Assembly (NCBI GenBank): GCA_021228405.1
Contig: JAJQRF010000005.1
Location: 62,001-126,000, forward strand
Source: Pyrinomonadaceae bacterium
GTDB taxonomy: Bacteria; Acidobacteriota; Blastocatellia; Pyrinomonadales; Pyrinomonadaceae
DNA: 64,000 bases
Direction: 5' to 3'
Below the pieces are notes generated by a model. The model did not search any database. It saw nothing but the letters and a program-made list of their open reading frames with translations, and had not been told where the DNA came from. Of this stretch, positions 1 to 64,000 are shown piece by piece. Position 1 is the first letter of the stretch, and the number at the start of each line of letters is the position of its first letter. The translations under genes were made by a program, and so were the position numbers.

Positions 1-484
1 CGTTTGAATCATCATCTATATAGAAATTTAACGAATCGAAAAGAAATGTTTTATCGGTCGGAATAAGAGGTTTTTCAATGGTTTCGGTCGGAACAGGAAT
101 TTCACTGTTTTCGGGAACTAGAAAAAACTCATTCGTGACAGTTTCACGAAAACCGCCGTCGATAATAACTATTCGGTCGGGATCGTATTTTCTGAACTCG
201 ATTTGCTGTTTGATTCTTTTTTCGTAGGTATTCGAGTCATAATTAGCGGGCAAAATTTCCTTTCCCTTGTAAAGAATAACGTAGCCTTTGGAGTTTGGCG
301 TGTTGTTAATTTCAATAAAAAGATTGTCAACTCGCGCGCTCAGATCACAGTCTGTCGCTTGTCCGAATTCGTCAACTTTTTTCGTTTTTTCGGACAAATC
401 CGATTCGGTATTAATTACGGATTGGGCAACAACCGACATTGGCAAGAGCAATAAAAACGTAATTATCAGCAGATATTTAGACAT
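1..484 (-). CDS. Secreted protein of unknown function, cut by the window edge
   Basis: An open frame of 161 codons starts at the ATG at 484 and runs off the left edge, so the C-terminus is missing. The first 20 or so residues (MSKYLLIITFLLLLPMSVVA) form a classical signal peptide ending in an A-Q cleavage site. The mature part is hydrophilic. It has one Cys (TDCDLSARVDNL), a segment reading SKGYVILYKG near residue 60, and a VIIDGGFRETVTNEF segment near residue 110, followed by a Pro/Glu-rich stretch. I do not recognise the family. Similar exported proteins with a GYVI-Y segment seem frequent in acidobacteria, but that is memory, not a search. It is probably periplasmic. Confidence 0.75.
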   Translation of the reverse strand, partial: MSKYLLIITFLLLLPMSVVAQSVINTESDLSEKTKKVDEFGQATDCDLSARVDNLFIEINNTPNSKGYVILYKGKEILPANYDSNTYEKRIKQQIEFRKYDPDRIVIIDGGFRETVTNEFFLVPENSEIPVPTETIEKPLIPTDKTFLFDSLNFYIDDDSN

Positions 485-576
485 AGCTTTGTGAAACCTC
501 AACCAAAATAGAATTACGATCAATATTTTAACGCAATAATCTCGCCAAAATTCATTTTAAGTCTTCTCTCATAAAT

Positions 577-608
577 TAAAAAAGTCTGCCGAAATGAATC
601 GGCAGACT
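577..608 (-). terminator. Rho-independent terminator of the TonB-dependent receptor gene
   Basis: On the minus strand a perfect 10-bp stem (AGTCTGCCGA / TCGGCAGACT, 583-592 with 599-608) with a 6-nt loop is followed directly by a run of T. It lies 40 nt past the stop of the receptor gene and before the start of the next minus-strand gene. Confidence 0.85.
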
Positions 609-647
609 CAAAGGGCTTTCGCCTAAGTTAATTCAGATTATTCCAAA

Positions 648-3600
648 TTAAAAATTCAAACGTGCTCCGAGTTGGACAACTCTGGCATCGCGTGTATTTG
701 TAAATCTTCCGAAGTTCGGATTCGGATTGGTCAGCGTGCCGAGGTTCAGATCGACTGTCGTAAATTGCGCCGTGTTGAAGAGGTTAAAGGCTTCAAAACG
801 CAATTCGAGATTGTTGCTCTCGCTGAACAGTCTGATTCGTTTCGCCAGAATCGCATCGACGTTGTTGATCGGATTATCGAGGCGGAATTGGTTTCTGCCC
901 GAGGTTCCGCGTCTTCCGACCCCGCCACAAAGAGCGAAGTTCGTTCCGCAATTGGCGATTCTGAACGCATCCAGATTAAATGCACGCCGGTCGTTTTGAC
1001 GCGGATCGACGTTCGTATAAGGTGCGTTGAGATCGGCAAAGTTGATCAGCGCGCCGCCGGTTCCGTCAATATCGATCGGGTTGCCGACGCTGAAAACGTC
1101 GCCCGATTGATACGTGTAGATACCGCCGATGCTCCAACCGTCAACCACACGTTTCAGGAAACCCTGCGTGTTGTTGAAGAAAGGAATGTCGTAGATCGCA
1201 CTGAAAACAAAGCGGTGCGGGTGATCGTCGGCAGACAAACCGCGGGCGGCGGCTCTGTCGAGCAGATCGAGCTGACCTCTTTGCGAATCCGAATCGTTGA
1301 TCGATTTCGAGAAAGTATACGCAGCTTGGAAACTCAAACCGTCGTTGCCCAATCTCTTTTGGAAATTGACTTCCAAAGCATCGTATTGCGAAGTTCCGCC
1401 CGTCGTCAGTTGGGTCAGACCGATTCTGACATCGTCATTCAAACGTCTCAAATTCGCATTCGATGTCGTCGGATTCGGAGTTACTTCGGGTCGCAGATTT
1501 CTCGAGAAGAATGTTCCGAGCGCAGGATTGATCTGTTCACGAACATACTGTTTTTTCCCGCGGTTTCCGACATAGCTCAGACCGATCACGTAATCGCGTC
1601 CGAATCCTCTTTCCAAAGTTACGTTAAATTGCGAAACTTGCGGAGTTTTCAAGAGCGGATCGATCGGTTGCGAAAACTGCTGAAGCGGGAAAATGATAAC
1701 TGCTTCGCTGAAGCTGAACGGATTCGGAACTTGTCCCTGATCGCCGCCGAAGGTCGGGAACGGATCGGGAGCAAACGGGTCTGCCAATGTTCCGCTTGCC
1801 GGAAATTGGAAGAAGTTCGTTCCGCTGTAACCCGGTGCTGACAATTGCTGTAAAGCCGTATCGCCGATAACTGCCCCGTAATACAATCCGAAAGCACCGC
1901 GGATAACGGTCTGGTTTTCGCCCAGGATGGTTCTCAGGAATCCTTTATCCGAACTGAACGAATAAGCGAAACCGACTCTCGGTGCAAAGTTGTTCTTGTC
2001 GGGAGCAACGCCGCCGACCGGAACCGTTCCGCCCAAAACCGGATCGGGATCGCCGACGAAAACCAGTCCGCGCGGAATCTGTCCGCCGTCGACAATGATC
2101 TGCTGACCTTCGGGCGTAAACAATTGTCCGCTTGCGAGCAAGGAGGAACGTGCGCCCTGACGGTAATATGCAACCCGATTCAGTTTATCTTTTAACGGGG
2201 AATTATATTCATAACGAACGCCGTATGATAAGGTCAGATTTTTGGTTGCACGCCACGAATCCTGTGCAAACGCCGCAAATGCGCGTTGACGGTAATCGCG
2301 TTGTCCGGCGGCTCCGAACTGAACTGCCGCAGGCGAGTTTCCGATTAAAAAGTCGGCAAAATCATCACCCGTCGTATTCGAGATTCCTTCGAGTCCGGCG
2401 GCTGAAAATGTCAGAATTCCCTGGTTTACAAACAAGAAATCAGACGCTTGCTTGTATTTGGTCGCATCGACACCGAATTTCATACGGTGATCGCCGACAA
2501 CCCAGCTGACCGAATCCTGAAGCTGTAAATTTTCGGTGATTCTTTGTTGCGGACCTTGAATCGAGTTGCCGAGCGTAATGTCACGATCGAACAAACTGAT
2601 CGAAGGCGGTCCTGCAAATGCCGGATTTGCAACGAAGTTTGAGGTGAAACCGATCTGCGACGGAGTGGTCGTGTTGGTCGGAGCAACGCCCGGCTGTTTG
2701 TTTCTGGCGTAATTCAAAAGTAAGTAGTTAACTAAATTTGAATTGATGACATATGTATATCTTCCGACATAGTTCCAGGATTTGCGTCGATCTGCCGCAC
2801 CGAATCCGGGAACGTCCGAACCGCCGAAAGCAAACGGCGAAGCGGCATCCGAATCAAAATAATTTGCCGTGAAGTTCAAAATATGATTGTTCGTGATGTT
2901 GTGATCGAGGCGCGCCGTCAGATAATTATTGATGGTGAGCTGGTTTGCCGCAACCTGTGCCTGACCGTTTCCGTCGGGTGTCGGCAAAAATTGCAAATAG
3001 TATTGCGCAATCGGTGAGATTCTGTTTTGCGGGATCACATTTCCGGGGAAAGGTGCGCCCGTCGCCGGATCGATCAAAGTCGTTCCCAGTCCGGCAAAAT
3101 TTCCCTGTCTTTCAGCCAGCGAAGGAATGTTGCTGACCGTTCGCGAAGCTCCGATGTCCTGAAAACGTCTTTCATAGTCAACGAAAAAGAAACTGCGGTC
3201 TTTTCCGTCATAAAGTACCGGGACACCGTCGCCGAAGTTTGCAAAATAGATCGGTCCGCCGATATTGAAACCGTATTCCTTGCGCTCGTATTTCTGGCGT
3301 AAGTCAGCACCCGGCAAGGAGCCTGCGGGCGGCAGAGCTTTATCTAAAAATTTCGCCGCCGAGAGTTTTGTCGGACGGTAAAAGAAACGTCCGTTTCCGT
3401 GAAATTGGTTCGTTCCCGATTTGGTCACGACGTTGATGACCGAACCCGTATTTCTACCGAACTCAGCTTCAAAGTTTGAAGTCAAAAGACGAAATTCCTG
3501 AACGGCATCGGGGCGCGGCTGTCCGCCGATCGCGCCGCCGACGGCAACTTCGTTGTTGTTTCCGCCGTCGAGCGTGACGTTGTTTTCAACGCCGCGGCTT

Positions 3601-4178
3601 CCGTTGACGCGAATCCCAAGCCCGCTTCCGAAGGCACCTGCCTGCACGGGGAAAACGCCCGGCTGAAGCAAGGCGAGATTGAGCACGTTGCGTCCGTCGA
3701 GCGGCAAACCTTCAACGCGCCGTCTATCAACGGTCGTTCCGAGAGTTGCCGATTCACGGTCGATCAATTCCGCGCCCGCCGTGACCGTGATCTCATCCGA
3801 AACCTGTCCGACCGACAAAGCAATATCCAAAACCACATTTCGGTTCGGTTCGACTTTAATATCTACGGCTTTATATTCGGAAAAATTTGAGGCTGAAACA
3901 ATGATGTTATATGTGGAAGGTTCGATTTCGATGAATTGGAAGCTACCATCATCGCCGGTCTGGACGGAACGGACTTCCGTTCCTTTGGTTGCATCGACTA
4001 ATTTCACCGTTGCATTGGGAACAATGGCTTGATTAGGATCGGTAATGGTTCCGCGAATGGTTCCGCGTGTCCCTTGTGAAAATCCGACTTGTCCTCCGAT
4101 CAAAATGATGGCGACAAACAGGATTACTTTATTTAAAAGAGCAAAATTATTTAAATATTTCCCTTGTTCTTGATACAT
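648..4178 (-). CDS. TonB-dependent receptor with N-terminal carboxypeptidase-regulatory domain
   Basis: An outer-membrane receptor of about 1176 residues. A signal peptide (residues 1-35, hydrophobic ILFVAIILIGG) is followed by a carboxypeptidase-regulatory-like beta-sandwich (about 36-125, GTIRGTITDPNQAIVPNATV). Then comes a plug (about 130-300, with LPLDGRNVLNLALLQPG) and a long beta-barrel ending in LGARLNF, with the terminal Phe typical of outer-membrane barrels. This architecture is characteristic of acidobacterial oligosaccharide or peptide transporters; the substrate cannot be read from sequence. I chose the ATG at 4178 because the longer frame opens only with a TTG at 4220, while the ATG has a purine-rich GGTAGGGTAG stretch just upstream. 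It is monocistronic, with its own terminator. A specific ligand and a TonB/ExbBD system are not encoded nearby. Confidence 0.9.
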   Translation of the reverse strand: MYQEQGKYLNNFALLNKVILFVAIILIGGQVGFSQGTRGTIRGTITDPNQAIVPNATVKLVDATKGTEVRSVQTGDDGSFQFIEIEPSTYNIIVSASNFSEYKAVDIKVEPNRNVVLDIALSVGQVSDEITVTAGAELIDRESATLGTTVDRRRVEGLPLDGRNVLNLALLQPGVFPVQAGAFGSGLGIRVNGSRGVENNVTLDGGNNNEVAVGGAIGGQPRPDAVQEFRLLTSNFEAEFGRNTGSVINVVTKSGTNQFHGNGRFFYRPTKLSAAKFLDKALPPAGSLPGADLRQKYERKEYGFNIGGPIYFANFGDGVPVLYDGKDRSFFFVDYERRFQDIGASRTVSNIPSLAERQGNFAGLGTTLIDPATGAPFPGNVIPQNRISPIAQYYLQFLPTPDGNGQAQVAANQLTINNYLTARLDHNITNNHILNFTANYFDSDAASPFAFGGSDVPGFGAADRRKSWNYVGRYTYVINSNLVNYLLLNYARNKQPGVAPTNTTTPSQIGFTSNFVANPAFAGPPSISLFDRDITLGNSIQGPQQRITENLQLQDSVSWVVGDHRMKFGVDATKYKQASDFLFVNQGILTFSAAGLEGISNTTGDDFADFLIGNSPAAVQFGAAGQRDYRQRAFAAFAQDSWRATKNLTLSYGVRYEYNSPLKDKLNRVAYYRQGARSSLLASGQLFTPEGQQIIVDGGQIPRGLVFVGDPDPVLGGTVPVGGVAPDKNNFAPRVGFAYSFSSDKGFLRTILGENQTVIRGAFGLYYGAVIGDTALQQLSAPGYSGTNFFQFPASGTLADPFAPDPFPTFGGDQGQVPNPFSFSEAVIIFPLQQFSQPIDPLLKTPQVSQFNVTLERGFGRDYVIGLSYVGNRGKKQYVREQINPALGTFFSRNLRPEVTPNPTTSNANLRRLNDDVRIGLTQLTTGGTSQYDALEVNFQKRLGNDGLSFQAAYTFSKSINDSDSQRGQLDLLDRAAARGLSADDHPHRFVFSAIYDIPFFNNTQGFLKRVVDGWSIGGIYTYQSGDVFSVGNPIDIDGTGGALINFADLNAPYTNVDPRQNDRRAFNLDAFRIANCGTNFALCGGVGRRGTSGRNQFRLDNPINNVDAILAKRIRLFSESNNLELRFEAFNLFNTAQFTTVDLNLGTLTNPNPNFGRFTNTRDARVVQLGARLNF

Positions 4179-4475
4179 CTTTACTACCCTACCTATGTTC
4201 GTGTTTACTGATAAGGACAAAAAAATCCCTAAAAATACTAGGGTTATCTGTCCGCCTATTGTTACTTGGCGGTTTCTAAAGACGCAACCATCATTCCTAA
4301 AGAAATCCGGCGTTCGGTTATATTTTTTATTATTGTCGGAAGGTCAAAGAGGTCAAAGAGTTAGTAAGATATTAATTTTTTATATTTTCCCGCCTATTTA
4401 TTATTAATAATATTAATGTCGAGAGATTTGAATCAAAAACCATTTTTTCGGATTTCGGTATTTCAAATCTCAATT
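4179..4475. other. Intergenic region, probable receptor promoter
   Basis: About 300 bases, AT-rich, without a convincing gene. It must carry the promoter of the receptor gene on the minus strand. An AT-rich palindrome (ATTATTAATAATATTAAT) lies near 4399-4416. No terminator with a clear T-run was found behind the ygfZ-like gene. Confidence 0.4.
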
Positions 4476-5375
4476 TTAATTTATAAACGGAAGCGATCTC
4501 ACTTTCGCGGTAAAATCTCCAGCTTTCAATTCGGTTTCGTCTGTCAGAAACTCGTAGCGAACAAAGGCAAGTGCGATCTTTTTTCCCAATTTCGGCGAAA
4601 ACGTGACCGAAGTAATTTTCCCGGCACTTTTACCTTCCGTAGATTTCAATTCTTCACCCGGCTCGATCTCCGAGTCGGCGGCATCGAAAACCAATCCGCG
4701 TAATTGTTTAGCGACGTGACCGCGAAAATAGATGCGGGCGATGATTTCCTGCCCGATGTAACAACCTTTGTTATATGAGATCAAACCGTCAATGCCGAGT
4801 TCGGGAACGATCGTCGTTTCGTTCATATCGATCCCATAGAGCGGAATTCCGTTTTCGATCCGCAAAACTGCATAAAGTTCTCCGGAAATTTCGAGCGCGT
4901 TTTCTTTTTTCAATTGTTTAAGAAAATCTTCAACCGATTCGTGCGGAACAAATAGATCGATCCCTGATCTTGTTTGAAACCCGATAAAATCGTCATTTTC
5001 GATTTCCCGTTTCCCTTTTTCCATTGAAAAATACGAGTATTTTTCCGACAAATCATTCACAAAGAAATCACCTGCAAAAGTGAATCGAAAGAGGTTGTTA
5101 TAAACTTTTTCGTGCGTCGCTTTTTCGGTTTCAAAAAGAAATTTCCCGTCTTTTTTCAAAACCCTGACCACCGCCAGAGTTCTGCCCTGCGCGTTTGGAA
5201 AAGCGGCGAGCATCGCGTTGTTTTCTTCCAATTTCGCCACGTCATTAGTAATCAAGCCGTTCAAAAACTGAACGGCTTCCTTGCCTGAAACTTCGATCAA
5301 ACCGCGGTTTTGCCTGTAATAGCCGATCTCGCCGTTTCTGATCTTTTCGTAGTTTTCTAAATCCGTCTGGTTCAT
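4476..5375 (-). CDS. ygfZ: YgfZ/GcvT-like folate-binding protein
   Basis: A 299-residue protein of the YgfZ / IBA57 branch of the aminomethyltransferase fold. It carries the family signature K-G-C-Y-I-G-Q-E (NKGCYIGQEIIARIYFRG, about residues 204-221), whose Cys is required for function in characterised members. YgfZ proteins bind tetrahydrofolate and support assembly or repair of certain Fe-S enzymes, including tRNA-modifying MiaB. This window also carries Mrp and an IscA-type carrier about 1.5-4 kb away. The start overlaps the stop of the upstream Spx/ArsC-like gene by 4 nt (ATGA), which implies translational coupling. It is the last gene of a four-gene operon starting at the uracil-DNA glycosylase. 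Confidence 0.85.
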   Translation of the reverse strand: MNQTDLENYEKIRNGEIGYYRQNRGLIEVSGKEAVQFLNGLITNDVAKLEENNAMLAAFPNAQGRTLAVVRVLKKDGKFLFETEKATHEKVYNNLFRFTFAGDFFVNDLSEKYSYFSMEKGKREIENDDFIGFQTRSGIDLFVPHESVEDFLKQLKKENALEISGELYAVLRIENGIPLYGIDMNETTIVPELGIDGLISYNKGCYIGQEIIARIYFRGHVAKQLRGLVFDAADSEIEPGEELKSTEGKSAGKITSVTFSPKLGKKIALAFVRYEFLTDETELKAGDFTAKVRSLPFIN

Positions 5376-5740
5376 TTGTAGTAATTTTCATCGAGAAATC
5401 GATTCATAAATTTCTCGAAAAATCCTGCTTCCGCCTTGCCGTCGATGACAAGGATCGGGCGTTTCAAAAATGTGTATTCACCCGCCATCAGATCGAGCAT
5501 TTCCGCGCTCGAAAGCGTTCTTTCGTTCAATTTCATCTCGCGGTATTTGACCGCCCGTTTGGAAAAGAGTTCTTCCGCACTGCCGAGCATTTTTGCCATT
5601 TTTTCGACTTCTTCGCGGGTGAGCGGATTTTCTTTAATATCACGTAATTCGTAGTCGCGGATTCCGTGACGCTCAATAAAATTTTTCGCTTTCTGACACG
5701 TCGAACAATTCGGCAACCAGTAAAATTCGATTTTTTTCAT
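5372..5740 (-). CDS. Spx/ArsC-family thioredoxin-fold protein
   Basis: A 122-residue protein of the ArsC/Spx/MgsR/YffB family. It has an N-terminal thioredoxin-like strand followed by a C-S-T-C redox pair (Cys12, Cys15; WLPNCSTCQKAKNFIE), a DIKENPLT segment, and a C-terminal FLKRPILVIDGK that matches the conserved RPI(V/L) substrate-binding motif of arsenate reductases. The CXXC is typical of the Spx branch and of YffB-like proteins, while many true ArsC enzymes have a single N-terminal Cys. Arsenate reduction is therefore only one possibility and no other ars gene is near. It sits in the operon with ygfZ (4-nt overlap) and 3 nt after the secreted-protein gene. Confidence 0.8.
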   Translation of the reverse strand: MKKIEFYWLPNCSTCQKAKNFIERHGIRDYELRDIKENPLTREEVEKMAKMLGSAEELFSKRAVKYREMKLNERTLSSAEMLDLMAGEYTFLKRPILVIDGKAEAGFFEKFMNRFLDENYYK

Positions 5741-5743
5741 AAA

Positions 5744-6238
5744 TTATGGCGCGGCATATTCGCACTTGATGCCTTTTATCTGCGCTGTTTCAAATTTTTC
5801 ATTTTTGACGTTGGCTTTCCAGGCTTGCAAAACCTTGTATCCTTTTTTATTCGGCAAAAGTTCGGCTTTCACGATCAGATCGAGGTTCACCTTGTCGTTT
5901 TGCTTACAGGTCGAACTGTAGGAATACAACAATTCCTCGTTTCGCTTGATATTTCCGATACTCAAAACATCCTTGACGACCCAGTTCGGCACGCCTTCGG
6001 AATTGCGCGACGTGACCTTTTCAAACCAGAGCATCAATTTGCCGTCTTTTTCATACCGCGAAACGCCGTATCTTTCATCCGACAGCAAACCGCCGCCGAG
6101 ATGCTTCACGCCGTTCGGCAAAGTTGCGTTTACCACAACGCCCTTGTGTCTGTATCCGATGTATTTTTTGGTTTTCTGCTGATTGGCGAAAACGGGAAAT
6201 ACGAGAAATGCGATTGCCAGAAAAACTTTTAACTTCAT
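5744..6238 (-). CDS. Small secreted protein of unknown function
   Basis: A 164-residue protein with a signal peptide (MKLKVFLAIAFLVFPVFA, then N-Q-Q-K). The mature part is basic and mostly beta, with two Cys (near residues 112 and 159) that could form a disulfide after export. No family recognised. Its start codon shares one nucleotide with the stop of the uracil-DNA glycosylase gene (TAATG), and it is followed after 3 nt by the Spx/ArsC-like gene, so it is translated as part of the same operon. Confidence 0.75.
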   Translation of the reverse strand: MKLKVFLAIAFLVFPVFANQQKTKKYIGYRHKGVVVNATLPNGVKHLGGGLLSDERYGVSRYEKDGKLMLWFEKVTSRNSEGVPNWVVKDVLSIGNIKRNEELLYSYSSTCKQNDKVNLDLIVKAELLPNKKGYKVLQAWKANVKNEKFETAQIKGIKCEYAAP

Positions 6239-6858
6239 TATTTAACCCTTCCTTGTTCTTTTGAAAACTCAATCGCCTTCGCCAAACTCTGAAAATCGGC
6301 AAGCTGTTCGTGTTCGCGGCGGTGCGACGCGATGACCTGCGGACTCGGATGATACAGCGGAACGAGAATGCGCCCGTTCCAATCAAAGATTTCGGCGGCG
6401 TTGTTTTTCAACGTAAATTGATGATACTCAATCGTTTTCAAAGCCTCAAGCGCAACACTGCCAAGCGTCGCAATTATTTTCGGATTTATGAGCTTCAGCG
6501 TCCGCTGCAAAAAATCCGAACAATTTTTAATCTCTTTTTTCGTCGGCTTCCGATTTGCGCCCGTCGCCGAACGCGGACTGCACAAAACCGTGTTGGTGAT
6601 GAAAATATCTTCACGTTTCAGGTTAATCGAATCGATCAACTTCTGAAAGGTCGCGCCTGATTTGTCGCCGGAAAACGGTCGGCGCGTGCGGTCTGCACCT
6701 TGTCTGCCCGGGGCTTCAGCAATAAACAAAACTTTCGGAAACAGATTTCCGTTCAATTCGCTCAAAACGGCGGTTTTGTCGCACATCGCTTCACAGACAC
6801 GGCAATTTCGCGCTTTTTCCGCTAATTTTTGAAATTCGCTTTGCTTATCTTCCGTCAT
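6238..6858 (-). CDS. Uracil-DNA glycosylase, Fe-S type (family 4/5)
   Basis: A 206-residue uracil-DNA glycosylase of the Fe-S superfamily branch, which removes uracil from DNA to start base-excision repair. Cys19-x2-Cys22, Cys93 and Cys113 are spaced as expected for the [4Fe-4S] ligands. Motif A is LFIAEAPGRQGADRTRRPF (45-62), motif B near the C-terminus is YHPSPQ (near residue 166). The EAPG resembles family 4, while the following GADRTRRPF resembles the G-x-N-x-TGRPF of family 5, so I leave the subfamily open. First gene of the four-gene operon; it is divergent from mrp with a 71-bp AT-rich gap that must hold both promoters. Confidence 0.85.
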   Translation of the reverse strand: MTEDKQSEFQKLAEKARNCRVCEAMCDKTAVLSELNGNLFPKVLFIAEAPGRQGADRTRRPFSGDKSGATFQKLIDSINLKREDIFITNTVLCSPRSATGANRKPTKKEIKNCSDFLQRTLKLINPKIIATLGSVALEALKTIEYHQFTLKNNAAEIFDWNGRILVPLYHPSPQVIASHRREHEQLADFQSLAKAIEFSKEQGRVK

Positions 6859-6929
6859 TTTGTTAATTTCGTTTCTTTTTTAGTAAAATGAATCTTTACT
6901 TTATAATCAATTTTTTCAATTAAACATTT

Positions 6930-8015
6930 ATGAGTCAAATAACAGAACAATCAGTTTTGGACGCTTTATCGAATATCACCGATCCCGATCTTCGCAAAGA
7001 CATCGTTTCGCTCGGTTTCGTTAAAGATTTAAAGATCGACGGCGGTAACGTTTCCTTTCGCCTCGTGCTGACAACCCCGGCGTGTCCCGTCAAGGAAGCC
7101 TTTGAAACGGAAGCGAAAAGTTTGATCGGCGCACTTGAGGGCGTGGAAAGCGTGAGCGTCACGATGGATTCGGAAGTGCCGCAGGGACGCGGCTTGACAG
7201 GCAATATGACCCTGCCGAACGTGAAGAATATTATCGCGGTTTCATCGGGCAAAGGCGGAGTCGGTAAATCGACCGTGGCGGTCAATCTTGCCGTTTCGCT
7301 CGCGCTCGACGGTGCAAAGGTCGGATTGATGGATGCCGACGTTTACGGACCGAATGTGCCGTTAATGCTCGGTGTCGGCATCGACCAGCCGAAAGTTTTT
7401 AATAACAAGATCATCCCGATCGAAGCGCACGGCGTGAAAATGATCTCGATGGCGGTTCTCGCTCCGGCGGATAAACCGATGATCCTGCGCGGTCCGATGC
7501 TGCACGGCGTGGTGCGTCAGTTTCTGACCGACGTAAACTGGGGCGAATTGGATTATTTGATCGTCGATATGCCGCCGGGAACGGGCGACGTTCAGCTATC
7601 ATTGGCGCAATTGGTTCCCGTTCAAGGCGCGGTTTTGGTCACGACTCCGCAAAGCGTTTCGCTCGCGGATGTGCTTCGCGCGATGAAAATGTTTGAAACC
7701 GTTGCCGTTCCCGTGCTCGGCGTGATCGAAAATATGTCTTATTTCGTGCCGCCCGATATGCCCGAAAAACGCTACGACATTTTCGGCAACGGCGGCGGAA
7801 AACGCTTTGCCGAAGAAAACCGGGCAAAATTTTTAGGCGAAGTTCCGCTCGGCATCGAAGTCCGTGAAGCAGGCGACAAAGGAACTCCGGTCGTGATTGC
7901 AAATCCCGATTCGCCGCAAGCCAAAGCGTTTCGCGTCGTTGCCGAAGAAGTTGCGCGGCAGGTTTCGATCGAAGCAATGAAACCCGAACTTGTAATTTTA
8001 AGCAAAGCGAAATAG
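6930..8015 (+). CDS. mrp: Mrp/NBP35-type Fe-S cluster carrier ATPase
   Basis: A 361-residue P-loop ATPase of the Mrp/ApbC/NBP35 family, involved in loading Fe-S clusters onto apo-proteins. Residues 1-85 form a MIP18 (DUF59) domain with the conserved T-P-A-C-P motif (Cys52). The ATPase domain has a deviant Walker A GKGGVGKS (107-114), MDADVYGPN (134-142) and IVDMPPGTGD (211-220). The C-terminal region reads ENMSYFVPPDMPEK (267-280), where many Mrp/NBP35 proteins have a Cys-x2-Cys pair; here there are no cysteines. Cyanobacterial Mrp proteins have a similar Cys-less segment to my knowledge. It is followed after about 50 nt by a small membrane protein. Confidence 0.9.
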   Translation: MSQITEQSVLDALSNITDPDLRKDIVSLGFVKDLKIDGGNVSFRLVLTTPACPVKEAFETEAKSLIGALEGVESVSVTMDSEVPQGRGLTGNMTLPNVKNIIAVSSGKGGVGKSTVAVNLAVSLALDGAKVGLMDADVYGPNVPLMLGVGIDQPKVFNNKIIPIEAHGVKMISMAVLAPADKPMILRGPMLHGVVRQFLTDVNWGELDYLIVDMPPGTGDVQLSLAQLVPVQGAVLVTTPQSVSLADVLRAMKMFETVAVPVLGVIENMSYFVPPDMPEKRYDIFGNGGGKRFAEENRAKFLGEVPLGIEVREAGDKGTPVVIANPDSPQAKAFRVVAEEVARQVSIEAMKPELVILSKAK

Positions 8016-8061
8016 ATGATCGGCTTCACCGGATTTAATTTTTCGGAAATAAGAAAAGAAT

Positions 8062-8487
8062 TTGTTAAAGCAGGCGTTCAAATTAAAACGTGATTACGAG
8101 GAAGCCAAAGGAGTGGCTCTCGAGCACGTTGTAAATAATATTGAGTCAAGAACCAGTAAAGTATTGGTTGGCTTGCTCTTTATGTTTATTTTATTTGAAT
8201 GGATTTATGGTGTGTATTCATCATTCGGACTTGAGAAAACGTCCGAAACATTTGGAAATGCACCATTCGCTTTAACATTCCTGAGTTCTTATTTTTTCTT
8301 CTTTATGGGTTCCAAATTTATCTTTAAGCCGACCGAAGAAGAAACATCCGATGATACAAGTATGTTCGCAATATTTTCCGCTTGCGAACGCAGGGAGAAA
8401 AGAAGCCGTCTATCGATCATATTGAGCGTATTCCACACGGCGATCTATGTAGCTTATCTGGCGATTAAGGATTTTCAAGTGAAATAA
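8062..8487 (+). CDS. Small integral membrane protein, unknown
   Basis: A 141-residue frame opened by TTG at 8062; an in-frame stop lies 12 nt upstream, so the start must be close to this point. The first 30 residues are charged and amphipathic. Three hydrophobic segments follow (VLVGLLFMFILFEWIYGVY, ALTFLSSYFFFFMGS and LSIILSVFHTAIYVAYL), suggesting an inner-membrane protein with about three helices. Base composition is more AT-rich than mrp. No family recognised. An ATG start is absent, which lowers confidence in the exact N-terminus. Confidence 0.6.
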   Translation: MLKQAFKLKRDYEEAKGVALEHVVNNIESRTSKVLVGLLFMFILFEWIYGVYSSFGLEKTSETFGNAPFALTFLSSYFFFFMGSKFIFKPTEEETSDDTSMFAIFSACERREKRSRLSIILSVFHTAIYVAYLAIKDFQVK

Positions 8488-8638
8488 CGCGTTCTGACGA
8501 TTATTTTATTTTTTTGTATCGAAACCGGCGAAGTCTTTTCAACTTGTTTTGTTTTGGAGTATTTTGTAATATTGAAATTAATGTAAAGATTCTGATTTTT
8601 GAGTCCGGATCATTTTGAAAAAAGGAGAAATAATTAAA

Positions 8639-8995
8639 ATGTCAGCAGTAGCAGCACCGACAGTTGAAATGACTGTTACGGAATCAGCGATCGCAGAGAT
8701 CAAGAAATTTTTAGCGGGCGAAGAAGATTTGCCCGAAACTGCCGGATTGCGCGTGCGCGTCGTGCCGGGCGGATGTTCGGGATTTCAGTATAGCCTGAAC
8801 ATCGAAGAAGAATCGCGCAACGGGGATTTTGTTTTGGATAAGAGCGGCGTGAAGCTTTTTGTCGATATGTTTTCCGCACAATATCTGAACGGAATCACGA
8901 TCGATCACACGACGAATATGATGGGTTCGGGTTTTACCTTTGAAAATCCGAATGCGACCGGCGGTTGCGGTTGCGGAACTTCATTCTCGGCTTGA
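8639..8995 (+). CDS. IscA/ErpA/SufA-type Fe-S carrier
   Basis: A 118-residue A-type carrier (HesB/IscA/ErpA family). It holds the three conserved cysteines: Cys in GGCSGFQY and the C-terminal pair in GGCGCGTSF. The longer frame starts with TTG at 8615, but an AAGGAG ribosome-binding site at 8621-8626 sits correctly before the ATG at 8639, which I take as the start. A-type carriers receive Fe-S clusters from scaffolds and pass them to target apo-proteins. No isc/suf operon is adjacent, so ErpA-like or stand-alone use is likely. Followed by a bidirectional terminator. Confidence 0.9.
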   Translation: MSAVAAPTVEMTVTESAIAEIKKFLAGEEDLPETAGLRVRVVPGGCSGFQYSLNIEEESRNGDFVLDKSGVKLFVDMFSAQYLNGITIDHTTNMMGSGFTFENPNATGGCGCGTSFSA

Positions 8996-9009
8996 TCGGA
9001 CACACATTA

Positions 9010-9051
9010 AAAATAAAAGCGGACGTTTTTTGAGCGTCCGCTTTTATTTTT
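9010..9051. terminator. Bidirectional terminator between convergent genes
   Basis: A long stem (AAAATAAAAGCGGACG with CGTCCGCTTTTATTTT) with a 9-nt loop, A-rich on the left and T-rich on the right. It lies 15 nt past the Fe-S carrier stop and 7 nt before the stop of the convergent zinc-ribbon gene, so it can serve both strands. Confidence 0.9.
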
Positions 9052-9057
9052 GATGAT

Positions 9058-9774
9058 CTATCTTTTGCCTTTCATTATTCGGTGATAGTCGAAAGTTCCC
9101 TGCACACCGCCGACAAAATAATAGATAAAAAGTAATCCGATCGCGATGCCGGCGACTTTTCCCGTCACGGCAATTGTCCAGATTTTTTCCAAAATATAGA
9201 TCGTGCACAACAGCGCGGCACAGATACGGCTTCGGCGATAAATTCCGATCGACAGTCCGCCGAAAACAATCGCAGACAGTATTAATTCGGACGAGTTCCC
9301 GACAGTTTTGAGTTGTCCTCGCGTTTGACCGCTTACAAGAATTGAAAATAAAACTGCGACTAATAACGATAATCCCGTGACAACCGCTCCTGCGATCCAA
9401 GCCTTTCTAATTTTCCTTTGCGCGTTTTGGAGTTCGAGGCGATCCGAATCCGAAAGATAGCTTTGGTCATAGCCTTGATATGGCTGTTGTCCGTAGTTTG
9501 TCGGCTGATATTGCCCATAATTTGCCGTTCCTGCGGAATTTCCGAAGGCATTCGGGGGCGGCGGCGCGGAATAATCCGTCGGATTCCGGTAAGGGTCGTA
9601 GTTTTGTTGTTGGTAATTTTGTTGATTTGAATAGCCGTCATATTGCGGGTCGTCTGTAAAAGCGGCGGTTTGTTGAGTGTAGACAAATTGAGGGTTCGGT
9701 GATTTGCATTTCTTGCAAAATTCCGTCGTCACCCAGTTTGTCAGTCCGCATTGGGAACATTTGTATGAATTCAT
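9058..9774 (-). CDS. Zinc-ribbon membrane protein
   Basis: A 238-residue protein. The N-terminus is a four-Cys zinc ribbon of the RanBP2 / zinc-ribbon type (KCSQCGLTNWVTTEFCKKCK; Cys6, 9, 20, 23). Residues 30-105 are a low-complexity linker rich in Gln, Asn, Tyr and Pro. The C-terminal half has three or four transmembrane segments (AWIAGAVVTGLSLLVAVLFSI, SELILSAIVFGGLSIGIY, ICAALLCTIYILEKIW, VAGIAIGLLFIYYFVGG). This layout is common in acidobacterial and Bacteroidetes membrane proteins of unknown role. It is likely an inner-membrane protein with a cytoplasmic N-terminus. Confidence 0.8.
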   Translation of the reverse strand: MNSYKCSQCGLTNWVTTEFCKKCKSPNPQFVYTQQTAAFTDDPQYDGYSNQQNYQQQNYDPYRNPTDYSAPPPPNAFGNSAGTANYGQYQPTNYGQQPYQGYDQSYLSDSDRLELQNAQRKIRKAWIAGAVVTGLSLLVAVLFSILVSGQTRGQLKTVGNSSELILSAIVFGGLSIGIYRRSRICAALLCTIYILEKIWTIAVTGKVAGIAIGLLFIYYFVGGVQGTFDYHRIMKGKR

Positions 9775-10008
9775 TTTACTCCTTGATCCTGATCGTTAGA
9801 TAGGTTTTCGGGTTGGTTGATTTGAAGTTGTTGACTAGAAAGCTAAGGCGGAAATTTCTTTTTCCCTCTTGAGATTCTAAATGAACGGATCAAATTCCGT
9901 CAACAAAATTATTTTTTCTGGAACGGTTAAACGATTGAAACTATTTTGAGTTATTCAAGGACAACTTAAAGGAACGCAGGAAGGTTAAGCGGAGCAGACA
10001 GGCGGGGC

Positions 10009-10045
10009 GGAAAAGGCAATCCGACGGGAACGGATTGCCTTTTCC
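10009..10045. repeat. Perfect 15-bp inverted repeat
   Basis: GGAAAAGGCAATCCG, 7-nt loop, then its exact complement. There is no T-run on either side, so it is not a standard terminator. It stands alone in a divergent intergenic region. Confidence 0.7.
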
Positions 10046-10091
10046 GAAACGGGGATTTTGCAATGGATTGAGCCTGTGAGTTTATTCAAAC

Positions 10092-10158
10092 GCGTTCAGA
10101 GTGCAAGATTTGTCTTGAATTTTGCTTATGTATTCAAATTGAAGTTTGAACTCTAAGC
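10092..10158 (-). repeat. Dispersed repeat R1, copy 1
   Basis: On the minus strand this reads AGAGTTCAAACTTCAATTTG, then AATACATAAGCAAAATTCAA, then GACAAATCTTG. It nearly matches segments at 34208-34265 and 63167-63226. It holds two short palindromes: TTCAAACT..AGTTTGAA type and CAAGAtAAATCTTG. Confidence 0.7.
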
Positions 10159-10265
10159 GTAATCGCGAAATCCGCTCGAATTTCCTTTCGTTTCGCATAA
10201 AATCCAAACAATCCGATAATAATTTTCTTTCTAAAGCCCCCAAAGAAATCCTGACGGTCGGCTGG

Positions 10266-10496
10266 TTGTAGAGGGCGGGCGGTCGCTTGTATAAAAAGAT
10301 CGTTTACTCGTATGAGAAAGCCGGTCACTTATATAAGAAAGTTGCTTAGTTGTATAAGAAAGCCGCTCACTTGTATAAGAAAGCCGGTTACTTGTATGTG
10401 AAGAACGCAAGGTTGTAAAAGAAAGTCGGCTGCTTGTATAAAAAGATCGCTTGGTCGTATGTAAAAAACGCTTAGTTGTATTTTGTTCAGTTCGTG
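10266..10496. repeat. 21-bp-periodic array 1 (TTGTATAA anchor)
   Basis: The anchor TTGTATAA or a close variant occurs at 10266, 10287, 10308, 10329, 10350, 10371, 10392, 10413, 10434, 10455 and 10476. That is eleven units with a spacing of exactly 21 bp each time. The half between anchors is partly conserved (GAAAGCCG). Because 21 is a multiple of 3, one minus-strand frame stays open over much of the array and reads as heptapeptides (VTGFLIQ, VSGFLIQ). No start site or ribosome-binding site supports translation. It lies in a divergent intergenic region. Confidence 0.85.
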
Positions 10497-10825
10497 CGGT
10501 TTCGGTGTATCTAAGTGTTGAAAAACGGTGTGATTCGGATAAAATTTAAGGTCTTTGCAGATCATTAAATATCGTTATTGCAACAATTTTCTTGCCAAAC
10601 TACCTGCCGTTCGGGTTAAAATGAAATCGGGCGTTTGCCTTTTCCGTTTTTTTTAGCGACAATCCTAATTGTCAATTAACTAAATCAATCATTAAAATTT
10701 GGGAAATCATCTGCAATTCAGATTTAGGAATTAATCCGGTAATAGCCGTTTTTTCTAATTAGGCGACAATTTCGCCAAGCCCCAAATTCCCCCGATCAGA
10801 AAAAAACTTAAGGAGACTATTTTTA

Positions 10826-11557
10826 ATGAATTTGAGGAAAATTTACTATTTGTCCGTGTGTGCAATGCTTTTAACGGTCGGCTTCATCGGACAAACATCG
10901 GCTCAGGGACGCGCCCGCGTAGTCAAACAAACATCGAGCCAACCCATCAATGCCCCGCAAACTATCGAACAAAACCGAAGAACCGTTACGTTACCGACAT
11001 CAAATCCAGCCTCGCGACCCGTTTTAACCAATAATATTATCGTCGTCGGCAACAATCAGCCTGCCCAACCCGCAAAACCGTTAGTTACCAGAACATCTTC
11101 GTCGAAAGCGATCAATGCGCCCGCGACCGCGTCTGCAACTACGTCCGCCAACGCGTTTTTGAGCAGATCGCATTACAGCTCGTCGGTTTCGCTGAAAATG
11201 TTTTCGGCAATCCAGGACCTTTACGGCATCCCGTATCTTTACGGCAGTGCCGGACCGAACCGCTATGACTGTTCGGGCTTTGTCTGGGCGGTTTTCCAAC
11301 GCGCGGGCATCAATTTTACGCGCACGAGCGCAAGAACTTTCTGGAATGAATTCGAGCCGGTCGAAGGCGCGGACAGATTCAAGTTCGGAACTTTGGTTTT
11401 CTTTAACAAGCTCGGTCACGTCGGCATCGTCGCGGACGAAAACGGTTTTTACCAGGCATCGTCGAGCAAAGGCATCACCTATTCAAAATTTGCCGGATAC
11501 TGGGAAAAACGCATCGTCGGCTACCGCCGCGTTCCGATGAACTATTACGCGGAATAA
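10826..11557 (+). CDS. Secreted NlpC/P60 peptidoglycan hydrolase
   Basis: A 243-residue cysteine peptidase of the NlpC/P60 family, which cleaves peptide cross-bridges in the cell wall, usually between D-Glu and the diamino acid. A signal peptide (1-27, ending TSAQ) is followed by a low-complexity Pro/Ser/Thr linker to about residue 115. The catalytic domain follows: the nucleophile Cys149 in YDCSGFVW, the base His198 in LGHVGIV, and a polar third residue in YQASSSKG. An AGGAG site at 10810-10814 precedes the ATG. There is no SH3 or LysM wall-binding module, so the linker may be the only targeting element. Monocistronic, with its own terminator. Confidence 0.9.
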   Translation: MNLRKIYYLSVCAMLLTVGFIGQTSAQGRARVVKQTSSQPINAPQTIEQNRRTVTLPTSNPASRPVLTNNIIVVGNNQPAQPAKPLVTRTSSSKAINAPATASATTSANAFLSRSHYSSSVSLKMFSAIQDLYGIPYLYGSAGPNRYDCSGFVWAVFQRAGINFTRTSARTFWNEFEPVEGADRFKFGTLVFFNKLGHVGIVADENGFYQASSSKGITYSKFAGYWEKRIVGYRRVPMNYYAE

Positions 11558-11574
11558 TTTTTCTCGAATAAAAC

Positions 11575-11612
11575 AAAAAAGCCCGAAGTTGATAATAACT
11601 TCGGGCTTTTTT
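11575..11612 (+). terminator. Rho-independent terminator of the NlpC/P60 gene
   Basis: AAGCCCGAAGTT (11579-11590), loop GATAAT, then AACTTCGGGCTT and a T-run. It lies 18 nt after the stop codon. Confidence 0.9.
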
Positions 11613-11627
11613 ATTTTATCGCTTTGA

Positions 11628-11690
11628 GTCCCGCCTTCAGGCGGCTTTACCTAAGCGATCAGCCTTCTAAAGAAGGAACTCCGAACTGTT
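11628..11690. repeat. Dispersed repeat R2, copy 1
   Basis: Contains GAGTCCCGCCTTCAGGCGG with an internal hairpin (CCGCC-TTCA-GGCGG) and a second small hairpin near CAGCCTTCTAAAGAAGG. A related segment in the other order is found at 22238-22296. It lies between the NlpC terminator and the convergent small gene. Confidence 0.5.
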
Positions 11691-11691
11691 T

Positions 11692-11901
11692 TTAACCCAA
11701 AAATCCGGGTCTCGAATGGGTTTCTTTTACTTCATAAATGACGGCAATTTTATCGATCGCAACGTATGCCACGCGTTCGTTGTCGTCGCGCAGATATAAA
11801 ACGCCGTCTTTGGCATCGACCACATCGCCGCGAAATGTCGCGCTCGTTCCGCAGGAAACGTCAATTTTTTTTCCCATTAATTGCTTCAAAAACTCTTCCA
11901 T
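11692..11901 (-). CDS. Small Sm-like beta protein (MM0924-like)
   Basis: A 69-residue protein: an N-terminal amphipathic helix (MEEFLKQLMGKKIDV), then a predicted small beta-barrel (SATFRGDVVDAKDGVLYLRD, VAYVAIDKIAVIYEV) and the tail HSRPGFLG. The pattern G-x-V-x-x-x-x-D-G-V-L-x-L and the final I-D-K-I-x-x-I resembles Sm/LSm folds. It also resembles small proteins annotated MM0924 family, to my recollection. It could bind RNA or act as a small scaffold, but nothing in the neighbourhood tests this. The name is low confidence, the gene itself is likely real. Confidence 0.7.
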   Translation of the reverse strand: MEEFLKQLMGKKIDVSCGTSATFRGDVVDAKDGVLYLRDDNERVAYVAIDKIAVIYEVKETHSRPGFLG

Positions 11902-12310
11902 TTTTTTAGATTTTTCTCCAGATATTGATAAAGTAAACTGCTCTATATTCTACAGGATTTCCAAAGATAAATGATAATTTTACTTTTCTTTTTTTGAAAA
12001 TTCCGGCATATTATCGGTTTCCTACAGCAAAACAATCGGCGAAACCGCGTCCTGAAATTGCCCAGTCAATTATTCAACCGTAAATCAGTTTTGGTTCTTC
12101 CAACGTCCAAACTGCCGACCGATTTGCGATTCTTCGGCTAAGTTCTTTGACAATCAGGAAATAATTTTCGAGTCCCGAAAAGAAAGAAGAATCTATTTTT
12201 ACGGGCAAATGCCTTGCGCATCTGTCCATTTTTCAAACATCTGACGAACTCAATGGAAATTCGTAGATGCCAATTTCGTAATTTAACCCCCGAATTGGGA
12301 AGGAGGCAAT
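11902..12310. other. Gene-free region before the P-domain protein
   Basis: About 400 bases, AT-rich on the left. I see no gene, array or strong hairpin. The last bases contain a strong ribosome-binding site (GGGAAGGAGG, 12297-12306). The promoters of both divergent neighbours must be here. Confidence 0.5.
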
Positions 12311-13414
12311 ATGCACAGTCTTTTTAATTTTAAATCTTTTTCTGTAATCAACACTTTTCTTTTATCATTTGCGGCTATTTTCGCCGTGACCTTTCTTTCA
12401 TTTTCGACCGTTCCGGCACAGCAATCCTATAACCAGCCGAACGATTATTTCGTCCCCGACGCAACGGGTGCGGGAACGAATCTGCGTTGCGGCACGAACG
12501 CCACGCCCGGAAACTGGTCTTGCGCGCTGATCGATGTCGGTGTCAACGGCACGCCCGTTTTGCCCGTCGGAGCTTACAGCGTTTCGGCTTCGATGTGGAT
12601 TTTGCACGACGATGTCGGCGACCTCGAAACCGTTCTGGTCGCACCGAACGGAAGCGTTCCCGCAAACGGCAATTACAACGACGCTTTGTCGGTCGCAAAT
12701 AACCGCACATCGCTTTTCGCACGCGTCGGCGCAACGACGACCTCGACGCAATGCGGCGACAAGTCGAGAGCCGACGGAACCTATAAATTCGGCGATGCGG
12801 GCGGCGCAAACGGAACCTTCTGGACAGCCGCCGTCAACACGGGAAACGCCGCCGCCATTTCCGCCACGCCGCTCTACGCGCCTGTCGAGCGCAATAACAA
12901 TTCGGCATCGCTGATCTCGAACTTCGGCGGTTTAGGCAACTATAACGGCGTATGGCGCGTTTGTATGCGCGACACGAACCGCGTCTGGGACGGTCAAAAC
13001 GGGAGCAATTCGGGCAACAAAGGCGGCTATTTCGGCAAGATCGTGCTGACGTTCTCATCTTCGACGGCGGCAACGTCTTCGATCAGCGGAATGGTCGTTG
13101 ACGAGGAAGGAAACGCCATCGGAAACGCGGCAGTCACCGTTTTTAATACGAACACGCTCGAACGCAAAACGGTCAACACGAATTCGTTCGGACATTTTAC
13201 GCAAACCGAGCTTCCGTCATCCGATTTCTACATCGTTTCGGTCAGCCACAGCCGTTACCGATTTGAAACGGACACTTATTCGTTCACGCTCAACGGCGAT
13301 GTCAGCGACATCAGATTTCAAGGCAGAAGCGCGCCGCGAAACTGGAACGCCGACAGCATTGAACAGTTTAATCAAAAAGTTCTTTCGGGAACGAAATCAA
13401 AGATAAATCGGTAA
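12311..13414 (+). CDS. Secreted protein with P-domain-like and carboxypeptidase-regulatory domains
   Basis: A 367-residue exported protein. The signal peptide covers residues 1-37 (hydrophobic FLLSFAAIFAVTFLSF, ending VPAQ). Residues about 50-250 resemble a proprotein-convertase P-domain: a DVGDLETVLVAPNG segment and a closing NYNGVWRVCMRD with GGYFGKIVLTF. Four Cys in this region could form disulfides. Residues about 255-345 form a carboxypeptidase-regulatory-like beta-sandwich (SISGMVVDEEGNAIGNAAVT), often found on acidobacterial surface proteins. No catalytic domain is present, so it is likely a structural or binding protein. Excellent ribosome-binding site and its own terminator. Confidence 0.8.
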   Translation: MHSLFNFKSFSVINTFLLSFAAIFAVTFLSFSTVPAQQSYNQPNDYFVPDATGAGTNLRCGTNATPGNWSCALIDVGVNGTPVLPVGAYSVSASMWILHDDVGDLETVLVAPNGSVPANGNYNDALSVANNRTSLFARVGATTTSTQCGDKSRADGTYKFGDAGGANGTFWTAAVNTGNAAAISATPLYAPVERNNNSASLISNFGGLGNYNGVWRVCMRDTNRVWDGQNGSNSGNKGGYFGKIVLTFSSSTAATSSISGMVVDEEGNAIGNAAVTVFNTNTLERKTVNTNSFGHFTQTELPSSDFYIVSVSHSRYRFETDTYSFTLNGDVSDIRFQGRSAPRNWNADSIEQFNQKVLSGTKSKINR

Positions 13415-13424
13415 GATTTAAAGC

Positions 13425-13454
13425 TCCCCTCCTTTTGAAAGGAGGGGAGTTTTT
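13425..13454 (+). terminator. Terminator of the P-domain protein gene
   Basis: CTCCCCTCC (13425-13433), 7-nt loop, GGAGGGGAG (13441-13449), then TTTTTG. The stem is the same CTCCCCTCC core found in the MITE-like elements at 35.5 and 52.0-52.3 kb. Confidence 0.8.
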
Positions 13455-13500
13455 GTTGGGCTAATTTTCTTTTTTGAAGCTTATCGCTTTATTTACACAA

Positions 13501-13538
13501 AGAGAGGCGAGTAAATCTACTCGCCTCTCTTTTTTTTC
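13501..13538. terminator. Strong terminator between convergent genes
   Basis: AGAGAGGCGAGTA (13501-13513), loop AATC, exact complement (13518-13530) and eight or more T. On the plus strand it backs up the previous hairpin. On the minus strand it lies 16 nt past the stop of accC. Confidence 0.85.
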
Positions 13539-13553
13539 GATTTTCCGGTTACT

Positions 13554-15074
13554 CTAAAAATTCCTGTTCGTAAACGAGCCGACTCTGCCTGCCGCCGCCC
13601 AGCGCGAGAGTTTTGCGGTCTGATTTTGATTGTTATTTGAAACGGCGGTTTGCTGTTTTTTCGCAAAGCCCAGAGCCGCCGCGATCAAAACCAGATCGGT
13701 TTCGGTTTCGCTTAATTCCTTCGCTTTGCGGCGTTCGTTGAATCGCGGAATAAAACCCGTATCGAGATTTCCCGAAATAAATTCCTCGTCCTCGACGATC
13801 TCGCGGAAAAAAGGCAGAGTGGTTTTTATTCCGCCGACCTCGTATTCCTGCAATGCGCGGCGCAAACGGTCAATCGCTTCTTCGCGGGTTTTTCCGTAAA
13901 CCGCCAGCTTCGAGATCATCGGGTCGTAATAGATGGAAACTTCCGCGCCTTCGTAAATGCCGCCGTCGTCGCGCACCCCGCTTGATTGCGGAACGCGCAG
14001 ACGCGTGATCGTGCCGGGCGAAGGCATAAAATTGCTTTCCGGGTCTTCGGCGTAAACACGGCATTCGATCGCGTGAATGTCCCATTTTACGTCTTCCTGC
14101 GTAAAGGAAAGTTTTTCGCCCCACGCAACGCGAATCTGTTCGCGCACGAGATCGAAACCCGTAACGAGTTCGGTTACGGGATGCTCGACCTGCAAACGCG
14201 TGTTCATTTCGAGATAATAAAACTCCCGCGTAACGTCCGAAACCAGAAATTCGACGGTTCCCGCGCCGACGTAATCGACCGCTTGAGCAACCTTGATTGC
14301 ACATTCACCCATTTTACGGCGCAGTTCGGGATCATTGATCGGCGACGGGCATTCTTCGACGACTTTCTGATGCCGCCGCTGAATCGAACATTCGCGCTCG
14401 CCGAGATGAACGCAGTTTCCGTGCTTATCGGCAAAAACCTGTATCTCGATGTGCCGGGGACGCAAAACGGCTTTTTCGATATACATCGAGTTGTCACCGA
14501 ATCCGGCAAGGGCTTCCGATTGCGCGGTTTCGAGCGAAGATTTCAAATCCTCCTCGGTCAAAACCAGCCTCATTCCCTTTCCGCCGCCGCCCGCCGAAGC
14601 CTTTAACATCACCGGATAACCCATTTCAGCCGCCGTTTTTTTCGCGTCCTCGTAGCCCGTCAACGGCTGAGTCGTGCCGGGAACGACCGGGACACCTGCC
14701 TTGATAGCGATCAGACGCGCCGAGATTTTTCCGCCCATTCCTTCCATCGCTTCGGGCGAAGGTCCGATGAAAGTAATTCCCTGCTTTGTGACTTCACGGA
14801 CGAATTCGGCATTTTCGGATAAAAAACCGTAACCCGGATGAATCGCTTCCGCGCCCGATCTTTTCGCAACCTCGATGATCTTTTCCCAGCGCAGATAGCT
14901 TTCCGACGAAGGCGGCGCACCGATAAAATAAGCTTCATCCGCCATTCGGACGTGGAGCGCGTCCTTGTCGGCTTCGGAATAAACCGCGACGGATTTGATC
15001 TTCATCTCGCGGCAGGCACGAATCACACGACAGGCTATTTCTCCGCGATTGGCAATTAATATTTTTTTGAACAT
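13554..15074 (-). CDS. accC: Biotin carboxylase subunit
   Basis: A 506-residue biotin carboxylase, which uses ATP and bicarbonate to carboxylate biotin on a carrier protein. It shows the N-terminal domain (RGEIACRVIRACREM), the ATP-grasp loop GGGGKGMR, ERECSIQRRHQKVVEE with the catalytic residues, and EMNTRLQVEHPVTE. It lacks a C-terminal biotinyl domain, so it is a stand-alone subunit. At 506 residues it is about 55 longer than E. coli AccC; the extra tail after the last conserved block is Gln/Asn-rich. No accB is adjacent, so it may serve acetyl-CoA carboxylase or an acyl-CoA carboxylase encoded elsewhere. It is the last gene of an operon with 3-nt spacing to its upstream neighbour. Confidence 0.9.
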   Translation of the reverse strand: MFKKILIANRGEIACRVIRACREMKIKSVAVYSEADKDALHVRMADEAYFIGAPPSSESYLRWEKIIEVAKRSGAEAIHPGYGFLSENAEFVREVTKQGITFIGPSPEAMEGMGGKISARLIAIKAGVPVVPGTTQPLTGYEDAKKTAAEMGYPVMLKASAGGGGKGMRLVLTEEDLKSSLETAQSEALAGFGDNSMYIEKAVLRPRHIEIQVFADKHGNCVHLGERECSIQRRHQKVVEECPSPINDPELRRKMGECAIKVAQAVDYVGAGTVEFLVSDVTREFYYLEMNTRLQVEHPVTELVTGFDLVREQIRVAWGEKLSFTQEDVKWDIHAIECRVYAEDPESNFMPSPGTITRLRVPQSSGVRDDGGIYEGAEVSIYYDPMISKLAVYGKTREEAIDRLRRALQEYEVGGIKTTLPFFREIVEDEEFISGNLDTGFIPRFNERRKAKELSETETDLVLIAAALGFAKKQQTAVSNNNQNQTAKLSRWAAAGRVGSFTNRNF

Positions 15075-15077
15075 ATT

Positions 15078-15368
15078 TTAGTCTAAAATCGAATTTCCGT
15101 GATTTCGCGGGTCAAACCGCACGCCGACTTTTGCTCCGGGCGCATATTTCAAAGGGTCGCGTTTTTGTTCGGCAGTTAAAATCTCGGACGATTCAAAGTC
15201 AACGCCCTGAATCGTATAAAAATATACCACCATCTCCTCGCCGCTTTCATCGATCTGCCCGTCAATGATCCGCCCCTCGCAAATTCTTCCTTTTGTCCTT
15301 AAAAATTCACGGCGTTCGGCTTCCGGATCACCTTCTTTTTTGTTTTTGAAAATATCGAAAAATCCCAT
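15078..15368 (-). CDS. DUF3592-like small protein
   Basis: A 96-residue cytoplasmic protein with no membrane segment. The sequence runs from a charged N-terminus (GFFDIFKNKKEGDPEAER) to a beta-rich part (VVYFYTIQGVDFESSEIL, then GAKVGVRFDPRNHGNSIL). The end resembles DUF3592 domains, where a G-x-x-V-x-V-x-Y-D-P-x-N-P motif is typical. It is squeezed between the PGPGW-type gene (1 nt) and accC (3 nt), so it is co-translated with them. Function unknown. Confidence 0.75.
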   Translation of the reverse strand: MGFFDIFKNKKEGDPEAERREFLRTKGRICEGRIIDGQIDESGEEMVVYFYTIQGVDFESSEILTAEQKRDPLKYAPGAKVGVRFDPRNHGNSILD

Positions 15369-15369
15369 T

Positions 15370-15795
15370 TTAATCCATTTCCAGGGGAGGTTTGCTGTAT
15401 TTTGCCCGCAGATCGTTGACGGCGGCTAAGATCGTCGGTCGCTTGATGATTTTTGCTTCGAGCGGTCGTTTTCCCGGAATGTCGACCATAATCAAACCGA
15501 GCAGAATCGTCAAAACGCCCTGACCCGGAACGCCCGGAAGCGATAAAACGATGCCGAGCAGAATCAGAAAAACTCCGAAAATATTTTTCGCCAGTACCGC
15601 GCCCCAGCGAACCAGCCACGGACTGTTCGGTAAGAAATCCTGCTGATAGTGCGAACTGAAATAATTTGCGGGAATTTTCACCATCACGATTGCGATCGCC
15701 GCAATGCTGAGAGAAAAAGAGATCAGAAAAAGAACCACGCCCACCAAAACCTTTCCCCAAGTGATCGATTCCCAAAATGATGCAAGCCATTCCAT
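15370..15795 (-). CDS. PGPGW-type membrane protein
   Basis: A 141-residue membrane protein with two long hydrophobic regions (KVLVGVVLFLISFSLSIAAI and NIFGVFLILLGIVLSLPG). The loop LPGVPGQGVLTILLGLIMVD corresponds to the P-G-x-P-G-x-G loop of the PGPGW family of putative transmembrane proteins. The family function is unknown. It lies 3 nt after the CDP-alcohol phosphatidyltransferase gene and 1 nt before the DUF3592-like gene, so an envelope or lipid role is plausible by context only. Confidence 0.75.
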   Translation of the reverse strand: MEWLASFWESITWGKVLVGVVLFLISFSLSIAAIAIVMVKIPANYFSSHYQQDFLPNSPWLVRWGAVLAKNIFGVFLILLGIVLSLPGVPGQGVLTILLGLIMVDIPGKRPLEAKIIKRPTILAAVNDLRAKYSKPPLEMD

Positions 15796-15798
15796 AAA

Positions 15799-16431
15799 TT
15801 AACTTTCGGCTTCGAGTTTTCTAAATTCCTTCCACGTGTGAAACATCCGGTGAATAAACGTCCAGATCGAAGCAATCGCCAGAACCCACAAAACCTGCGG
15901 CATCCGATTGGCGAAAAAGTTTGCCGAATTCCAATGAGTCGAAAGCGCGCCGATAATTAAAAGCACGATTCTTTCAGGTCTTTGCAAGAATCCGACGTTC
16001 GATTTCACGCCCAGAGCCTCGGAACGCGCCGTCGTATAGCTGACCATCACCGAACCGATCAAGCCCGTTCCCGCCAGGAAAACGTTCAAGATCGAATGCT
16101 GCGGAGTGTTTCCCGCATAAAAGATCATAATTCCGAGCAGTGAAACCATATCGGAAAGACGGTCGAGCGATGAATCGAGAAAACCGCCGAACTTCGTCAC
16201 ATTTCCCGTCAAACGCGCCACGTTTCCGTCGAGCATATCGAACAGATTTGCGACGATCAGCACGATTCCCGCCCAGAAAAATTCGCCGACTCCAAAAAGA
16301 ACACCGCAACCGACGTTTATGCAAACGCCGATCGCGGTCAAAATGTTCGGATGAACTCCCGCAGACGCTAAACCGCGAACCATCGCATTGATGATCTTCA
16401 TTGCCCCGCGTCCGATGCTTTCTCCCAACAT
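15799..16431 (-). CDS. CDP-alcohol phosphatidyltransferase family protein
   Basis: A 210-residue integral membrane enzyme. It contains the full family signature: DMLDGNVAR, then GGFLDSSLDR (about residues 65-92), that is D-x2-D-G-x2-A-R-x8-G-x3-D-x3-D. The acidic residues bind two metal ions and the last Asp is catalytic. Such enzymes transfer a CDP-activated phosphatidyl group to an alcohol (glycerol phosphate, inositol phosphate, serine). The alcohol cannot be assigned; a phosphatidylglycerol- or inositol-phosphate synthase is most likely. First gene of the operon that continues to accC. A 7-bp repeat array separates it from greA. Confidence 0.85.
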   Translation of the reverse strand: MLGESIGRGAMKIINAMVRGLASAGVHPNILTAIGVCINVGCGVLFGVGEFFWAGIVLIVANLFDMLDGNVARLTGNVTKFGGFLDSSLDRLSDMVSLLGIMIFYAGNTPQHSILNVFLAGTGLIGSVMVSYTTARSEALGVKSNVGFLQRPERIVLLIIGALSTHWNSANFFANRMPQVLWVLAIASIWTFIHRMFHTWKEFRKLEAES

Positions 16432-16435
16432 ATTT

Positions 16436-16540
16436 TTGTCAGTTGTTCGTTGTTCGTTGTTCGTTGCTGTCGAATATATTTCGGTTCGTAGTTAAGTTCA
16501 ACGAACCACGAACGACTAACTACCAACAACCAACTAACTT
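16436..16540. repeat. Heptanucleotide array H1 in two inverted arms
   Basis: Left arm: 7-bp units GTTGTTC repeated from about 16442 to 16470. Right arm: complementary-type units (AACGACT, AACTACC, AACAACC, AACTAAC) from about 16500 to 16540. The array fills the gap between the start of the phosphatidyltransferase gene and the stop of greA, and could fold into a long imperfect hairpin. A 65-codon frame over it (16398-16595) is not credible as a gene. Confidence 0.75.
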
Positions 16541-17011
16541 CTAATCCTGTAATTCGTGAATCGTCTTTAATCTGGTAATCTCGAAATTGCGCCATCCGGT
16601 CGGCGTTTTTACTTTTATTTCATCGCCTTCTTCCTTGCCCATCAAGGCTTGACCGATCGGCGAAACGGTCGAGATCATTCCGTTTTCGGGGTCGGATTCT
16701 TCGGACGTAACGAGTTTATATTTTACTTTTTCGTCGCGGTCGAGGTCATACAGCACGACCTCCGAACCGTAAGCGGCGCGGTCGGTCGGAATCTTGGACA
16801 TATCGATCGATTCGAGTTCGCTCAGGCGTTGGCTGAGTTGGACGACACGCGCCATCACGATCTTTTGCCGTTCGAGCGCGGCTTTATACTCGGCGTTTTC
16901 CTTCAAGTCGCCGAATTCGCGGGCTTTTTGAATTTCTTTCGGCAATTTGAACCGAAGTTCGTTTTCGAGTTCGGCAAGTTCGGTTTGTATTTTTTTTCTG
17001 ACTGCTTCCAT
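16541..17011 (-). CDS. greA: Transcription elongation factor GreA
   Basis: A 156-residue GreA. It has an N-terminal antiparallel coiled coil (residues 1-75) with the acidic tip GDLKENAEY at 34-42, which enters the RNA polymerase secondary channel and stimulates cleavage of backtracked RNA. The C-terminal FKBP-like domain ends in LMGKEEGDEIKVKTPTGWRNFEITRL. The length is normal. It lies between a 25-bp perfect hairpin on its 5' side and heptanucleotide array H1 on its 3' side. Confidence 0.95.
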   Translation of the reverse strand: MEAVRKKIQTELAELENELRFKLPKEIQKAREFGDLKENAEYKAALERQKIVMARVVQLSQRLSELESIDMSKIPTDRAAYGSEVVLYDLDRDEKVKYKLVTSEESDPENGMISTVSPIGQALMGKEEGDEIKVKTPTGWRNFEITRLKTIHELQD

Positions 17012-17032
17012 AAATTTGATTATTAATTATCA

Positions 17033-17092
17033 AATCTCAAATGAATAAGTTCAAGTTAAGAATACCGAACTTGAACTTATTCATTTGAGATT
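17033..17092. repeat. Perfect 25-bp inverted repeat
   Basis: AATCTCAAATGAATAAGTTC.. (17033-17057) is exactly complementary to 17068-17092 with a 10-nt loop. It lies between greA (start 17011) and the stop of pfkA (17104). It has no T-run on the minus strand after the stem. It could act as a processing or attenuation hairpin, or be the remnant of a fold-back element. Confidence 0.85.
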
Positions 17093-17103
17093 GCGCTGGA
17101 AAA

Positions 17104-18189
17104 TTATAATTTTGCTTCGTTCGGTGCGGCAAACGAAATGCCGATGTCGCGTGCGGTGCGGACGAGCTGACCGTCAACCGGAACGGTTTTCAGGTTTGCC
17201 ACCGCATCTCTGAGCGGAACGGTCGTGACTTCGCCCGCTCGCAGAGCAACCATCTTTCCTGTCTGCCCGTTTGCCAGAGCACGCACCGCACAGGCTCCGA
17301 AATTCGTGCCGAGCATTCGGTCGAAAGCGTTCGGCGAACCGCCGCGCTGAAGATGTCCGAGCACGACGCAGCGTGATTCTTTGCCCGTCGCGGCTTCGAT
17401 ACGGCGGCGCAGGTGACTGCCGACTCCGCCTAATCGCAAGGCTTCCTTATCCAGATAGATCGGTTGTTCGCCGACTTCGACCGCGCCTTCGGCGATGACG
17501 ATATTAGTAAAACGCGAACCCGCTTTGTCGCGCTGTTTGATCTTGTCCAACACCGAGTCGAACGAAAAAGGAACTTCGGGAATTACAATCACGTCCGCAC
17601 TTCCGGCAAGCCCGGCGTGAAGCGCGATCCAACCCGTGTTTCTTCCCATTACTTCGAGAATCATCACGCGGTCGTGCGAGGCGGCGGTCGTGTGAAGGCG
17701 GTCGAGTGCTTCGGTTGCAATGTCGATCGCCGTCATAAATCCGAACGTCAATTCGGTTGCCGCGAGATCGTTGTCGATCGTTTTCGGAACACCGATCACG
17801 GGAAAACCGTGTTTGTGAAACTTTTCCGCAATTGCCAGAGTTCCTTCGCCGCCGAGCGCGATCAAGGCTTCGATTTCGAGTTTTTTGAGATTTTCGATGG
17901 CTTCTTCGACGGGCATTTCGGGAATAATCGCTTTTCCGTCAACGATCTTGCAGAAGCTTCCGCGATTGCGCGTGCCGAGAATTGTTCCGCCGCGCGGTAA
18001 AATCCCGCTGACGGCTTTCAAGGTCAGTTTCGTTACTTTCGGATCGCCCAGAATACCGTCAAAGCTGTCTTCGATGCCGATACATTTCATCCCGAATTCG
18101 CCGATAGCCGTGCGAACAACTGCTCTGATAACAGCATTTAAGCCCGGCGCATCACCGCCGCCCGTCAAAATCCCGATTTGTTTATACAT
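17104..18189 (-). CDS. pfkA: 6-phosphofructokinase
   Basis: A 361-residue phosphofructokinase that phosphorylates fructose 6-phosphate. Motifs: GGGDAPGLNAVIR (10-22), GGEGT (113-117), PKTIDND (135-141) and MILEVMGRNTGWIAL. Gly at the position after Glu in GGEGT (Gly104 of E. coli) points to ATP rather than pyrophosphate as donor. The Lys of PKTIDND (Lys124) is otherwise seen in pyrophosphate-type and in actinobacterial group III ATP enzymes. The E. coli Asp103 position is Glu here. I read it as a group III ATP enzyme, with moderate certainty. It is divergent from the rRNA methyltransferase. Confidence 0.9.
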   Translation of the reverse strand: MYKQIGILTGGGDAPGLNAVIRAVVRTAIGEFGMKCIGIEDSFDGILGDPKVTKLTLKAVSGILPRGGTILGTRNRGSFCKIVDGKAIIPEMPVEEAIENLKKLEIEALIALGGEGTLAIAEKFHKHGFPVIGVPKTIDNDLAATELTFGFMTAIDIATEALDRLHTTAASHDRVMILEVMGRNTGWIALHAGLAGSADVIVIPEVPFSFDSVLDKIKQRDKAGSRFTNIVIAEGAVEVGEQPIYLDKEALRLGGVGSHLRRRIEAATGKESRCVVLGHLQRGGSPNAFDRMLGTNFGACAVRALANGQTGKMVALRAGEVTTVPLRDAVANLKTVPVDGQLVRTARDIGISFAAPNEAKL

Positions 18190-18392
18190 AATGAAAAGGA
18201 GTTCCCAAGTTAAAAATAAACATTCTACTTGAAGAACCCGAAAAATACTAAATTGATTATAAATTTTTCCAAAGCATTAGAAAGATTTTGGATTTTCCGT
18301 TTTTTGATGTCTATTTCAGATTAAACCGAAAATATCGACAATTCAAGATTCGATTCGCCAAAACACATTTGCAAGGCTAAAATTTAAGGTTT

Positions 18393-19556
18393 ATGTCAAA
18401 AGTATTTGTAAATCAAAAAGGCGCAAAGCGAATCCGTAAAGGTCATTTATGGATTTATAAAAGCGACGTTCTCAAGATCGATGCAAACGGCGGCGATGTC
18501 GTTTCCGTTTTCGACGAAGCCAAAAACTTCGTCGGCAAGGCATTTTACAGCGATTCGTCGGAAATCACCCTCCGCATTTTTACCACGAAAAAGGAAGAGA
18601 TCGACCGCGATTACTGGAAAAACAAGATCGCCGACGCTTACAAACGCCGTCCGCCGCTCGAAGATTCAAACACGAATTCGATGCGCGTCATCAATTCCGA
18701 AGGCGATCTGATTCCTTCTTTGATCGTCGATTTTTACAACGGAATTTTCGTCATTCAGACGCTCACGCAAGGAACCGAGAAACTGAAACAAACCTTCATC
18801 GAGATTTTGCGCGACGAATTTTCGCCGCAGGCAATCGTCGAAAGAAACGATGCGCGGGTTCGTTTACTTGAAAAACTGGAAATTCAAAATTCGGTTTTAT
18901 ACGGCGAAGTTCCCGCCGAAACCGTCATCGAGCAGGACGGCATCAAATTTTTCATTACGCCGCTCGAAGGACAAAAAACGGGTTCGTTTCTCGACCAGCG
19001 CGAAAATCACTTCGCGGCGCGAAAATACGCTTTCGGTCGTGCGCTCGATTGTTTTACCTTTAACGGCGGATTTGCGCTGAACATCGCGTCATCCTGCGAA
19101 AAAGTAACCGCGCTCGACATTTCGGACGAAGCGATAAATCTGGCAAAACGAAACGCCGAATTGAACGAAATCTCGAACGTCGATTTTCAAACGGCGAACG
19201 TTTTCGATGCCTTGCGCGAGCTTGAAAAATTGGGCGAAAAATTTGACACGATCGTTCTCGACCCGCCCGCGTTCGTCAAAAACCGCAACGCTCTGAAACA
19301 AGCCGTGCGCGGTTACAAGGAAATAAATCTGCGGGCTTTGAAGCTTTTGAACACGAACGGGATTTTGATAACCTGTTCGTGTTCGTATCATTTTACCGAA
19401 GAGATTTTCCTGCAAACGATGGAAGAAGCCGTCCGCGATTCGAGGCGCAAAGTTCACCTCGTCGAAAAAAGAATCCAGTCTTCCGATCATCCGATCTTGG
19501 TCGGAATGCCCGAAACTTACTATCTGAAATGTTTTATATTTCGCGTCATCGAATAA
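18393..19556 (+). CDS. rlmI: Class I rRNA (cytosine-C5) methyltransferase, RlmI type
   Basis: A 387-residue enzyme of the RlmI / YccW family, which methylates a cytosine of 23S rRNA (C1962 in E. coli) with S-adenosylmethionine. An N-terminal PUA domain (residues 1-75, AKRIRKGHLWIYKSDV) is followed by a linker domain and a Rossmann methyltransferase fold (ALDCFTFNGGFALNIA, motif I). It also has LDPPAFVKN (motif IV) and the TCSCSYH segment with the catalytic cysteine (motif VI). Length fits the family. Convergent with the S41 protease and separated from it by a terminator. Confidence 0.9.
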   Translation: MSKVFVNQKGAKRIRKGHLWIYKSDVLKIDANGGDVVSVFDEAKNFVGKAFYSDSSEITLRIFTTKKEEIDRDYWKNKIADAYKRRPPLEDSNTNSMRVINSEGDLIPSLIVDFYNGIFVIQTLTQGTEKLKQTFIEILRDEFSPQAIVERNDARVRLLEKLEIQNSVLYGEVPAETVIEQDGIKFFITPLEGQKTGSFLDQRENHFAARKYAFGRALDCFTFNGGFALNIASSCEKVTALDISDEAINLAKRNAELNEISNVDFQTANVFDALRELEKLGEKFDTIVLDPPAFVKNRNALKQAVRGYKEINLRALKLLNTNGILITCSCSYHFTEEIFLQTMEEAVRDSRRKVHLVEKRIQSSDHPILVGMPETYYLKCFIFRVIE

Positions 19557-19557
19557 A

Positions 19558-19592
19558 AAAAAGCGGTTCGATTTCTCGAACCGTTTACTTTT
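19558..19592. terminator. Terminator between convergent rlmI and S41 protease genes
   Basis: A stem of GCGGTTCGA / TCGAACCGT type with loop TTTC, flanked by A8 on the left and a long T-run on the right, so it can work in both directions. Confidence 0.85.
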
Positions 19593-19607
19593 TTTTTTGA
19601 TTGACTT

Positions 19608-21227
19608 TTAATTCTTTGCGATAAGTTTCTGCGCTTCCGGCATTGATTCGATCGCCTTCAAAACTTGCGGGTCTTTTTCGAGCAAAACCTGCGCGCCGGC
19701 TTCGTTTGAATAATTTGCGGTTGCCAATTCTTCGCGGATTCGCATTTTGGCATAATCGATCTGGCTGTTGACCGCTTCCGCCGACAATCCCAAATCTTTA
19801 TTGGCGACCGCATAATTTCGATAAGCCTCGAAGAGTTTGTCGTTGATTTGCAAATCGTTCGGGTCGATCGTTAAATTATAGTTTTGTTTATCGACCTTAT
19901 AAGATTCAAATCCGGGAATTTTTCCCGCCACCAGCTGACGGACGAAGAAGAACGCGCCTTCATTCAGATAATAACGCAAACGCGAGAATTGAAGTGCAGA
20001 GGCTTTCACGTCGGGTTCGATGCCGCGACCGCCGTATAAAACTCTGCCGTTCGCCGTCGTTACAGGACTTCCGGCAGGTTTCGGTTTCGCGTCCGTCGCC
20101 GGTTCCGCACCGCCGCTCTGATGTGTGTAATATTCATAGATCGAACCGCTCGAATAATCTCTTTGCAGTGAACGACCGAACGGCGTGTAATATCTCGCCG
20201 TTGTCAGCGTCAAGCCGGTGCCGTATGGAAGCTGGAAAATTCTCTGCACGAGTCCTTTTCCGAAACTGTCTGTCCCGACGATCACGCCGCGCCCGTAATC
20301 CTGCACCGCGCCCGCGACGATCTCCGAAGCCGAAGCCGAACCGCCGTTTATCATCACGACGAGCGGAATTTCCTCCATTTCACTGCCGATGGTTTTGAGT
20401 TCCTGCGAACGCGTATAGCTCGAACGACCTTTCACCGAAACGACCGTTTTGCCCTGCGGCACGAAACGGCTGACGACTTCGATCGCTTGCGGAAGCAAAC
20501 CGCCCGGATTTCCGCGGAGATCGAGAATCAGGGATTTCATTCCCTGTTTTTTCAAACTGCTCAGGGCTTCGTCCAATTCTTCGGCGGTCGTTTCCTGAAA
20601 TCCGCCGACAAGCCCGACGTAGCCGACGTTGTTGGGAAGCATAAAGAAATTACGGATCGAAGGAAGCGGAACGCCGCCGCGCGTGATCGTCAGTTCGACG
20701 GGAGTTGTGCTTCCGACGCGTTCAAACTTGACGGTGACGGGCGTTCCGCGTTCGCCGCGCACGTTTTTGGAAACTTCCGCGCTCGACCAATCTTTCGCAT
20801 CTTTGCCGTCAACCGCGACGAATTTATCGCCGTAACGAACGCCGCCTTTTTCCGCCGGGGTTCCGGGAATCACGGATTGGACGTAAACGCCGTTTTCGTG
20901 CTGTAAAATCGAAACGCCGATGCCGTAGAATTGCGATGCCTGTTCTTCGTAAAGCTTGCGAAACTCGTCCTTCGTGAAAAATGAAGAATGCGGGTCGAGC
21001 GTCCAGAGCATTCCCTGAATCGAACTTTCCGAAACCTTTTCGTGATCGACCGTGCCGCCGTAATTATCGTCGATGACGGTCAGAGCTTCCTTGTAATCTG
21101 TCACCACCTGCGTCGTCGTGAGGCTCGAATCAGCCGAGATTCTGAGCGGCGAATGTCCGAAAATTCCGCCCAAAACCGCCCCAAGTCCAATCAAAATAAC
21201 GGCAATAACCGCAAACTTTTTATTCAT
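19608..21227 (-). CDS. S41-family C-terminal processing peptidase
   Basis: A 539-residue periplasmic protease of the CtpA/Prc family. A signal anchor (1-25) is followed by an N-terminal helical region and a PDZ domain (about 95-185, YGIGVSILQHENGVYVQSVI). The catalytic domain holds the Ser299-Lys324 dyad (GGSASASEIVAGAVQDYGRG, then SFGKG; spacing 25 as in Prc and plant CtpA). Residues 350-400 contain a Pro/Ala/Lys-rich insertion. These enzymes trim or degrade envelope proteins. It is monocistronic and divergent from a glycosyltransferase gene. Confidence 0.92.
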   Translation of the reverse strand: MNKKFAVIAVILIGLGAVLGGIFGHSPLRISADSSLTTTQVVTDYKEALTVIDDNYGGTVDHEKVSESSIQGMLWTLDPHSSFFTKDEFRKLYEEQASQFYGIGVSILQHENGVYVQSVIPGTPAEKGGVRYGDKFVAVDGKDAKDWSSAEVSKNVRGERGTPVTVKFERVGSTTPVELTITRGGVPLPSIRNFFMLPNNVGYVGLVGGFQETTAEELDEALSSLKKQGMKSLILDLRGNPGGLLPQAIEVVSRFVPQGKTVVSVKGRSSYTRSQELKTIGSEMEEIPLVVMINGGSASASEIVAGAVQDYGRGVIVGTDSFGKGLVQRIFQLPYGTGLTLTTARYYTPFGRSLQRDYSSGSIYEYYTHQSGGAEPATDAKPKPAGSPVTTANGRVLYGGRGIEPDVKASALQFSRLRYYLNEGAFFFVRQLVAGKIPGFESYKVDKQNYNLTIDPNDLQINDKLFEAYRNYAVANKDLGLSAEAVNSQIDYAKMRIREELATANYSNEAGAQVLLEKDPQVLKAIESMPEAQKLIAKN

Positions 21228-21449
21228 TGCTCAAACTCCAAAACTTTTACCAATATATCACAAAATTAGTTGTCGAAAATGAAATTCACGTTGTCGGAAA
21301 GAATCGAATCGCAACTTTTCGTGTGAATAATCCGGCTTGCCTGACTGTTTCTCGCCGAAATCGTCACTGTTAATACGGAAATTATTAATTATTGTTTTTA
21401 GACCTATTTACTTTTGAATAATAACGCTTTAACATAAGCCTTTTGCAAA

Positions 21450-22193
21450 ATGAAACCAGAACTTTCCATCGTAATCCCTGCGTTTGAAGAGCAGGACAGA
21501 CTCGGCGAATCGGTCGAGAAAATTCTTAACTTCATCAAGAAAGAAAATCTCAACGCCGAACTCATTATTGTCGATGACGGTTCAAAAGATAAAACCGCCG
21601 AAGTCGGCAAAAACGTCTGCGCGAAATATCCCGAAATTCAAACGAACGTCATCCGTTACGAAGAAAATCGCGGTAAGGGTTTCGCCGTCAAAACCGGACT
21701 GCTTGCCGCAAACGCCGACATTGCTTTATTTTCCGATGCAGACCTTTCGACACCGATCGAAGAAACGCCGAAGCTCGTCGATCCGATCAAAAAAGGCGAA
21801 TTCGATCTCACGTTCGGTTCGCGGGCTTTGGATCGTTCGCTCATCGGCACGCGTCAACCGTGGCGGCGCGAACAGGGCGGCAAGGTTTTCAACATCATCG
21901 TGCGAACGTTGACGGGCTTGCCTTTCTGGGATACGCAATGCGGTTTCAAAGCCTTTAATATGAAGAAATTTCGTCCGCTTTTAGACGTGATGCAGATCGA
22001 CCGTTTCGGCTTCGATGTCGAATTTCTCTATGTTGCCAATCTTCACGGCTTGAAATTAAAGGAAATCGCCGTTCGCTGGGATCACGACGAACGAACAAAG
22101 GTAAATGTTTTCCGCGACAGCCAGCGAATGTTCAACGAAGTCCGGCTGATTCGCAAAAACGCGAAAAAAGGCGTTTACGGCAAACAGAAATAA
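21450..22193 (+). CDS. Family 2 glycosyltransferase, dolichyl-phosphate glucosyltransferase-like
   Basis: A 247-residue GT2 enzyme. The GT-A fold is clear: ELSIVIPAFEEQDRLGESVE (4-23), DDGSKDKTAEV (46-56), and the metal-binding SDADLSTP (about 95-102). These are followed by RRTLTGLPFWDTQCGFKAF-type residues characteristic of the ALG5 / dolichyl-phosphate beta-glucosyltransferase group (ARTLTGLPFWDTQCGFKAF type). It has no C-terminal membrane domain. Likely it loads a sugar from a nucleotide donor onto a polyprenyl phosphate for glycan export. A 21-bp array follows. Confidence 0.85.
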   Translation: MKPELSIVIPAFEEQDRLGESVEKILNFIKKENLNAELIIVDDGSKDKTAEVGKNVCAKYPEIQTNVIRYEENRGKGFAVKTGLLAANADIALFSDADLSTPIEETPKLVDPIKKGEFDLTFGSRALDRSLIGTRQPWRREQGGKVFNIIVRTLTGLPFWDTQCGFKAFNMKKFRPLLDVMQIDRFGFDVEFLYVANLHGLKLKEIAVRWDHDERTKVNVFRDSQRMFNEVRLIRKNAKKGVYGKQK

Positions 22194-22237
22194 CTTTTTC
22201 ACTGCAAGCTTAAAGCAAGGGATTAGAGCGGGTTCCG

Positions 22238-22296
22238 AGTCCCTGCTTTAGCAGGCTGATTTTCGGCGAATTACCGCCTAAAGGCGGGACTCTAAA
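22238..22296. repeat. Dispersed repeat R2, copy 2
   Basis: CCGAGTCCCTGCTTTAGCAG with its hairpin, CTGATTTTCGGCGAATT, then CCGCCTAAAGGCGGGACTC. The same hairpin types (CCGCC..GGCGG next to GAGTCCC) occur at 11628-11690. The two ends (GAGTCCC and GGGACTC) are inverted, as in a miniature fold-back element. Confidence 0.55.
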
Positions 22297-22299
22297 CGA

Positions 22300-22516
22300 A
22301 AATCTCGCGGAGTGCGGGAAAAATATCTCGGAGTGCAGAAACTTTTCCCGTGTGCCGAGATTTTTTTCCCGCACTCCGAGATATTTTTCCTGCACTTCCA
22401 GATATTTTTCCCGCACTCCGAGATTTTTTTCCCGCACTCCGGGATATTTTTCCTGCACCTCCAGATTTTTTTCCTGCGACCCAAGATTTTTTCCCCGCGT
22501 TCCGGGATATTTTTGC
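22300..22516. repeat. 21-bp-periodic array 2 (GAGATTTTTTTCCCGCACTC type)
   Basis: The unit start GAGA / CAGA / GGGA recurs at 22357, 22378, 22399, 22420, 22441, 22462, 22483 and 22504. That is eight units exactly 21 bp apart. Upstream (22301-22345) two units lie in inverted orientation (TCTCGCGGAGTGCGGGAAAA) with slightly irregular spacing, so the array can fold back. Both strands have long frames of heptapeptides (EIFFPHS on plus, NLGVREK on minus). It lies between two convergent genes. Confidence 0.85.
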
Positions 22517-22903
22517 CTAATCATTATGCGGTTTAGTCTTACTCACCCAAACCGCAAAGATTACGCCGATCACCAGATCGGGAATGCCTGAACCGATTGC
22601 TTTGAGCGGCAATTCACCGAGCAAAACAAAGATCATTATCAGCAAAGCAAAGGAAATCTTGCCGAGTGCGGCGATGGTTATAAATAGCCTTTCGCGCGTT
22701 GCGGACAATGCTTGCCAAAGATAGCCGATGCCGAAAAGAAAGATAAAAAGCGCGACGACCCAACCGTAAAACGCATTTCCCGCTTCCGGCAGACCGCCCG
22801 CTTTTCGCAGTTCAACGAACCAAGGCAGAAATGCCGCCGCGCCCGCCGTGTTCAGAAAAAAACTTACGATCAGCGATGCCTTAAAAAATTTCTCTATTTT
22901 CAT
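22517..22903 (-). CDS. Small four-helix membrane protein
   Basis: A 128-residue protein with four predicted transmembrane helices (FFKASLIVSFFLNTAGAAAF, YGWVVALFIFLFGIGYLW, ERLFITIAALGKISFALLIM, IGSGIPDLVIGVIFAVWV). A GGAGAAAA ribosome-binding site precedes the ATG. No family recognised beyond a general small inner-membrane protein. Its stop is only 1-2 nt from the edge of the 21-bp array. Confidence 0.7.
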   Translation of the reverse strand: MKIEKFFKASLIVSFFLNTAGAAAFLPWFVELRKAGGLPEAGNAFYGWVVALFIFLFGIGYLWQALSATRERLFITIAALGKISFALLIMIFVLLGELPLKAIGSGIPDLVIGVIFAVWVSKTKPHND

Positions 22904-23110
22904 TTTTCTCCTTTTGAAATCGAATTTTCGCGAAATCTCTTTTACTCGATCTTAAATCGTCTGCCGTCTTAAAAATAAATCAAGAATTTCTTTTTTTTCT
23001 CCGTTTCTCCGCCGTCTGGAAAGGTGTTGCTTCAAAAGTTTAATTGTTCAGGCGAATTTTTTATTTTTTCTTTCGTGAAATTTAGGCTTTTTTATGGCAA
23101 TCTATCATTT

Positions 23111-23857
23111 ATGACTGCAAAATTAAACGTCAATATCGACCACGTCGCCACAATTCGTCAGGCGCGTAAAACTATCGAACCGAGCATCGTTACTGCCGCC
23201 GTTATCTGCGAACAGGCGGGCGCAAACGGCATTACCGTTCACTTACGCGGCGACCGCCGGCACATCCAGGACCGCGACATCGAGATTTTGCGCGAAGTCG
23301 TCACGACTTATTTGAACGTCGAAATGGCGGCGACCGAGGAAATGATCGAGATCGCCGTCCGCACAAAGCCTGACGCGGTTTCGCTCGTGCCCGAAAACCC
23401 GTTTGAGGTCACGACCGAAGGCGGTCTGGACGTTATCAAAAATAAGGAAACGGTTCAAAACGCGGTCGAAAAGATGAAAGCGGTCGGCATTTTCGTCAGC
23501 ATTTTTATCGATCCGAACGAAGACCAAATAAAAGTTGCCGCCGAGATCGGCGCACAGCAAGTCGAACTTTGCACTGCCGAATATGCCGAACTGACCTTAA
23601 GTTCACGCGCCGCGCACGGCGAAGGTTTGAAGAAAGCCGAAGCCGAGATACAACGCATCAAACACGCCGCTGAAACCGCAAAGAGTTTAGGCTTGATCGT
23701 CGCCGCCGGACACGGTTTGACCTATCGAAACGTCGGCGCACTCGCCGCAATTCCCGAAATCACCGAATTCAACATCGGTCACAACATCATTTCCCGCGCC
23801 GTTTTCACAGGGCTTTACCACGCCGTCGAAGAAATGATCGAAGCGATTAAAAATTAA
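23111..23857 (+). CDS. pdxJ: Pyridoxine 5'-phosphate synthase
   Basis: PdxJ condenses 3-amino-2-oxopropyl phosphate with 1-deoxy-D-xylulose 5-phosphate to form pyridoxine 5'-phosphate, the last ring-closing step of the DXP-dependent vitamin B6 pathway. The frame opens earlier (23024), but the family N-terminus begins at the ATG at 23111 (MTAKLNVNIDHVATIRQARK), giving 248 residues. Conserved blocks include ITVHLRGDRRHIQDRDI, EVTTEGGLDV, SIFIDPNEDQI, AAGHGLTYRN and EFNIGHNIISRAVF. Divergent from the small membrane protein gene. Confidence 0.95.
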   Translation: MTAKLNVNIDHVATIRQARKTIEPSIVTAAVICEQAGANGITVHLRGDRRHIQDRDIEILREVVTTYLNVEMAATEEMIEIAVRTKPDAVSLVPENPFEVTTEGGLDVIKNKETVQNAVEKMKAVGIFVSIFIDPNEDQIKVAAEIGAQQVELCTAEYAELTLSSRAAHGEGLKKAEAEIQRIKHAAETAKSLGLIVAAGHGLTYRNVGALAAIPEITEFNIGHNIISRAVFTGLYHAVEEMIEAIKN

Positions 23858-23859
23858 AA

Positions 23860-23887
23860 AAAGTGCAGACCTTTCGATCTGCACTTT
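23860..23887 (-). terminator. Terminator of the acidic small-protein gene
   Basis: AAAGTGCAGA / TCTGCACTTT stem (23860-23869 with 23878-23887). On the minus strand it is followed by T7 and more T, so it ends transcription of the minus-strand gene at 23919. On the plus strand it is followed by C5, so it is weaker for pdxJ. Confidence 0.8.
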
Positions 23888-23918
23888 CCCCCGCGTTTCC
23901 CCGTTGCCTTAAGAGTGT

Positions 23919-24170
23919 TTAGCTGTTGTTGCCGTATTTGTCAAAATCCTCATCGCCTTCGGCTTTGCCGGGCGTTCTGCCCGGATCGTCCGCTTTGATA
24001 TCCGATTTTGAATCCTCTGCGTTTTCACGCCAGGTCGTATCGCCTACTTTGTCTTCTTCTTCCAGTAAACCGTCTTCCGTGACCGACGAATTTGCCGCCG
24101 GATTCATTTCCTTGTTGCTCGTCCAATCGCCCTGATCGTTTGCCGTTTTGTTTCCGAATATTCCTGCCAT
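23919..24170 (-). CDS. Small acidic hydrophilic protein, unknown
   Basis: An 83-residue protein starting at the ATG at 24170, which has AGGGGGAAAT just upstream; a longer frame to 24203 lacks such a site. The sequence is rich in Asp, Glu, Asn, Lys and Gly, without hydrophobic core or Cys (LLEEEDKVGDTTWRENAEDS), so it is probably disordered. No family recognised. A compound inverted repeat lies just upstream and its own terminator downstream. Confidence 0.65.
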   Translation of the reverse strand: MAGIFGNKTANDQGDWTSNKEMNPAANSSVTEDGLLEEEDKVGDTTWRENAEDSKSDIKADDPGRTPGKAEGDEDFDKYGNNS

Positions 24171-24187
24171 ATTTCCCCCTTGCCCGA

Positions 24188-24291
24188 GGACAACTGAAAA
24201 CAAAAATCTGTTTTGATTCTTGTTTGATTACCTTTTGCCCAATCCACCTTCCGAGTGGGAATCAAAACTCATTTCTTCCTTCAGTTGTCCT
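24188..24291. repeat. Nested inverted repeat upstream of the acidic small protein
   Basis: AGGACAACTGAA (24188-24199) is exactly complementary to TTCAGTTGTCCT (24280-24291). Inside, GTTTTGATTC (24210-24219) pairs with GAATCAAAAC (24259-24268). The two nested pairs fold into one compound hairpin of about 104 nt. It may be a regulatory leader or a small fold-back element. Confidence 0.7.
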
Positions 24292-24323
24292 ATGTTCAGG
24301 CTATTTTGCAACGACCGTGCCAT

Positions 24324-24362
24324 AAAAAAGCAGGAGTTTTCATTGAAAACTCCCGCTTTTTT
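24324..24362 (-). terminator. Terminator of the S9 peptidase gene
   Basis: AAAAAAGC-GGGAGTTTTC with GAAAACTCC-GCTTTTTT on the minus strand, one mismatched base pair in the stem, followed by a T-run. It lies 70 nt past the peptidase stop. Confidence 0.8.
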
Positions 24363-24433
24363 GTATCGAATCGAATCAACTCTGATTTGATTCAAGACAA
24401 TTTTACTGTGTATGAAAATCGCCTCGAATCAAA

Positions 24434-26839
24434 TTATTTGGGTTTTGCATTTTTCACATATTTGTCGAACCAATTGATCTGTTCATAAAGAACGTGCTCG
24501 ATCGATTCTTTGCCCGCATAGCCGTGCGATTCGAGCGGGAGCATCACGAGCCGTGCCGTGCCGCCGTTTCCCTGAATCGCGGCAAAAAGACGTTCGGACT
24601 GAATCGGGAAAGTTCCCTGATTATTGTCCGCTTCGCCGTGAATCATCAGAATCGGTTCGTTGATCTTGTCGGCATAGAAAAACGGTGAAACGTTTTGATA
24701 AAGTTCCTTAGCTTCCCAGAACGTGCGTCTTTCCGATTGAAAACCGAACGGCGTTAAGGTTCGGTTATACGCGCCCGAACGCGCGATTCCGGCGCGGAAA
24801 AGATCGGAATGGGCAAGCAGATTCGCCGTCATAAATGCACCGTAACTGTGACCGCCGACACCGACGCGGTTCGGATCGACCACGCCCATTTCAACGCCTT
24901 TGTCGATCGCGGCTTTTGCCGAATCGGTCAATTGCTTGATAAAAGTGTCGTTTACCGTCAAAGGATCGCCGACGATCGGCATCGTCGTGTCGTCGAGAAT
25001 CGCATAACCTTGCAGTAAAAAGAAAAGATGCGAATAACCGCCGATCTGCGTAAACCGATTGGTCGAACCCGAAACCTGTCCCGCCGTTGCCGCGTCGGTA
25101 AATTCGAGCGGATAAGCCCAAACGATCGTCGGAAGTTTTGTTCCTTCGACATAATTCGGCGGCAGATAAAGCGTAAACGAAAGATCAACGCCGTCAGCGC
25201 GTTTATATTTCACGAGCTGTTTTTTGATTCCGCGAAGTTGCGGTGTCGGGTCTTTGAAGTCGGTCAGTTGTTTATTTGCCAGAGCCGTGCAAACCTTGTC
25301 CGGCGGACAGCGGTATTGCATATAAAGATTCGGCGGTTCGGAAACTGATTCCCTGCGCGTGATAAACTGCGTCGCGTCGTCGGCAGTCAGAGCAACGAAA
25401 GTTTCGTAGGAATTTGCGTCCGAACGGAATATCTCTTCGATTTTCAGATCGTTCAGATTCATTTTCCGCAAAAACGGTCGGTCGCCTTGCGGACTCGAAC
25501 CGTTTCCGCTCAGAAAAATCGTATTTCCGTTTTGCTGAACGACCGTAAAGCCGTTCGGCAAACGCCTGGTGACAGGCTGTCCGATGTCGTTGTAGCGATC
25601 GTTGACGTTCAGATCGGAGATCATTTTCGGCTCGGATTTTGAACGGTAATCGATGGTAAATATCCGTCTGCGCTGAGTGTCGCGATTGTAATCGTAAAAC
25701 ATCATCAGCCCGTCTTTTTCACCGAAAACTCTGCCCTGATAGCGATTCGGCACTTTCACGATCTCGATCTGCGAACCCGTAAAAGGTGCGGAAATCTTCA
25801 TCAATTTATCACGGAAATCGGCTTTGTTTTTCGGATTTCCGCCGTCCAGGGCTTCCGCCCAAACGAGCGTTGCGCTTTCGGTCGGAATCCAGCCGTAACC
25901 GCGCGGCGCAACGGTAACGCCCTGCACGGGCAGATTGTCCTGAAGCGGAATGCTCGCGATCTTATATGCTAATTTTCCATCCATATCCCAGACTTCGACT
26001 TCCTTCGGAAAACGGAAATACGGGAAAAGATACGAAAACGGGCGTTTGATGCGCGAGGTCAAAATATATTTTCCGTCCGGCGAAATATCGTTTTGATCGA
26101 AAATCGCAGGTTCGCCGATGGTTTTTACTTTTCCTTCGACCGAAACGACCGCCAACTGCGAAGTCGCGTAATATTCAAAAAGATTTTCATCGTTCGGCGA
26201 TTTCAGAAGGTCCTGAAATGTCTGCACCGCGCCCGATTTTCCGGCGGTTTCCTGAATATTCGGCGAGTTTGGCGTTAAGTTTTGATATTGCGGAGCAGTG
26301 CCGCGTTTTTCGGAAACGAGATTGACGAGCAGAGATTTCTGGTCGGGCATCCATTCAAAACCGCCCAAAACCGTGTTCACGAAAATCTTTTTCATCAATT
26401 TCGTCTTTCCGGTCGCGGTTTCGATGATCCAGAGTTCGGTTCCCTGCGAAGTCAAATTTCCGGCGGCGATATATTTGCCGTCCGCGCTCCACGTCGGCGA
26501 AACGATCTTTGCATCGTTCGGAAGCTGAATGGTCATAACGTTTCCGTCGGCGATGTTTTTCAGCGACAACTTAACGAAATACGGTTGGCGATGCTGTCCG
26601 CTCGTATTCGGATTGATACGCAAACCCGCGAGCCTCAGCATCGGTTGTGAGAGTTCCGAAACAGGCGGATAACGAAGCGGTTCGAGCAAAGCGATCTTAT
26701 CTTTCGCGGGCGAAACCGAAGTTGCCGGAATAGCGGGCGCATTCAGAATATCTTCGATTTCTTTCGGCGGTTTTTGATACTGGGCGAAAACGCTATTGAC
26801 GAGCAATAAGATGGCGACAAATAAACTCGTTTTTTTCAT
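24434..26839 (-). CDS. Secreted S9-family prolyl-oligopeptidase-type peptidase
   Basis: An 801-residue serine peptidase. The signal peptide is residues 1-19 (ending VFAQ). Residues about 60-540 form a seven-bladed beta-propeller-like N-terminal domain with WD-like repeats (IVSPTWSADGKYIAAG, DQNDISPDGKYILTSR). The C-terminal alpha/beta hydrolase carries Ser665 in GHSYGAF, Asp738 in EADNNQG and His772 in ESHGY. The GHSYGAFM motif and the D-N-N-Q-G segment are like the glutamyl-endopeptidase / dipeptidyl-aminopeptidase branch. Probably periplasmic, releasing or degrading peptides. Monocistronic with its own terminator. Confidence 0.9.
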   Translation of the reverse strand: MKKTSLFVAILLLVNSVFAQYQKPPKEIEDILNAPAIPATSVSPAKDKIALLEPLRYPPVSELSQPMLRLAGLRINPNTSGQHRQPYFVKLSLKNIADGNVMTIQLPNDAKIVSPTWSADGKYIAAGNLTSQGTELWIIETATGKTKLMKKIFVNTVLGGFEWMPDQKSLLVNLVSEKRGTAPQYQNLTPNSPNIQETAGKSGAVQTFQDLLKSPNDENLFEYYATSQLAVVSVEGKVKTIGEPAIFDQNDISPDGKYILTSRIKRPFSYLFPYFRFPKEVEVWDMDGKLAYKIASIPLQDNLPVQGVTVAPRGYGWIPTESATLVWAEALDGGNPKNKADFRDKLMKISAPFTGSQIEIVKVPNRYQGRVFGEKDGLMMFYDYNRDTQRRRIFTIDYRSKSEPKMISDLNVNDRYNDIGQPVTRRLPNGFTVVQQNGNTIFLSGNGSSPQGDRPFLRKMNLNDLKIEEIFRSDANSYETFVALTADDATQFITRRESVSEPPNLYMQYRCPPDKVCTALANKQLTDFKDPTPQLRGIKKQLVKYKRADGVDLSFTLYLPPNYVEGTKLPTIVWAYPLEFTDAATAGQVSGSTNRFTQIGGYSHLFFLLQGYAILDDTTMPIVGDPLTVNDTFIKQLTDSAKAAIDKGVEMGVVDPNRVGVGGHSYGAFMTANLLAHSDLFRAGIARSGAYNRTLTPFGFQSERRTFWEAKELYQNVSPFFYADKINEPILMIHGEADNNQGTFPIQSERLFAAIQGNGGTARLVMLPLESHGYAGKESIEHVLYEQINWFDKYVKNAKPK

Positions 26840-26860
26840 AAGTTTTGATTGTTTTATTTC

Positions 26861-27271
26861 CTAATTTGAAAGTTCTATTTGATCTTCTAAGATTCCCACT
26901 CTGGCGCGAATTTTGACAGAATCATCCGCTAAAATCGATAAAGCTTTGTTTGTAATCTGAATCTCTTTTTCCAAACGTAACTGTCCATTTTCGAGATTTC
27001 CCATTCTGCCTTTAAGTTCAGCAACATCGGTTTTTAGTTCAGCAACGTCAGTCTTAAGTTGGGCAACGTCAGTTTTTAATTCGGCAACATCAGTCTTAAG
27101 TTGGGCAACGTCGGTTTTTAATTCGGCAACGTCAGTCTTAAGTTGGGCAACGTCAGTTTTTAGTTCGGCAACGTCGGTTTTCAATCCGCCAACATCGCTC
27201 CTTAAATCCTGAATACCGTTAATGCAATTTGTCACTAAATTAAATAATTGTTTGAATTGATTATCTGTCAT
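26861..27271 (-). CDS. Heptad-repeat coiled-coil protein
   Basis: A 136-residue protein. Residues 24-90 are near-perfect heptads (LKTDVAE alternating with LKTDVAQ), which form a long parallel coiled coil with Leu and Val at the a/d positions. The ends are less repetitive: DNQFKQLFNLVTNCINGIQD at the start, EIQITNKALSILADDSVKIR at the end. At DNA level the repeat has a 21-bp unit and a 42-bp super-unit (27000-27185), so copy number may vary by slippage. A short C-terminal helix could be a partner-binding site. Function unknown; proteins of this type are often annotated only as coiled-coil. Confidence 0.8.
   Translation of the reverse strand: MTDNQFKQLFNLVTNCINGIQDLRSDVGGLKTDVAELKTDVAQLKTDVAELKTDVAQLKTDVAELKTDVAQLKTDVAELKTDVAELKGRMGNLENGQLRLEKEIQITNKALSILADDSVKIRARVGILEDQIELSN
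27000..27185. repeat. Coding 21/42-bp tandem repeat
   Basis: Repeats inside the coiled-coil gene: GCAACGTCAG or a variant recurs every 21 bp, alternating with TTTTTAATTCG and TTAAGTTGG types to give a 42-bp super-unit. It is the only 21-bp-periodic region in the window that clearly encodes protein. Confidence 0.85.
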
Positions 27272-27318
27272 GATTATCTTTTCTCCGTGTGGAATTTCAT
27301 TCTAACACAGCTTAATTT

Positions 27319-28308
27319 TCACTTAAAACCTTTCAAACCTTTGATGATATTACCGACGACACGCGGCAGAGTTTCGCGATCCGAAGCGTGATTTTCGGTG
27401 AAAACGGCGATGACGAATTTCAAACCGTCGGCGGTTTCGATGTAAGCGACATCGTGCCGCGTCGAGCTTGTCCAACCGGCTTTCGACCAGATTTTCGCGT
27501 CCTTCAGATTCATATCGATCAGGGATTTACCCGAAAACCCGTGCGCCTGATCGTCCTGATCTTTGGTTTCGACGAACGGTTCGCGCTTCATCAAATTCAA
27601 CATTTTCTGCGTTTTTTCGGCGTTGGCGACTCTGCCCAGAACGATCTCACCCATCAGGCGCGCGGTTGCGGTCGTATTCAGTTTGTTGCGGTTTTCGCCT
27701 TTATAGCCGCGAAATTGCTGTTCGCGCCCGTAAGCGTCTTCGCAAAAGGTTTTCTGATTGACGTTGATGTTCGTGTAGCCGAGCGACGAATAAAAACGAT
27801 TCACGGCGTTTCGTTTAGACGACCAGATTTTATATTCTTTTTCGGGCAATTCGCCGCCGCTCGACGTGTCGGTGATAACGTCCAGAATATACTGTGTCGC
27901 TTCGTTCGACGAATCGACGATCATATCCTTTAACCCGCGTTCGAGTTCGGGCGTTGATTTCACTTTGCCTTCTTCGAGAAGCTGTTCGAGCGCGACCATA
28001 TAGAACATTTTCACGACGCTCGCGGGATAAATCTTTTCCGCGCCGCGAACTTCGGCGAGTTTCGCGCTTTCGGCATCGCGCAGATCGATAACGGTCGCGG
28101 CGATTTCTTCGGGTTTGAAATTTCCCGATTTCGTGATCGCATCGCTCACGGCTTCATTTAAGAGCGTTTGCAAAGCGGCGGAATTTTCGGTTTTTAAGGC
28201 GCGATAGTTTTTCGGTTTCCCGATTTCGCGTGTTTTTTGTGCGTTTGCTGTCGAAAAAAGCAGACAGACAAAGCTCAGACCTATGATTGCCGTGTATAAT
28301 TTATTCAT
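27319..28308 (-). CDS. Secreted class A beta-lactamase-like serine hydrolase
   Basis: The frame extends upstream to 28464, but the ATG at 28308 has a GGGGAAAA site before it and starts a proper signal peptide (MNKLYTAIIGLSFVCLLFST, ending ANAQ), giving 329 residues. Motifs of the penicillin-binding / class A fold: Ser97-Val-Val-Lys100, Ser133-Ser-Asn135 and Lys276-Ala-Gly278 in place of Lys-Thr/Ser-Gly. No Glu166-type omega-loop (E-x-x-L-N) was found with certainty, so beta-lactamase activity is doubtful. It may be a cell-wall or unknown serine hydrolase. Divergent from the APC permease with 79 bp between. Confidence 0.85.
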   Translation of the reverse strand: MNKLYTAIIGLSFVCLLFSTANAQKTREIGKPKNYRALKTENSAALQTLLNEAVSDAITKSGNFKPEEIAATVIDLRDAESAKLAEVRGAEKIYPASVVKMFYMVALEQLLEEGKVKSTPELERGLKDMIVDSSNEATQYILDVITDTSSGGELPEKEYKIWSSKRNAVNRFYSSLGYTNINVNQKTFCEDAYGREQQFRGYKGENRNKLNTTATARLMGEIVLGRVANAEKTQKMLNLMKREPFVETKDQDDQAHGFSGKSLIDMNLKDAKIWSKAGWTSSTRHDVAYIETADGLKFVIAVFTENHASDRETLPRVVGNIIKGLKGFK

Positions 28309-28387
28309 CAATTTTCCCCGGATAGAATTTACGGAAATGTATTTTTCGAGTATAAACGAAAAGCGATAGAAAATTCCATTTTTTAAT

Positions 28388-29701
28388 ATGAATGAAGAAA
28401 AACTCGTTCGCGGCATCAGCCGTTGGGACTTGACGGCGATTGCGATAAATACCGTTATCGGCACGGGAATTTTTATACTTCCCGCGCGTGTGACGGGTTT
28501 GATCGGCAGTTACAGTCTGTTTGCGTTCGTCGTCTGCGTGCTGATTGTCGCGTTTATCGTGCTTTGTTTCGCGGAAGTTTCGAGCCGTTTTCAAGCGACG
28601 GGCGGAATGTATCTTTACGCGAAGGAAGCCTTCGGTTCGGCGGTCGGGTTCGAGGTCGGCTGGCTTTACTGGATCGTTCGCGTGACGACTTTTGCGACAA
28701 ACTGCAACGCGCTTCTGATCTATATCGCATATTTTTTTCCCTCGGCGGTCGAAGGTTACGGACGAATTTTTATTGTTACTTCGGTCGTTTCGGCGATGAC
28801 CTTGGTAAATTTTATCGGTGTCCGCGAATCGGCGATCCTGACAAATATTTTCACCGTCGGAAAGATCGTGCCGCTTTTGATCTTCGCCGCCGTCGGCATT
28901 TTTTTCATTCAACCCGCCAATTTCAGCTTTAACGCCGCGCCCGAATACGGGAAATTTTCCGAAGCGATTCTGATTTTGATTTACGCTTTTGTCGGTTTTG
29001 AAGCCGCCGTGATTCCTGCCGGAGAAACGAAAAATCCGCAAAAAGCCGTCCCGTTCGCGCTTCTGCTCGCACTCGCTTTCTGCGCGGTGCTTTTCATCAT
29101 TATTCAGATCGTCGCCATCGGAACTCTGCCGAATCTCGCCGAATCGAAAACGCCGCTTGCCGATGCCGCACAGAATTTTCTCGGAAGTTTCGGCGCGACG
29201 TTTATCGCACTCGGCGCGTTGATTTCGGTTCTCGGAAACTTGAACGGCGGATTTCTCGCGGCTTCGCGCATCCCGTTCGCAATGGCGGAACAAAAAGAAC
29301 TCCCGCAACTGATCGCCCGAACGCATCCGAAATTCAAAACGCCTTACGTTTCGCTGTTTATAACGGCACTCGTCATCCTCATTTTCACACTGCAAACTTC
29401 CTTTTACGCCGCGCTGACCATCGCCACGATCACGCGCCTGTTGGTTTACGCGACGACCTGCGCCGCGCTTCCCGTTTTCCGAAGAAAAGAAGACGCGCCG
29501 GAAGCAAAATTCATCGCACCTTTCGGCATCGTCGCGGCGGTTTTGTCTTTGATTTTGATAATCTGGCTTTTAACGAACGTCGATTTCAGCAAGGAAGGCA
29601 AGGCGATCATCTATTCGGTCGTGATCGGTCTGATTCTTTATTTCGCGTATAAAATCGTCGGCAAGAACCGCTCCGAACCGCGTTCTGCAAGCGGAGAATA
29701 A
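28388..29701 (+). CDS. APC-family amino-acid permease
   Basis: A 437-residue integral membrane transporter with about 12 helices. The N-terminal motif (AIAINTVIGTGIFILPARV) is the unwound helix 1 G-x-G-I-F typical of APC amino-acid permeases. Conserved segments include LCFAEVSSRFQATGGMYLYA and FVGFEAAVIPAGETKNPQKA. It likely imports or exchanges an amino acid or polyamine; the substrate cannot be read. It is followed after 3 nt by the beta-flower protein gene, so the two are cotranscribed. Confidence 0.88.
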   Translation: MNEEKLVRGISRWDLTAIAINTVIGTGIFILPARVTGLIGSYSLFAFVVCVLIVAFIVLCFAEVSSRFQATGGMYLYAKEAFGSAVGFEVGWLYWIVRVTTFATNCNALLIYIAYFFPSAVEGYGRIFIVTSVVSAMTLVNFIGVRESAILTNIFTVGKIVPLLIFAAVGIFFIQPANFSFNAAPEYGKFSEAILILIYAFVGFEAAVIPAGETKNPQKAVPFALLLALAFCAVLFIIIQIVAIGTLPNLAESKTPLADAAQNFLGSFGATFIALGALISVLGNLNGGFLAASRIPFAMAEQKELPQLIARTHPKFKTPYVSLFITALVILIFTLQTSFYAALTIATITRLLVYATTCAALPVFRRKEDAPEAKFIAPFGIVAAVLSLILIIWLLTNVDFSKEGKAIIYSVVIGLILYFAYKIVGKNRSEPRSASGE

Positions 29702-29704
29702 TTT

Positions 29705-30133
29705 ATGAAGAAACCAATTTTTGTATTTTTCGCCGTCTGTTTATTAACTTTTCTGAGCTTTGCGGCTCGCGCGCAAACCATCGAAAACCGCAGCCGTTCG
29801 ACCATCGGCTACATTCAATCGAACGGCACCGTCGAAAATCGAAGCCGTTCCACGATCGGCTACATTAAAGACAACGGCACGGTTGAAAATGCCAGCCGTT
29901 CAACCATCGGCTACATAAAAGATAACGGAACGGTCGAAAACGCGAGCCGCTCAACTATCGGCTACATAAAATCAGACGGCACGATTGAAAACGCCAGCCG
30001 TTCGACGATCGGTTACGTCAAATCGAACGGCACCGTCGAAAACGCGAGTAGATCGACCATCGGCTACGCCAAAAACGTCAAACCCGAACACGCCGCCGCC
30101 TTCTTTTTCTTCTTTTTCAAACCCGATGAATAA
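29705..30133 (+). CDS. Secreted 17-residue-repeat protein (beta-flower type)
   Basis: A 142-residue protein. A signal peptide (1-24, ending ARAQ) is followed by six tandem 17-residue repeats with consensus ENASRSTIGYIKDNGTV (residues 26-120), then a tail with six consecutive Phe (HAAAFFFFFFKPDE). The repeat matches what I recall as the 5-fold beta-flower fold, in which each repeat makes a two-stranded petal around a central axis. Here there are six copies, so one may be partial or capping. DNA copies are 51 bp and 80-90 percent identical. The poly-Phe tail is unusual and may be a membrane-insertion or outer-membrane end. Confidence 0.8.
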   Translation: MKKPIFVFFAVCLLTFLSFAARAQTIENRSRSTIGYIQSNGTVENRSRSTIGYIKDNGTVENASRSTIGYIKDNGTVENASRSTIGYIKSDGTIENASRSTIGYVKSNGTVENASRSTIGYAKNVKPEHAAAFFFFFFKPDE

Positions 30134-30140
30134 GAATTTG

Positions 30141-30229
30141 CCCACGAAACACACGAAAAGCACGAAAATAAAACAAAAACTTTCTGATTGTTTTTTCTTT
30201 TTCGTTTCTTTCGTGTATTTCGTGGGCAA
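30141..30229. repeat. 9-bp-periodic palindrome
   Basis: Left arm CCCACGAAACACACGAAAAG has CACGAAA at 30143, 30152 and 30161, 9 bp apart. The right arm (TTTCTTTCGTGTATTTCGTG, ending 30229) is its complement with the same spacing. The middle is A- then T-rich. It fills the gap between the convergent beta-flower and epimerase genes and could act as a bidirectional terminator. Confidence 0.75.
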
Positions 30230-30238
30230 ATATTCTTT

Positions 30239-31255
30239 CTAAACAAAAACGCCGTCGCCTAAAAAATTTTCGCGCAGATATTTGATCGTGTCCTGCAAGG
30301 TTTCCTGCGGGTCGCGCGTCGTGAAATCCAATTCTTCTTCGGCTTTTGAGGAATCGAAATACCAGAAATATTCGCCCATTTCGACTTCCGAGGCTTCAAA
30401 CGGTGCGGGTTTGTCGAAGGTTTTATAAAGATTCGAGATCAGATTCGAGCCGAAAACCGCGACCGATTTCGGAACGCTGAAAACCGGCGCGGAAACGCCC
30501 GACAATCTTTCCAAACGCCCGAAAAATTCCTGCACCGACCAATTTACCGCGCCGAGCAAATATCTTTCGCCGTGTCTGCCCTTATCCAAAGCATTGAGAA
30601 AAGCCGTTGCCGCATCGCGTGCATCAACGAAATTAACACCGCCCGTCGGCGTGATCGGCAGTTTTTTTGCCATAAAATCGAGCACGATCTTGGTCGAGCT
30701 CAAACGGTCGTCGCCACTTCCCAGAAGCAGTGACGGATTAAGTATCACGAGCCGTTCGCCTTTGTCTTGAAACGCCCGAAGCGCGGTTTTTTCCTGATAA
30801 TATTTTGAAGCGTAATAAGCCCATTTCGACAAAATCTCGACGGGTTGCGGATAAGTTTCGTCAACGATCGTGCCGTCGTCCGTAATTGCCGAAGTTCCCG
30901 ACGACGAAGCGAGAATAAAATTTTTAACCTTATTTTCCTTCGCCGCATCGCACAAAAGCCTTGTTCCTTCGACGTGAATGCGGTTCATCTGCGCCGCGCC
31001 ATCGTATGCAAACGAAACCTTTCCCGCGAGATGATAGATCGCCTCGCAATTCTTCGTCGCGTTCGCCACGTCTTCCCTGCGCGTCACCGAACCTGCAAAA
31101 GGCTCAACGCCCGCATCCGTCATCCATTCGGGAACGGATGAAGCCATCACCCGCAGATTCTTCACGCCCGCATCCAAAAACTGCCTAACGAGATGCGCGC
31201 CGAGAAACCCCGTTCCGCCCGTAATCAAAATTTTCTTCTCAGACTTTTTTGCCAT
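30239..31255 (-). CDS. NAD(P)-dependent sugar epimerase / reductase family protein
   Basis: A 338-residue extended short-chain dehydrogenase. It has the Rossmann motif GGTGFLGAHLVRQFLDAG (13-30), the AGKVSFAYDG segment, the catalytic Ser in ILASSSGTSA and the Tyr-x3-Lys pair (YYASKYYQEK). The overall pattern resembles dihydroflavonol-reductase-like and hopanoid-associated sugar epimerase proteins, without a way to tell the substrate. Possibly linked to cell-surface glycans or lipids. It lies in a separate transcription unit. Confidence 0.85.
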   Translation of the reverse strand: MAKKSEKKILITGGTGFLGAHLVRQFLDAGVKNLRVMASSVPEWMTDAGVEPFAGSVTRREDVANATKNCEAIYHLAGKVSFAYDGAAQMNRIHVEGTRLLCDAAKENKVKNFILASSSGTSAITDDGTIVDETYPQPVEILSKWAYYASKYYQEKTALRAFQDKGERLVILNPSLLLGSGDDRLSSTKIVLDFMAKKLPITPTGGVNFVDARDAATAFLNALDKGRHGERYLLGAVNWSVQEFFGRLERLSGVSAPVFSVPKSVAVFGSNLISNLYKTFDKPAPFEASEVEMGEYFWYFDSSKAEEELDFTTRDPQETLQDTIKYLRENFLGDGVFV

Positions 31256-31324
31256 TCTGCTTTATATCAAACTCAATTTTTACGATTATATTACAACCGA
31301 ATGAGAATTTCAGAATGAAAAGAT

Positions 31325-31816
31325 TTAACTCTTTAATGCTTTGGGTATTTTATCCGAGGTTTCTATCTGGTTGAAATTAGTTTGTTGTAACTCGTGCGAC
31401 GGAATTATTTTTCTCAATGCTGAAATGATTCCTGACGGTTTGATTTCTTTCGAGCGTTTCCATTCCTTTTCCAATTCAAAACTAAATCCCGTCAATTCCT
31501 TGATAACTCCGCTCAAAGGATATGTCCATTTGATTTTCGCCTTTGTATCGCTGCTGTATTTCGCTTTCTTGAATTCTTCAATTTCTTCGTTTGAAAACTG
31601 ATTTTCTTTTAATTTACTCTCATCGATCTTCTGGAAAAGAATATCGATCAACTTATTTATTTCACTCAATTGATTTTCATTAATATTGTCAAACATTTCA
31701 TCCAATTTCCGTTCCAGTTTCGGCGCATCTTTGTAAATGTTCTGCACTATCGAAACATTATCTTTCGCTTCTTTGATGAACTGCGTTTCGCCGTGAAAAT
31801 TATAGGTATCGTTCAT
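31325..31816 (-). CDS. Small partner protein of the Roco GTPase
   Basis: A 163-residue protein. The N-terminal motif YNFHGETQFIKEAKDNVSIV is nearly the same as the C-terminal tail of the upstream Roco protein (FLDETQFIKEARDKVSIRQ). The middle is predicted helical and rich in Lys, Glu and Asn, the end contains SSHELQQ-like charged helix residues. The start codon is 1 nt after the Roco stop codon and the ribosome-binding site (GGAGAAAT) lies in the end of the Roco gene, so it is translationally coupled. No family recognised; its job should follow that of the Roco GTPase. Confidence 0.75.
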   Translation of the reverse strand: MNDTYNFHGETQFIKEAKDNVSIVQNIYKDAPKLERKLDEMFDNINENQLSEINKLIDILFQKIDESKLKENQFSNEEIEEFKKAKYSSDTKAKIKWTYPLSGVIKELTGFSFELEKEWKRSKEIKPSGIISALRKIIPSHELQQTNFNQIETSDKIPKALKS

Positions 31817-31817
31817 T

Positions 31818-34004
31818 TTACATTTCTCCTCTTTTTCCTTGTTTTGCTCCGATTCTCTGTCTGATCGAAACTTTGTCCCGCGCTTCCTTGATGAATTGCG
31901 TTTCGTCTAAAAAATAATAATTATCGCCTCTGTTATTCGGCGGCGTGTTGTAAACGCCGTCGAATAGTTCACCGAGATTTACGGTTTCCGCGCTTCTACG
32001 GCAATGCGTTTCATAAATATTATTTCTTAGAAACTTTCTGATGGTTTTGAATGAATACATTTCTTTTTCCGCATCGTCTTCGAGTTCTTTGCAAACTTCA
32101 CAGTTGCAGGGAATCAGTTCACCGAATTCGAGATTGTTGTTAAACCAATCGTCATTGATCTGATAAATCCGGCTCACGATTTGTTCTAAAAATCTTTTGT
32201 TTTCTTCAACGCTTTTGCCCGCCGCTCTGATCTTTATTTCCTTCGGAGTTTGTTCGCGGTCGTCCGATTCGATTACTTCGGCAAAACATCCGCGCTTTGA
32301 GTCGAGCAGCATTCCTTTTTTCCAGACGATCTGTTTTTCGTGTCCGTTTACATTTTGCACGTCGATGTAATTATTCAACTGCACGACAAGCCGCGAAAAA
32401 ACGCCGTAAGGCATAAACACGAAACGAACGATCAGCGTTACTACATTTTCCGTATCAAACTCGTATCTCAAAGGAATATCGGGCAAAAGCATCGGGATAA
32501 CGTAATCGTCCTCTTTGCCTTCGACCTTGTAAGCAATCTCGAAATTATCCTTGAGCATCAAGTTCAGAAGAATCAAATAATCTTCATCGCTGTAATTTTT
32601 CGATTTCCACAGTTCTTCGAGAAAACGGCTGGTGATCTTTCCGCCGAGCTTATCTTTGACGGTTTTATCTTCCAACGCGAGATACAAAGATTTTGTCAGC
32701 CAGTTCGGATTTAGAATCAGATAATTTCGCAAAAGCGCGTCTTCAAAATTAATGATGACACCGAGATTATGCAGAAATCTGAGTAAAAGGTCTTGCGAGA
32801 GAATTTCATTTTCCTTTTTGCCTGCGGGATTTTCATAAACCCCGATTCGTTTGCAAATCCCGTCATAGACCGAACGTTTGATGTAATTATTTTTCGCGGC
32901 GAGCGTTTCCAGTTCTTCCCTGATCTTGATCCATTTTTCGGGCAAACCTTTTCGATAATTCTTCTTTTTATCTTCTTCAGTTTCCGCGCCGATGTGCGGC
33001 AGATTCGAGATTTTACGCTTCAAACTTTCAAACAAATAATCCCATCGGTGATCGTTCTTATCAAAATCGACATCTATTTTTTCTATCTCGCCGAGATTCG
33101 CGCCGAATTGCCTGATGTATTTATTGATGTCGAACGTATTCGCCGATCTGTCGTGTCTTTCGTTGAGAATGACCAATACCGGACAATCCTTTCCTAAAGC
33201 GGAAATGACCTTAAACCAATAATCAGCCTTATGTATCTTTTCATTGTCGCCGACACGATTGCTGATTAGAAAAATGTAAAAAGAACTTTTGGTCAGAAAA
33301 TATTGATGCAGAGTGTATTGAATCTCCTGCCCGCCGAAATCCCACAGATTTGCCTTCATCGTTTCCTGCGAATCATTCGTATATGGAAATTCCCAAGTTT
33401 TGATATTTATGCCGACTGTCGATTTCTTCTTGGCTTTCGTTGCCGTTGACGGAAGATATTTCGGGTTCAGCAATTTATTAAACAAAGTAGTCTTGCCCGT
33501 TTCCGTTTCGCCGACGATCAAAACCTTCGTTTCATAAACAGGCTCATATTTTTGCCTTGTATTATCTTCAAAGTATTTTCTTATTGCCTCAATTCCCTGA
33601 ATTGCAATCGCAAACGGAGGATTTTTGATAGGATTTCCTGATAAGGACAAATCTTTCAGATGTTTTAATTGTCCGAGAACTTCGATGTCGCTGATTTGAT
33701 TGATGCTTAAATTAAGTGTCCTTAATGACGTTAGTTGTCCGAGAACTTCGATGTTGCTGATTTGATTGACGCTTAAATTAAGTGTCTTTAATGACGTTAG
33801 TTGTCCGAGAACCTCGATGTCGCTGAGTTGATTGCCGCCTAAATCAAGTGTCATTAATGACTTTAATTCTTTTAATTCGGGCAGTAATTCAATTAAATCA
33901 TTTGAAGTTAATTTATTACTGTAACCGAATGAATTGAGAGTAATATATGTTGAATTTTCGGCTTTGGCATGTTTTATTCTTTCTCGCGCTTGTTGGATGT
34001 TCAT
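31818..34004 (-). CDS. Roco GTPase (LRR-Roc-COR)
   Basis: A 728-residue bacterial Roco protein. Residues 40-130 hold about four SDS22-like leucine-rich repeats (LNLSVNQISNIEVLGQLTSL). The Roc GTPase domain has P-loop GETETGKT (165-172), switch II DFGGQE (222-227) and an NERHD (281-285) in place of N-K-x-D. The COR dimerisation domain covers about residues 330-600 (WIKIREELETLA, LNPNWLTKSLYLAL). A Cys-rich CNCEVCKELEDDAEKEM follows. The last 25 residues share a motif with the downstream partner protein. Bacterial Roco proteins are mostly of unknown biological role, and some are candidates for NTPase sensors in defence or development. GC is lower than in neighbouring genes, which suggests transfer. 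Confidence 0.85.
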   Translation of the reverse strand: MNIQQARERIKHAKAENSTYITLNSFGYSNKLTSNDLIELLPELKELKSLMTLDLGGNQLSDIEVLGQLTSLKTLNLSVNQISNIEVLGQLTSLRTLNLSINQISDIEVLGQLKHLKDLSLSGNPIKNPPFAIAIQGIEAIRKYFEDNTRQKYEPVYETKVLIVGETETGKTTLFNKLLNPKYLPSTATKAKKKSTVGINIKTWEFPYTNDSQETMKANLWDFGGQEIQYTLHQYFLTKSSFYIFLISNRVGDNEKIHKADYWFKVISALGKDCPVLVILNERHDRSANTFDINKYIRQFGANLGEIEKIDVDFDKNDHRWDYLFESLKRKISNLPHIGAETEEDKKKNYRKGLPEKWIKIREELETLAAKNNYIKRSVYDGICKRIGVYENPAGKKENEILSQDLLLRFLHNLGVIINFEDALLRNYLILNPNWLTKSLYLALEDKTVKDKLGGKITSRFLEELWKSKNYSDEDYLILLNLMLKDNFEIAYKVEGKEDDYVIPMLLPDIPLRYEFDTENVVTLIVRFVFMPYGVFSRLVVQLNNYIDVQNVNGHEKQIVWKKGMLLDSKRGCFAEVIESDDREQTPKEIKIRAAGKSVEENKRFLEQIVSRIYQINDDWFNNNLEFGELIPCNCEVCKELEDDAEKEMYSFKTIRKFLRNNIYETHCRRSAETVNLGELFDGVYNTPPNNRGDNYYFLDETQFIKEARDKVSIRQRIGAKQGKRGEM

Positions 34005-34089
34005 ATATTCGGGAATAATTTATCGGATATTATTTATTATCGGTTAATTTTAATTGGCGGCTTTTACTGGAAACATAAAATTATAAACA

Positions 34090-34345
34090 GCCGCGTGTCC
34101 CTGCAAATGCGCGGAGTTCAAAGTGCGTTCCGCGTTTGGATTTCGCCGGGCTGATTCAAACTAAAGTTTGAACTGTGGAACGGTTGAACTCTCGCTTTAG
34201 TTCAGAGTTCAAACTTCAGTTTGAATTTCTTTAGCAATACTCAAGATAAATCTTGAACTGCGGAACGTTTGAGCTTTCGCTTTAGTTCAGAGTTCAAAGG
34301 GCGTTCCGCGTTTGAATTCCGCTCATCTGATTCAAGATAATTTTT
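34090..34345. repeat. Dispersed repeat R1, copy 2 (composite)
   Basis: One full R1 unit (34208-34265, AGAGTTCAAACTTCAGTTTG to CAAGATAAATCTTGAACTGC) is flanked by partial copies (GTTCAAAG-GCGTTCCGCGTTTG at 34119-34138 and 34291-34312), giving a nested, partly inverted composite. A further fragment (CCTGAACTGCGGAACG) lies at 34563-34578. Confidence 0.65.
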
Positions 34346-34383
34346 TTTGAAAATCAAATCTAACAAAAAAGTTCTGAAAGGGC

Positions 34384-34530
34384 TTTGCCCTCTGATGTGC
34401 GGAAAGGCTTTGCCTTTCCGTAAATGCTTACCAATAATTTGAGGCTACGCCTCTAAATCAAGAGCCTTAGAAATAGGGAAAGAATCTTTCGGAAAGTCAG
34501 AGCCTTTCCCCACATCGGGCGGCAAAGCCG
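34384..34530. repeat. Cluster of small GC-rich palindromes
   Basis: Repeated hairpins separated by AT-rich sequence: GGGCTTTGCCC, GGCTTTGCC, GAGGCTACGCCTC and GCGGCAAAGCCGC. They look like debris of several REP-like elements. Confidence 0.5.
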
Positions 34531-34645
34531 CAATTGTTATATTTGATATTCAAAGAACATAATCCTGAACTGCGGAACGTATTTTTGTTTATCCGCAAAT
34601 CTCGAGCAACTGCAAAATACTGTTCAAAACGGTTTCGATACGAAA

Positions 34646-34855
34646 TTGTCATCGCATGAACGTAAATTGCGGTTTCATTTAAATAAAATGCGACCGCATT
34701 CGGTTTAAATGCGATTGCATTTAATATAAATGTGACTTCATTCGCTTTAAATGTGATTGCATCCGACTCAAATGTAATCGCATTCGGTTTAAATGTGATC
34801 GCATTTAGACGTAGTGCGATACCGTTCGGCGCGAATGTGACCGAAATTTCTTGCA
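34646..34855. repeat. 21-bp-periodic array 3 (AAATGCGATTGCATT type)
   Basis: The anchor ATG/GTG of AAATGTGA occurs at 34688, 34709, 34730, 34751, 34772, 34793, 34814 and 34835. That is eight units exactly 21 bp apart, and weaker units extend left to 34646. Each unit contains a short imperfect palindrome (AAATGCGATTGCATT). One minus-strand frame reads as heptapeptides (AITFKPN). It lies upstream of a small gene on the same strand as the Roco unit. Confidence 0.85.
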
Positions 34856-34949
34856 AAACGATCTCTTTTTGCGTGATTGCGACCGGAAACCTATTGAAAA
34901 CGGGCGTAATGACTTTGCGTGTGATCGTTTTCAGATTGGAAACGACCGC

Positions 34950-35303
34950 TTATTTTTTCGGTTCGTCTTTTTTGACTCTGCGGTTGACCGAACTGCGAAT
35001 GCGGGCGGCTTCTTTGGCAAGCGGCGATTTTTTGCCTAAAACACCGATTGCCGCATCGAGCATTGACGAAGGCGTATCGTAAGCGTCGGCGTAAGCTTCG
35101 TCCGCTTCGATGTTTTTCACTTTCAATTGTGCTTGTAAAACGTCTATTTCGGCACTTACAGCGGTCGCATTATCTCTTTTTTCTCTGATTTGCGTTCCCC
35201 AGTTTGCAGAATTCAAACCTTTGGCTAGTAATTCTTCTCGGTTAGTTTCAAAAAATTGTGCAGCGTTACTGCAAAATCCGATAGTTTTTGTTCGACTAGG
35301 CAT
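34950..35303 (-). CDS. Small helical hydrophilic protein, unknown
   Basis: A 117-residue protein preceded by a strong ribosome-binding site (CTACGGAGG, 35315-35323). It is mostly helical and charged (REELLAKGLNSANWGTQIRE, VSAEIDVLQAQLKVKNIEAD), with a basic C-terminus (VNRRVKKDEPKK). No Cys-pair, signal peptide or membrane segment. It could be a coiled-coil nucleic-acid-binding or structural protein. I do not recognise a family. Confidence 0.7.
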   Translation of the reverse strand: MPSRTKTIGFCSNAAQFFETNREELLAKGLNSANWGTQIREKRDNATAVSAEIDVLQAQLKVKNIEADEAYADAYDTPSSMLDAAIGVLGKKSPLAKEAARIRSSVNRRVKKDEPKK

Positions 35304-35460
35304 GACTAAAAATCCTCCGTAGGAATTAAAGATTGATAGGTTTCCAGAACATAATATGCCTGTTTGCCGTTGCGGTCAATATTTATTTTTATTGTTTAAA
35401 GGGTATGTTTTCGAGCGGCGGAAGCGTTAAGTGCAAAGACGCAAATGAAATTAGATTATA

Positions 35461-35563
35461 TAAGCACCTACTGCATTAGATTAAATTATTGCAAAAAAAC
35501 TCCCCTCCTTAAAAAAGGAGGGGAGTTTTTTTGGTTTAATCTAAAATTGTCGGGTGTGCGAAA
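35461..35563. repeat. MITE-like element copy A, doubling as a terminator
   Basis: Left end TAAGCACC..TTAGATTAAA, core AAAAACTCCCCTCC / GGAGGGGAGTTTTT (stem 35493-35510 with 35515-35532), right end TTTAATCTAAAA..GTGTGC, so the two ends are inverted. The core would terminate on both strands. Related elements lie at 51976-52191 and 52188-52288. Confidence 0.75.
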
Positions 35564-35629
35564 TGCAATATTTCAATTTTCCCTTGATGTCCTTTACTTC
35601 TCTGCGTCTTTACTTTGAATTTTCTTTCT

Positions 35630-38452
35630 TCACTTATTCAGCAAAACGGGTTCGCCGAAACCGAGTTCCTTCAAACGCGGCAATTGCGTTTTCGCATCGC
35701 CGACGACGAGCCAGATCATTTTGTTTGCGTCCAGATATTTCGCCGACAAATCCTTGATCTGCTGAACGGTTATCGCTTTGACGATCGCTTCCCTGTCTTT
35801 GACGTAATCGGATTTCCAGCCGTATTTGCTGATGTTGTCGAGCATATTCAGTTTGGCAAACGAAGTTTCAAAGGCGCGGGCGTTGCTTTTGATGAGAAAA
35901 CCCTTCGTCGTTTCGAGGTCGGCTTCCGAATAATTTTTCCCGTAATTTTGCAAAATTTCCTTCACCAACTGCGCCGATTCGAGCGTCACGTTCGTGCGGA
36001 CACCGCTTCCGATGCTGAACGCGCCGGGCGATTTCGTTCCCGCAAACGACGAGCCGATTCCGTATGTGTAGCCCTTTCCTTCGCGCAATTGCTGGGTCAA
36101 CTGCGAAGCGAAACCGCCGCCGCCGAGAATATAATTCATCACGGTCGCGGGATAAAAATCCTTATCGGTCTGCGCGAGAGCCGGATAACCGAAACGCAGG
36201 ACGGACTGTTTCGCGTCGGGCACATCGTAGAAGTAAACGACGGATTTAGCGGGCGCGGACGGCGTTTTATATTCGGGAATGACGACGTTTTTCGCCTTCC
36301 ATTTGCTGTTCAGATTTTTTAACGAACCAGTAATTTTCGCTTTATTGAGCGCGCCGACAACGTGCATCCGTGCAACGAGAGGCGAAAGATTTTTCGTGTA
36401 AAAAGTTTTCAGATCGTCGAGCGTGATCGCGTTGACGGTTTCGACCGTGCCGAGAATGTTGCGCGAACGAATGTTGTCTTTTCCGTAAATGAGCTGGTTG
36501 TAATTGTTCTGCGCGATGGCATTCGGATTTGCGGATTGCTGATTGATCTGGCTGATGACGGCTTTTTTAACGAGATCGAACTCCTTCGCATCCCAGCGCG
36601 GTTCGAGCAGGATTTCTTCGACCAGAGCAAGCGTCGCGTCGTAATTTTTCGCCAGCGTCGTGACATTGATGCGAATATCCTCGGTCTGCGCCGAAACGTT
36701 GATCGTCGCGCCGAGCTGTTGAATCGCTTCTTCCAATTCCTGCGGCGTTTTTCTGGCGGTTCCCTGCGTCATCATCCGCGCCAGAAGATTTGCCACGCCG
36801 ACTTTGTCGATATTTTCGAGAAGCTGTCCGCCGTCGATCGCAATATCGAAATTGACGAGCGGAACTTCCGTGTTTTCAATGCCGTAAATGCGCATCCCGT
36901 TTTTGAGTTTTCGTTCCCAAACCGTCGGAACTTTCACTTCGGGCGCAGGTCCGTAAGGCGGTTCCTTACTGCGGTCGAACGACGAAGGCGTTTTTTCGTA
37001 TTCGGCGTTTTTCGTCGGATCGACTTCCGCTTCCGCGCCCTGCACGATCTTTTCTTCGACGACTTCGGCTTTTTTCGAGCCTTCGAGCGCGAGATTCATT
37101 TTGCCTTTCGGCACAAAGCTCGTTGCGACGTAGTTTTTGCCCTTGACGTATTTTTCGTAAACGCGCATCACGTCCGCCGTCGTGACGGCGAGAATGTTTT
37201 TGATGTCTTTTTCGATACAACCCGGATCGTTCGTCAGATAATTACACTGCGCGAGCTGAACGGTCTTGCCGAGAACATTCGACAGCGAATTGTAAAACTG
37301 TGTTTCCTGTCCCGCTTTGATGCGAGTTAAATCTTTTTCCGAAATTCCTTCTTTCTCGAATTTCGCGAAAGCTTCCTTGACCGCCGCCGCAACTTCGTCC
37401 AAATCCTTGTCGGGAAAAGCGCGCACAACGACCCCGAAACGTCCCGCAACTTCCTGTGTGTCACTATAAATTCCGACGCTCGAAGTCAGTTTTTTGTCTT
37501 CGACCAAAACCTTGTAAAAAGGCGCGGTTTTGCCTTCCGAAAGATAATTTGCCAACACGTCGAGCGCGTATGAATCAGGATTATACTGTTCGACACCAAC
37601 CCAAGCCATCGTTAGTTCGGGAAGCCGCGCAAAATTATCTTCGTGATAAAATTTGACCGTTTCCCTGATTTCGCCCGGACGTTTTCCGAGCGGTTTCACG
37701 TCTTCGCCGCGCTTTATCTCGCCGAAATATTTCTCAACCCATTTTTTCGCCTGTACTGTGTCGAAATCGCCCGCGACGATCAGCGTCACATTATTCGGCA
37801 CATACCAACGGCGGTAAAATTCCTTCACGTCCGCGAGCGTCGCATTATCCAAATCCTCGAGCGAACCGATCACCTGCCAATTATACGGATGATCCGCCGG
37901 AAACAATGCTTTATCGATCACATAACCCGTGTGACCGTAAGGATTGTTATCCACACCCTGACGTTTTTCGTTTTTGACGACCTGTTTTTCCTTCGCCAAA
38001 ACGGGTTCGGTGACGGTGTTGATAAACCAACCGAGTTTGTCGGCTTCCGCCCAGATCATTTTTTCGAGCGCGTCTTTCGGAACGGTTTGCAGATAATTCG
38101 TGCGGTCGCGCGAGGTCGAACCGTTCGCGCCCGAACCGCCGATGCGCGCCGTCATTTTATCCAAACCGCCTTTGCCTAAATTTTCCGATTCGAGAAACAA
38201 AAGATGCTCGAAAAGATGTGCAAAACCCGTGCGTCCTTCCTTTTCACGCGCCGAACCGACGTGCGCCGTTAAGTTGACCGCAACGACCGGATCGGAGCGG
38301 TCAACGTGAAAGATTACCTCCAAACCGTTCGGCAAGGTGAATTTTTCGTATTCGACCTTAAACGCCGGCGAATCCGCTTTTTTCTGCGCCGAAACGCCGA
38401 ACGATGACATCAAAAGACAGAAAATGACCAGATAGATTTTTGCGATTTTCAT
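35630..38452 (-). CDS. Secreted M16-family zinc metallopeptidase (two-domain)
   Basis: A 940-residue pitrilysin-family peptidase. The signal peptide ends at about residue 22 (GVSAQ). The inverted zinc motif His79-x2-Glu82-His83 (HLFEH in GFAHLFEHLLF) is intact; the third ligand Glu should lie in the region near EKQVVKNEKRQGVDNNPYG. The first M16 pair covers about residues 35-480, the second, without a zinc motif, residues about 500-930 (GVANLLARMMTQGTARKTPQ). Bacterial two-domain M16 enzymes often degrade peptides in the periplasm. It lies 102 nt after the GH47 gene. Confidence 0.9.
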   Translation of the reverse strand: MKIAKIYLVIFCLLMSSFGVSAQKKADSPAFKVEYEKFTLPNGLEVIFHVDRSDPVVAVNLTAHVGSAREKEGRTGFAHLFEHLLFLESENLGKGGLDKMTARIGGSGANGSTSRDRTNYLQTVPKDALEKMIWAEADKLGWFINTVTEPVLAKEKQVVKNEKRQGVDNNPYGHTGYVIDKALFPADHPYNWQVIGSLEDLDNATLADVKEFYRRWYVPNNVTLIVAGDFDTVQAKKWVEKYFGEIKRGEDVKPLGKRPGEIRETVKFYHEDNFARLPELTMAWVGVEQYNPDSYALDVLANYLSEGKTAPFYKVLVEDKKLTSSVGIYSDTQEVAGRFGVVVRAFPDKDLDEVAAAVKEAFAKFEKEGISEKDLTRIKAGQETQFYNSLSNVLGKTVQLAQCNYLTNDPGCIEKDIKNILAVTTADVMRVYEKYVKGKNYVATSFVPKGKMNLALEGSKKAEVVEEKIVQGAEAEVDPTKNAEYEKTPSSFDRSKEPPYGPAPEVKVPTVWERKLKNGMRIYGIENTEVPLVNFDIAIDGGQLLENIDKVGVANLLARMMTQGTARKTPQELEEAIQQLGATINVSAQTEDIRINVTTLAKNYDATLALVEEILLEPRWDAKEFDLVKKAVISQINQQSANPNAIAQNNYNQLIYGKDNIRSRNILGTVETVNAITLDDLKTFYTKNLSPLVARMHVVGALNKAKITGSLKNLNSKWKAKNVVIPEYKTPSAPAKSVVYFYDVPDAKQSVLRFGYPALAQTDKDFYPATVMNYILGGGGFASQLTQQLREGKGYTYGIGSSFAGTKSPGAFSIGSGVRTNVTLESAQLVKEILQNYGKNYSEADLETTKGFLIKSNARAFETSFAKLNMLDNISKYGWKSDYVKDREAIVKAITVQQIKDLSAKYLDANKMIWLVVGDAKTQLPRLKELGFGEPVLLNK

Positions 38453-38554
38453 AAATATTTCAGGTTACAAAACGAAGAGTTTTTATAATATTACTACGAA
38501 AACGTCGAAACATTTGGTTTCAAAACTTCACTTCGTCAGACTCTTTTTCATTTA

Positions 38555-39931
38555 TCACCACGTTTTTTTGAGCGGGTGCGCTTCGGTATTGAAAACTATT
38601 TTTTTGAAATTCAGAGTTTTCGACGGCGCGAAAAGCAGATAGTAATATTTAAAGGTTTCGGCAAACAAAAAGCTCTGCATATTATCGGCTTTTTCTTTGG
38701 TGACGACATTTTTCAAACCCGCGTAGCCGACTTCCGATCTGCAATGTTTCACGAAATCGTCGAAAAAGGTCTTGCCCATTGCGAGATATTTTTCGTCGCC
38801 CGTGTATCGGTAAAGATAATAGGTCGATTCGACGATTTCGGGACGCAGCGGATAACCGCCGTGCACGACTTCCTGTTTTTGGTAATCGAAAACTTCGGGT
38901 TCGATGCCGTGTTTCGTCCACATTTTAAAGCCCGAATCCTGCAATCTTTTCGCTCTGTCGAGATCGCCGCTCAAAGCCAAAACCGCCGGAAAGAAAGCAT
39001 CCAGCGCACCATATTCGGTCACGGTTCGTTTGCCCGTGTTCATATCGGCGTGACCATACCAAAGCCCGCCGCGCACTTCGTCGGCATAATATTTATTGAT
39101 CGCCTTGATCGATTCCTGCCACATTTTACGGCAATCCGCATCGTCAAAAAGAATCACGCATTTGAGCAGATATTCGTAGTAAGAATCGATCTCCGCGCTG
39201 ACGTGACTGTCCGTGTTCGTCCATTTTCCTGTTTCGACGTTGATATTCGTGCCGACCAACCCGATCGACGAACGCCGATTGTAGGTTTCGACCAGTGCGC
39301 GTTTTGCCTTATCGTAAAAAACGGGCTTTTTCGTCAGTTTCGCAAGCGTTCCGAACTCGATCAGAAGCGTTCCCGTTTCCGCCGGATTCGTCACTTCGCC
39401 TTTTGTTTTGCTCGTTTTCAGATTGATATATTTATACGGCAAACCCGTCGGCGAATCGAAAACCGGGAGCAGACGCGTTCCCAGATCGTCGGCAAGCGCA
39501 AGCAATTTTTTATCGCCCGTCATCTGATAAGCCGAAAGCAATCCGCCCAAAAGCCTGATCGTGATCTCGAAATTCTGCACGTAAACGTCTTTGTCAAACG
39601 AAAGATTTTCCGTGATATATTTCCGCGTCGCGTCCGCTTCCTGCTTAAAACCCAATAAATAAAGCGTATCGAGCGAATCAACCGGAGTCATCAAAAGCGT
39701 TTCGCCATACCAATCCTTGTAAGATTTCGACAAAGGTTTTAGATCGTCGTGCCCCCAGGCATATTTTTTATAACCGTTCCAGGCGTGCAGAAATTCGGCT
39801 TTGACTTGATTCGCAAGCTGTTTTTTATCAACTTTCTGTTTCGTTTGAGCAAATAAATTTGAAACGATTATTAAGAGTAAAAAAATCGAAACTACAAACT
39901 TAATTTTTGATAACTTCATAAAATTATTCAT
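38555..39931 (-). CDS. GH47-like alpha-mannosidase, secreted
   Basis: A 458-residue protein with a signal peptide (residues about 5-30, KFVVSIFLLLIIVSNLFAQ). The body matches class I alpha-1,2-mannosidases (GH47): HAWNGYKKYAWGHDDLKPLS, DSLDTLYLLGF, FEITIRLLGGLLSAYQMTG, EIDSYYEYLLKC, YPLRPEIVESTYYLYR and, near the C-terminus, VFNTEAHPL with the conserved Thr that binds calcium. It therefore should trim alpha-1,2-linked mannose with inversion. GH47 is mainly eukaryotic (ER mannosidase, EDEM), while bacterial members are few. The start overlaps the stop of the upstream lipid megaenzyme by 8 nt. A second ATG (39919) could be used instead. Confidence 0.82.
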   Translation of the reverse strand: MNNFMKLSKIKFVVSIFLLLIIVSNLFAQTKQKVDKKQLANQVKAEFLHAWNGYKKYAWGHDDLKPLSKSYKDWYGETLLMTPVDSLDTLYLLGFKQEADATRKYITENLSFDKDVYVQNFEITIRLLGGLLSAYQMTGDKKLLALADDLGTRLLPVFDSPTGLPYKYINLKTSKTKGEVTNPAETGTLLIEFGTLAKLTKKPVFYDKAKRALVETYNRRSSIGLVGTNINVETGKWTNTDSHVSAEIDSYYEYLLKCVILFDDADCRKMWQESIKAINKYYADEVRGGLWYGHADMNTGKRTVTEYGALDAFFPAVLALSGDLDRAKRLQDSGFKMWTKHGIEPEVFDYQKQEVVHGGYPLRPEIVESTYYLYRYTGDEKYLAMGKTFFDDFVKHCRSEVGYAGLKNVVTKEKADNMQSFLFAETFKYYYLLFAPSKTLNFKKIVFNTEAHPLKKTW

Positions 39932-42900
39932 CGATCACAGGCTCTTGCTTGCGGGTTTTGCGGCGTTCTGATTTCCATTTTTTACGAACCGCCGCCACGT
40001 CGAATTTGTCGCGTTTGCCGTCGCGCATATTTTCGATCTCGTGCTGAACTCGTGCCGCGATCAGACGATACGCTTCGGTGTTCGGAACGCCTTTGGTCAT
40101 CTCGAAGAGTTCTTCATATTCCAAAAATCTGCCGACTTTTGCGCCGACTTTTGCGCCGATAGACTTCTGCGCGGGAATCGTCATTCCTTTCGGAAACGCT
40201 TCATACGTTCCCCAGATGTAGATCGGGAGAATCCCGACCTTTTCGTTCAACGCGAGATAGCCGATGATCGGTTTGAATTCGTGAATTTCGCCGTCGAGCG
40301 TGCGTGTGCCTTCGGGGAAAATCAGGGTGTTGTAGCCTTCCCGCAAAATTTCGGTGACGTGGCGCAAACTCTGGCGCAGACTTCCCGTGCGTTCGATTGG
40401 AATGAGCGTCGTGAAATTGTTCATATAAGCGCGCTTGTATTTCGTGTCGAACCAGTAATCAGCCGCCGCGACCGCAACCGTTTGTTCGGCAACGTCTTTG
40501 CCCAACGCTTTTTTTACCAAGCCTGTATCGATGTGCGAAGCGTGATTCGGCGCGACGATGAAATTTACGTGTTGCGGCACGTTCGATTCGCCTTCGATCT
40601 TTGTCTGCAAAACCGTGTCGTAAAGTCTTTCCTGCGCGAAATCGATAATCTGATTTCCGACGCGGCGAATGATCGAAGGAATAAATATTTCGTCTTCCGT
40701 GCGTTCTTCTTTAACGGGCGCGTCAACGAGTTTCTTAGATTTATCGACGCGCTGAACCGCCGTCAAAAGCTCGCGGACGGTCTGCACTTCGTTCAGCGTG
40801 TCGGGCGAAACGACGCGCCCGCCCGCATCTTCGACCGCGCCTTGAAGTTCGACGAACATCAACGAATCGAAGCCGAGATCGGTTAATTTATCGGTCAAAG
40901 CGACTTCGGAAAGCGCACGGCTCGAAACGCTCGCAACGATCTTGCGAATCCAGAGCGCGGTGTCGTCGCCTTTCGTGTCGGCAACTTGCTTGGTTTTCTT
41001 TTTCGCACGTTCTTCGAGCGTTTTCAGCATCTCAACGACTTCGTTGCGCTTGACCTTGCGCGTTGCCGTGCGCGGAAGCTCGAACGGCGTGATGTGCAAA
41101 ACCTTGAGGCGTTTGAAAAACGGCAAACCCGCCGAAATTTCCCGAAAATGGTCTTCGATCTTTTTGTTCGTTTCGCTTCGTGACAGCGAAATATCGAATT
41201 CGTAATCAGGCACGACGAGCGCGGCAATTTTCTCGCCGCCGTCATCGTCGGGCAAACCGACGACCGACATTTCCTTGATATATTTCGACTTCCCGTATAA
41301 ATCCTCGATCTCGTCGGGATAGATATTCTTTCCGTTCGAGTCGATAATCACATCCTTTGACCGACCGACGATATATAAATTTCCGTCTTCGTCGAGTTTC
41401 CCGAGATCGCCCGTTTTGAGCCAGCGGTCTTGCAGAACGGATTCGGTCGCTTCGTCGTTGTTGTAATAGCCGAGCATCACGTTTTGACCACGCGCCAGAA
41501 CTTCGCCGACACCGTTTTCGTCCGCGTTCTCGATCTTCACTTCCACGCCCGGAAGCGGTTTTCCGACACTTCCGCGCAGCAATTTATTTCCCGGTCGCGC
41601 CACCGTCAAAACTGGCGAAGATTCGGTCAAACCGTAGCCTTCGAGCACGTTGAAACCGAGTCCGTGCAGGTCTTTCTGAACTTTTTCGGACAAAGCCGAA
41701 CCGCCCGAAATCAAATAACGCATCCGTCCGCCCATTCCCTGATGAATCGGGAAAAAGATGATCGGACCGAGGTTAAACGGCGTATTGTCGCGCACCCACG
41801 CGTTGAATTCGATAACGTTATCCGCCAAATCCGCAAACCAGTCGCCGCGTTCTCTTAACCTTGTTTTGATGCGCCGATGCAGCATTTCCCAGAGTGCGGG
41901 AACGCCGACCATTCCCGTCACGAGATTGTTTTCGATAGCGCGGGAAAGTTCTTCGCCGCTCAATTCGTCGAGATACGTGATCTGCGTTCCGTTTGAAAAC
42001 GGCGTTAGAAATCCGGCGGAAAACTCGAACGTGTGGTGCATCGGCAAAACCGACAAAACGCCGTCGTTGATGTCCATATCCAAAACGCTCGACAGCATCG
42101 AGATCATATTGACGAAATTTTTGTGCGAAAGCATCACGGCTTTCGGCGTGCCTGTCGTGCCCGATGTAAAAATGAGCGACGCAACCGAATTGGACAAAAT
42201 TTTATTCGGCAAAAGCGCATTTCGCCGCGCTTCTTCCTGTTCGCTCTGCATCTCGAAAACATCGTCGAAAGTGTAGATCGAAACGCCGTCCAACTGTGCC
42301 AGATCGGGATTTTCCGCAAGCAATTTCGGCGAAACGATAATTGCCGAGGCTTCGCCCGCTTCGACAAATTTTCCGATTTCTTCGACCGAACTCGCGGGAT
42401 CGATCGGAATCGCGGTCGCGCCTGTTTTCAAAATGCCGAAATAGCTCAACCCCCATTCGGGCATATTGTTTGAAAAAAGAATTACGCGGTCGCCCGATTT
42501 GATGCCGTTTTCCGCCAAAAATCCGGCGGCGCGGTAAGTCAGTTCCTTTACGTCGTCGTAGGTATATTGCTCTTTTTTGCCGTTGCGTTCGATCTTCAAA
42601 GCAATACGCGTCGAAAATCTTTTTACGGCAGTGTCGAACAGATCGAGCAAATCCTTGTAGGTATAAGCGCGTTTTTCGATCTTCTTTAAATCTTCTTCCA
42701 ACTGCGGCAAAACCCATTTCCGCATTCCCGGAAAATGAACTTTGAGCCAATAATCATACCAATCGAGTTTTTCGGGATACCACGGAAGCAAATTCTTCTC
42801 GTCGTCTTTGACGAGCGACATCAGCGCGCGCACGTTGTCGGAACGATATTCATACGCGTTGTCGATCATAAACGGCTTGAACATCGCGAAAGCATCGATC

Positions 42901-44327
42901 GTTTCCTGCGTCGTCTGCTCGAAGTCCTCGACCGATTTTTTCAAGTCCGTGACGATATTTGAAAGCCTGCCGCCCGCCCACGTCGGCGCGGCTTTTTCGA
43001 GCAGTTCATTCGCCGATTTTGCCAGTTTATTGAGCATCGGCGCGGAGAATCGGTCATAAGTTTTCTGCGTCACGGGCGTTGCCTCGATCATCGCCGCGAC
43101 GTTGTTGACCAGTTTATTGCCCGTTTCTTTTTTCTTGTAATGATCGCGTTTGTAAAGCCCGACGAGCCCGACGATGCGCTTCATATCGTTCGGGTTCGAG
43201 TCGCCCGACGACGATTGAAAAACGAGCGGCGGATTGTCGTCGATCAAAGCGTTCATCGCCGCGCCAAGAATACAGCCCGCGACCATATCGACGGGAATGA
43301 TGTCGAGCACCAGTTTTTCATTGACGGGAATGATCGGCTGACCGCGCAGAGCGATCAAAATCAGCGGCGCGGTCGTCGTAAAGCCTTCGTTCCAGCCCGG
43401 AAACGGATATTGCTGTGAAGATTCGACGATCGACGGACGCACGAGCGTTTTCACGATGTCGTCTTGTTTTGCGATGATCTGTTCCGCAAGAGATTTTGAA
43501 TACGTGTAAATATTCGTCCAGCCCCAATATTCCGCGCGCGCCGCGCCGAGTTCGGTCGTCCGTTCACGAATCCACATTTTGCGCTCACGAAACATCGCTG
43601 ACTTCAGTTCGGATTCATCATCGGGATCGCGTCCTTCTTCTTCAAAACGATTTCGGGCTTGCTCGCGGAATTTTGCGATCTGCACCGCGTCGTCCGCTTC
43701 CTGACGCGCCTGTTCCGAAAGCCGCGCACAATCTTCGACTTCCTTATCGACATCGAATTTCGTGCCGACAAGCTCGTTCTTACGCGGAAAATAGCCGACG
43801 ACGGGTTCGTTTTCCCAAACCGCGCCCGAACGTTTTCCTGCGACGAAACACGTTGAAACGTGAACGAGCGTCGGGCGTTTCATCAATCTTGCGAGCTTGA
43901 TGATGTTGTTCGAGCCGACGACATTCGTTCGCAAAGCCGATTCGAGCGGCGGATTAAACGTCACGTTTCCCGCACCGTTAATTATCACGTCCGTGTCCGC
44001 CATAATTTCCCGCGCTTCGGCTTCCGTCATTCCCAAATATTCATTCCCGACATCGCCGTTGACGGGCACGACCTTTTCACGAATAAAATCCTCAAACCCG
44101 TCGCCGTATTTCTCGCGCAATGGGTCGAACGTCGGCGAAGTGACGATGCTCGTCCAGAAACGAATCTCCGATTCCCGCGCATCCCGCGCCCTTACGGTCG
44201 CATAAACGCGTCCGACATTCGGAAAATTATGCAAAAGCATCGAAAGCGTCACCTTGCCCACAAAGCCCGTGCCGCCGATAAAGAAAATCTTCTTCCCTTC
44301 AAAAATTTCGGTTGGTGATAATTTCAT
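39924..44327 (-). CDS. ElbD-like megaenzyme: fatty acyl reductase, acyl ligase, ACP, PlsC
   Basis: A 1467-residue multidomain protein. Residues 10-390: NAD(P)-binding fatty-acyl/thioester reductase (GGTGFVG 18-24, Ser158 in HVSTCFVAG, Tyr274-x3-Lys278). Residues 560-1100: AMP-binding acyl ligase (TSGTTGTPK 721-729, YGLTESSP, KTGDLGK). Residues 1120-1195: acyl-carrier domain with the phosphopantetheine Ser1155 (LGFDSLMF). Residues 1220-1460: PlsC acyltransferase (His1262-x4-Asp1267 in NHASHID, FPEGTR 1337-1342). This domain set is the one described for ElbD of Myxococcus xanthus, which makes alkyl-ether lipids. I infer the same here: activation of a fatty acid, loading on the carrier, reduction to a fatty alcohol or aldehyde, and acyl transfer to a glycerol backbone. 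First gene of a coupled pair with GH47. Confidence 0.88.
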   Translation of the reverse strand: MKLSPTEIFEGKKIFFIGGTGFVGKVTLSMLLHNFPNVGRVYATVRARDARESEIRFWTSIVTSPTFDPLREKYGDGFEDFIREKVVPVNGDVGNEYLGMTEAEAREIMADTDVIINGAGNVTFNPPLESALRTNVVGSNNIIKLARLMKRPTLVHVSTCFVAGKRSGAVWENEPVVGYFPRKNELVGTKFDVDKEVEDCARLSEQARQEADDAVQIAKFREQARNRFEEEGRDPDDESELKSAMFRERKMWIRERTTELGAARAEYWGWTNIYTYSKSLAEQIIAKQDDIVKTLVRPSIVESSQQYPFPGWNEGFTTTAPLILIALRGQPIIPVNEKLVLDIIPVDMVAGCILGAAMNALIDDNPPLVFQSSSGDSNPNDMKRIVGLVGLYKRDHYKKKETGNKLVNNVAAMIEATPVTQKTYDRFSAPMLNKLAKSANELLEKAAPTWAGGRLSNIVTDLKKSVEDFEQTTQETIDAFAMFKPFMIDNAYEYRSDNVRALMSLVKDDEKNLLPWYPEKLDWYDYWLKVHFPGMRKWVLPQLEEDLKKIEKRAYTYKDLLDLFDTAVKRFSTRIALKIERNGKKEQYTYDDVKELTYRAAGFLAENGIKSGDRVILFSNNMPEWGLSYFGILKTGATAIPIDPASSVEEIGKFVEAGEASAIIVSPKLLAENPDLAQLDGVSIYTFDDVFEMQSEQEEARRNALLPNKILSNSVASLIFTSGTTGTPKAVMLSHKNFVNMISMLSSVLDMDINDGVLSVLPMHHTFEFSAGFLTPFSNGTQITYLDELSGEELSRAIENNLVTGMVGVPALWEMLHRRIKTRLRERGDWFADLADNVIEFNAWVRDNTPFNLGPIIFFPIHQGMGGRMRYLISGGSALSEKVQKDLHGLGFNVLEGYGLTESSPVLTVARPGNKLLRGSVGKPLPGVEVKIENADENGVGEVLARGQNVMLGYYNNDEATESVLQDRWLKTGDLGKLDEDGNLYIVGRSKDVIIDSNGKNIYPDEIEDLYGKSKYIKEMSVVGLPDDDGGEKIAALVVPDYEFDISLSRSETNKKIEDHFREISAGLPFFKRLKVLHITPFELPRTATRKVKRNEVVEMLKTLEERAKKKTKQVADTKGDDTALWIRKIVASVSSRALSEVALTDKLTDLGFDSLMFVELQGAVEDAGGRVVSPDTLNEVQTVRELLTAVQRVDKSKKLVDAPVKEERTEDEIFIPSIIRRVGNQIIDFAQERLYDTVLQTKIEGESNVPQHVNFIVAPNHASHIDTGLVKKALGKDVAEQTVAVAAADYWFDTKYKRAYMNNFTTLIPIERTGSLRQSLRHVTEILREGYNTLIFPEGTRTLDGEIHEFKPIIGYLALNEKVGILPIYIWGTYEAFPKGMTIPAQKSIGAKVGAKVGRFLEYEELFEMTKGVPNTEAYRLIAARVQHEIENMRDGKRDKFDVAAVRKKWKSERRKTRKQEPVIDE

Positions 44328-44348
44328 TTTGTAAAAATCTCAAGTTGA

Positions 44349-44942
44349 TTAAGCATCTATTCCAATAATCAAAACAGGAATATCAATATCAGCCGTGCCG
44401 CGACTTTCTAAATCCCAAACAAATTGTTCAAAATACGAAACGCCCGTTGACATTTCCAGTGCCAGAGATTTTACGGGAACGATTTCGATACCGCATTTAA
44501 TGATTTCAAGATTGCTGAAAATCGTCATCTTCGCGCAAACGTTGTAAACCATAAACGAGTATTTGCCGAATTGAACCTCGCATCCCAAGCCGTCTTTGAC
44601 AAAATCCATATCCCGAAACGCGCCTTTCAAACTTGAGCGAATTTCGTAATCTTCTAGGTAATATGTCGTCGGATATTCGCAGTCAACTTTGACGTTCTTC
44701 CAACCTTTCGGAAAAAGTTCGTTTTTGAACGCTTCATTTAACTTTACCGGACTATATAATGTTCGTCCCAACATAGTCTTTTCTGCACTGATCTTAGTTT
44801 TTGCTTCGGATGCATCAATATTTGAGATACTTTCTTTTATCTCAGCAAGCAAGTGCGGATAGCGTTTCGTGATCTCTTTCAATCCGTTTTTAAACGAGTA
44901 TTGCGCTGCGATTCTCAACTTTTCACCTCCAGATTTTGCCAT
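44349..44942 (-). CDS. BglII/BstYI-family type II restriction endonuclease
   Basis: A 197-residue protein. The segment RDMDFVKDGLGCEVQFGKYS supplies the D...E-x-Q catalytic arrangement of the BglII/BstYI family (as in BglII, where Gln replaces the usual Lys). Other conserved parts are FMVYNVCAKMTIF and DIDIPVLIIGIDA. It overlaps the methyltransferase gene by 28 bp and is translated after it, so the modification enzyme is made first. The recognition site predicted for this family is RGATCY or AGATCT, and RGATCY seems absent in this window (see findings). GC is lower than in the flanking megaenzyme. Confidence 0.85.
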   Translation of the reverse strand: MAKSGGEKLRIAAQYSFKNGLKEITKRYPHLLAEIKESISNIDASEAKTKISAEKTMLGRTLYSPVKLNEAFKNELFPKGWKNVKVDCEYPTTYYLEDYEIRSSLKGAFRDMDFVKDGLGCEVQFGKYSFMVYNVCAKMTIFSNLEIIKCGIEIVPVKSLALEMSTGVSYFEQFVWDLESRGTADIDIPVLIIGIDA

Positions 44943-45985
44943 TCAAGCGGTAACTGCGCGACTTTTTCGCGCCCCGTCGGTTGGTGAATCGGTTTGCCGA
45001 GCGGACGATAGCCGAGTTTGCCCGAATATAAATCTTCAATTCTCTGTTTGGCAATTTCGACGTATGCGGTTTCTTTTTCACATCCAAAAGCACGCCGTTC
45101 ATTTTTTAAAGCCGCTAAAAGTGCCGAACCAACACCCGAAAACGGGTCTAAAATCCAATCATTTTTATTCGTTAGAGCTAATACGCACCTTTCTACCAAT
45201 TCAATCGGAAACTGACACGGATGCAAAGTTTTTTCGGGATGATTCGCTTTGACGTTCGGTATTTCCCAAAGACAGGTTTCCCAATCCTGCACGACTATTT
45301 TCCAAACATCTGACGGGTTTTTGCCTAAAGGATTTCCCGAAGGTTGTCCTTTTTTTTCGCCTTTAAAGTGCGTTTTGCCCGGATATTTTGAAGGAACGCG
45401 CACATTATCAAGATTAAATGTATATTCGTCGCTTTTCGTAAACCAAAGCAAAGTTTCATAACGCCCTGAAAATCGCTTTGAAGCGTGAAGCCCGTGTTCA
45501 AAATGCCAAATTATTCGATTGCGTAACTTCAAACCGTATTCTTTAAAAAGTTGGTAAAAATAAATATCGAGCGGGAAAACTTCGCCATCTTTGACATAAT
45601 TTCCAACCTGCCAACACACCGAGCCGTCATTTGCCAAAACACGAACAATCTGCTCAATTGAAGGTCGCAAAGTTAATAAATAATTCTCAAGCGTTGCTGT
45701 CTTCTCGTATTTTTTATCAAGATTATAAGGCGGCGAAGTAATAATAAGTTTGACAGTTTTATCAGGAATATCGGAAAGAATTTTTACGCAATCGCCATTA
45801 GAAATTACAACTTCAGCATTCGGATTAAATATTTCTTCAATCTTAGGATTTGAAAACAATATTTTCTGAGTTTTTTTTTGCATTTCATCTTCCAATTGAA
45901 CCGCAATTTCTTCAAAACTCAGCCTCGAACTTTCACGACCTTCATTCGAATAAAACTCATATTTCCCCAATTTTGGTTCAGTCAT
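44915..45985 (-). CDS. Beta-class DNA methyltransferase of the restriction pair
   Basis: A 356-residue site-specific DNA methyltransferase. The catalytic motif IV TSPPYNL (near residue 84) precedes the AdoMet motif I (LDPFSGVGSALLAAL, near residue 275), which is the beta-class order. S-P-P-Y is typical of N4-cytosine enzymes, though N6-adenine cannot be excluded. The target recognition region is the middle (about 100-230, YTFNLDNVRVPSKYPGKTHF). It starts 9 nt after the LarA-family gene and overlaps the endonuclease gene by 28 bp. Confidence 0.9.
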   Translation of the reverse strand: MTEPKLGKYEFYSNEGRESSRLSFEEIAVQLEDEMQKKTQKILFSNPKIEEIFNPNAEVVISNGDCVKILSDIPDKTVKLIITSPPYNLDKKYEKTATLENYLLTLRPSIEQIVRVLANDGSVCWQVGNYVKDGEVFPLDIYFYQLFKEYGLKLRNRIIWHFEHGLHASKRFSGRYETLLWFTKSDEYTFNLDNVRVPSKYPGKTHFKGEKKGQPSGNPLGKNPSDVWKIVVQDWETCLWEIPNVKANHPEKTLHPCQFPIELVERCVLALTNKNDWILDPFSGVGSALLAALKNERRAFGCEKETAYVEIAKQRIEDLYSGKLGYRPLGKPIHQPTGREKVAQLPLEWQNLEVKS

Positions 45986-45994
45986 AAAATCCTC

Positions 45995-47596
45995 CTAATC
46001 CGACACATTACAAAGCCCGATCATCGGCTGATGAAGCATCGTGATTTCCGCGCTTCTGCCCATGTATGAGCGCGCCATTGAAACGGCTTCGGTCAGATTG
46101 TCGGCGCGTTCCCAGCCGAGCATTTCGGGGACGTGGGCGTTTTCCGCGCCGGCGACGATGACTTTGCCGACGTGCTGGCGACCGTTTTCGCCCCAATACC
46201 ACATAAAAAATGCGTGTGCGCCGTGATAGGCGTTACCGCGGCGATACATCTCGATATAGGCAGGATTTTCGGCAAATTCGCGTTCGTATTTTTCGCGCAG
46301 ATAAAATGCGTCGCGCGATTCGGGCAAAAGGCGATGGAAAAATTCGATATACGACGGATGAAATTTCGGGTCGAATTCGTCGAAACACGGATGCGTAATA
46401 ATCATCACGCCGCCTTTTCGCAGAAGCGGTTTGTTGCGATACATATTGAAATGATAGCCGAGAGCCATCACCTGCACGAGAATCGGGTTCAGTGCGGAAT
46501 AGACGTTATACGGCGAAATGTCGGGAATGCCCGAGATCAGAATGTCGCATTGACCTTTAACGGGAATTTCGTATTGCCGATAGTTGAGTTCGAGAATTTT
46601 CTCGTGGACTTTTTCGGTTTCGCCTGCAAAACAGCCGATCAATTCGTATTGCGCCGGAATCGCGTGGAGCATTTTTCTTCGGGCGATGCGCGGCAGGTTT
46701 GAAAACGTGCGCTTCATCACTTCCCATTTCATTCGGTCGGCAAACGAAAACTCGTCTTCGTTGCGCGTCAGAATGTCGTAGCCTTCGGGAAACATACGGT
46801 TGTTGATCGCCGTTTCGATGTGAAAGACGTTGCAATGTTCGTCAACCAATTTTCCCAACTTGATAACTTTATGATTGAGCGCGGATTTCGGCGGGTCCAT
46901 ATACGAATCCGAATCGCGAATCGTCTGCGGATCGTGATGCTGGCGCAGAGATTCGTAATCGCACAGCCCGACCGCGACCGATTTATGCCCGCCGTCCATC
47001 GGCACGAGATTGATATTTAAATAAATCAGAATATCGCTTTCGATCGCACGTTTGTTGACGCGCAACGGTTCGTCGTGGCGCGTATAGCCGATCGTGACGA
47101 GATTTTCGTCGTCTTCCGCGTCGTGATTGTAATAACGGTCGGGATAAAATTCGTTAAAAATATCCGAACCGACCATTCTTTCCATTTCCCAAGCCGTCAT
47201 TTTGCGGTGCAGACTGTTGGCGATAATCAAATGCACGTCGTCAACGCCGTTTGCCGCGCACATATCGAGCACGACTTCGAGCATCGTCTGGCGCAGATCG
47301 GGCGTTTGCATCGGCGGCAAAGGAAGCGAAATATCGTCCATCGCGATCGTCACGCGCATTCCCGGCTCCAATTGAGCGTAAAGCGGTTTCGCGTCGATCG
47401 GATGATTTATCGCGTAACGAATCGCCGCTTCGCGGTTCGGCAAGCCTTTGATCGGCGGATTTGGATAGATCACGCGCGTCCCGACCGGCAGATCGTTAAT
47501 AATAAAATCCTCGCCGTTCGGCATAATGCGCGGCGCGCTGTCTTTATCGATGTAAACTATTGATTCGTGTGTTTTTCTGCGTAATTGCAATGGCAT
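45995..47596 (-). CDS. LarA-family (lactate racemase-like, DUF2088) protein
   Basis: A 533-residue protein of the LarA/DUF2088 family. LarA uses a nickel-pincer nucleotide cofactor to racemise or epimerise 2-hydroxy acids. Seen: [15 protein letters not shown] at the N-terminus, [30 protein letters not shown] with the candidate catalytic His, and [20 protein letters not shown] in the C-terminal half. It is about 100 residues longer than typical LarA (about 420), so it belongs to a long subfamily with perhaps a different substrate. No larB, larC or larE cofactor genes are in the window. It lies 2 nt after a lipoprotein gene. Confidence 0.82.
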
Positions 47597-47598
47597 AG

Positions 47599-48069
47599 TT
47601 ATTTTGTATTAATGACAAGCCGACAAGGTTTATCACAAATTTTTTCTATTTCATAAGCGGAAAGTTTCGGCTCGCCGCTTTTCAGATTCCATTCAAACTT
47701 TTCTCTGAACATCGCTTTATCGGAAGAAACCGGTTCGACGTTCGAGAATTTTGTTTTCTTAAAAACAGTTCTTTTAATTGCGTCCTTTAAATCGTCCTGT
47801 AACCAACCGTGAGATGTTTCTTTTAGCTTATCAATGTCGTTATCCTTGACGACTTCCAAATAGGAAACAAACTGTTGTTCGGTAAATTTATTTTTTAACT
47901 CATCGTCCGCTTCCGAATAAATTTGATTGAACTTTTCCTGATTGAACAAAGCGTGAAAATTATTAATGCTATTCGTTAATTTATTTTCGATTTCCCGGTT
48001 TTCCTCAAAGGCACAACCTGGGAAACTAACGGAAAGAAACAAAATTAAAATCAAATTTAGATTTCTCAT
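47599..48069 (-). CDS. Small lipoprotein, unknown
   Basis: A 156-residue lipoprotein. A signal peptide with a lipobox ([12 protein letters not shown], Cys18) is followed by a helical, charged domain ([40 protein letters not shown]). The pattern of an N-terminal helix pair followed by an antiparallel sheet could be a cystatin/NTF2-like fold, but this is a guess. Two further Cys near the end (KICDKPCRL) may pair. It is the first gene of the minus-strand run that continues through larA to GH47. Confidence 0.75.
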
Positions 48070-48143
48070 TTTTATTTACCGTAAGCACTCAAAAGCAGTT
48101 TACCTTCGTAATCATCAAACCTAATTTCACTCTTCCAATTTAT

Positions 48144-48563
48144 TTACTCTTCCCAAGGATTCAAAATCGTCACTTGCGAATTTTGAAAATTTTTGACGTT
48201 TCGCGTCACCAAAATTAAATCGTGTTCGAGCGCAGTTGCTTCCAAAAGTGAATCGAGCGCGGAACGGACGATTCCTTTATTTTCTAATTCGCCGCACATT
48301 CTGCCCCAAACCAGAAATGTCGTTTCCGAAAGCGGCAAAAGCCTTCGCGCAAAACGGTTTCGCAGTTTTTCCAGCCATTCTTCAAGTTCGGTTTTCTTTT
48401 TTCCCGAGTCAAGACGTGCAATTCCTCTGCGAATTTCTCCGACGCTCAGCACGCTCAAATAGATTTTCGATTCATCCTGTGCGTCGAGCCATTCGAGAAC
48501 TTTTTTATTCGGCGTTTTCTGTTTCGGTTCGGAAATTACGTTCGTGTCGAGTAAAAACTTCAT
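48144..48563 (-). CDS. vapC: PIN-domain toxin (VapC/FitB-like)
   Basis: A 139-residue PIN-domain ribonuclease, toxin of a type II toxin-antitoxin pair. The N-terminus MKFLLDTNVISEP has the first catalytic Asp (Asp6) and Asn-Val-Ile-Ser-Glu, typical of FitB/VapC. Other acidic residues lie in LSVGEIRRGI (Glu) and DSLLEATALEHDLILVTRN (Asp, Glu). The start overlaps the stop of the antitoxin gene (ATGA). Confidence 0.88.
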   Translation of the reverse strand: MKFLLDTNVISEPKQKTPNKKVLEWLDAQDESKIYLSVLSVGEIRRGIARLDSGKKKTELEEWLEKLRNRFARRLLPLSETTFLVWGRMCGELENKGIVRSALDSLLEATALEHDLILVTRNVKNFQNSQVTILNPWEE

Positions 48564-48811
48564 TCAAACGACACCTCATCGCGCACGGGATCATCGTTTC
48601 TTTCGAGATACGGAAGTATCTCATCGAGCGGAGAATTTTGGAGAAATTCGACCAGACTTTCTTTTTTACCACTCACTTTTTTCCATTCCTCGATCGAAAC
48701 GACAACGGCGACTTCGCGGTCATTTCGGCGAATTATCTGCGGTTCGCCTTTTTCCGCCAGACGAATCAAACTGCTCAAATTATTCTTTGCATCTTTAACC
48801 GTATGCGACAT
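48560..48811 (-). CDS. Phd/YefM-family antitoxin
   Basis: An 83-residue antitoxin. The N-terminal domain (SHTVKDAKNNLSSLIRLAEK, PQIIRRNDREVAVVVSIEEW) is the Phd/YefM DNA-binding fold with the usual VVVS-I-E-E-W. The C-terminal part (DEILPYLERNDDPVRDEVSF) is acidic and should wrap around the toxin. Such antitoxins usually repress their own promoter. An imperfect palindrome upstream (near 48812-48860) could be the operator, but I could not define it. Confidence 0.88.
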   Translation of the reverse strand: MSHTVKDAKNNLSSLIRLAEKGEPQIIRRNDREVAVVVSIEEWKKVSGKKESLVEFLQNSPLDEILPYLERNDDPVRDEVSFE

Positions 48812-48895
48812 TTTTCACCTCTGAAATACAAACTTGGCTACTTAGCCATTATAAATATTTTCGCTTCAAAATCGAATGACGCAAAGCGGCAAATT

Positions 48896-49819
48896 TTACT
48901 TCAAATCCTTATCGAAACCTTTCGCCGCTTTGAGAATCGTTTCGACGGCGCGGACGTAGAATTCCTGATTTATCTTGGCAAAATCGTCGGTCGGTCGGTG
49001 GTAATCTTCGTGATCTTCGACACCGAAATAGATGAACGGGATTTTTGCGGCGTGAAACGAACCGTGATCGGATTGATTCGTCCAATCGTCGCGTTTTTCT
49101 TCGGGCTGGTCGTGTCCGAACAATAATTTTATTTCCGACTTTCCGGCGATCTTTTCAAGCAAAGGTTTGAATTGCGGATTATGATACGTGCCCGAAGCGT
49201 AAAGCTCGTTTTTGTCGTTGTGCGCGATCATATCCATATTGATGTTCATCACGATCTTTTCCTTCGCAACCGGCGGCGATTCGACAAACTTTTTGCTTCC
49301 GCGCAGTCCCGATTCCTCGCCGTCGAAGGCGGCGAAAATTATCGTGTGCAACGGTTTATGTTTCGTAAAATATGCGGCAAGCGCGAAAAGTGCCGAAGTT
49401 CCCGACGCGTTATCGTCCGCGCCGTTATAAATCTCGCCGTTGTGCATCCCGACGTGATCGTAATGCGCCGAGATAACAATGTATTTTTCCTTAAACTTTT
49501 TCCCTTCGATAAATCCTAAAACATTCGTGCCGTTAAATTTTTTGCTTGAACGAATTGAAAATTCAAACGGATGCAAATAAGTATCGCCGAAGGATTTAAT
49601 GCCCGCTTCCTTAAATCTCGCAACGACATATTCACGCGCCTTTGCGCTTCCTTCCGTCCCGATCCCGCGTCCCTGCATATCGTCCGCCGAAAGCGTTTCG
49701 ATGTCCTTCAAAAGTTTCGCGGCGTTGATAATTTTCGATTTCGGAGGAACGGCAGATTTCTGCCCCAAAACAGGTAAAAAAACCAAAACCAAAATAAGCG
49801 AAAATAAAACTGATCTCAT
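48896..49819 (-). CDS. Secreted M28-family metallopeptidase
   Basis: A 307-residue exopeptidase of the M28 family. The signal peptide is residues 1-20 (SVLFSLILVLVFLPVLG). Zinc-binding motifs: His in ISAHYDHVG, bridging Asp in GADDNASGTS, catalytic Glu pair in FDGEESGLRGSK, Asp in NMDMIAHND and His in DYHRPTDD. These enzymes remove N-terminal amino acids from peptides in the periplasm. It lies 4 nt after the HAD-phosphatase gene, so the two form an operon. Confidence 0.9.
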   Translation of the reverse strand: MRSVLFSLILVLVFLPVLGQKSAVPPKSKIINAAKLLKDIETLSADDMQGRGIGTEGSAKAREYVVARFKEAGIKSFGDTYLHPFEFSIRSSKKFNGTNVLGFIEGKKFKEKYIVISAHYDHVGMHNGEIYNGADDNASGTSALFALAAYFTKHKPLHTIIFAAFDGEESGLRGSKKFVESPPVAKEKIVMNINMDMIAHNDKNELYASGTYHNPQFKPLLEKIAGKSEIKLLFGHDQPEEKRDDWTNQSDHGSFHAAKIPFIYFGVEDHEDYHRPTDDFAKINQEFYVRAVETILKAAKGFDKDLK

Positions 49820-49823
49820 AAAA

Positions 49824-50498
49824 TTACTTTAAATCCAAAATTGCCCAATCGTGCTGTGTCGCAGTTTGGCGCAGACGAAAATCGGGATTGACCGCGACCG
49901 GATGACCGACGATGGAAAGCATCGGCAGGTCGGAAATGCTGTCGGAATAAGCATAAGATTCGCTTAGATTGATATTGTTCTTTTCGGCATATTCGCGCAT
50001 CCATTTCGCCTTCGTTGCCGAAGCCATCACAGGAGGAAGAATTCTGCCCGTCGCATAGCCGTTGACGAACTCCAAGCGGTTTGAAACGAATTCGTCGATG
50101 CCGAGATATTCGCACAAACGGTCGACCGTAAAATCGAGCGCGCCCGTGATGACGATCTGTTTCTGCCCGATCTTTTTCGATTGTGCGATCAGTTCGCGCG
50201 TGCCGTCGAAGATCGCGGGTTTCAAAACTTCTTCAAACAACTCTTCCGAAAAATAGCGCAGACGGTCTTGCGATTCGCCCGCGTATGATTGAAAAAAGAA
50301 TTCGTTGAAAACGTTGCGCGAATAGAGATCGGTCACGCCGAACAGCGGAAGTTTGGCAAACGTTCCGACGCTTTTTTTGATGGTGGTAAAAAAACCCTGC
50401 TGGCGGCGCGAATAGAAAGCGAGCGTGTGCACGAGATTCGTGCCGACGAGTGTGCCTTCGAGATCGTAAAAAGCCGCCGCTTGTCCGTTATTTTTCAT
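49824..50498 (-). CDS. HAD-IB family phosphatase
   Basis: A 224-residue haloacid-dehalogenase-like hydrolase of subfamily IB, related to phosphoserine phosphatase. Motif I is Asp12-Leu-Glu14-Gly-Thr (YDLEGTL), with Glu instead of the second Asp that acts as acid/base. Motif II is the Thr in VITGALDF, motif IV is YSDSISDLPML. The Glu for Asp exchange keeps an acidic residue but is not usual. The substrate is unknown; a sugar- or lipid-phosphate is possible. Cotranscribed with the M28 peptidase. Confidence 0.82.
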   Translation of the reverse strand: MKNNGQAAAFYDLEGTLVGTNLVHTLAFYSRRQQGFFTTIKKSVGTFAKLPLFGVTDLYSRNVFNEFFFQSYAGESQDRLRYFSEELFEEVLKPAIFDGTRELIAQSKKIGQKQIVITGALDFTVDRLCEYLGIDEFVSNRLEFVNGYATGRILPPVMASATKAKWMREYAEKNNINLSESYAYSDSISDLPMLSIVGHPVAVNPDFRLRQTATQHDWAILDLK

Positions 50499-50589
50499 TA
50501 CGCTTTATTTTGCAAAACTTAGATAGACTTTTATTTATATAAAGACATAGAATATAACAAAATTTCGACAATTTGGGTAATTTAACAGG

Positions 50590-51369
50590 ATGAAAAAAGT
50601 CAGCTTTTGCACATTAATTACAGTTGTGTTCATTGTTCTAACCTTCGGCGGATGCGCTTCAAAAGTCGAAAGCGAACCCGAAGTAAGGGAAACCGCGCCC
50701 GTCGCCGACCTGCTGAAAGAAGCGGAAGAAAATTTCAAACAGCGCGAAGATATTGCCAAACTGCGCCACGCCGTCAATGTTTTGAAACGGGCGCGTTCGG
50801 CGGACGAGAAAAATTACGAAGCCGCGTGGAAGCTCGCGCAATACAGCTATTTTCTCGGAAAGGCGACGAATGACGACAAGGAAAGCGAACAGATTTTCGC
50901 GGTCGGGACAAACGCCGGACGCGTTGCCAGCCGCCTCGAACCAAACCGTCCCGAAGGTCATTTCTGGCTCGGCGCGGCTTACGGCGGCGAAGCCGAACGT
51001 TTTCCTTTTACGAAAGGCTTACCGAACGTCGAAAAGATCAAGGAATCGATGAACCGCGTTATCGAGATCGACCCGAAATTTCAAGGCGCGACCGCCTTCG
51101 ACGCACTCGCAACCATCGAAATTAAAACCGCTTCATTCGGCGGAAAACCCGAAAAAGCCGTCGAACTTTTGCAGAAAGGATTGGAACTCAACCCCGACAA
51201 CTTTCTTTCGCGGCTCAACTTAGCCGAGGCGTATCTCGCGCTCAAACAAAAGGACGAAGCGAAAAAACAACTCGAAATGATCTTCAAGATCAAACCCGCG
51301 CCCGAGCTTCAACCCGAATACAGGGAGATCGAAGGAAAGGCACGAAAGATGCTGGAAACGAAATTTTAG
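50590..51369 (+). CDS. TPR lipoprotein, TatT-like
   Basis: A 259-residue lipoprotein. The signal peptide carries a lipobox (VLTFGGC, Cys22). The rest is helical TPR-like repeats (YEAAWKLAQYSYFLGKATND, FLSRLNLAEAYLALKQKDEA). The segment HFWLGAAYGGEAERFPFTKG and ESMNRVIEIDPKFQGA resembles the TatT component of TRAP-transporter-associated lipoproteins (Tp0956-like). It probably acts as a periplasmic scaffold. The stop codon TAG at 51367 is the first triplet of the heptanucleotide array H2. Confidence 0.82.
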   Translation: MKKVSFCTLITVVFIVLTFGGCASKVESEPEVRETAPVADLLKEAEENFKQREDIAKLRHAVNVLKRARSADEKNYEAAWKLAQYSYFLGKATNDDKESEQIFAVGTNAGRVASRLEPNRPEGHFWLGAAYGGEAERFPFTKGLPNVEKIKESMNRVIEIDPKFQGATAFDALATIEIKTASFGGKPEKAVELLQKGLELNPDNFLSRLNLAEAYLALKQKDEAKKQLEMIFKIKPAPELQPEYREIEGKARKMLETKF

Positions 51370-51467
51370 TCCCGAGTCTTGAGTCTGAAGTCTTGAGTCA
51401 ATCTTTGATTTGCAGTTTTCTTTTTTTGATTTTAGACTTTGGACTCAAGACTTCAGACTTTGGACTA
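51367..51467. repeat. Heptanucleotide array H2, two inverted arms
   Basis: Left arm: AGTC-type units with TAGTC at 51367, GAGTC at 51374 and 51381, AAGTC at 51388, GAGTC at 51395 (7-bp steps). Right arm in inverted orientation: GACTT at 51435, GACTC at 51442, GACTT at 51449 and 51456, GACTA at 51463 (7-bp steps). The first unit contains the stop codon of the TPR lipoprotein gene. It could fold into one long hairpin with a 34-nt middle. Confidence 0.85.
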
Positions 51468-51474
51468 AAACTTT

Positions 51475-51972
51475 ATGCGTCGTGCCATTTTTCCCGGTTC
51501 ATTCGATCCTTTGACTTGCGGACATCTCGACATCATCGAGCGCAGTTTGCCGCTTTTTGACGAGATCGTGATCGCCGTTTTAAATAATCCCGAAAAAAAT
51601 CCGATGTTTTCCGTCGAAGAACGCTGCGAAATGATCGGCGCGGTTCTGCGCGAGATCGAAACTGAAAAATGTCTGCTCACGGTCGACAGTTTTTCGGGCT
51701 TGACCGCCGATTTTGCGCGGAAAAAGGAAGCCATTGCTATCGTGCGCGGCATCCGTGCCGTTGCCGATTATGAATACGAACTCCGAATGGCTCTGATGAA
51801 CCGCCGGCTCGAACCTTCAATCGAAACCGTTTTCCTGCTTGCCGCCGAAGAATATTCGTATGTTTCCTCGACCTTGATGAAACAGGTTTTCACGCTCGGC
51901 GGGCGCGTCGAGGGCTTGATTCCGAAAGCGATCGAAGCGAAAATGCGCGAAAAAGCGGATTCGGGCAATTGA
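51475..51972 (+). CDS. coaD: Pantetheine-phosphate adenylyltransferase
   Basis: A 165-residue enzyme that adenylylates 4'-phosphopantetheine, the penultimate step of coenzyme A synthesis. The nucleotidyltransferase motif is GSFDPLTCGHLDII (7-20), followed by AIVRGIRAVADYEYELRMAL and the EYSYVSSTLMKQV segment. The length is normal. The ATG is only 8 nt after heptanucleotide array H2. A MITE-like repeat follows. Confidence 0.95.
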   Translation: MRRAIFPGSFDPLTCGHLDIIERSLPLFDEIVIAVLNNPEKNPMFSVEERCEMIGAVLREIETEKCLLTVDSFSGLTADFARKKEAIAIVRGIRAVADYEYELRMALMNRRLEPSIETVFLLAAEEYSYVSSTLMKQVFTLGGRVEGLIPKAIEAKMREKADSGN

Positions 51973-51975
51973 ATT

Positions 51976-52191
51976 TAAGCACCCCAACAAAATTAAGTTA
52001 GATTAACTAAAAACTCCCCTCCTTTTTTAAGGAGGGGTGGCGCGAAGCGGCGGGGTGGTTGGTGCAAGTTTGGCAATTCGACAGTTTAGGCTTGAGATAA
52101 AACCACCCCGTCCGCGAAGCGCGTCCACCCCTCCTTAAAAAAGGAGGGGAACTTTCTTTTGATTTAGCTTACATTCCGTATTAATGCTTAA
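51976..52191. repeat. MITE-like element copy B (long form)
   Basis: Left end TAAGCACCCC..AAATTAAGTTAGATTAA, then CTCCCCTCC core and an extra inverted pair (GGGGTGGCGCGAAGCGGCGG with the complement CCGTCCGCGAAGCGCGTCCA), ending with AGGGGAACTTTC..GCTTAA. It can fold into one long hairpin of about 215 nt. Confidence 0.75.
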
Positions 52192-52288
52192 GTCCTGCAA
52201 CAAAATTAAGTTAGATTGAATAAAAACTTCCCTCCTTAAAAAAAGGAGGGGAGTTTTTTAGTTTCATTTAATATTGCGTGAGTGCTTA
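52188..52288. repeat. MITE-like element copy C
   Basis: Left TTAAGTCCTGC..AAATTAAGTTAGATTGAAT, core ACTTCCCTCC / GGAGGGGAGT, right end TAATATTGCGTGAGTGCTTA, inverted relative to the left. It overlaps copy B by about 4 nt, so they share an end. Confidence 0.75.
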
Positions 52289-52365
52289 TCAAAACGCCCG
52301 TTTCATAATTTTTTTGATTTTCCGTTTTACTTTTCCCTGCCGATTCAAGTTAAAATAACTGCGTT

Positions 52366-53574
52366 ATGACTTTTCCCGTTTCCGAGAATACTGCAAGAAT
52401 GCAAACGTCATCGACGTTTAAGGCGATGCAAGCCGCCGCGAACTTACGCGAACAGGGTTTCGACGTGATCGATCTGACCGTCGGCGAACCCGATTTCCCG
52501 ACACCGCGATTTATCAAGGATTTGGCGATCGAAGGGCTGGAAAAAAACATCACGAAATACACCGCCGCCGCCGGAATGAAGCCTTTCATCGAAGCGGTCG
52601 CGCATTTTTATAAAGCACAGTTCGATGCGGACGTTTCGCCGCAACAGGTCGCGGCGGCGTGCGGCGGAAAACAGGCACTTTTCAACGCCATCTGCACACT
52701 CGTCGGTCACGGCGACGAGGTTCTGATCCCGAAACCTTTCTGGGTGACGTTTCCCGAAATCGTCAATTTCACGGGCGCGAAGAACGTTTTCATCGAAACG
52801 GAAGAAACGGACTTTATCCTGACTGCTGAACAGGTCGAAGCCACGATCACCGGTAAAACGAAACTTTTAATCATCAATTCGCCGAGCAATCCGTCGGGTC
52901 GGGTCGTTCCCGCAAGCGAGATGCGGAAAATTATCGAACTCTGCGCGCGCCGCGAGATTTACGTCATCACGGACGAATGCTACCTTTATTTCGTCTATCC
53001 GCCGGCGGAAGTTTTCACGGCGGCGGTTTTGCCGCCCGACATCCGCAAATATGTCTGCGTCGCGGGTTCGTTTTCAAAAACCTACGCGATGACGGGCTGG
53101 CGCATCGGCTACACGATCGCAACGGAAGAATGGACAAAAGAGATCATCAAACTGCAAAGTCATTCGGCGACGCATCCGACCTCGTTCGTCCAATACGCCT
53201 GCGCCCGCGCGATGGAACGCCGCGAAGAATCGATGGCAGCAGTCGCGGAAATGCTCGCCGAATATAAACGCCGCCGCGATTGGTTCATCCCTGCGCTCAA
53301 CGAGATCGAAGGCATCAAATGCCCGATGCCCGAAGGCGCGTTTTACGCCTTTATCGACGTGCGCGAAAAGATCGACGGCGGTAAATTCAAAGTTTCGCAG
53401 GACGTTGCCGATTATCTCTTAAACGAAATCCAAGTTGTCACGACCGACGGCGCGGCTTTCGGTGCGGAAGGCTTTTTGCGCTTATCCTACGCGACCTCGA
53501 TGGAAAACCTCGAAAAAGCCGTCGAACGCTTAAAGAAATTATTCAACACCGCCTCTCAACAAACCGCAAATTAA
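52366..53574 (+). CDS. Class I PLP-dependent aminotransferase
   Basis: A 402-residue aminotransferase of the aspartate / aromatic branch. PLP contacts: the Schiff-base Lys238 in AGSFSKTYAMTGWRIGY (233-249), Asn in NSPSNPSG (171-178), Asp in TDECY, and the substrate carboxylate Arg in GFLRLSYATS. It probably interconverts an amino acid and its keto acid. It is followed by heptanucleotide units that start at its stop codon. Confidence 0.93.
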   Translation: MTFPVSENTARMQTSSTFKAMQAAANLREQGFDVIDLTVGEPDFPTPRFIKDLAIEGLEKNITKYTAAAGMKPFIEAVAHFYKAQFDADVSPQQVAAACGGKQALFNAICTLVGHGDEVLIPKPFWVTFPEIVNFTGAKNVFIETEETDFILTAEQVEATITGKTKLLIINSPSNPSGRVVPASEMRKIIELCARREIYVITDECYLYFVYPPAEVFTAAVLPPDIRKYVCVAGSFSKTYAMTGWRIGYTIATEEWTKEIIKLQSHSATHPTSFVQYACARAMERREESMAAVAEMLAEYKRRRDWFIPALNEIEGIKCPMPEGAFYAFIDVREKIDGGKFKVSQDVADYLLNEIQVVTTDGAAFGAEGFLRLSYATSMENLEKAVERLKKLFNTASQQTAN

Positions 53575-53601
53575 CTGATAACTGAGAACTAAGAACTGAT
53601 A
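53572..53601. repeat. Heptanucleotide array H3, single arm
   Basis: TAACTGA at 53572 and 53579, GAACTAA at 53586, GAACTGA at 53593, all 7 bp apart. The first triplet of the first unit is the stop codon of the aminotransferase. Confidence 0.7.
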
Positions 53602-53611
53602 TACTTATTGA

Positions 53612-53887
53612 ATGAAAGACATTATCGGTTGGGCAAGCTCTTTAATCTTGCTTCTCACATTAATCAGGCAGGTTTACAAACAATGGAAGGACGGCGAAAC
53701 CGAAGGCGTTTCGAGTCTGCTTTTTATCGGTCAGCTTTTTTCGTCGGTCGGTTTCACGATCTACAGTTATATGGTCGAAAACTGGGTTTTCACCATCACC
53801 AACGGCGTTTTGACGATCAATAATATTATCGGGATTTGTTTATATTTCTATTTTCTCAGAAAAAACAAAAAAGAGGAGAAGGAATAA
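53612..53887 (+). CDS. SemiSWEET-type small transporter
   Basis: A 91-residue membrane protein with three helices (DIIGWASSLILLLTLIRQVY, GVSSLLFIGQLFSSVGFTIY, NGVLTINNIIGICLYFYF), the size and layout of bacterial SemiSWEET / PQ-loop half transporters, which work as dimers and pass sugars or similar small solutes. The Q-V-Y-K-Q-W segment stands where the PQ motif would be, so a canonical Pro-Gln is missing. Its stop TAA is followed at once by array H4. Confidence 0.8.
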   Translation: MKDIIGWASSLILLLTLIRQVYKQWKDGETEGVSSLLFIGQLFSSVGFTIYSYMVENWVFTITNGVLTINNIIGICLYFYFLRKNKKEEKE

Positions 53888-53970
53888 GTCCAGTAAATAG
53901 TCCATAGTCCGGAGTCCGGAGTCCGAATGGTTTCTACGACTCCGGACTCCGAACTATGGACTCCGGACTA
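53885..53970. repeat. Heptanucleotide array H4, two inverted arms between two stop codons
   Basis: Left arm: TAAGTCC at 53885 (stop of the SemiSWEET gene), AGTCC at 53899, 53906, 53913 and 53920. Right arm: GACTC at 53938 and 53945, AACTA at 53952, GACTC at 53959, GACTA at 53966. Reading the minus strand, the right end starts with TAG (53968-53970), the stop of the amphi-Trp gene. The array thus fills exactly the gap between two convergent stop codons. Confidence 0.9.
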
Positions 53971-54195
53971 CCTGCTTTTCCACTTTATCTCGACTTCGAG
54001 TTCGTGGATGTCGTCCTCGCGTTCGTATTCAAAATCTATCTGCGCATCCGCCGGAACATAGATGCGCTGACCGCTGACCTGAATCTCGAACGCCTTCCCT
54101 TGTTCGATCGCTTCCGCCAGCCGCCGCAGTTTCTCCGCCGTCTGCTTGTTTGAATACCCTTTTTCGACCTCTACTTCATTGGTAATTTTGCTCAT
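53968..54195 (-). CDS. Amphi-Trp domain protein
   Basis: A 75-residue protein starting at the ATG at 54195; a longer frame to 54243 runs through heptanucleotide repeats and is unlikely. The pattern SNKQTAEKLRRLAEAIEQGK, then VSGQRIYVPADAQIDFEYER and LEVEIKWKSR matches the amphi-Trp domain, a small alpha+beta domain ending in a conserved Trp (here W72). The function of this domain is unknown. Its stop codon is the last triplet of array H4. Confidence 0.85.
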   Translation of the reverse strand: MSKITNEVEVEKGYSNKQTAEKLRRLAEAIEQGKAFEIQVSGQRIYVPADAQIDFEYEREDDIHELEVEIKWKSR

Positions 54196-54196
54196 A

Positions 54197-54313
54197 ATTA
54201 AATAACGGATAACGGATAACGGATAACTGATAACTGTTTTCATTATCCACTATCCGTTATCCGTTATCCACTATCCACTATCCGTTATCCACTATCCGTT
54301 ATCCGTTATCCGT
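54197..54313. repeat. Heptanucleotide array H5, two inverted arms
   Basis: Left arm: TAACGGA at 54203, 54210 and 54217, TAACTGA at 54224. Right arm: TATCCAC or TATCCGT at 54244, 54251, 54258, 54265, 54272, 54279, 54286, 54293, 54300 and 54307. That is ten units exactly 7 bp apart. The stop codon and last three codons of the 225-residue protein (minus strand) are inside the right arm. The amphi-Trp gene starts next to the left arm. Confidence 0.9.
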
Positions 54314-54973
54314 CGGCGGTCCGGGTTTGTCGGCTTCGTCGGGTTGTCTGATATGGCTGGCGGTTTGCCATTCGGCGAGCTTTTCGGGGTTGTTGCGGAA
54401 ATGATTTTTCATTGCGCGGTCAAGTTCCTTGCGCGTGGCAAGCGCGGCTTTGACGGCGGCTTCCTGTTCGGCAGTTGCGCCGACGCTCGTTCGTTTCCCG
54501 TCCGACTGATCGTGCGCGGCTTCGCGAAATCCTTCGACCTTCGCTTGAAGTGCCGTAAAAAATGTCTTCTTTAACGCGTATTTTTCAAACCGCGATTCAT
54601 TAGCCGAAGCATCGCGGATAAATGATTCGGCATAGTTGATCGCCTCTTCATACGTGATTCTTCCGCTTTCGATGACAAAAGTATTTTGAAACGCCGGGTC
54701 TTTTGCCTCGATTATCCGCGCCGTTTTCGCGACCATCCGCACATCGGTTTCGATCTCGAAAATCCGCGCTTCTTTACTTCGCGTCCCGCTGAGTCCCGCG
54801 CCTTTCGCGGAAACAAGCGTGATGCCTGCCTCGTTCAATCTGTCAATGTTGTTTTGATTTGCCGTAAAAAGTTCGACCGTATAAGGCACTTCGGTTTTAA
54901 GCTCAGGATTTGCTTCACCGAAATGACCGATGCGGATACAAGCTTCAAGAATATTTCTTTTTCTGTCACTCAT
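54299..54973 (-). CDS. Conserved-looking cytoplasmic protein, unknown
   Basis: A 224-residue protein from the ATG at 54973; a GTG at 54988 is also in frame, but GAGG lies 7 nt before the ATG. The sequence has the blocks ACIRIGHFGEANPELKTEVP, PYTVELFTANQNNIDRLNEA, EIETDVRMVAKTARIIEA and a helical C-terminal half rich in Lys and Arg (KNHFRNNPEKLAEWQTASHI). The last three residues and the stop are encoded by array H5. I do not recognise a family. It may be nucleic-acid-associated, a guess from the basic helices only. Confidence 0.65.
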   Translation of the reverse strand: MSDRKRNILEACIRIGHFGEANPELKTEVPYTVELFTANQNNIDRLNEAGITLVSAKGAGLSGTRSKEARIFEIETDVRMVAKTARIIEAKDPAFQNTFVIESGRITYEEAINYAESFIRDASANESRFEKYALKKTFFTALQAKVEGFREAAHDQSDGKRTSVGATAEQEAAVKAALATRKELDRAMKNHFRNNPEKLAEWQTASHIRQPDEADKPGPPTDNG

Positions 54974-55185
54974 TTTCAAATACCTCACAAAAAATAGATA
55001 AAGCCCCGACCGCCGACAGCCGGACCGACAAGAAACTTCATACTGATCCCGTCGCGGTGTGTTAAATTTTATAAATCTTTTCTATTATTTTTTCAAGTGT
55101 TTTGTTAAAGTGCCTGAAAAAAAAATAATGTCCCTCACGGGACATCTTCTTTCTAAAAAGAGTGAACCAGCCTGCATTTTATTTC

Positions 55186-55215
55186 TTGACATTCAAACGT
55201 ATTCAAAGCTAAATT
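55186..55215 (+). promoter_or_regulatory. Candidate sigma-70 promoter
   Basis: TTGACA (55186-55191), an 18-bp spacer, TAAATT (55210-55215). Transcription would start near 55222 and leave a leader of about 140 nt before the ATG at 55361. Confidence 0.6.
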
Positions 55216-55265
55216 CTTAACAACTTTTTAATTTACAAAAACCGACAACCATAGGAAGCAAATCA

Positions 55266-55283
55266 GGCATTTGGGGAAATGCC
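55266..55283 (+). other. Leader hairpin of the 55.4-kb unit
   Basis: GGCATTT (55266-55272), loop GGGG, AAATGCC (55277-55283). It is in the predicted leader between the promoter and the start codon and is followed by a purine-rich ACGAGGTGAGATCAGCAG. It matches no riboswitch I know. Confidence 0.5.
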
Positions 55284-55360
55284 GAAAAACGAGGTGAGAT
55301 CAGCAGAATTTTTCCGTCATTTCGTTTCTTTGCAGTTAAGGTTGTTTTTATATCTTACTT

Positions 55361-56272
55361 ATGAAAATTTTATTGTCCTTGATGTTTTTCGCCTTCGCCG
55401 GTCAACTCTTCGCAGTAGATAAATGGCTTTTGAATGTTCCCAAAGATTCCTATGTAGTTCTCAAACCGAATAAAGCCGTGTTCGGTTTTGAAAAATTGTC
55501 CGCTTGGTCGGGTCGCAATACCTACGGTGCCGCCATCACCCAATTTGAAGACAAAATCCGCGTCAACGGCGATGAAAACTGGCGTGAGATTGGCTGGTCA
55601 ACGATGGTGCAATGCGTCTTGGCAAAAACCGACAAAAAGAAAAATGCCGTCATAGTTGAAATCCGATGCGGCAACGACAATGTGAATCTGACCTTCGATG
55701 CGAGCATAAAAGACCTCAACAAGGCATTTAAGGAAGTAGTTTTCGTCGGCAATCTGCCGGGCTTTTTAAACAGCGATTATTATTTGCAGGAAGTCGAAAA
55801 AAGATTTCTCCCGAAAATCTTTAGCGGAAAACTCGAAGTAATCCCGCTCGGTATGCAAAGAAAACTCATCGAATTCGTAAATTTTGAACCTTCGTTGCTC
55901 GGCGGTGAAGAGTATAAAGGAAAATTTTATCTAAAGATGGGCGGCGCGGATGATTTTGTCTATAACTCGCTTCAGGTTAATCAATCTCTAAGAACCTCTC
56001 TGACCGTCCAAAAAATTATCGCCATGGGTATTAAAGACATGGTAACGCTGAAAGTATATGAAGGTTTGGACGGGCTAAAAATCGAAGTAAAAATATTCTT
56101 TAAGGATTTCCTGCGCGAGGCTAATCCCAATTTTGAAGACTTTTCAATTTATTTTACCTTTGAAGAACTGGAAAGATTTCAAAAAGCCGACATTACAAGT
56201 CAGCAATTGATCGATAATTCGATAGTCCTCATCAACGGCAACCGCGTTCAGGTATCGCTTACGCAATTTTAA
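55361..56272 (+). CDS. Secreted protein of unknown function upstream of a DnaB-like ATPase
   Basis: A 303-residue protein with a signal peptide (MKILLSLMFFAFAGQLFA). The mature part is mostly beta with segments WLLNVPKDSYVVLKPNKAVF, TMVQCVLAKTDKKKNAVIVE (one Cys near 87, another in EIRCGNDN) and an alpha/beta end (FEELERFQKADITSQQLIDN). No family recognised. It is followed after 13 nt by the ATPase gene, which has its own ribosome-binding site AAGGAGAA in the gap, so both genes belong to one unit with a long leader. Confidence 0.7.
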   Translation: MKILLSLMFFAFAGQLFAVDKWLLNVPKDSYVVLKPNKAVFGFEKLSAWSGRNTYGAAITQFEDKIRVNGDENWREIGWSTMVQCVLAKTDKKKNAVIVEIRCGNDNVNLTFDASIKDLNKAFKEVVFVGNLPGFLNSDYYLQEVEKRFLPKIFSGKLEVIPLGMQRKLIEFVNFEPSLLGGEEYKGKFYLKMGGADDFVYNSLQVNQSLRTSLTVQKIIAMGIKDMVTLKVYEGLDGLKIEVKIFFKDFLREANPNFEDFSIYFTFEELERFQKADITSQQLIDNSIVLINGNRVQVSLTQF

Positions 56273-56285
56273 GGAGAAATTAAAT

Positions 56286-56885
56286 ATGACGGCAAATATA
56301 CAAAAACGAATGAATAATTTAACCGACGAAGCAAGCTCTTTGTTTGCTCGGTTATCGCCTGGCGACTTGATGATTCTGGGAGCGCGTCCGCGGCAGGGTA
56401 AAACGCAGTTGGGGCTCGGACTCGCGGTCGAGGCGATGAAATCGGGGCGCAACGGCGCGTTTTTTACGCTCGAATACACGGCGAATGAGGTGTTTGAACT
56501 TTTCAAAAGCATCGGCGAAGACGCGGCGCAATTCGGCAATGTCTTTAAGTTCGACGCTTCCGACCGGATCAATGCCGAATATTTGATGGCGGAACTGGCG
56601 GAGATGCCGTCGGGCACGATGGTCGTGGTCGATTATCTACAGCTTTTGGATCGAAAACGGGAAAATCCCGAACTGGCAACGCAGATCGGCGCGTTAAAAT
56701 CGTTTGCCGCCGAACGCGGGTTGATTATGGTTTTTCTCTCGCAGATCGACCGTTCATATGCGGCAACTGACGGAGCTTGCCCGAATCTCGACGATGTCCG
56801 CCTGCCGAATCCGCTCGATCTGACGCTTTTCGACAAAGCCTGTTTCTTAAGCGACAACGAAATACGATTTTCGGCGTGGAATTAG
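56286..56885 (+). CDS. Solitary DnaB-C/RecA-like ATPase
   Basis: A 199-residue P-loop NTPase of the DnaB C-terminal / KaiC-like RecA fold. Walker A is GARPRQGKTQLG (about 32-43), Walker B is VVVDYLQLLDRKRENPE (about 116-132) and SQIDRS is the sensor-like segment. It has no N-terminal DnaB domain and no loader or primase neighbour, so it is not the replicative helicase. The VDYLQLL and the following SQ-R are characteristic of DnaB helicases. Possible roles are a small accessory ATPase or a decayed remnant; its clear start site argues against decay. Coupled to an exported protein of unknown function. Confidence 0.75.
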   Translation: MTANIQKRMNNLTDEASSLFARLSPGDLMILGARPRQGKTQLGLGLAVEAMKSGRNGAFFTLEYTANEVFELFKSIGEDAAQFGNVFKFDASDRINAEYLMAELAEMPSGTMVVVDYLQLLDRKRENPELATQIGALKSFAAERGLIMVFLSQIDRSYAATDGACPNLDDVRLPNPLDLTLFDKACFLSDNEIRFSAWN

Positions 56886-57536
56886 TCCGGCGCGGTCAGT
56901 GTCCGAAAGAGAACTTTAAAAACACGAACAAAATCTGATTCAGTAGGAGAGCAGGATTTCAATCTGCACTCCGATTTCTCTTTTGATACGCAGGTTAAAA
57001 CGCGATCATTTCATTCAGCTTCATCCGCACCGTAAATCACACGCGGGCTTTTTTGGCTTCGCGGAAAGCCTTTTCAAGCAAATTGAAGAAATTGCGATAA
57101 AATTCCGGCATTTTCGCATTAAAATCATACATTTTTAAGCCGAAAACGTCAGTCCGCTTGATTTGAACGCGAGTCCGCAGAGTTTGCACGTTAGTCCGCT
57201 CGATTTGAAGCTTAGTCCGCTCGATTTTTCATTAGGTGCGCATTATTAAAACCTCAGTATGATTAATAAATATTATGTCCGCTGACTCGAAACATTAGTC
57301 CGCAAAAAAATGAGGTCAGTCCGCACATTATAAAGGTCAGTCCGCAAGGTTTGAAGCCCAGTCCGCACGCTCGAAATGTTAGTCCGCATCTTTTGAAGTG
57401 AAGTTTGAAGCCTTTGAAAACGGATTTTTGTCTAAGTTGGGCGGGTTTGGAAGGTCATTTTGATGATCTTTGCGGATCGCCTCGAAATTTTTATCGATTT
57501 CGGCGCGATCCGCTTTTATTTTTCGTTCGTGCGCGG
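56886..57536. other. 0.65-kb gene-free convergent gap
   Basis: Apart from the 21-bp array 4 (57151-57400) I see no gene, terminator with T-run or other repeat. Permease genes that would normally follow a BMP-type ABC ATPase are absent here. Confidence 0.7.
57151..57415. repeat. 21-bp-periodic array 4 (AGTCCGC anchor)
   Basis: AGTCCGC or a close variant at 57151, 57172, 57193, 57214, 57235 (variant), 57256 (variant), 57276 (shift by 1), 57297, 57318, 57339, 57360 and 57381, plus a weak unit at 57402. All steps except one pair are exactly 21 bp. The variable half is often GATTTGAA. A minus-strand frame in part of it reads heptapeptides (SSGLTFK). It lies between two convergent genes. Confidence 0.85.
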
Positions 57537-59054
57537 TCAGCCGACGGCGGTTTCGTGTCTGCCGCCCGTCATAAACAAGCCGATCTCTTCGTTCGAGGTC
57601 GTTTTCGGGTTTACTTCGGCGACGAACTGACCCTTGTAAATTATCAGAAGTCTGTCCGCCAGCGCGGTGATCTCTTCGAGTTCGGCGGAAACGAGTAGAA
57701 CCGCCGTGCCCGCATCGCGCAGGGCGATGAGTTTACGATGGATGAATTCGATCGCCCCGATGTCAACGCCGCGCGTCGGCTGTGAAACGAGCAAAAGCTT
57801 CGGGTGGAGTTCAAATTCCCTGCCGATAATGAGTTTCTGCTGATTTCCGCCCGAAAGCGACTTCGCGGCAAGTTCGGGTTTCGGCGGGCGCACGTCGAAA
57901 TTCCTGATGATCTCGCGCGTCCGGCTTTCGATGGCGGAAGAATTGAGAAACCCGCCCGACGAAACCGGCGGACGGTAATGCACGCCGAGAATCGTGTTCT
58001 CTTCAAGGTCGGAATCGAGCAGAAGCCCGCGTTTGTGGCGGTCTTCGGGGATATGCGCGATGCCGAGTTCCTTGCGCTGACGCGCCGTTTTGCCCGAAAT
58101 GTCGCTACCGAACAATCTCACGCTTCCCGACAGTTTCGAGGAAGGAATCAGCCCCGCGATCGCCTCGATAACCTCGGTTTGCCCGTTCCCTTCGATGCCC
58201 GCGATGCCGACGATCTCGCCCGCCCGCACCTCGAACGAAATATCGTTCAGCGCATCGCCGTGCTGATTCCTGCACGAAAGATTTTCGACCGTCAGAACGG
58301 GTTCCTTCGGCAGTGCCTCCGTTTTCTCGACACGCAAAAGCACGTCGCGCCCGACGATCATCCGCGCCAGATCGCGCGCATTCGTGTCCGCCGTTTTGAC
58401 GAAGCCGACATTCTTCCCGTCGCGCATCACCGTCACCTCGTCCGAGATCGCCAGAACTTCTTCGAGCTTGTGCGTGATGATGACGATGGTTTTTCCCTGA
58501 TCGCGCATCCGCCGCAAAATATTAAAGAAATCTTCGACTTCCTGCGGTGTCAGCACGGCGGTCGGTTCGTCCAGGATCAGAAGTTCGGCGTTGCGGTAGA
58601 GAGCCTTGAGAAGCTCGACGCGCTGTTGTGCGCCGACCGATAAATCTTCGATCAACGCCTTCGGCGAAACGCCGAGCCGCAGTTCGTTGGAAAGCGCAAG
58701 CACGTCGGCGTTCGCCTTTTTCCAATCGATCGCGGCAGGATTTCCGCCTTCCGCGCCGAGGATGATATTCTCGCCGACCGTCATTGTGTCAACGAGCATA
58801 AAATGCTGATGCACCATCCCGATTCCTAAGCGAATCGCGTCCTGCGGCGTTTTGATCGAAACGGGTTTCCCGTCCACGAGAATCTCGCCCGAATCGGCAT
58901 TGTAAAAGCCGTAAGCGATGCGCATAATGGTCGATTTCCCCGCGCCGTTTTCCCCGACGATCGCGTGGATCGTGCCTTTCTGAATCTTGATCGAAACGTC
59001 GTTATTCGCCACGACCGTTCCGAATGTTTTGGTTATGTTTCTGAGTTCAAGCAT
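57537..59054 (-). CDS. ABC transporter ATP-binding protein, BMP/nucleoside type
   Basis: A 505-residue duplicated ATPase of the YufO/RbsA-like group that works with BMP-family lipoproteins to import nucleosides. The first domain has a normal Walker A (GENGAGKST) and signature [10 protein letters not shown]. In the second domain Walker A is degenerate (GIEGNGQTE) and the signature is [14 protein letters not shown], as is usual in this family. The operon carries thymidine phosphorylase and a BMP lipoprotein upstream. The two permease genes expected downstream are missing, and the transcript ends at a repeat-filled gap, so the permeases must be elsewhere or lost. Confidence 0.9.
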
Positions 59055-59057
59055 TTT

Positions 59058-59085
59058 TAATTTGTTAGTTGTTCGTTGTTGTTTT
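59058..59085. repeat. Heptanucleotide units at the end of the four-helix-bundle gene
   Basis: Read on the minus strand the end of the gene is AACAACG-AACAACT-AACAAAT, 7-bp units that encode the C-terminal Thr/Asn run and contain the stop codon TAA. Confidence 0.6.
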
Positions 59086-59451
59086 GCGCTTGGCGGTTTC
59101 GATTGAATTTATATAGGCGTTTAGTTTCGGGGCTAATTCGTCCATAATCGGTTTTAACTTCTCAATTTCTTCTTTTGTTAATAAATTTCGCTTGAAAGCG
59201 CGGCGCAACCAGTGTTTCGTTTCGTTCAGCGAACCTCGTGCAATATAACCGAATCTTTTATTATCCTGATAACTGAACCTGCCCGTTCCTTCCGCAATAT
59301 TTGCGCCGATGCTGTCTGCCGACCTGACGATTTGCTTACCAGCCGTGTCTTTGTTGAAATTATCCCAACGAATTGAGATTTCCCAGATTAAATCAGCCAA
59401 CTCTTCCGATAACTGATAAACTCTCAAATTTTCAAAATTCGTCTTTTCCAT
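59065..59451 (-). CDS. Four-helix-bundle protein (S23 / rRNA-intervening-sequence type)
   Basis: A 128-residue helical protein matching the family annotated four helix bundle protein or S23 ribosomal protein ([60 protein letters not shown]). The conserved GSLNET and ANIAEG segments are clear. Members were first seen inside 23S rRNA intervening sequences of Leptospira and Coxiella, but are also common in chromosomes next to genes of many kinds. Here it is inserted between the BMP lipoprotein gene and the ABC ATPase gene of one operon, and heptanucleotide units flank it on both sides. Confidence 0.88.
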
Positions 59452-59454
59452 ATC

Positions 59455-59595
59455 ATTTGTTGGTTGTTCGTCGTTAGTTGTTCGTTGTTGGTTGTTTATT
59501 TCTAAGAACTCGTTACAAATCTCAAGTCGATTATATTCAAGCTACAACGCAATCAAACAATGCAACGAACCACGAACAACTAACCACGAACAATA
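59455..59595. repeat. Heptanucleotide array H6, two inverted arms
   Basis: Left arm: GTTGTTC, GTCGTTA, GTTGTTC, GTTGTTG, GTTGTTT from about 59463 to 59500. Right arm: complementary AACGAACC, ACGAACAAC, TAACCACGAA from about 59560 to 59595. It lies between the start of the four-helix-bundle gene and the stop of the BMP gene (59596). The sequence resembles H1 at 16.4 kb. Confidence 0.8.
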
Positions 59596-60645
59596 TCATT
59601 TCGCCATTGCGTCCGTGACTTTGATCTCGCCGGCAACGATTTTCTTTTTGGAATCTTCGACCTTCGTTATAACTTCCTGCGGAATGAGCGGTTTATTGAA
59701 ATCGTCCAGCGAATAAGCAACACCGTCCTTGTCCAATCCGAAAACGTGAAAACCACCCTGGAATTTATTATTCAAAACTTCATTGACGACATCGTAAACG
59801 GCGTTGTCGACGCGTTTGACCATCGAGGTCAGCACGAAGCCGGGTTTTACGCCGTTTTGATTCGAGTCAACGCCGATGACGAATTTGTTGGCTTCGTTCG
59901 TCTGCGGATTTTTGCCGTATTGCTCGACCGCGTCGAATGCACCCAGTCCCGAATTTCCCGCCGCCGTAAAGATCACGTCCGCCCCCTGATCGATCTGCGA
60001 AAGCGCAAGTTCTTTGCCTTTGCCCGGATTGTTCCACGCGGCATCGGTCACGCCGACATAATTCGTCAAAACCCGCGCGTTCGGGTTGACGGATTTCGCG
60101 CCTTCTTCATAACCTGTCGCAAATTTATGGATGAGCGGAATGTCCATCCCGCCGACAAACCCGAGCGTTCCCGACTTCGATTTTGCCGCCGCGATCATTC
60201 CGACCAGATACGAACCTTCGTGTTCGCGGAAAACCAACGATGCGACATTTTCGAGCGGCTTGCCGTCTTTGCCCGTAATTACGCCGTCAACGATCGCAAA
60301 TTTGATCTTTGGAAAATCGACCGCCACTTTTTGCATGATCGGTCCCTGCGCAAAACCGACCCCGACAATCAGATCGAAATCCTTTTCGGCAAAAGCCCGC
60401 ATCGCCGGTTCGATGGAAGTCGGGTTTCCCGGTTCGACATCGTAAAGACAAATTTTCAAATCTCTTTCCGCCCGCTGAACGCCTTCCCAAGCCGCAGCAT
60501 TGAACGAACGGTCGTTTTTTCCGCCGATGTCGAAAACTATCCCGACACGGATATTGCATTGTCTTTGCGCTTCGGTGCTCGTCCCGCACGAAGAAAAGAT
60601 AAATGCCGAAACAATTATCAAAAATATCCCGATTTTGCTTTTCAT
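59596..60645 (-). CDS. BMP-family nucleoside-binding lipoprotein
   Basis: A 349-residue lipoprotein with a lipobox (FIFSSC, Cys20) and the basic-membrane-protein / PnrA fold: RVGIVFDIGGKNDRSFNAAAWEG, DLIVGVGFAQG, GFVGGMDIPLIHKFATGYEEG, VIFTAAGNSGLGAFDAVE and VIGVDSNQNGVKPGFVLTSM. This family binds purine nucleosides or similar ligands and feeds an ABC importer. The lipoprotein would face the periplasm. It sits between thymidine phosphorylase and the four-helix-bundle gene. Confidence 0.9.
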   Translation of the reverse strand: MKSKIGIFLIIVSAFIFSSCGTSTEAQRQCNIRVGIVFDIGGKNDRSFNAAAWEGVQRAERDLKICLYDVEPGNPTSIEPAMRAFAEKDFDLIVGVGFAQGPIMQKVAVDFPKIKFAIVDGVITGKDGKPLENVASLVFREHEGSYLVGMIAAAKSKSGTLGFVGGMDIPLIHKFATGYEEGAKSVNPNARVLTNYVGVTDAAWNNPGKGKELALSQIDQGADVIFTAAGNSGLGAFDAVEQYGKNPQTNEANKFVIGVDSNQNGVKPGFVLTSMVKRVDNAVYDVVNEVLNNKFQGGFHVFGLDKDGVAYSLDDFNKPLIPQEVITKVEDSKKKIVAGEIKVTDAMAK

Positions 60646-60693
60646 AAATTCTAATTTGCAGATATACGCTTTTTTATTGGAACATTCCGAAAA

Positions 60694-62010
60694 TTATTGA
60701 ATAATTTCACGGATCAATTCTATTTTCTGCGGTTGCGACTCGCTTATTTTATACGCATTTTGCAATTTTTCGCTAATTGGATGCGCCTGATTTTCGTTGC
60801 GGCAAAATAAAATTCCGAGCGTTTCGCCCGAACGTATCTCATCGCCGACGTATTTCTCGCACGCGTAGCCGACTGCCGGATCGATCGCATCTTCGGCTCT
60901 CGCGCGCCCGCCACCGATCCCGACAATCGCGTTTCCAAGTGCGCAGGTATCTATTTCCGAAACGAAACCGCTTTTGTTTGCCACAATTTCAAATTTGTAA
61001 AGCGATTTGTCGAGAAGCATTTCGGGTTCGTCGCAAACTCGCGGATCGCCGCCTTGAAGTTCGATATTTTCGCGAAATTTTTCCAATGCTTTGCCCGATT
61101 CCAAACAATTTGAAATTTGCAATCTGGAATCTGAAATTGACCCTGAAACGCCGCTTAAAATCAGCATCCGCGCCGTAAGTTCGACGGCAAGTTCGAGTGT
61201 CGGGAGCATTTCGGCTTCAGCTTCGTTTCGTAAAATCCTGATACACTCGTAAACTTCCGTCGCGTTTCCGACATATTTCCCGAGCGGTTGCGACATTTCC
61301 GAAATCACGGCTTCGGTTTTCACACCGAAATTATTTCCCGTTTTTACGAGGGCTTGCGCCAGTCGTTTTGAATCTTCAAACTTCTGCATAAACGCGCCCG
61401 AACCCGTTTTCACATCCAAAACGAGCGCGTCCAAACCTTCCGCCAGTTTTTTCGACATAATCGACGCGACGATCAGCGGAATATAAGGAACGGTCGCCGT
61501 GGCATCGCGCAGGGCATAGATCGTTTTATCGGCGGGCGCGATTTTGGCGGTCTGTCCCGTCATCGCAAAACCGCATTTTTCGATGATCTCGTGAAATTTT
61601 TCGGTCGTCAGGTTGACGTTATAGCCTGAGATCGATTCGAGTTTGTCGAGCGTTCCGCCCGTGTGTCCGAGTCCGCGCCCTGAGATCATCGGCACGGCAA
61701 TGCCGCAGCAAGCCGCGAGCGGCGCGATTATCAGCGAAGTTTTGTCGCCGACACCGCCCGTCGAATGTTTGTCGGCTTTCGGCTTTCCGACCCCTGAAAA
61801 GTCGAGCGTTTCTCCCGATTCGAGCATTGCGGCGGTCAAAAAATTCTGCTCTTCTTTGTCCAGACCTCTAAGAAAGATCGCCATCAAAAGCGCGGAAATC
61901 TGGTAATTCGCCCACGTTTCATCGCAAACTCCTTTAATGAAAATATTTATCTCATCTTTGGAGAGCTTTTCGCCGTCGCGTTTTTTCTGAATTAAGTCTT
62001 GCGGTCGCAT
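60694..62010 (-). CDS. deoA: Thymidine / pyrimidine-nucleoside phosphorylase
   Basis: A 438-residue enzyme that phosphorolyses thymidine or uridine to the base and (deoxy)ribose 1-phosphate. It has the family signature SGRGLGHTGGTLDKLESISGY, KHSTGGVGDKTSLIIAPLAA and DVKTGSGAFM. Length is normal for DeoA/Pdp. It is the first gene of an operon with a nucleoside-binding protein and an ABC ATPase, which supports nucleoside import followed by salvage or use as carbon source. Confidence 0.93.
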   Translation of the reverse strand: MRPQDLIQKKRDGEKLSKDEINIFIKGVCDETWANYQISALLMAIFLRGLDKEEQNFLTAAMLESGETLDFSGVGKPKADKHSTGGVGDKTSLIIAPLAACCGIAVPMISGRGLGHTGGTLDKLESISGYNVNLTTEKFHEIIEKCGFAMTGQTAKIAPADKTIYALRDATATVPYIPLIVASIMSKKLAEGLDALVLDVKTGSGAFMQKFEDSKRLAQALVKTGNNFGVKTEAVISEMSQPLGKYVGNATEVYECIRILRNEAEAEMLPTLELAVELTARMLILSGVSGSISDSRLQISNCLESGKALEKFRENIELQGGDPRVCDEPEMLLDKSLYKFEIVANKSGFVSEIDTCALGNAIVGIGGGRARAEDAIDPAVGYACEKYVGDEIRSGETLGILFCRNENQAHPISEKLQNAYKISESQPQKIELIREIIQ

Positions 62011-62192
62011 CGGTTTAACTTTATCAAATTTTAGATTTTTTCACCCTATTTTTTTGCCGTAGCGAAAAAGTGCGCCAACCAATAGCGAACTTCGTGCAAC
62101 TTAATTGACAGGCAATGATGATAATTTCAGTTAAATTTTCCCTGAGAAAATTCTTTCTTTTTTCGGCTTAATCAGCCATAATATATTTTGTT

Positions 62193-62738
62193 ATGAGAAG
62201 TAAAACAATTCTATCAATCGCCGCTTTTATTGTCGCTTTCGGATTTTCAGTTTTTCTGGCAAGTCTTTTTATGACAAAACCGCTGCAAACGGTTTTCGTA
62301 TCGAGCGATTACGGTTCGCGTCCGACCTCTTGTTTCAAAGAACGTTTTATGTCGCGCGAAGCCCGTTCGATCTCTGCCTTTCTGCGTCAGGACATTAGCA
62401 ACGGACGAGAGAGAGATCGGGACATATATAAATTAAGGGTCGGAACCCGCACGCCTTTCGGCGAAACTGCCTTTGACGATTATGCCGTTATTATCGATGA
62501 ATATGTCAATGAGGCGAACAATCTGAACGCAAACGATCTGCCGCAGGATTTTCAGGAAAAATGGGAAAAACATTTGAAAGCCTGGCAGGATTATGCGGAG
62601 TTTTTGAATGACCTGAAAGGCGAAAACGTAAAATCTTCGGAAAGAATTCTCCGTCAGGATGGTCAATTCAACAAAGAAATCGACGCAACGTGGTATGAAG
62701 TTTTAAGAGTCGGCAAAACCTACGGCGCAAACAATTAA
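62193..62738 (+). CDS. Membrane-anchored or secreted protein, unknown
   Basis: A 181-residue protein. The N-terminus has a hydrophobic segment (ILSIAAFIVAFGFSVFLASLF) that may be an uncleaved anchor. The rest is hydrophilic and mostly helical (EKWEKHLKAWQDYAEFLNDL), with one Cys (near 47) and the block RTPFGETAFDDYAVIIDEYV. No family recognised. It is followed by the 21-bp array 5. Confidence 0.7.
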   Translation: MRSKTILSIAAFIVAFGFSVFLASLFMTKPLQTVFVSSDYGSRPTSCFKERFMSREARSISAFLRQDISNGRERDRDIYKLRVGTRTPFGETAFDDYAVIIDEYVNEANNLNANDLPQDFQEKWEKHLKAWQDYAEFLNDLKGENVKSSERILRQDGQFNKEIDATWYEVLRVGKTYGANN

Positions 62739-62761
62739 TAAGTAAAACTCAAATTAAACGG

Positions 62762-62795
62762 AAAACGTCTGCGCTAGATTCGCGGACGTTTTTCT
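62762..62795 (+). terminator. Probable terminator of the 62.2-kb gene
   Basis: AAACGTCTGCGC, a short loop, then GCGGACGTTTTTCTTT. The stem has mismatches but is followed by a T-rich tail, 24 nt past the stop codon. Confidence 0.6.
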
Positions 62796-62817
62796 TTGGG
62801 AAATTTCGACTTTTTTT

Positions 62818-63107
62818 GTCGCAAATTTTTATTTTTTTGGCACAAATTTTCTTTTTTTTGGCACATTTTTTTTCCGAATTGGCACAAAATTTTAAATTTT
62901 GTGCCAATTCAGCAATTTTTTTGGCACATTTTTTTTCTAAAGTGGCACATTTTTCTTCTAAAGTGGCAGAAATTTTCTTTTTTTTGGCACAAAATTTAAA
63001 ATTTTGTGCCACTTTTTCTCTAACATTGGCACAAAAAAAGTAATTTTGTGCCAATTATTTTAAATATTGTGCAGAAATTTTAGTTTTTTGTGCAGAAAAA
63101 ATTTCTT
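62818..63107. repeat. 21-bp-periodic array 5 (GGCACA anchor)
   Basis: GGCACA or GGCAGA at 62839, 62860, 62881, 62923, 62944, 62965, 62986 and 63028, with steps of 21 or 42 bp. At the skipped positions (62902, 63007) and further on (63049, 63069, 63090) the inverted GTGCC / GTGCAG occurs in register. So the period is kept while the unit flips, producing hairpins such as GGCACAAAATTT / AAATTTTGTGCC. About 14 units. A minus-strand frame reads heptapeptides (KKKKICA). Confidence 0.85.
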
Positions 63108-63161
63108 ACAGTTCAAATAATTTTCCCATAAACTATTAAATAACAAGCAGTTTGAGCGAAA

Positions 63162-63234
63162 AATGTTCAGAGTTCAAACTTTAGTTTGAATATTTAAGCA
63201 AAATTCAAGATAAATCTTGAACTGCGGAACGCGT
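63162..63234 (+). repeat. Dispersed repeat R1, copy 3
   Basis: AGAGTTCAAACTTTAGTTTG, AATATTTAAGCAAAATTCAA, GATAAATCTTGAACTGCGGA, ACGCGTTTG. It closely matches the copies at 10092-10158 (inverted) and 34208-34265. Confidence 0.75.
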
Positions 63235-63407
63235 TTGCGTAACTTCAAAATATCAATTGATTATAAAATGACTTTTTTAGGCGATTTTAGTGTAAGTAAA
63301 AGTTAAAACTTGAAATTTAAGGGTTGAAAACAGAGAGATTTTGAATTAATTAATCGGAGAATGTGACGAAGAAAAGAAAAATGGATAACAAATAACTTTT
63401 CGCTCAA

Positions 63408-63884
63408 CTAAATTCTTTGCAAAAGCACGACTGCTTCCGTTTTGATCGCTTGCAGATTTCCGACGGCATCGACTTTTTCGCCGGTCTTTGCCTTGATCGA
63501 AACCGAATCGATCCCGACTTCGAGCGCAACGGCTAATTTCTCGCGCATTGCTTCGATATGCGGGCGCAGTTTCGGCTGTTCGAGATTGATGACCGTATCG
63601 ACGTTGCCGACCGAAAAGCCTTTTTCCTTCATCATCCGCACGGCTTCGCGCAGAAAAACGAAACTGTCCGCATTTTTCCAACGTTCGTCCTTGTCCGAAA
63701 AATGCGCGCCGATGTCGCCGAGCGCAAGCGCGCCGAGAATGGCATCGGTGATCGCGTGCGTGAGCGCGTCGGCATCGGAATGTCCGACCGCGCCGAGGTT
63801 TGAGGGAATTTCGACTCCGCCGAGAATTAATTTTCTGCCTTCTTCGAGCCTGTGAATGTCGTTTCCGAAACCGATTCTGAACAT
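63408..63884 (-). CDS. ispF: 2-C-methyl-D-erythritol 2,4-cyclodiphosphate synthase
   Basis: A 158-residue enzyme of the MEP isoprenoid pathway that forms the cyclic diphosphate from CDP-ME 2-phosphate. Zinc ligands Asp9 and His11 are in GFGNDIHRLEEG, the third His is in GHSDADALTHAI, and AKTGEKVDAVG lies near the C-terminus. The length is normal. It follows the ispD gene with a 4-nt gap, as in many bacteria. Confidence 0.95.
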   Translation of the reverse strand: MFRIGFGNDIHRLEEGRKLILGGVEIPSNLGAVGHSDADALTHAITDAILGALALGDIGAHFSDKDERWKNADSFVFLREAVRMMKEKGFSVGNVDTVINLEQPKLRPHIEAMREKLAVALEVGIDSVSIKAKTGEKVDAVGNLQAIKTEAVVLLQRI

Positions 63885-63888
63885 AGAT

Positions 63889-64000
63889 TTAGTCTTTCAA
63901 TAAATTTTCCGCTAACGCAAAATCCTCGCGGGTCGTGATCTTAATATTTTTCGCGCTTCCGTCAACGAATCCGATCTCAAAACCCGCTTTTTCGACCAGA
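63889..64000 (-). CDS. ispD: 2-C-methyl-D-erythritol 4-phosphate cytidylyltransferase, 5' part outside window
   Basis: The last 36 codons are in the window; the gene begins beyond the right edge. The end reads FVDGSAKNIKITTREDFALA, which matches the conserved N-I-K-I-T-T-x-E-D C-terminal motif of IspD. IspD makes CDP-methylerythritol, two steps before IspF. Stop codon TAA at 63889-63891. Confidence 0.88.
   Translation of the reverse strand, partial: LVEKAGFEIGFVDGSAKNIKITTREDFALAENLLKD

Follow-up and report, generated by a model that had tools for sequence, protein, structure and literature searches.

Does the nuclease encoded at one locus explain why its predicted recognition site is missing from the DNA around it? 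The question is raised by positions 44349-45985 of the 64,000-nt stretch analysed here (the window; bases 62001-126000 of contig 2 of genome G000, an assembly of 5.72 Mb in 20 contigs), where a nuclease gene (R) and a methyltransferase gene (M) lie in DNA that holds no RGATCY. We consider it highly probable that the two genes form a BstYI-type restriction-modification pair of Type IIP, and that their lineage has long and repeatedly been exposed to RGATCY restriction. The identity of the genes and the history of the site are treated separately below.

The nuclease and methyltransferase genes

The R gene (44349..44918, minus strand) encodes a BglII/BstYI-family (PF09195) Type II restriction endonuclease of 189 aa. 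It matches PF09195 with E 2.2e-19 and 70.2 bits, above the curated cut-off of 26, and a profile search of G000 gave this one match in total and no second PF09195 gene. The match to BstYI (PDB 1sdo) has E 6.8e-37 and is aligned over BstYI residues 1-201, compared with 6.7e-9 for BglII; a preliminary description of this DNA had placed the local enzyme in the BglII/BstYI family, and the placement holds, with BstYI as the nearer relative. In the alignment R keeps D119, E128 and Q130 of BstYI, which we take to be the catalytic residues, as well as K133, which together with S172 is presumably tied to specificity for RGATCY rather than AGATCT. T replaces S172 in R, a difference that counts against our preferred reading, and BglII has N at both the K133 and the S172 places. 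A literature search on BstYI and K133 found nothing. From its family, R is predicted to cut unmodified RGATCY.

The M gene (44915..45985, minus strand) encodes a DNA methyltransferase of the N6_N4_Mtase class with 356 aa (PF01555, E 1.5e-50; it also matches PADLOC Type II methyltransferase models), with the motifs SPPY at residue 84 and FSGVG at residue 282. It is encoded first, on the same strand as R, and overlaps it. Two starts are available for R, a TTG at 44918-44916 (189 aa) sharing bases with the M stop codon (TTGA) and an ATG at 44942 (197 aa); a GGAGG at 44926..44930 on the minus strand, inside the end of M, is the probable ribosome-binding site of R. Because the BstYI alignment begins at the M-overlapping TTG that follows the GGAGG, R is probably 189 aa long, and its translation appears to be coupled to the M stop. 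M is predicted to modify RGATCY, the same site as R.

The pair is closely flanked on the same strand. An ORF of 533 aa (45995..47596) ends 9 bases before M and by eye resembles what we take to be a LarA-type racemase, and an ORF of 1467 aa (39924..44327) starts 21 bases after R and by eye presumably comprises reductase, AMP-ligase and acyltransferase parts. Farther upstream, two overlapping minus-strand ORFs of 139 and 83 aa (48144-48811) look by eye like what we assume to be a PIN-domain toxin and a Phd/VapB antitoxin. The GC content of R and M (0.39-0.40 vs 0.51 in the neighbours) was considered as a sign of recent arrival and set aside, as R is AT-rich relative to the host sample in 16/16 carriers of the gene (G127 and G138 left out).

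Loss of RGATCY in the window and in the genome

RGATCY is absent from the whole window (1..64000), as the preliminary description had claimed. Among the 423 GATC sites (plus strand, all flanked sites counted) there are 171 YGATCR, 131 RGATCR, 121 YGATCY and no RGATCY, with zero counts for each of AGATCT, AGATCC, GGATCT and GGATCC; YGATCY is indeed common, at 121 rather than the "roughly a hundred" given earlier. Three null models agree that dozens of RGATCY, from ~35 (ORFs only) to 93, were to be expected: ~93 from the other three GATC classes (131 x 121 / 171), 52 from an order-2 Markov model, and 35.5 from within-gene shuffling of synonymous codons in 32 mechanical ORFs of at least 200 aa (43,515 nt), where the minimum of 200 shuffles was 23. 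The remaining GATC classes stand at 1.5 to 1.75 times the synonymous-shuffle expectation.

The same loss extends throughout G000. In a sample of 20 stretches (L009-L028; 397,504 bases) RGATCY occurs 17 times, compared with 317 expected from the order-2 Markov model or 518 from quasi-independence of the flanks, and the sampled ORFs hold 11 compared with 266.5 expected under synonymous codon shuffling. The whole assembly, on both strands, has 10,633 AGATCG and 86 AGATCC. The genome-wide count proposed in the preliminary description gave depletion beyond the window too, and RGATCY was nowhere near the normal frequency elsewhere in the genome that would have spoken against it. The genomic rate is low, at ~3 to 6 percent of what is expected, but does not reach zero; the exact zero in the window is partly luck, because the sampled rate predicts 2.7 sites per 64 kb.

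All forms of the degenerate site are depleted, not AGATCT alone, in line with the earlier suggestion that the loss points to RGATCY. By form the sample contains 1 AGATCT, 8 AGATCC plus GGATCT and 8 GGATCC (flank-model expectation 299, 189 and 30; order-2 Markov expectation 73 for AGATCT and 85 for GGATCC). GATC overall is not depleted (2387 vs 2046 expected), and under synonymous shuffling CGATCG (1.3) and GAATTC (1.0) are normal. The host avoids all RGATCY forms, the depletion of RGATCY goes beyond composition and codon use, and the loss is real and genome-wide in G000.

Other lost sites and enzymes of matching families

RGATCY is the fourth or fifth most depleted among 16 RxxxxY classes in the G000 sample. 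Relative to order-2 Markov expectation the window has 0/208 GGCC, 0/85 GRCGYC, 0/64 RGCGCY and 1/103 TTCGAA; observed and expected counts in the sample are 1/1011, 1/478, 4/395 and 6/563 for the same four sites, 0/153 for GATATC, 62/993 for CATG, 49/495 for GTAC and 18/136 for TGATCA. Depleted sites number about a dozen in all, RGATCY among them, so its loss alone is no pointer to the R gene.

Comparable depletion is seen for GGCC, GRCGYC, RGCGCY, GATATC, TTCGAA, GTCTC and GCCN5GGC; four of them have a matching enzyme family encoded elsewhere in G000. A partial inventory, covering the neighbours of C5-class, N6_N4-class and two D12-class methyltransferases, revealed nucleases of the HindVP family (PF09519, 1.2e-144), the Alw26I/Eco31I/Esp3I family (7.7e-122; 407.6 bits, below the NCBIfam cut-off of 443.85), the BglI family (PF14562, 4e-71, with a weaker SfiI match at 7.6e-29) and the EcoRV family (PF09233, 5.6e-108; PDB, 9.3e-35). 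We take the corresponding sites to be GRCGYC for HindVP, GTCTC for Alw26I, GCCNNNNNGGC for BglI and GATATC for EcoRV; a literature search on the sites of these families found nothing useful. With R, five Type II nucleases of G000 have a site implied by their family, and each site is nearly gone. Three further nuclease-like genes imply no site: an Mrr-like (L199), a Type III-like (L198) and a BPTD_3080-like (L193) gene.

GTCTC (29 vs ~392 expected in the sample) ranked sixth by z-score among depleted non-palindromic words, cores already known to be avoided being excluded, before the enzyme was found; by ratio it is seventh of 512 pentamers, and lowest once GGCC, CATG, GTAC and CTAG pentamers are set aside. 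The BglI site was predicted from the gene first and counted afterwards: GCCN5GGC occurs 3 times, spacers of 4 and 6 give 86 and 90, and the eleven other spacers between 1 and 12 give 37 to 118, so that one spacer length out of twelve is depleted. Relatives sampled for comparison (those with at least 5 expected sites, from a set that includes all 17 other R carriers and was partly picked for low AGATCC) are as depleted as G000 or more in 0/48 cases for GTCTC, 1/38 for GCCN5GGC, 3/50 for GRCGYC, 6/28 for GATATC and 13/49 for RGATCY. The depletion of GTCTC and GCCN5GGC is reached in almost no relatives, which makes these sites clear pointers to a resident enzyme, whereas RGATCY and GATATC are far weaker ones; the 13/49 for RGATCY count against our preferred reading. 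The HindVP nuclease is present in 2/145 genomes, G000 and G059; GRCGYC is absent from the G059 sample (0/25 expected), and also from those of G023 (0/11) and G026 (0/5), which have no HindVP.

Several strong depletions in L009-L028 have no matched enzyme, namely those of RGCGCY, TTCGAA, CATG, GTAC, ATGCAT, TGATCA and GCWGC. GGCC is likewise without a nuclease of its type among the G000 genes examined around methyltransferases; it is also missing from the samples of 9/50 relatives (G007, G013, G019, G023, G026, G037, G038, G049 and G059), which include both RGATCY avoiders and non-avoiders. One C5 methyltransferase of G000 (L190, contig C7:637000-647000) lies beside a protein with a sub-cut-off DrmC-like match, perhaps part of DISARM. 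Stretch L026 (C18:250001-270000; GC 0.41) has the highest counts of CATG (11), GTAC (12) and TGATCA (5) among the 20 stretches, as in recently acquired DNA, and yet no more than one RGATCY.

Distribution of the nuclease and of avoidance among relatives

Avoidance was compared among 145 genomes by the AGATCC/AGATCG ratio, values below 0.1 being called strong; the index is less reliable where GATC is lost generally, as in G005, G006 and G007. A BstYI-like R is found in 18 of these genomes, G000 included, and M at E 1e-60 in 20; M adjoins the PF09195 nuclease in 16 of the 18 and was not found at this threshold in carriers G108 and G127. The ratio is below 0.1 in 13/18 genomes with R, 21/123 with neither R nor M and 1/4 with M only, and genomes with R differ from the 127 without it (Mann-Whitney p 1.2e-4, kinship ignored). 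Sampled stretches of 50 relatives (the 17 other carriers plus 33 partly picked for low AGATCC) give the same picture. The PF09195 profile adds G060, G077, G115, G119 and G139, bringing the total to 23 genomes; their ratios are 0.33 to 0.61. Four of the five have much higher PF09195 scores and may encode enzymes specific for AGATCT, which would not recognise AGATCC.

The association is loose on both sides. Strong avoidance is seen in 22/127 genomes that lack a BstYI-like nuclease, none of the 22 having a PF09195 match, and five of the 18 carriers are at or above 0.1: G112 (0.178) and G138 (0.284) avoid more weakly, and G070 (0.336), G087 (0.398) and G133 (0.968) show no clear avoidance, which counts against our preferred reading. 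G070 and G087 belong to genus g9, all 14 members of which lie between 0.26 and 0.41. The expectation that relatives without the system would not avoid RGATCY was not borne out. Avoidance is common without the R gene and is therefore weak evidence for this particular gene. Incomplete assemblies alone do not explain the missing R, as 17 of the 23 genomes of family f1 with a ratio below 0.1 lack it at a stated completeness of 71 to 95 percent.

These figures bear on the proposal, going back to the preliminary description, that this very R/M copy, long resident and active, alone emptied the genome of RGATCY. Depletion is strong where the gene is present, in the window and in the G000 sample, and in genus g39 carriers G102 and G106 (0.041, 0.037) lie below five non-carriers (0.116-0.211). 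Elsewhere congeners without R can avoid the site as strongly: 0.015 vs 0.034 with R in g26, and 0.042 and 0.051 vs 0.014 and 0.063 in g11. In g38 the carrier avoids least (0.178 vs 0.032 with M only, 0.060 and 0.093), and the two g12 genomes (0.006, 0.003) have no R and no N6_N4 methyltransferase that could be found. The inference of a long-active system from complete loss is therefore not supported as stated, given the 22/127 avoiders without R and the 5/18 carriers above the threshold, although the g39 ratios leave some room for long residence.

The position of R was followed with the first 300 residues of the 39924..44327 ORF as query. A homologue of this downstream neighbour occurs in 7/10 other carriers examined, at 62-64 percent in G010, G014, G018 and G025 and at 36-38 percent in G101, G108 and G109; it is beside R in none, being on another contig in six and 73 kb off in G101, and is absent at E 1e-40 in G100, G102 and G106. 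Given that 3/7 homologues are at 36-38 percent and the assemblies are fragmented, this is no more than suggestive against that proposal. The presence of R is patchy with no conserved position seen, and avoidance tends to follow lineages. That the resident copy alone cleared the genome is thus unlikely; we favour the reading in which the lineage met RGATCY-specific enzymes repeatedly.

A few R and M genes deserve separate mention. The M of G097 matches at 76 percent, has no R beside it and stands in a genome that still avoids the site (0.032), and no remnant of R was found beside M in G097, G093, G094 or G091 in a search with 17 R proteins. R of G102 and G106 had seemed broken by an in-frame TGA, and this was rejected since the stop falls just before the homologous stretch begins. 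In the active site R of G108 (L040) carries Q130E and that of G127 (L041, near a contig end) E128L and Q130E, both with no M detected; the two genes are possibly dead or re-purposed.

Related loci and known systems

A scan of named genomes returned at least 584 loci with R relatives, of which the best 80 (56-75 percent alike, mostly from other phyla; 1.15 Mb) were counted; the closest named relatives among the matches listed are Acidobacteriota, some labelled gp4, and G000 itself probably belongs to this phylum. In these 80 loci RGATCY occurs 435 times vs a mean of 1417 for RGATCR and YGATCY, a ratio of 0.31; for 14 control tetramers, likewise palindromic, the corresponding class gives 0.47 to 1.67. 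Among 63 of the loci with enough sites, 8 are below 0.1, 30 below 0.25 and 1 at or above 0.7. The controls are not all clean, TCGA being below 0.1 in 19/70 loci, and the comparison covers local DNA around R relatives only, with no R-less control and with a few loci that may duplicate genomes already counted.

BstYI (PDB 1sdo, 1vrr, 2p0j) is the closest known counterpart, sharing homology over residues 1-201, D119/E128/Q130, K133 and the predicted site RGATCY, and differing at S172. BglII (PDB 1d2i) belongs to the same family, but its match is weaker and it differs at the K133 and S172 places; it cut an AGATCT probe only (PMC10734518), whereas in G000 AGATCC and GGATCC are lost too. R.Nph3I of phage NrS-3 is, according to the same source, a PF09195 nuclease that was first called BglII and then shown to cut RGATCY. 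Like the window pair, it is accompanied by a methyltransferase (M.Nph3I, acting on the same site as its nuclease); unlike it, the system is phage-borne, with N6-adenine methylation described.

Site avoidance of this kind is known. Rusinov et al. 2015 (PMC4687349) examined 1774 cases of resident orthodox Type II systems and report avoidance in 47.9 percent of them; it is rarer where the system lies in compositionally alien DNA, with H. pylori as an exception. Relatives without the gene also avoid the site, read there as traces of lost systems. The patterns in G000 and its relatives fit this model. What differs is the near-total depletion, and that it concerns five family-named enzymes in one genome; we make no claim that a match at five sites is unprecedented. 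The effect is of a known type, unusually strong in G000 and repeated for four other cutting enzymes.

Interpretation

The proposed history is as follows. R would cut unmodified RGATCY and M would modify the same site, so that sites left without protection for a short time following replication, or once M has been lost, could be cut. Such self-restriction would be a selective force under which lineages lose RGATCY through substitutions, many of which are silent. This loss would have accumulated over the history of the lineage while RGATCY-specific systems were gained and lost; the present R/M copy would be one of these systems and is not shown to be the sole cause. The same process may have cleared G000 of the sites belonging to at least four more of its enzymes.

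A different source of the loss within G000 would be another RGATCY or GATC-type system, with the window pair as a bystander. The genome does encode about a dozen N6_N4-class, at least four D12-class and about four C5-class methyltransferase genes, several with unnamed neighbours, and TGATCA is low along with RGATCY. G000 has, against this, a single PF09195 match, the family of the pair fits the RGATCY motif, and the lack of any overall GATC depletion speaks against an enzyme that acts on every GATC; we regard such a bystander role as very unlikely. An effect of composition, mutation bias or codon usage is scarcely credible: palindromes are low as a class in G000 (16/64 hexamer palindromes at or under 0.05), and section 13 of PMC4687349 reports palindromes as generally low, partly for reasons other than restriction, but synonymous shuffling predicts 35.5 and 266.5 sites where 0 and 11 are found, CGATCG and GAATTC are normal, and composition would not single out non-palindromic GTCTC or one spacer length of GCCNnGGC.

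If recurrent restriction is the cause, then in some lineages the genome records restriction specificities almost to the last site. Such a record would be good enough for a site to be predicted once the family of a gene is known, as with BglI, and for enzymes that are still unnamed to be noticed. A missing site would then date the exposure of the lineage, not the age of the adjoining gene.

Candidate enzymes in avoiders without R

The neighbours of N6_N4 methyltransferases in 10 genomes and of D12 methyltransferases in 13 genomes and their kin, examined for an alternative RGATCY enzyme, showed no system common to all of these avoiders without R. G011 and G035 had no match to the N6_N4 class, and in G011 the ORFs adjoining the D12 gene match SpoIIM and DUF58. 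In G020 and G034 a D12 gene has as its neighbour a Type II nuclease recognised by PADLOC, 57 percent alike. In G048 and G012 the D12-class methyltransferase has a conserved partner of 387-395 aa, with a relative of 233 aa in G004 (L321:269-1429, L322:2291-3475, L323:701-1402); searches with the G012 copy gave no match in Pfam, PADLOC or NCBIfam, and the G048 copy matches nothing in NCBIfam and, in PDB, nothing better than E 0.7. This partner is a candidate new nuclease family. There is a small chance that some avoiders lacking PF09195 carry RGATCY nucleases of undescribed families, and that the lists of lost sites in G000 and its kin reveal the specificities of unmatched enzymes, for example the G012/G048 partner or whatever removed GGCC, RGCGCY and TTCGAA from G000.

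CGATCG, finally, has zero counts in the samples of several relatives (L082-L085 from G011 and G035, and others) vs 265 in that of G000, so that sister lineages avoid a further site with a GATC core.
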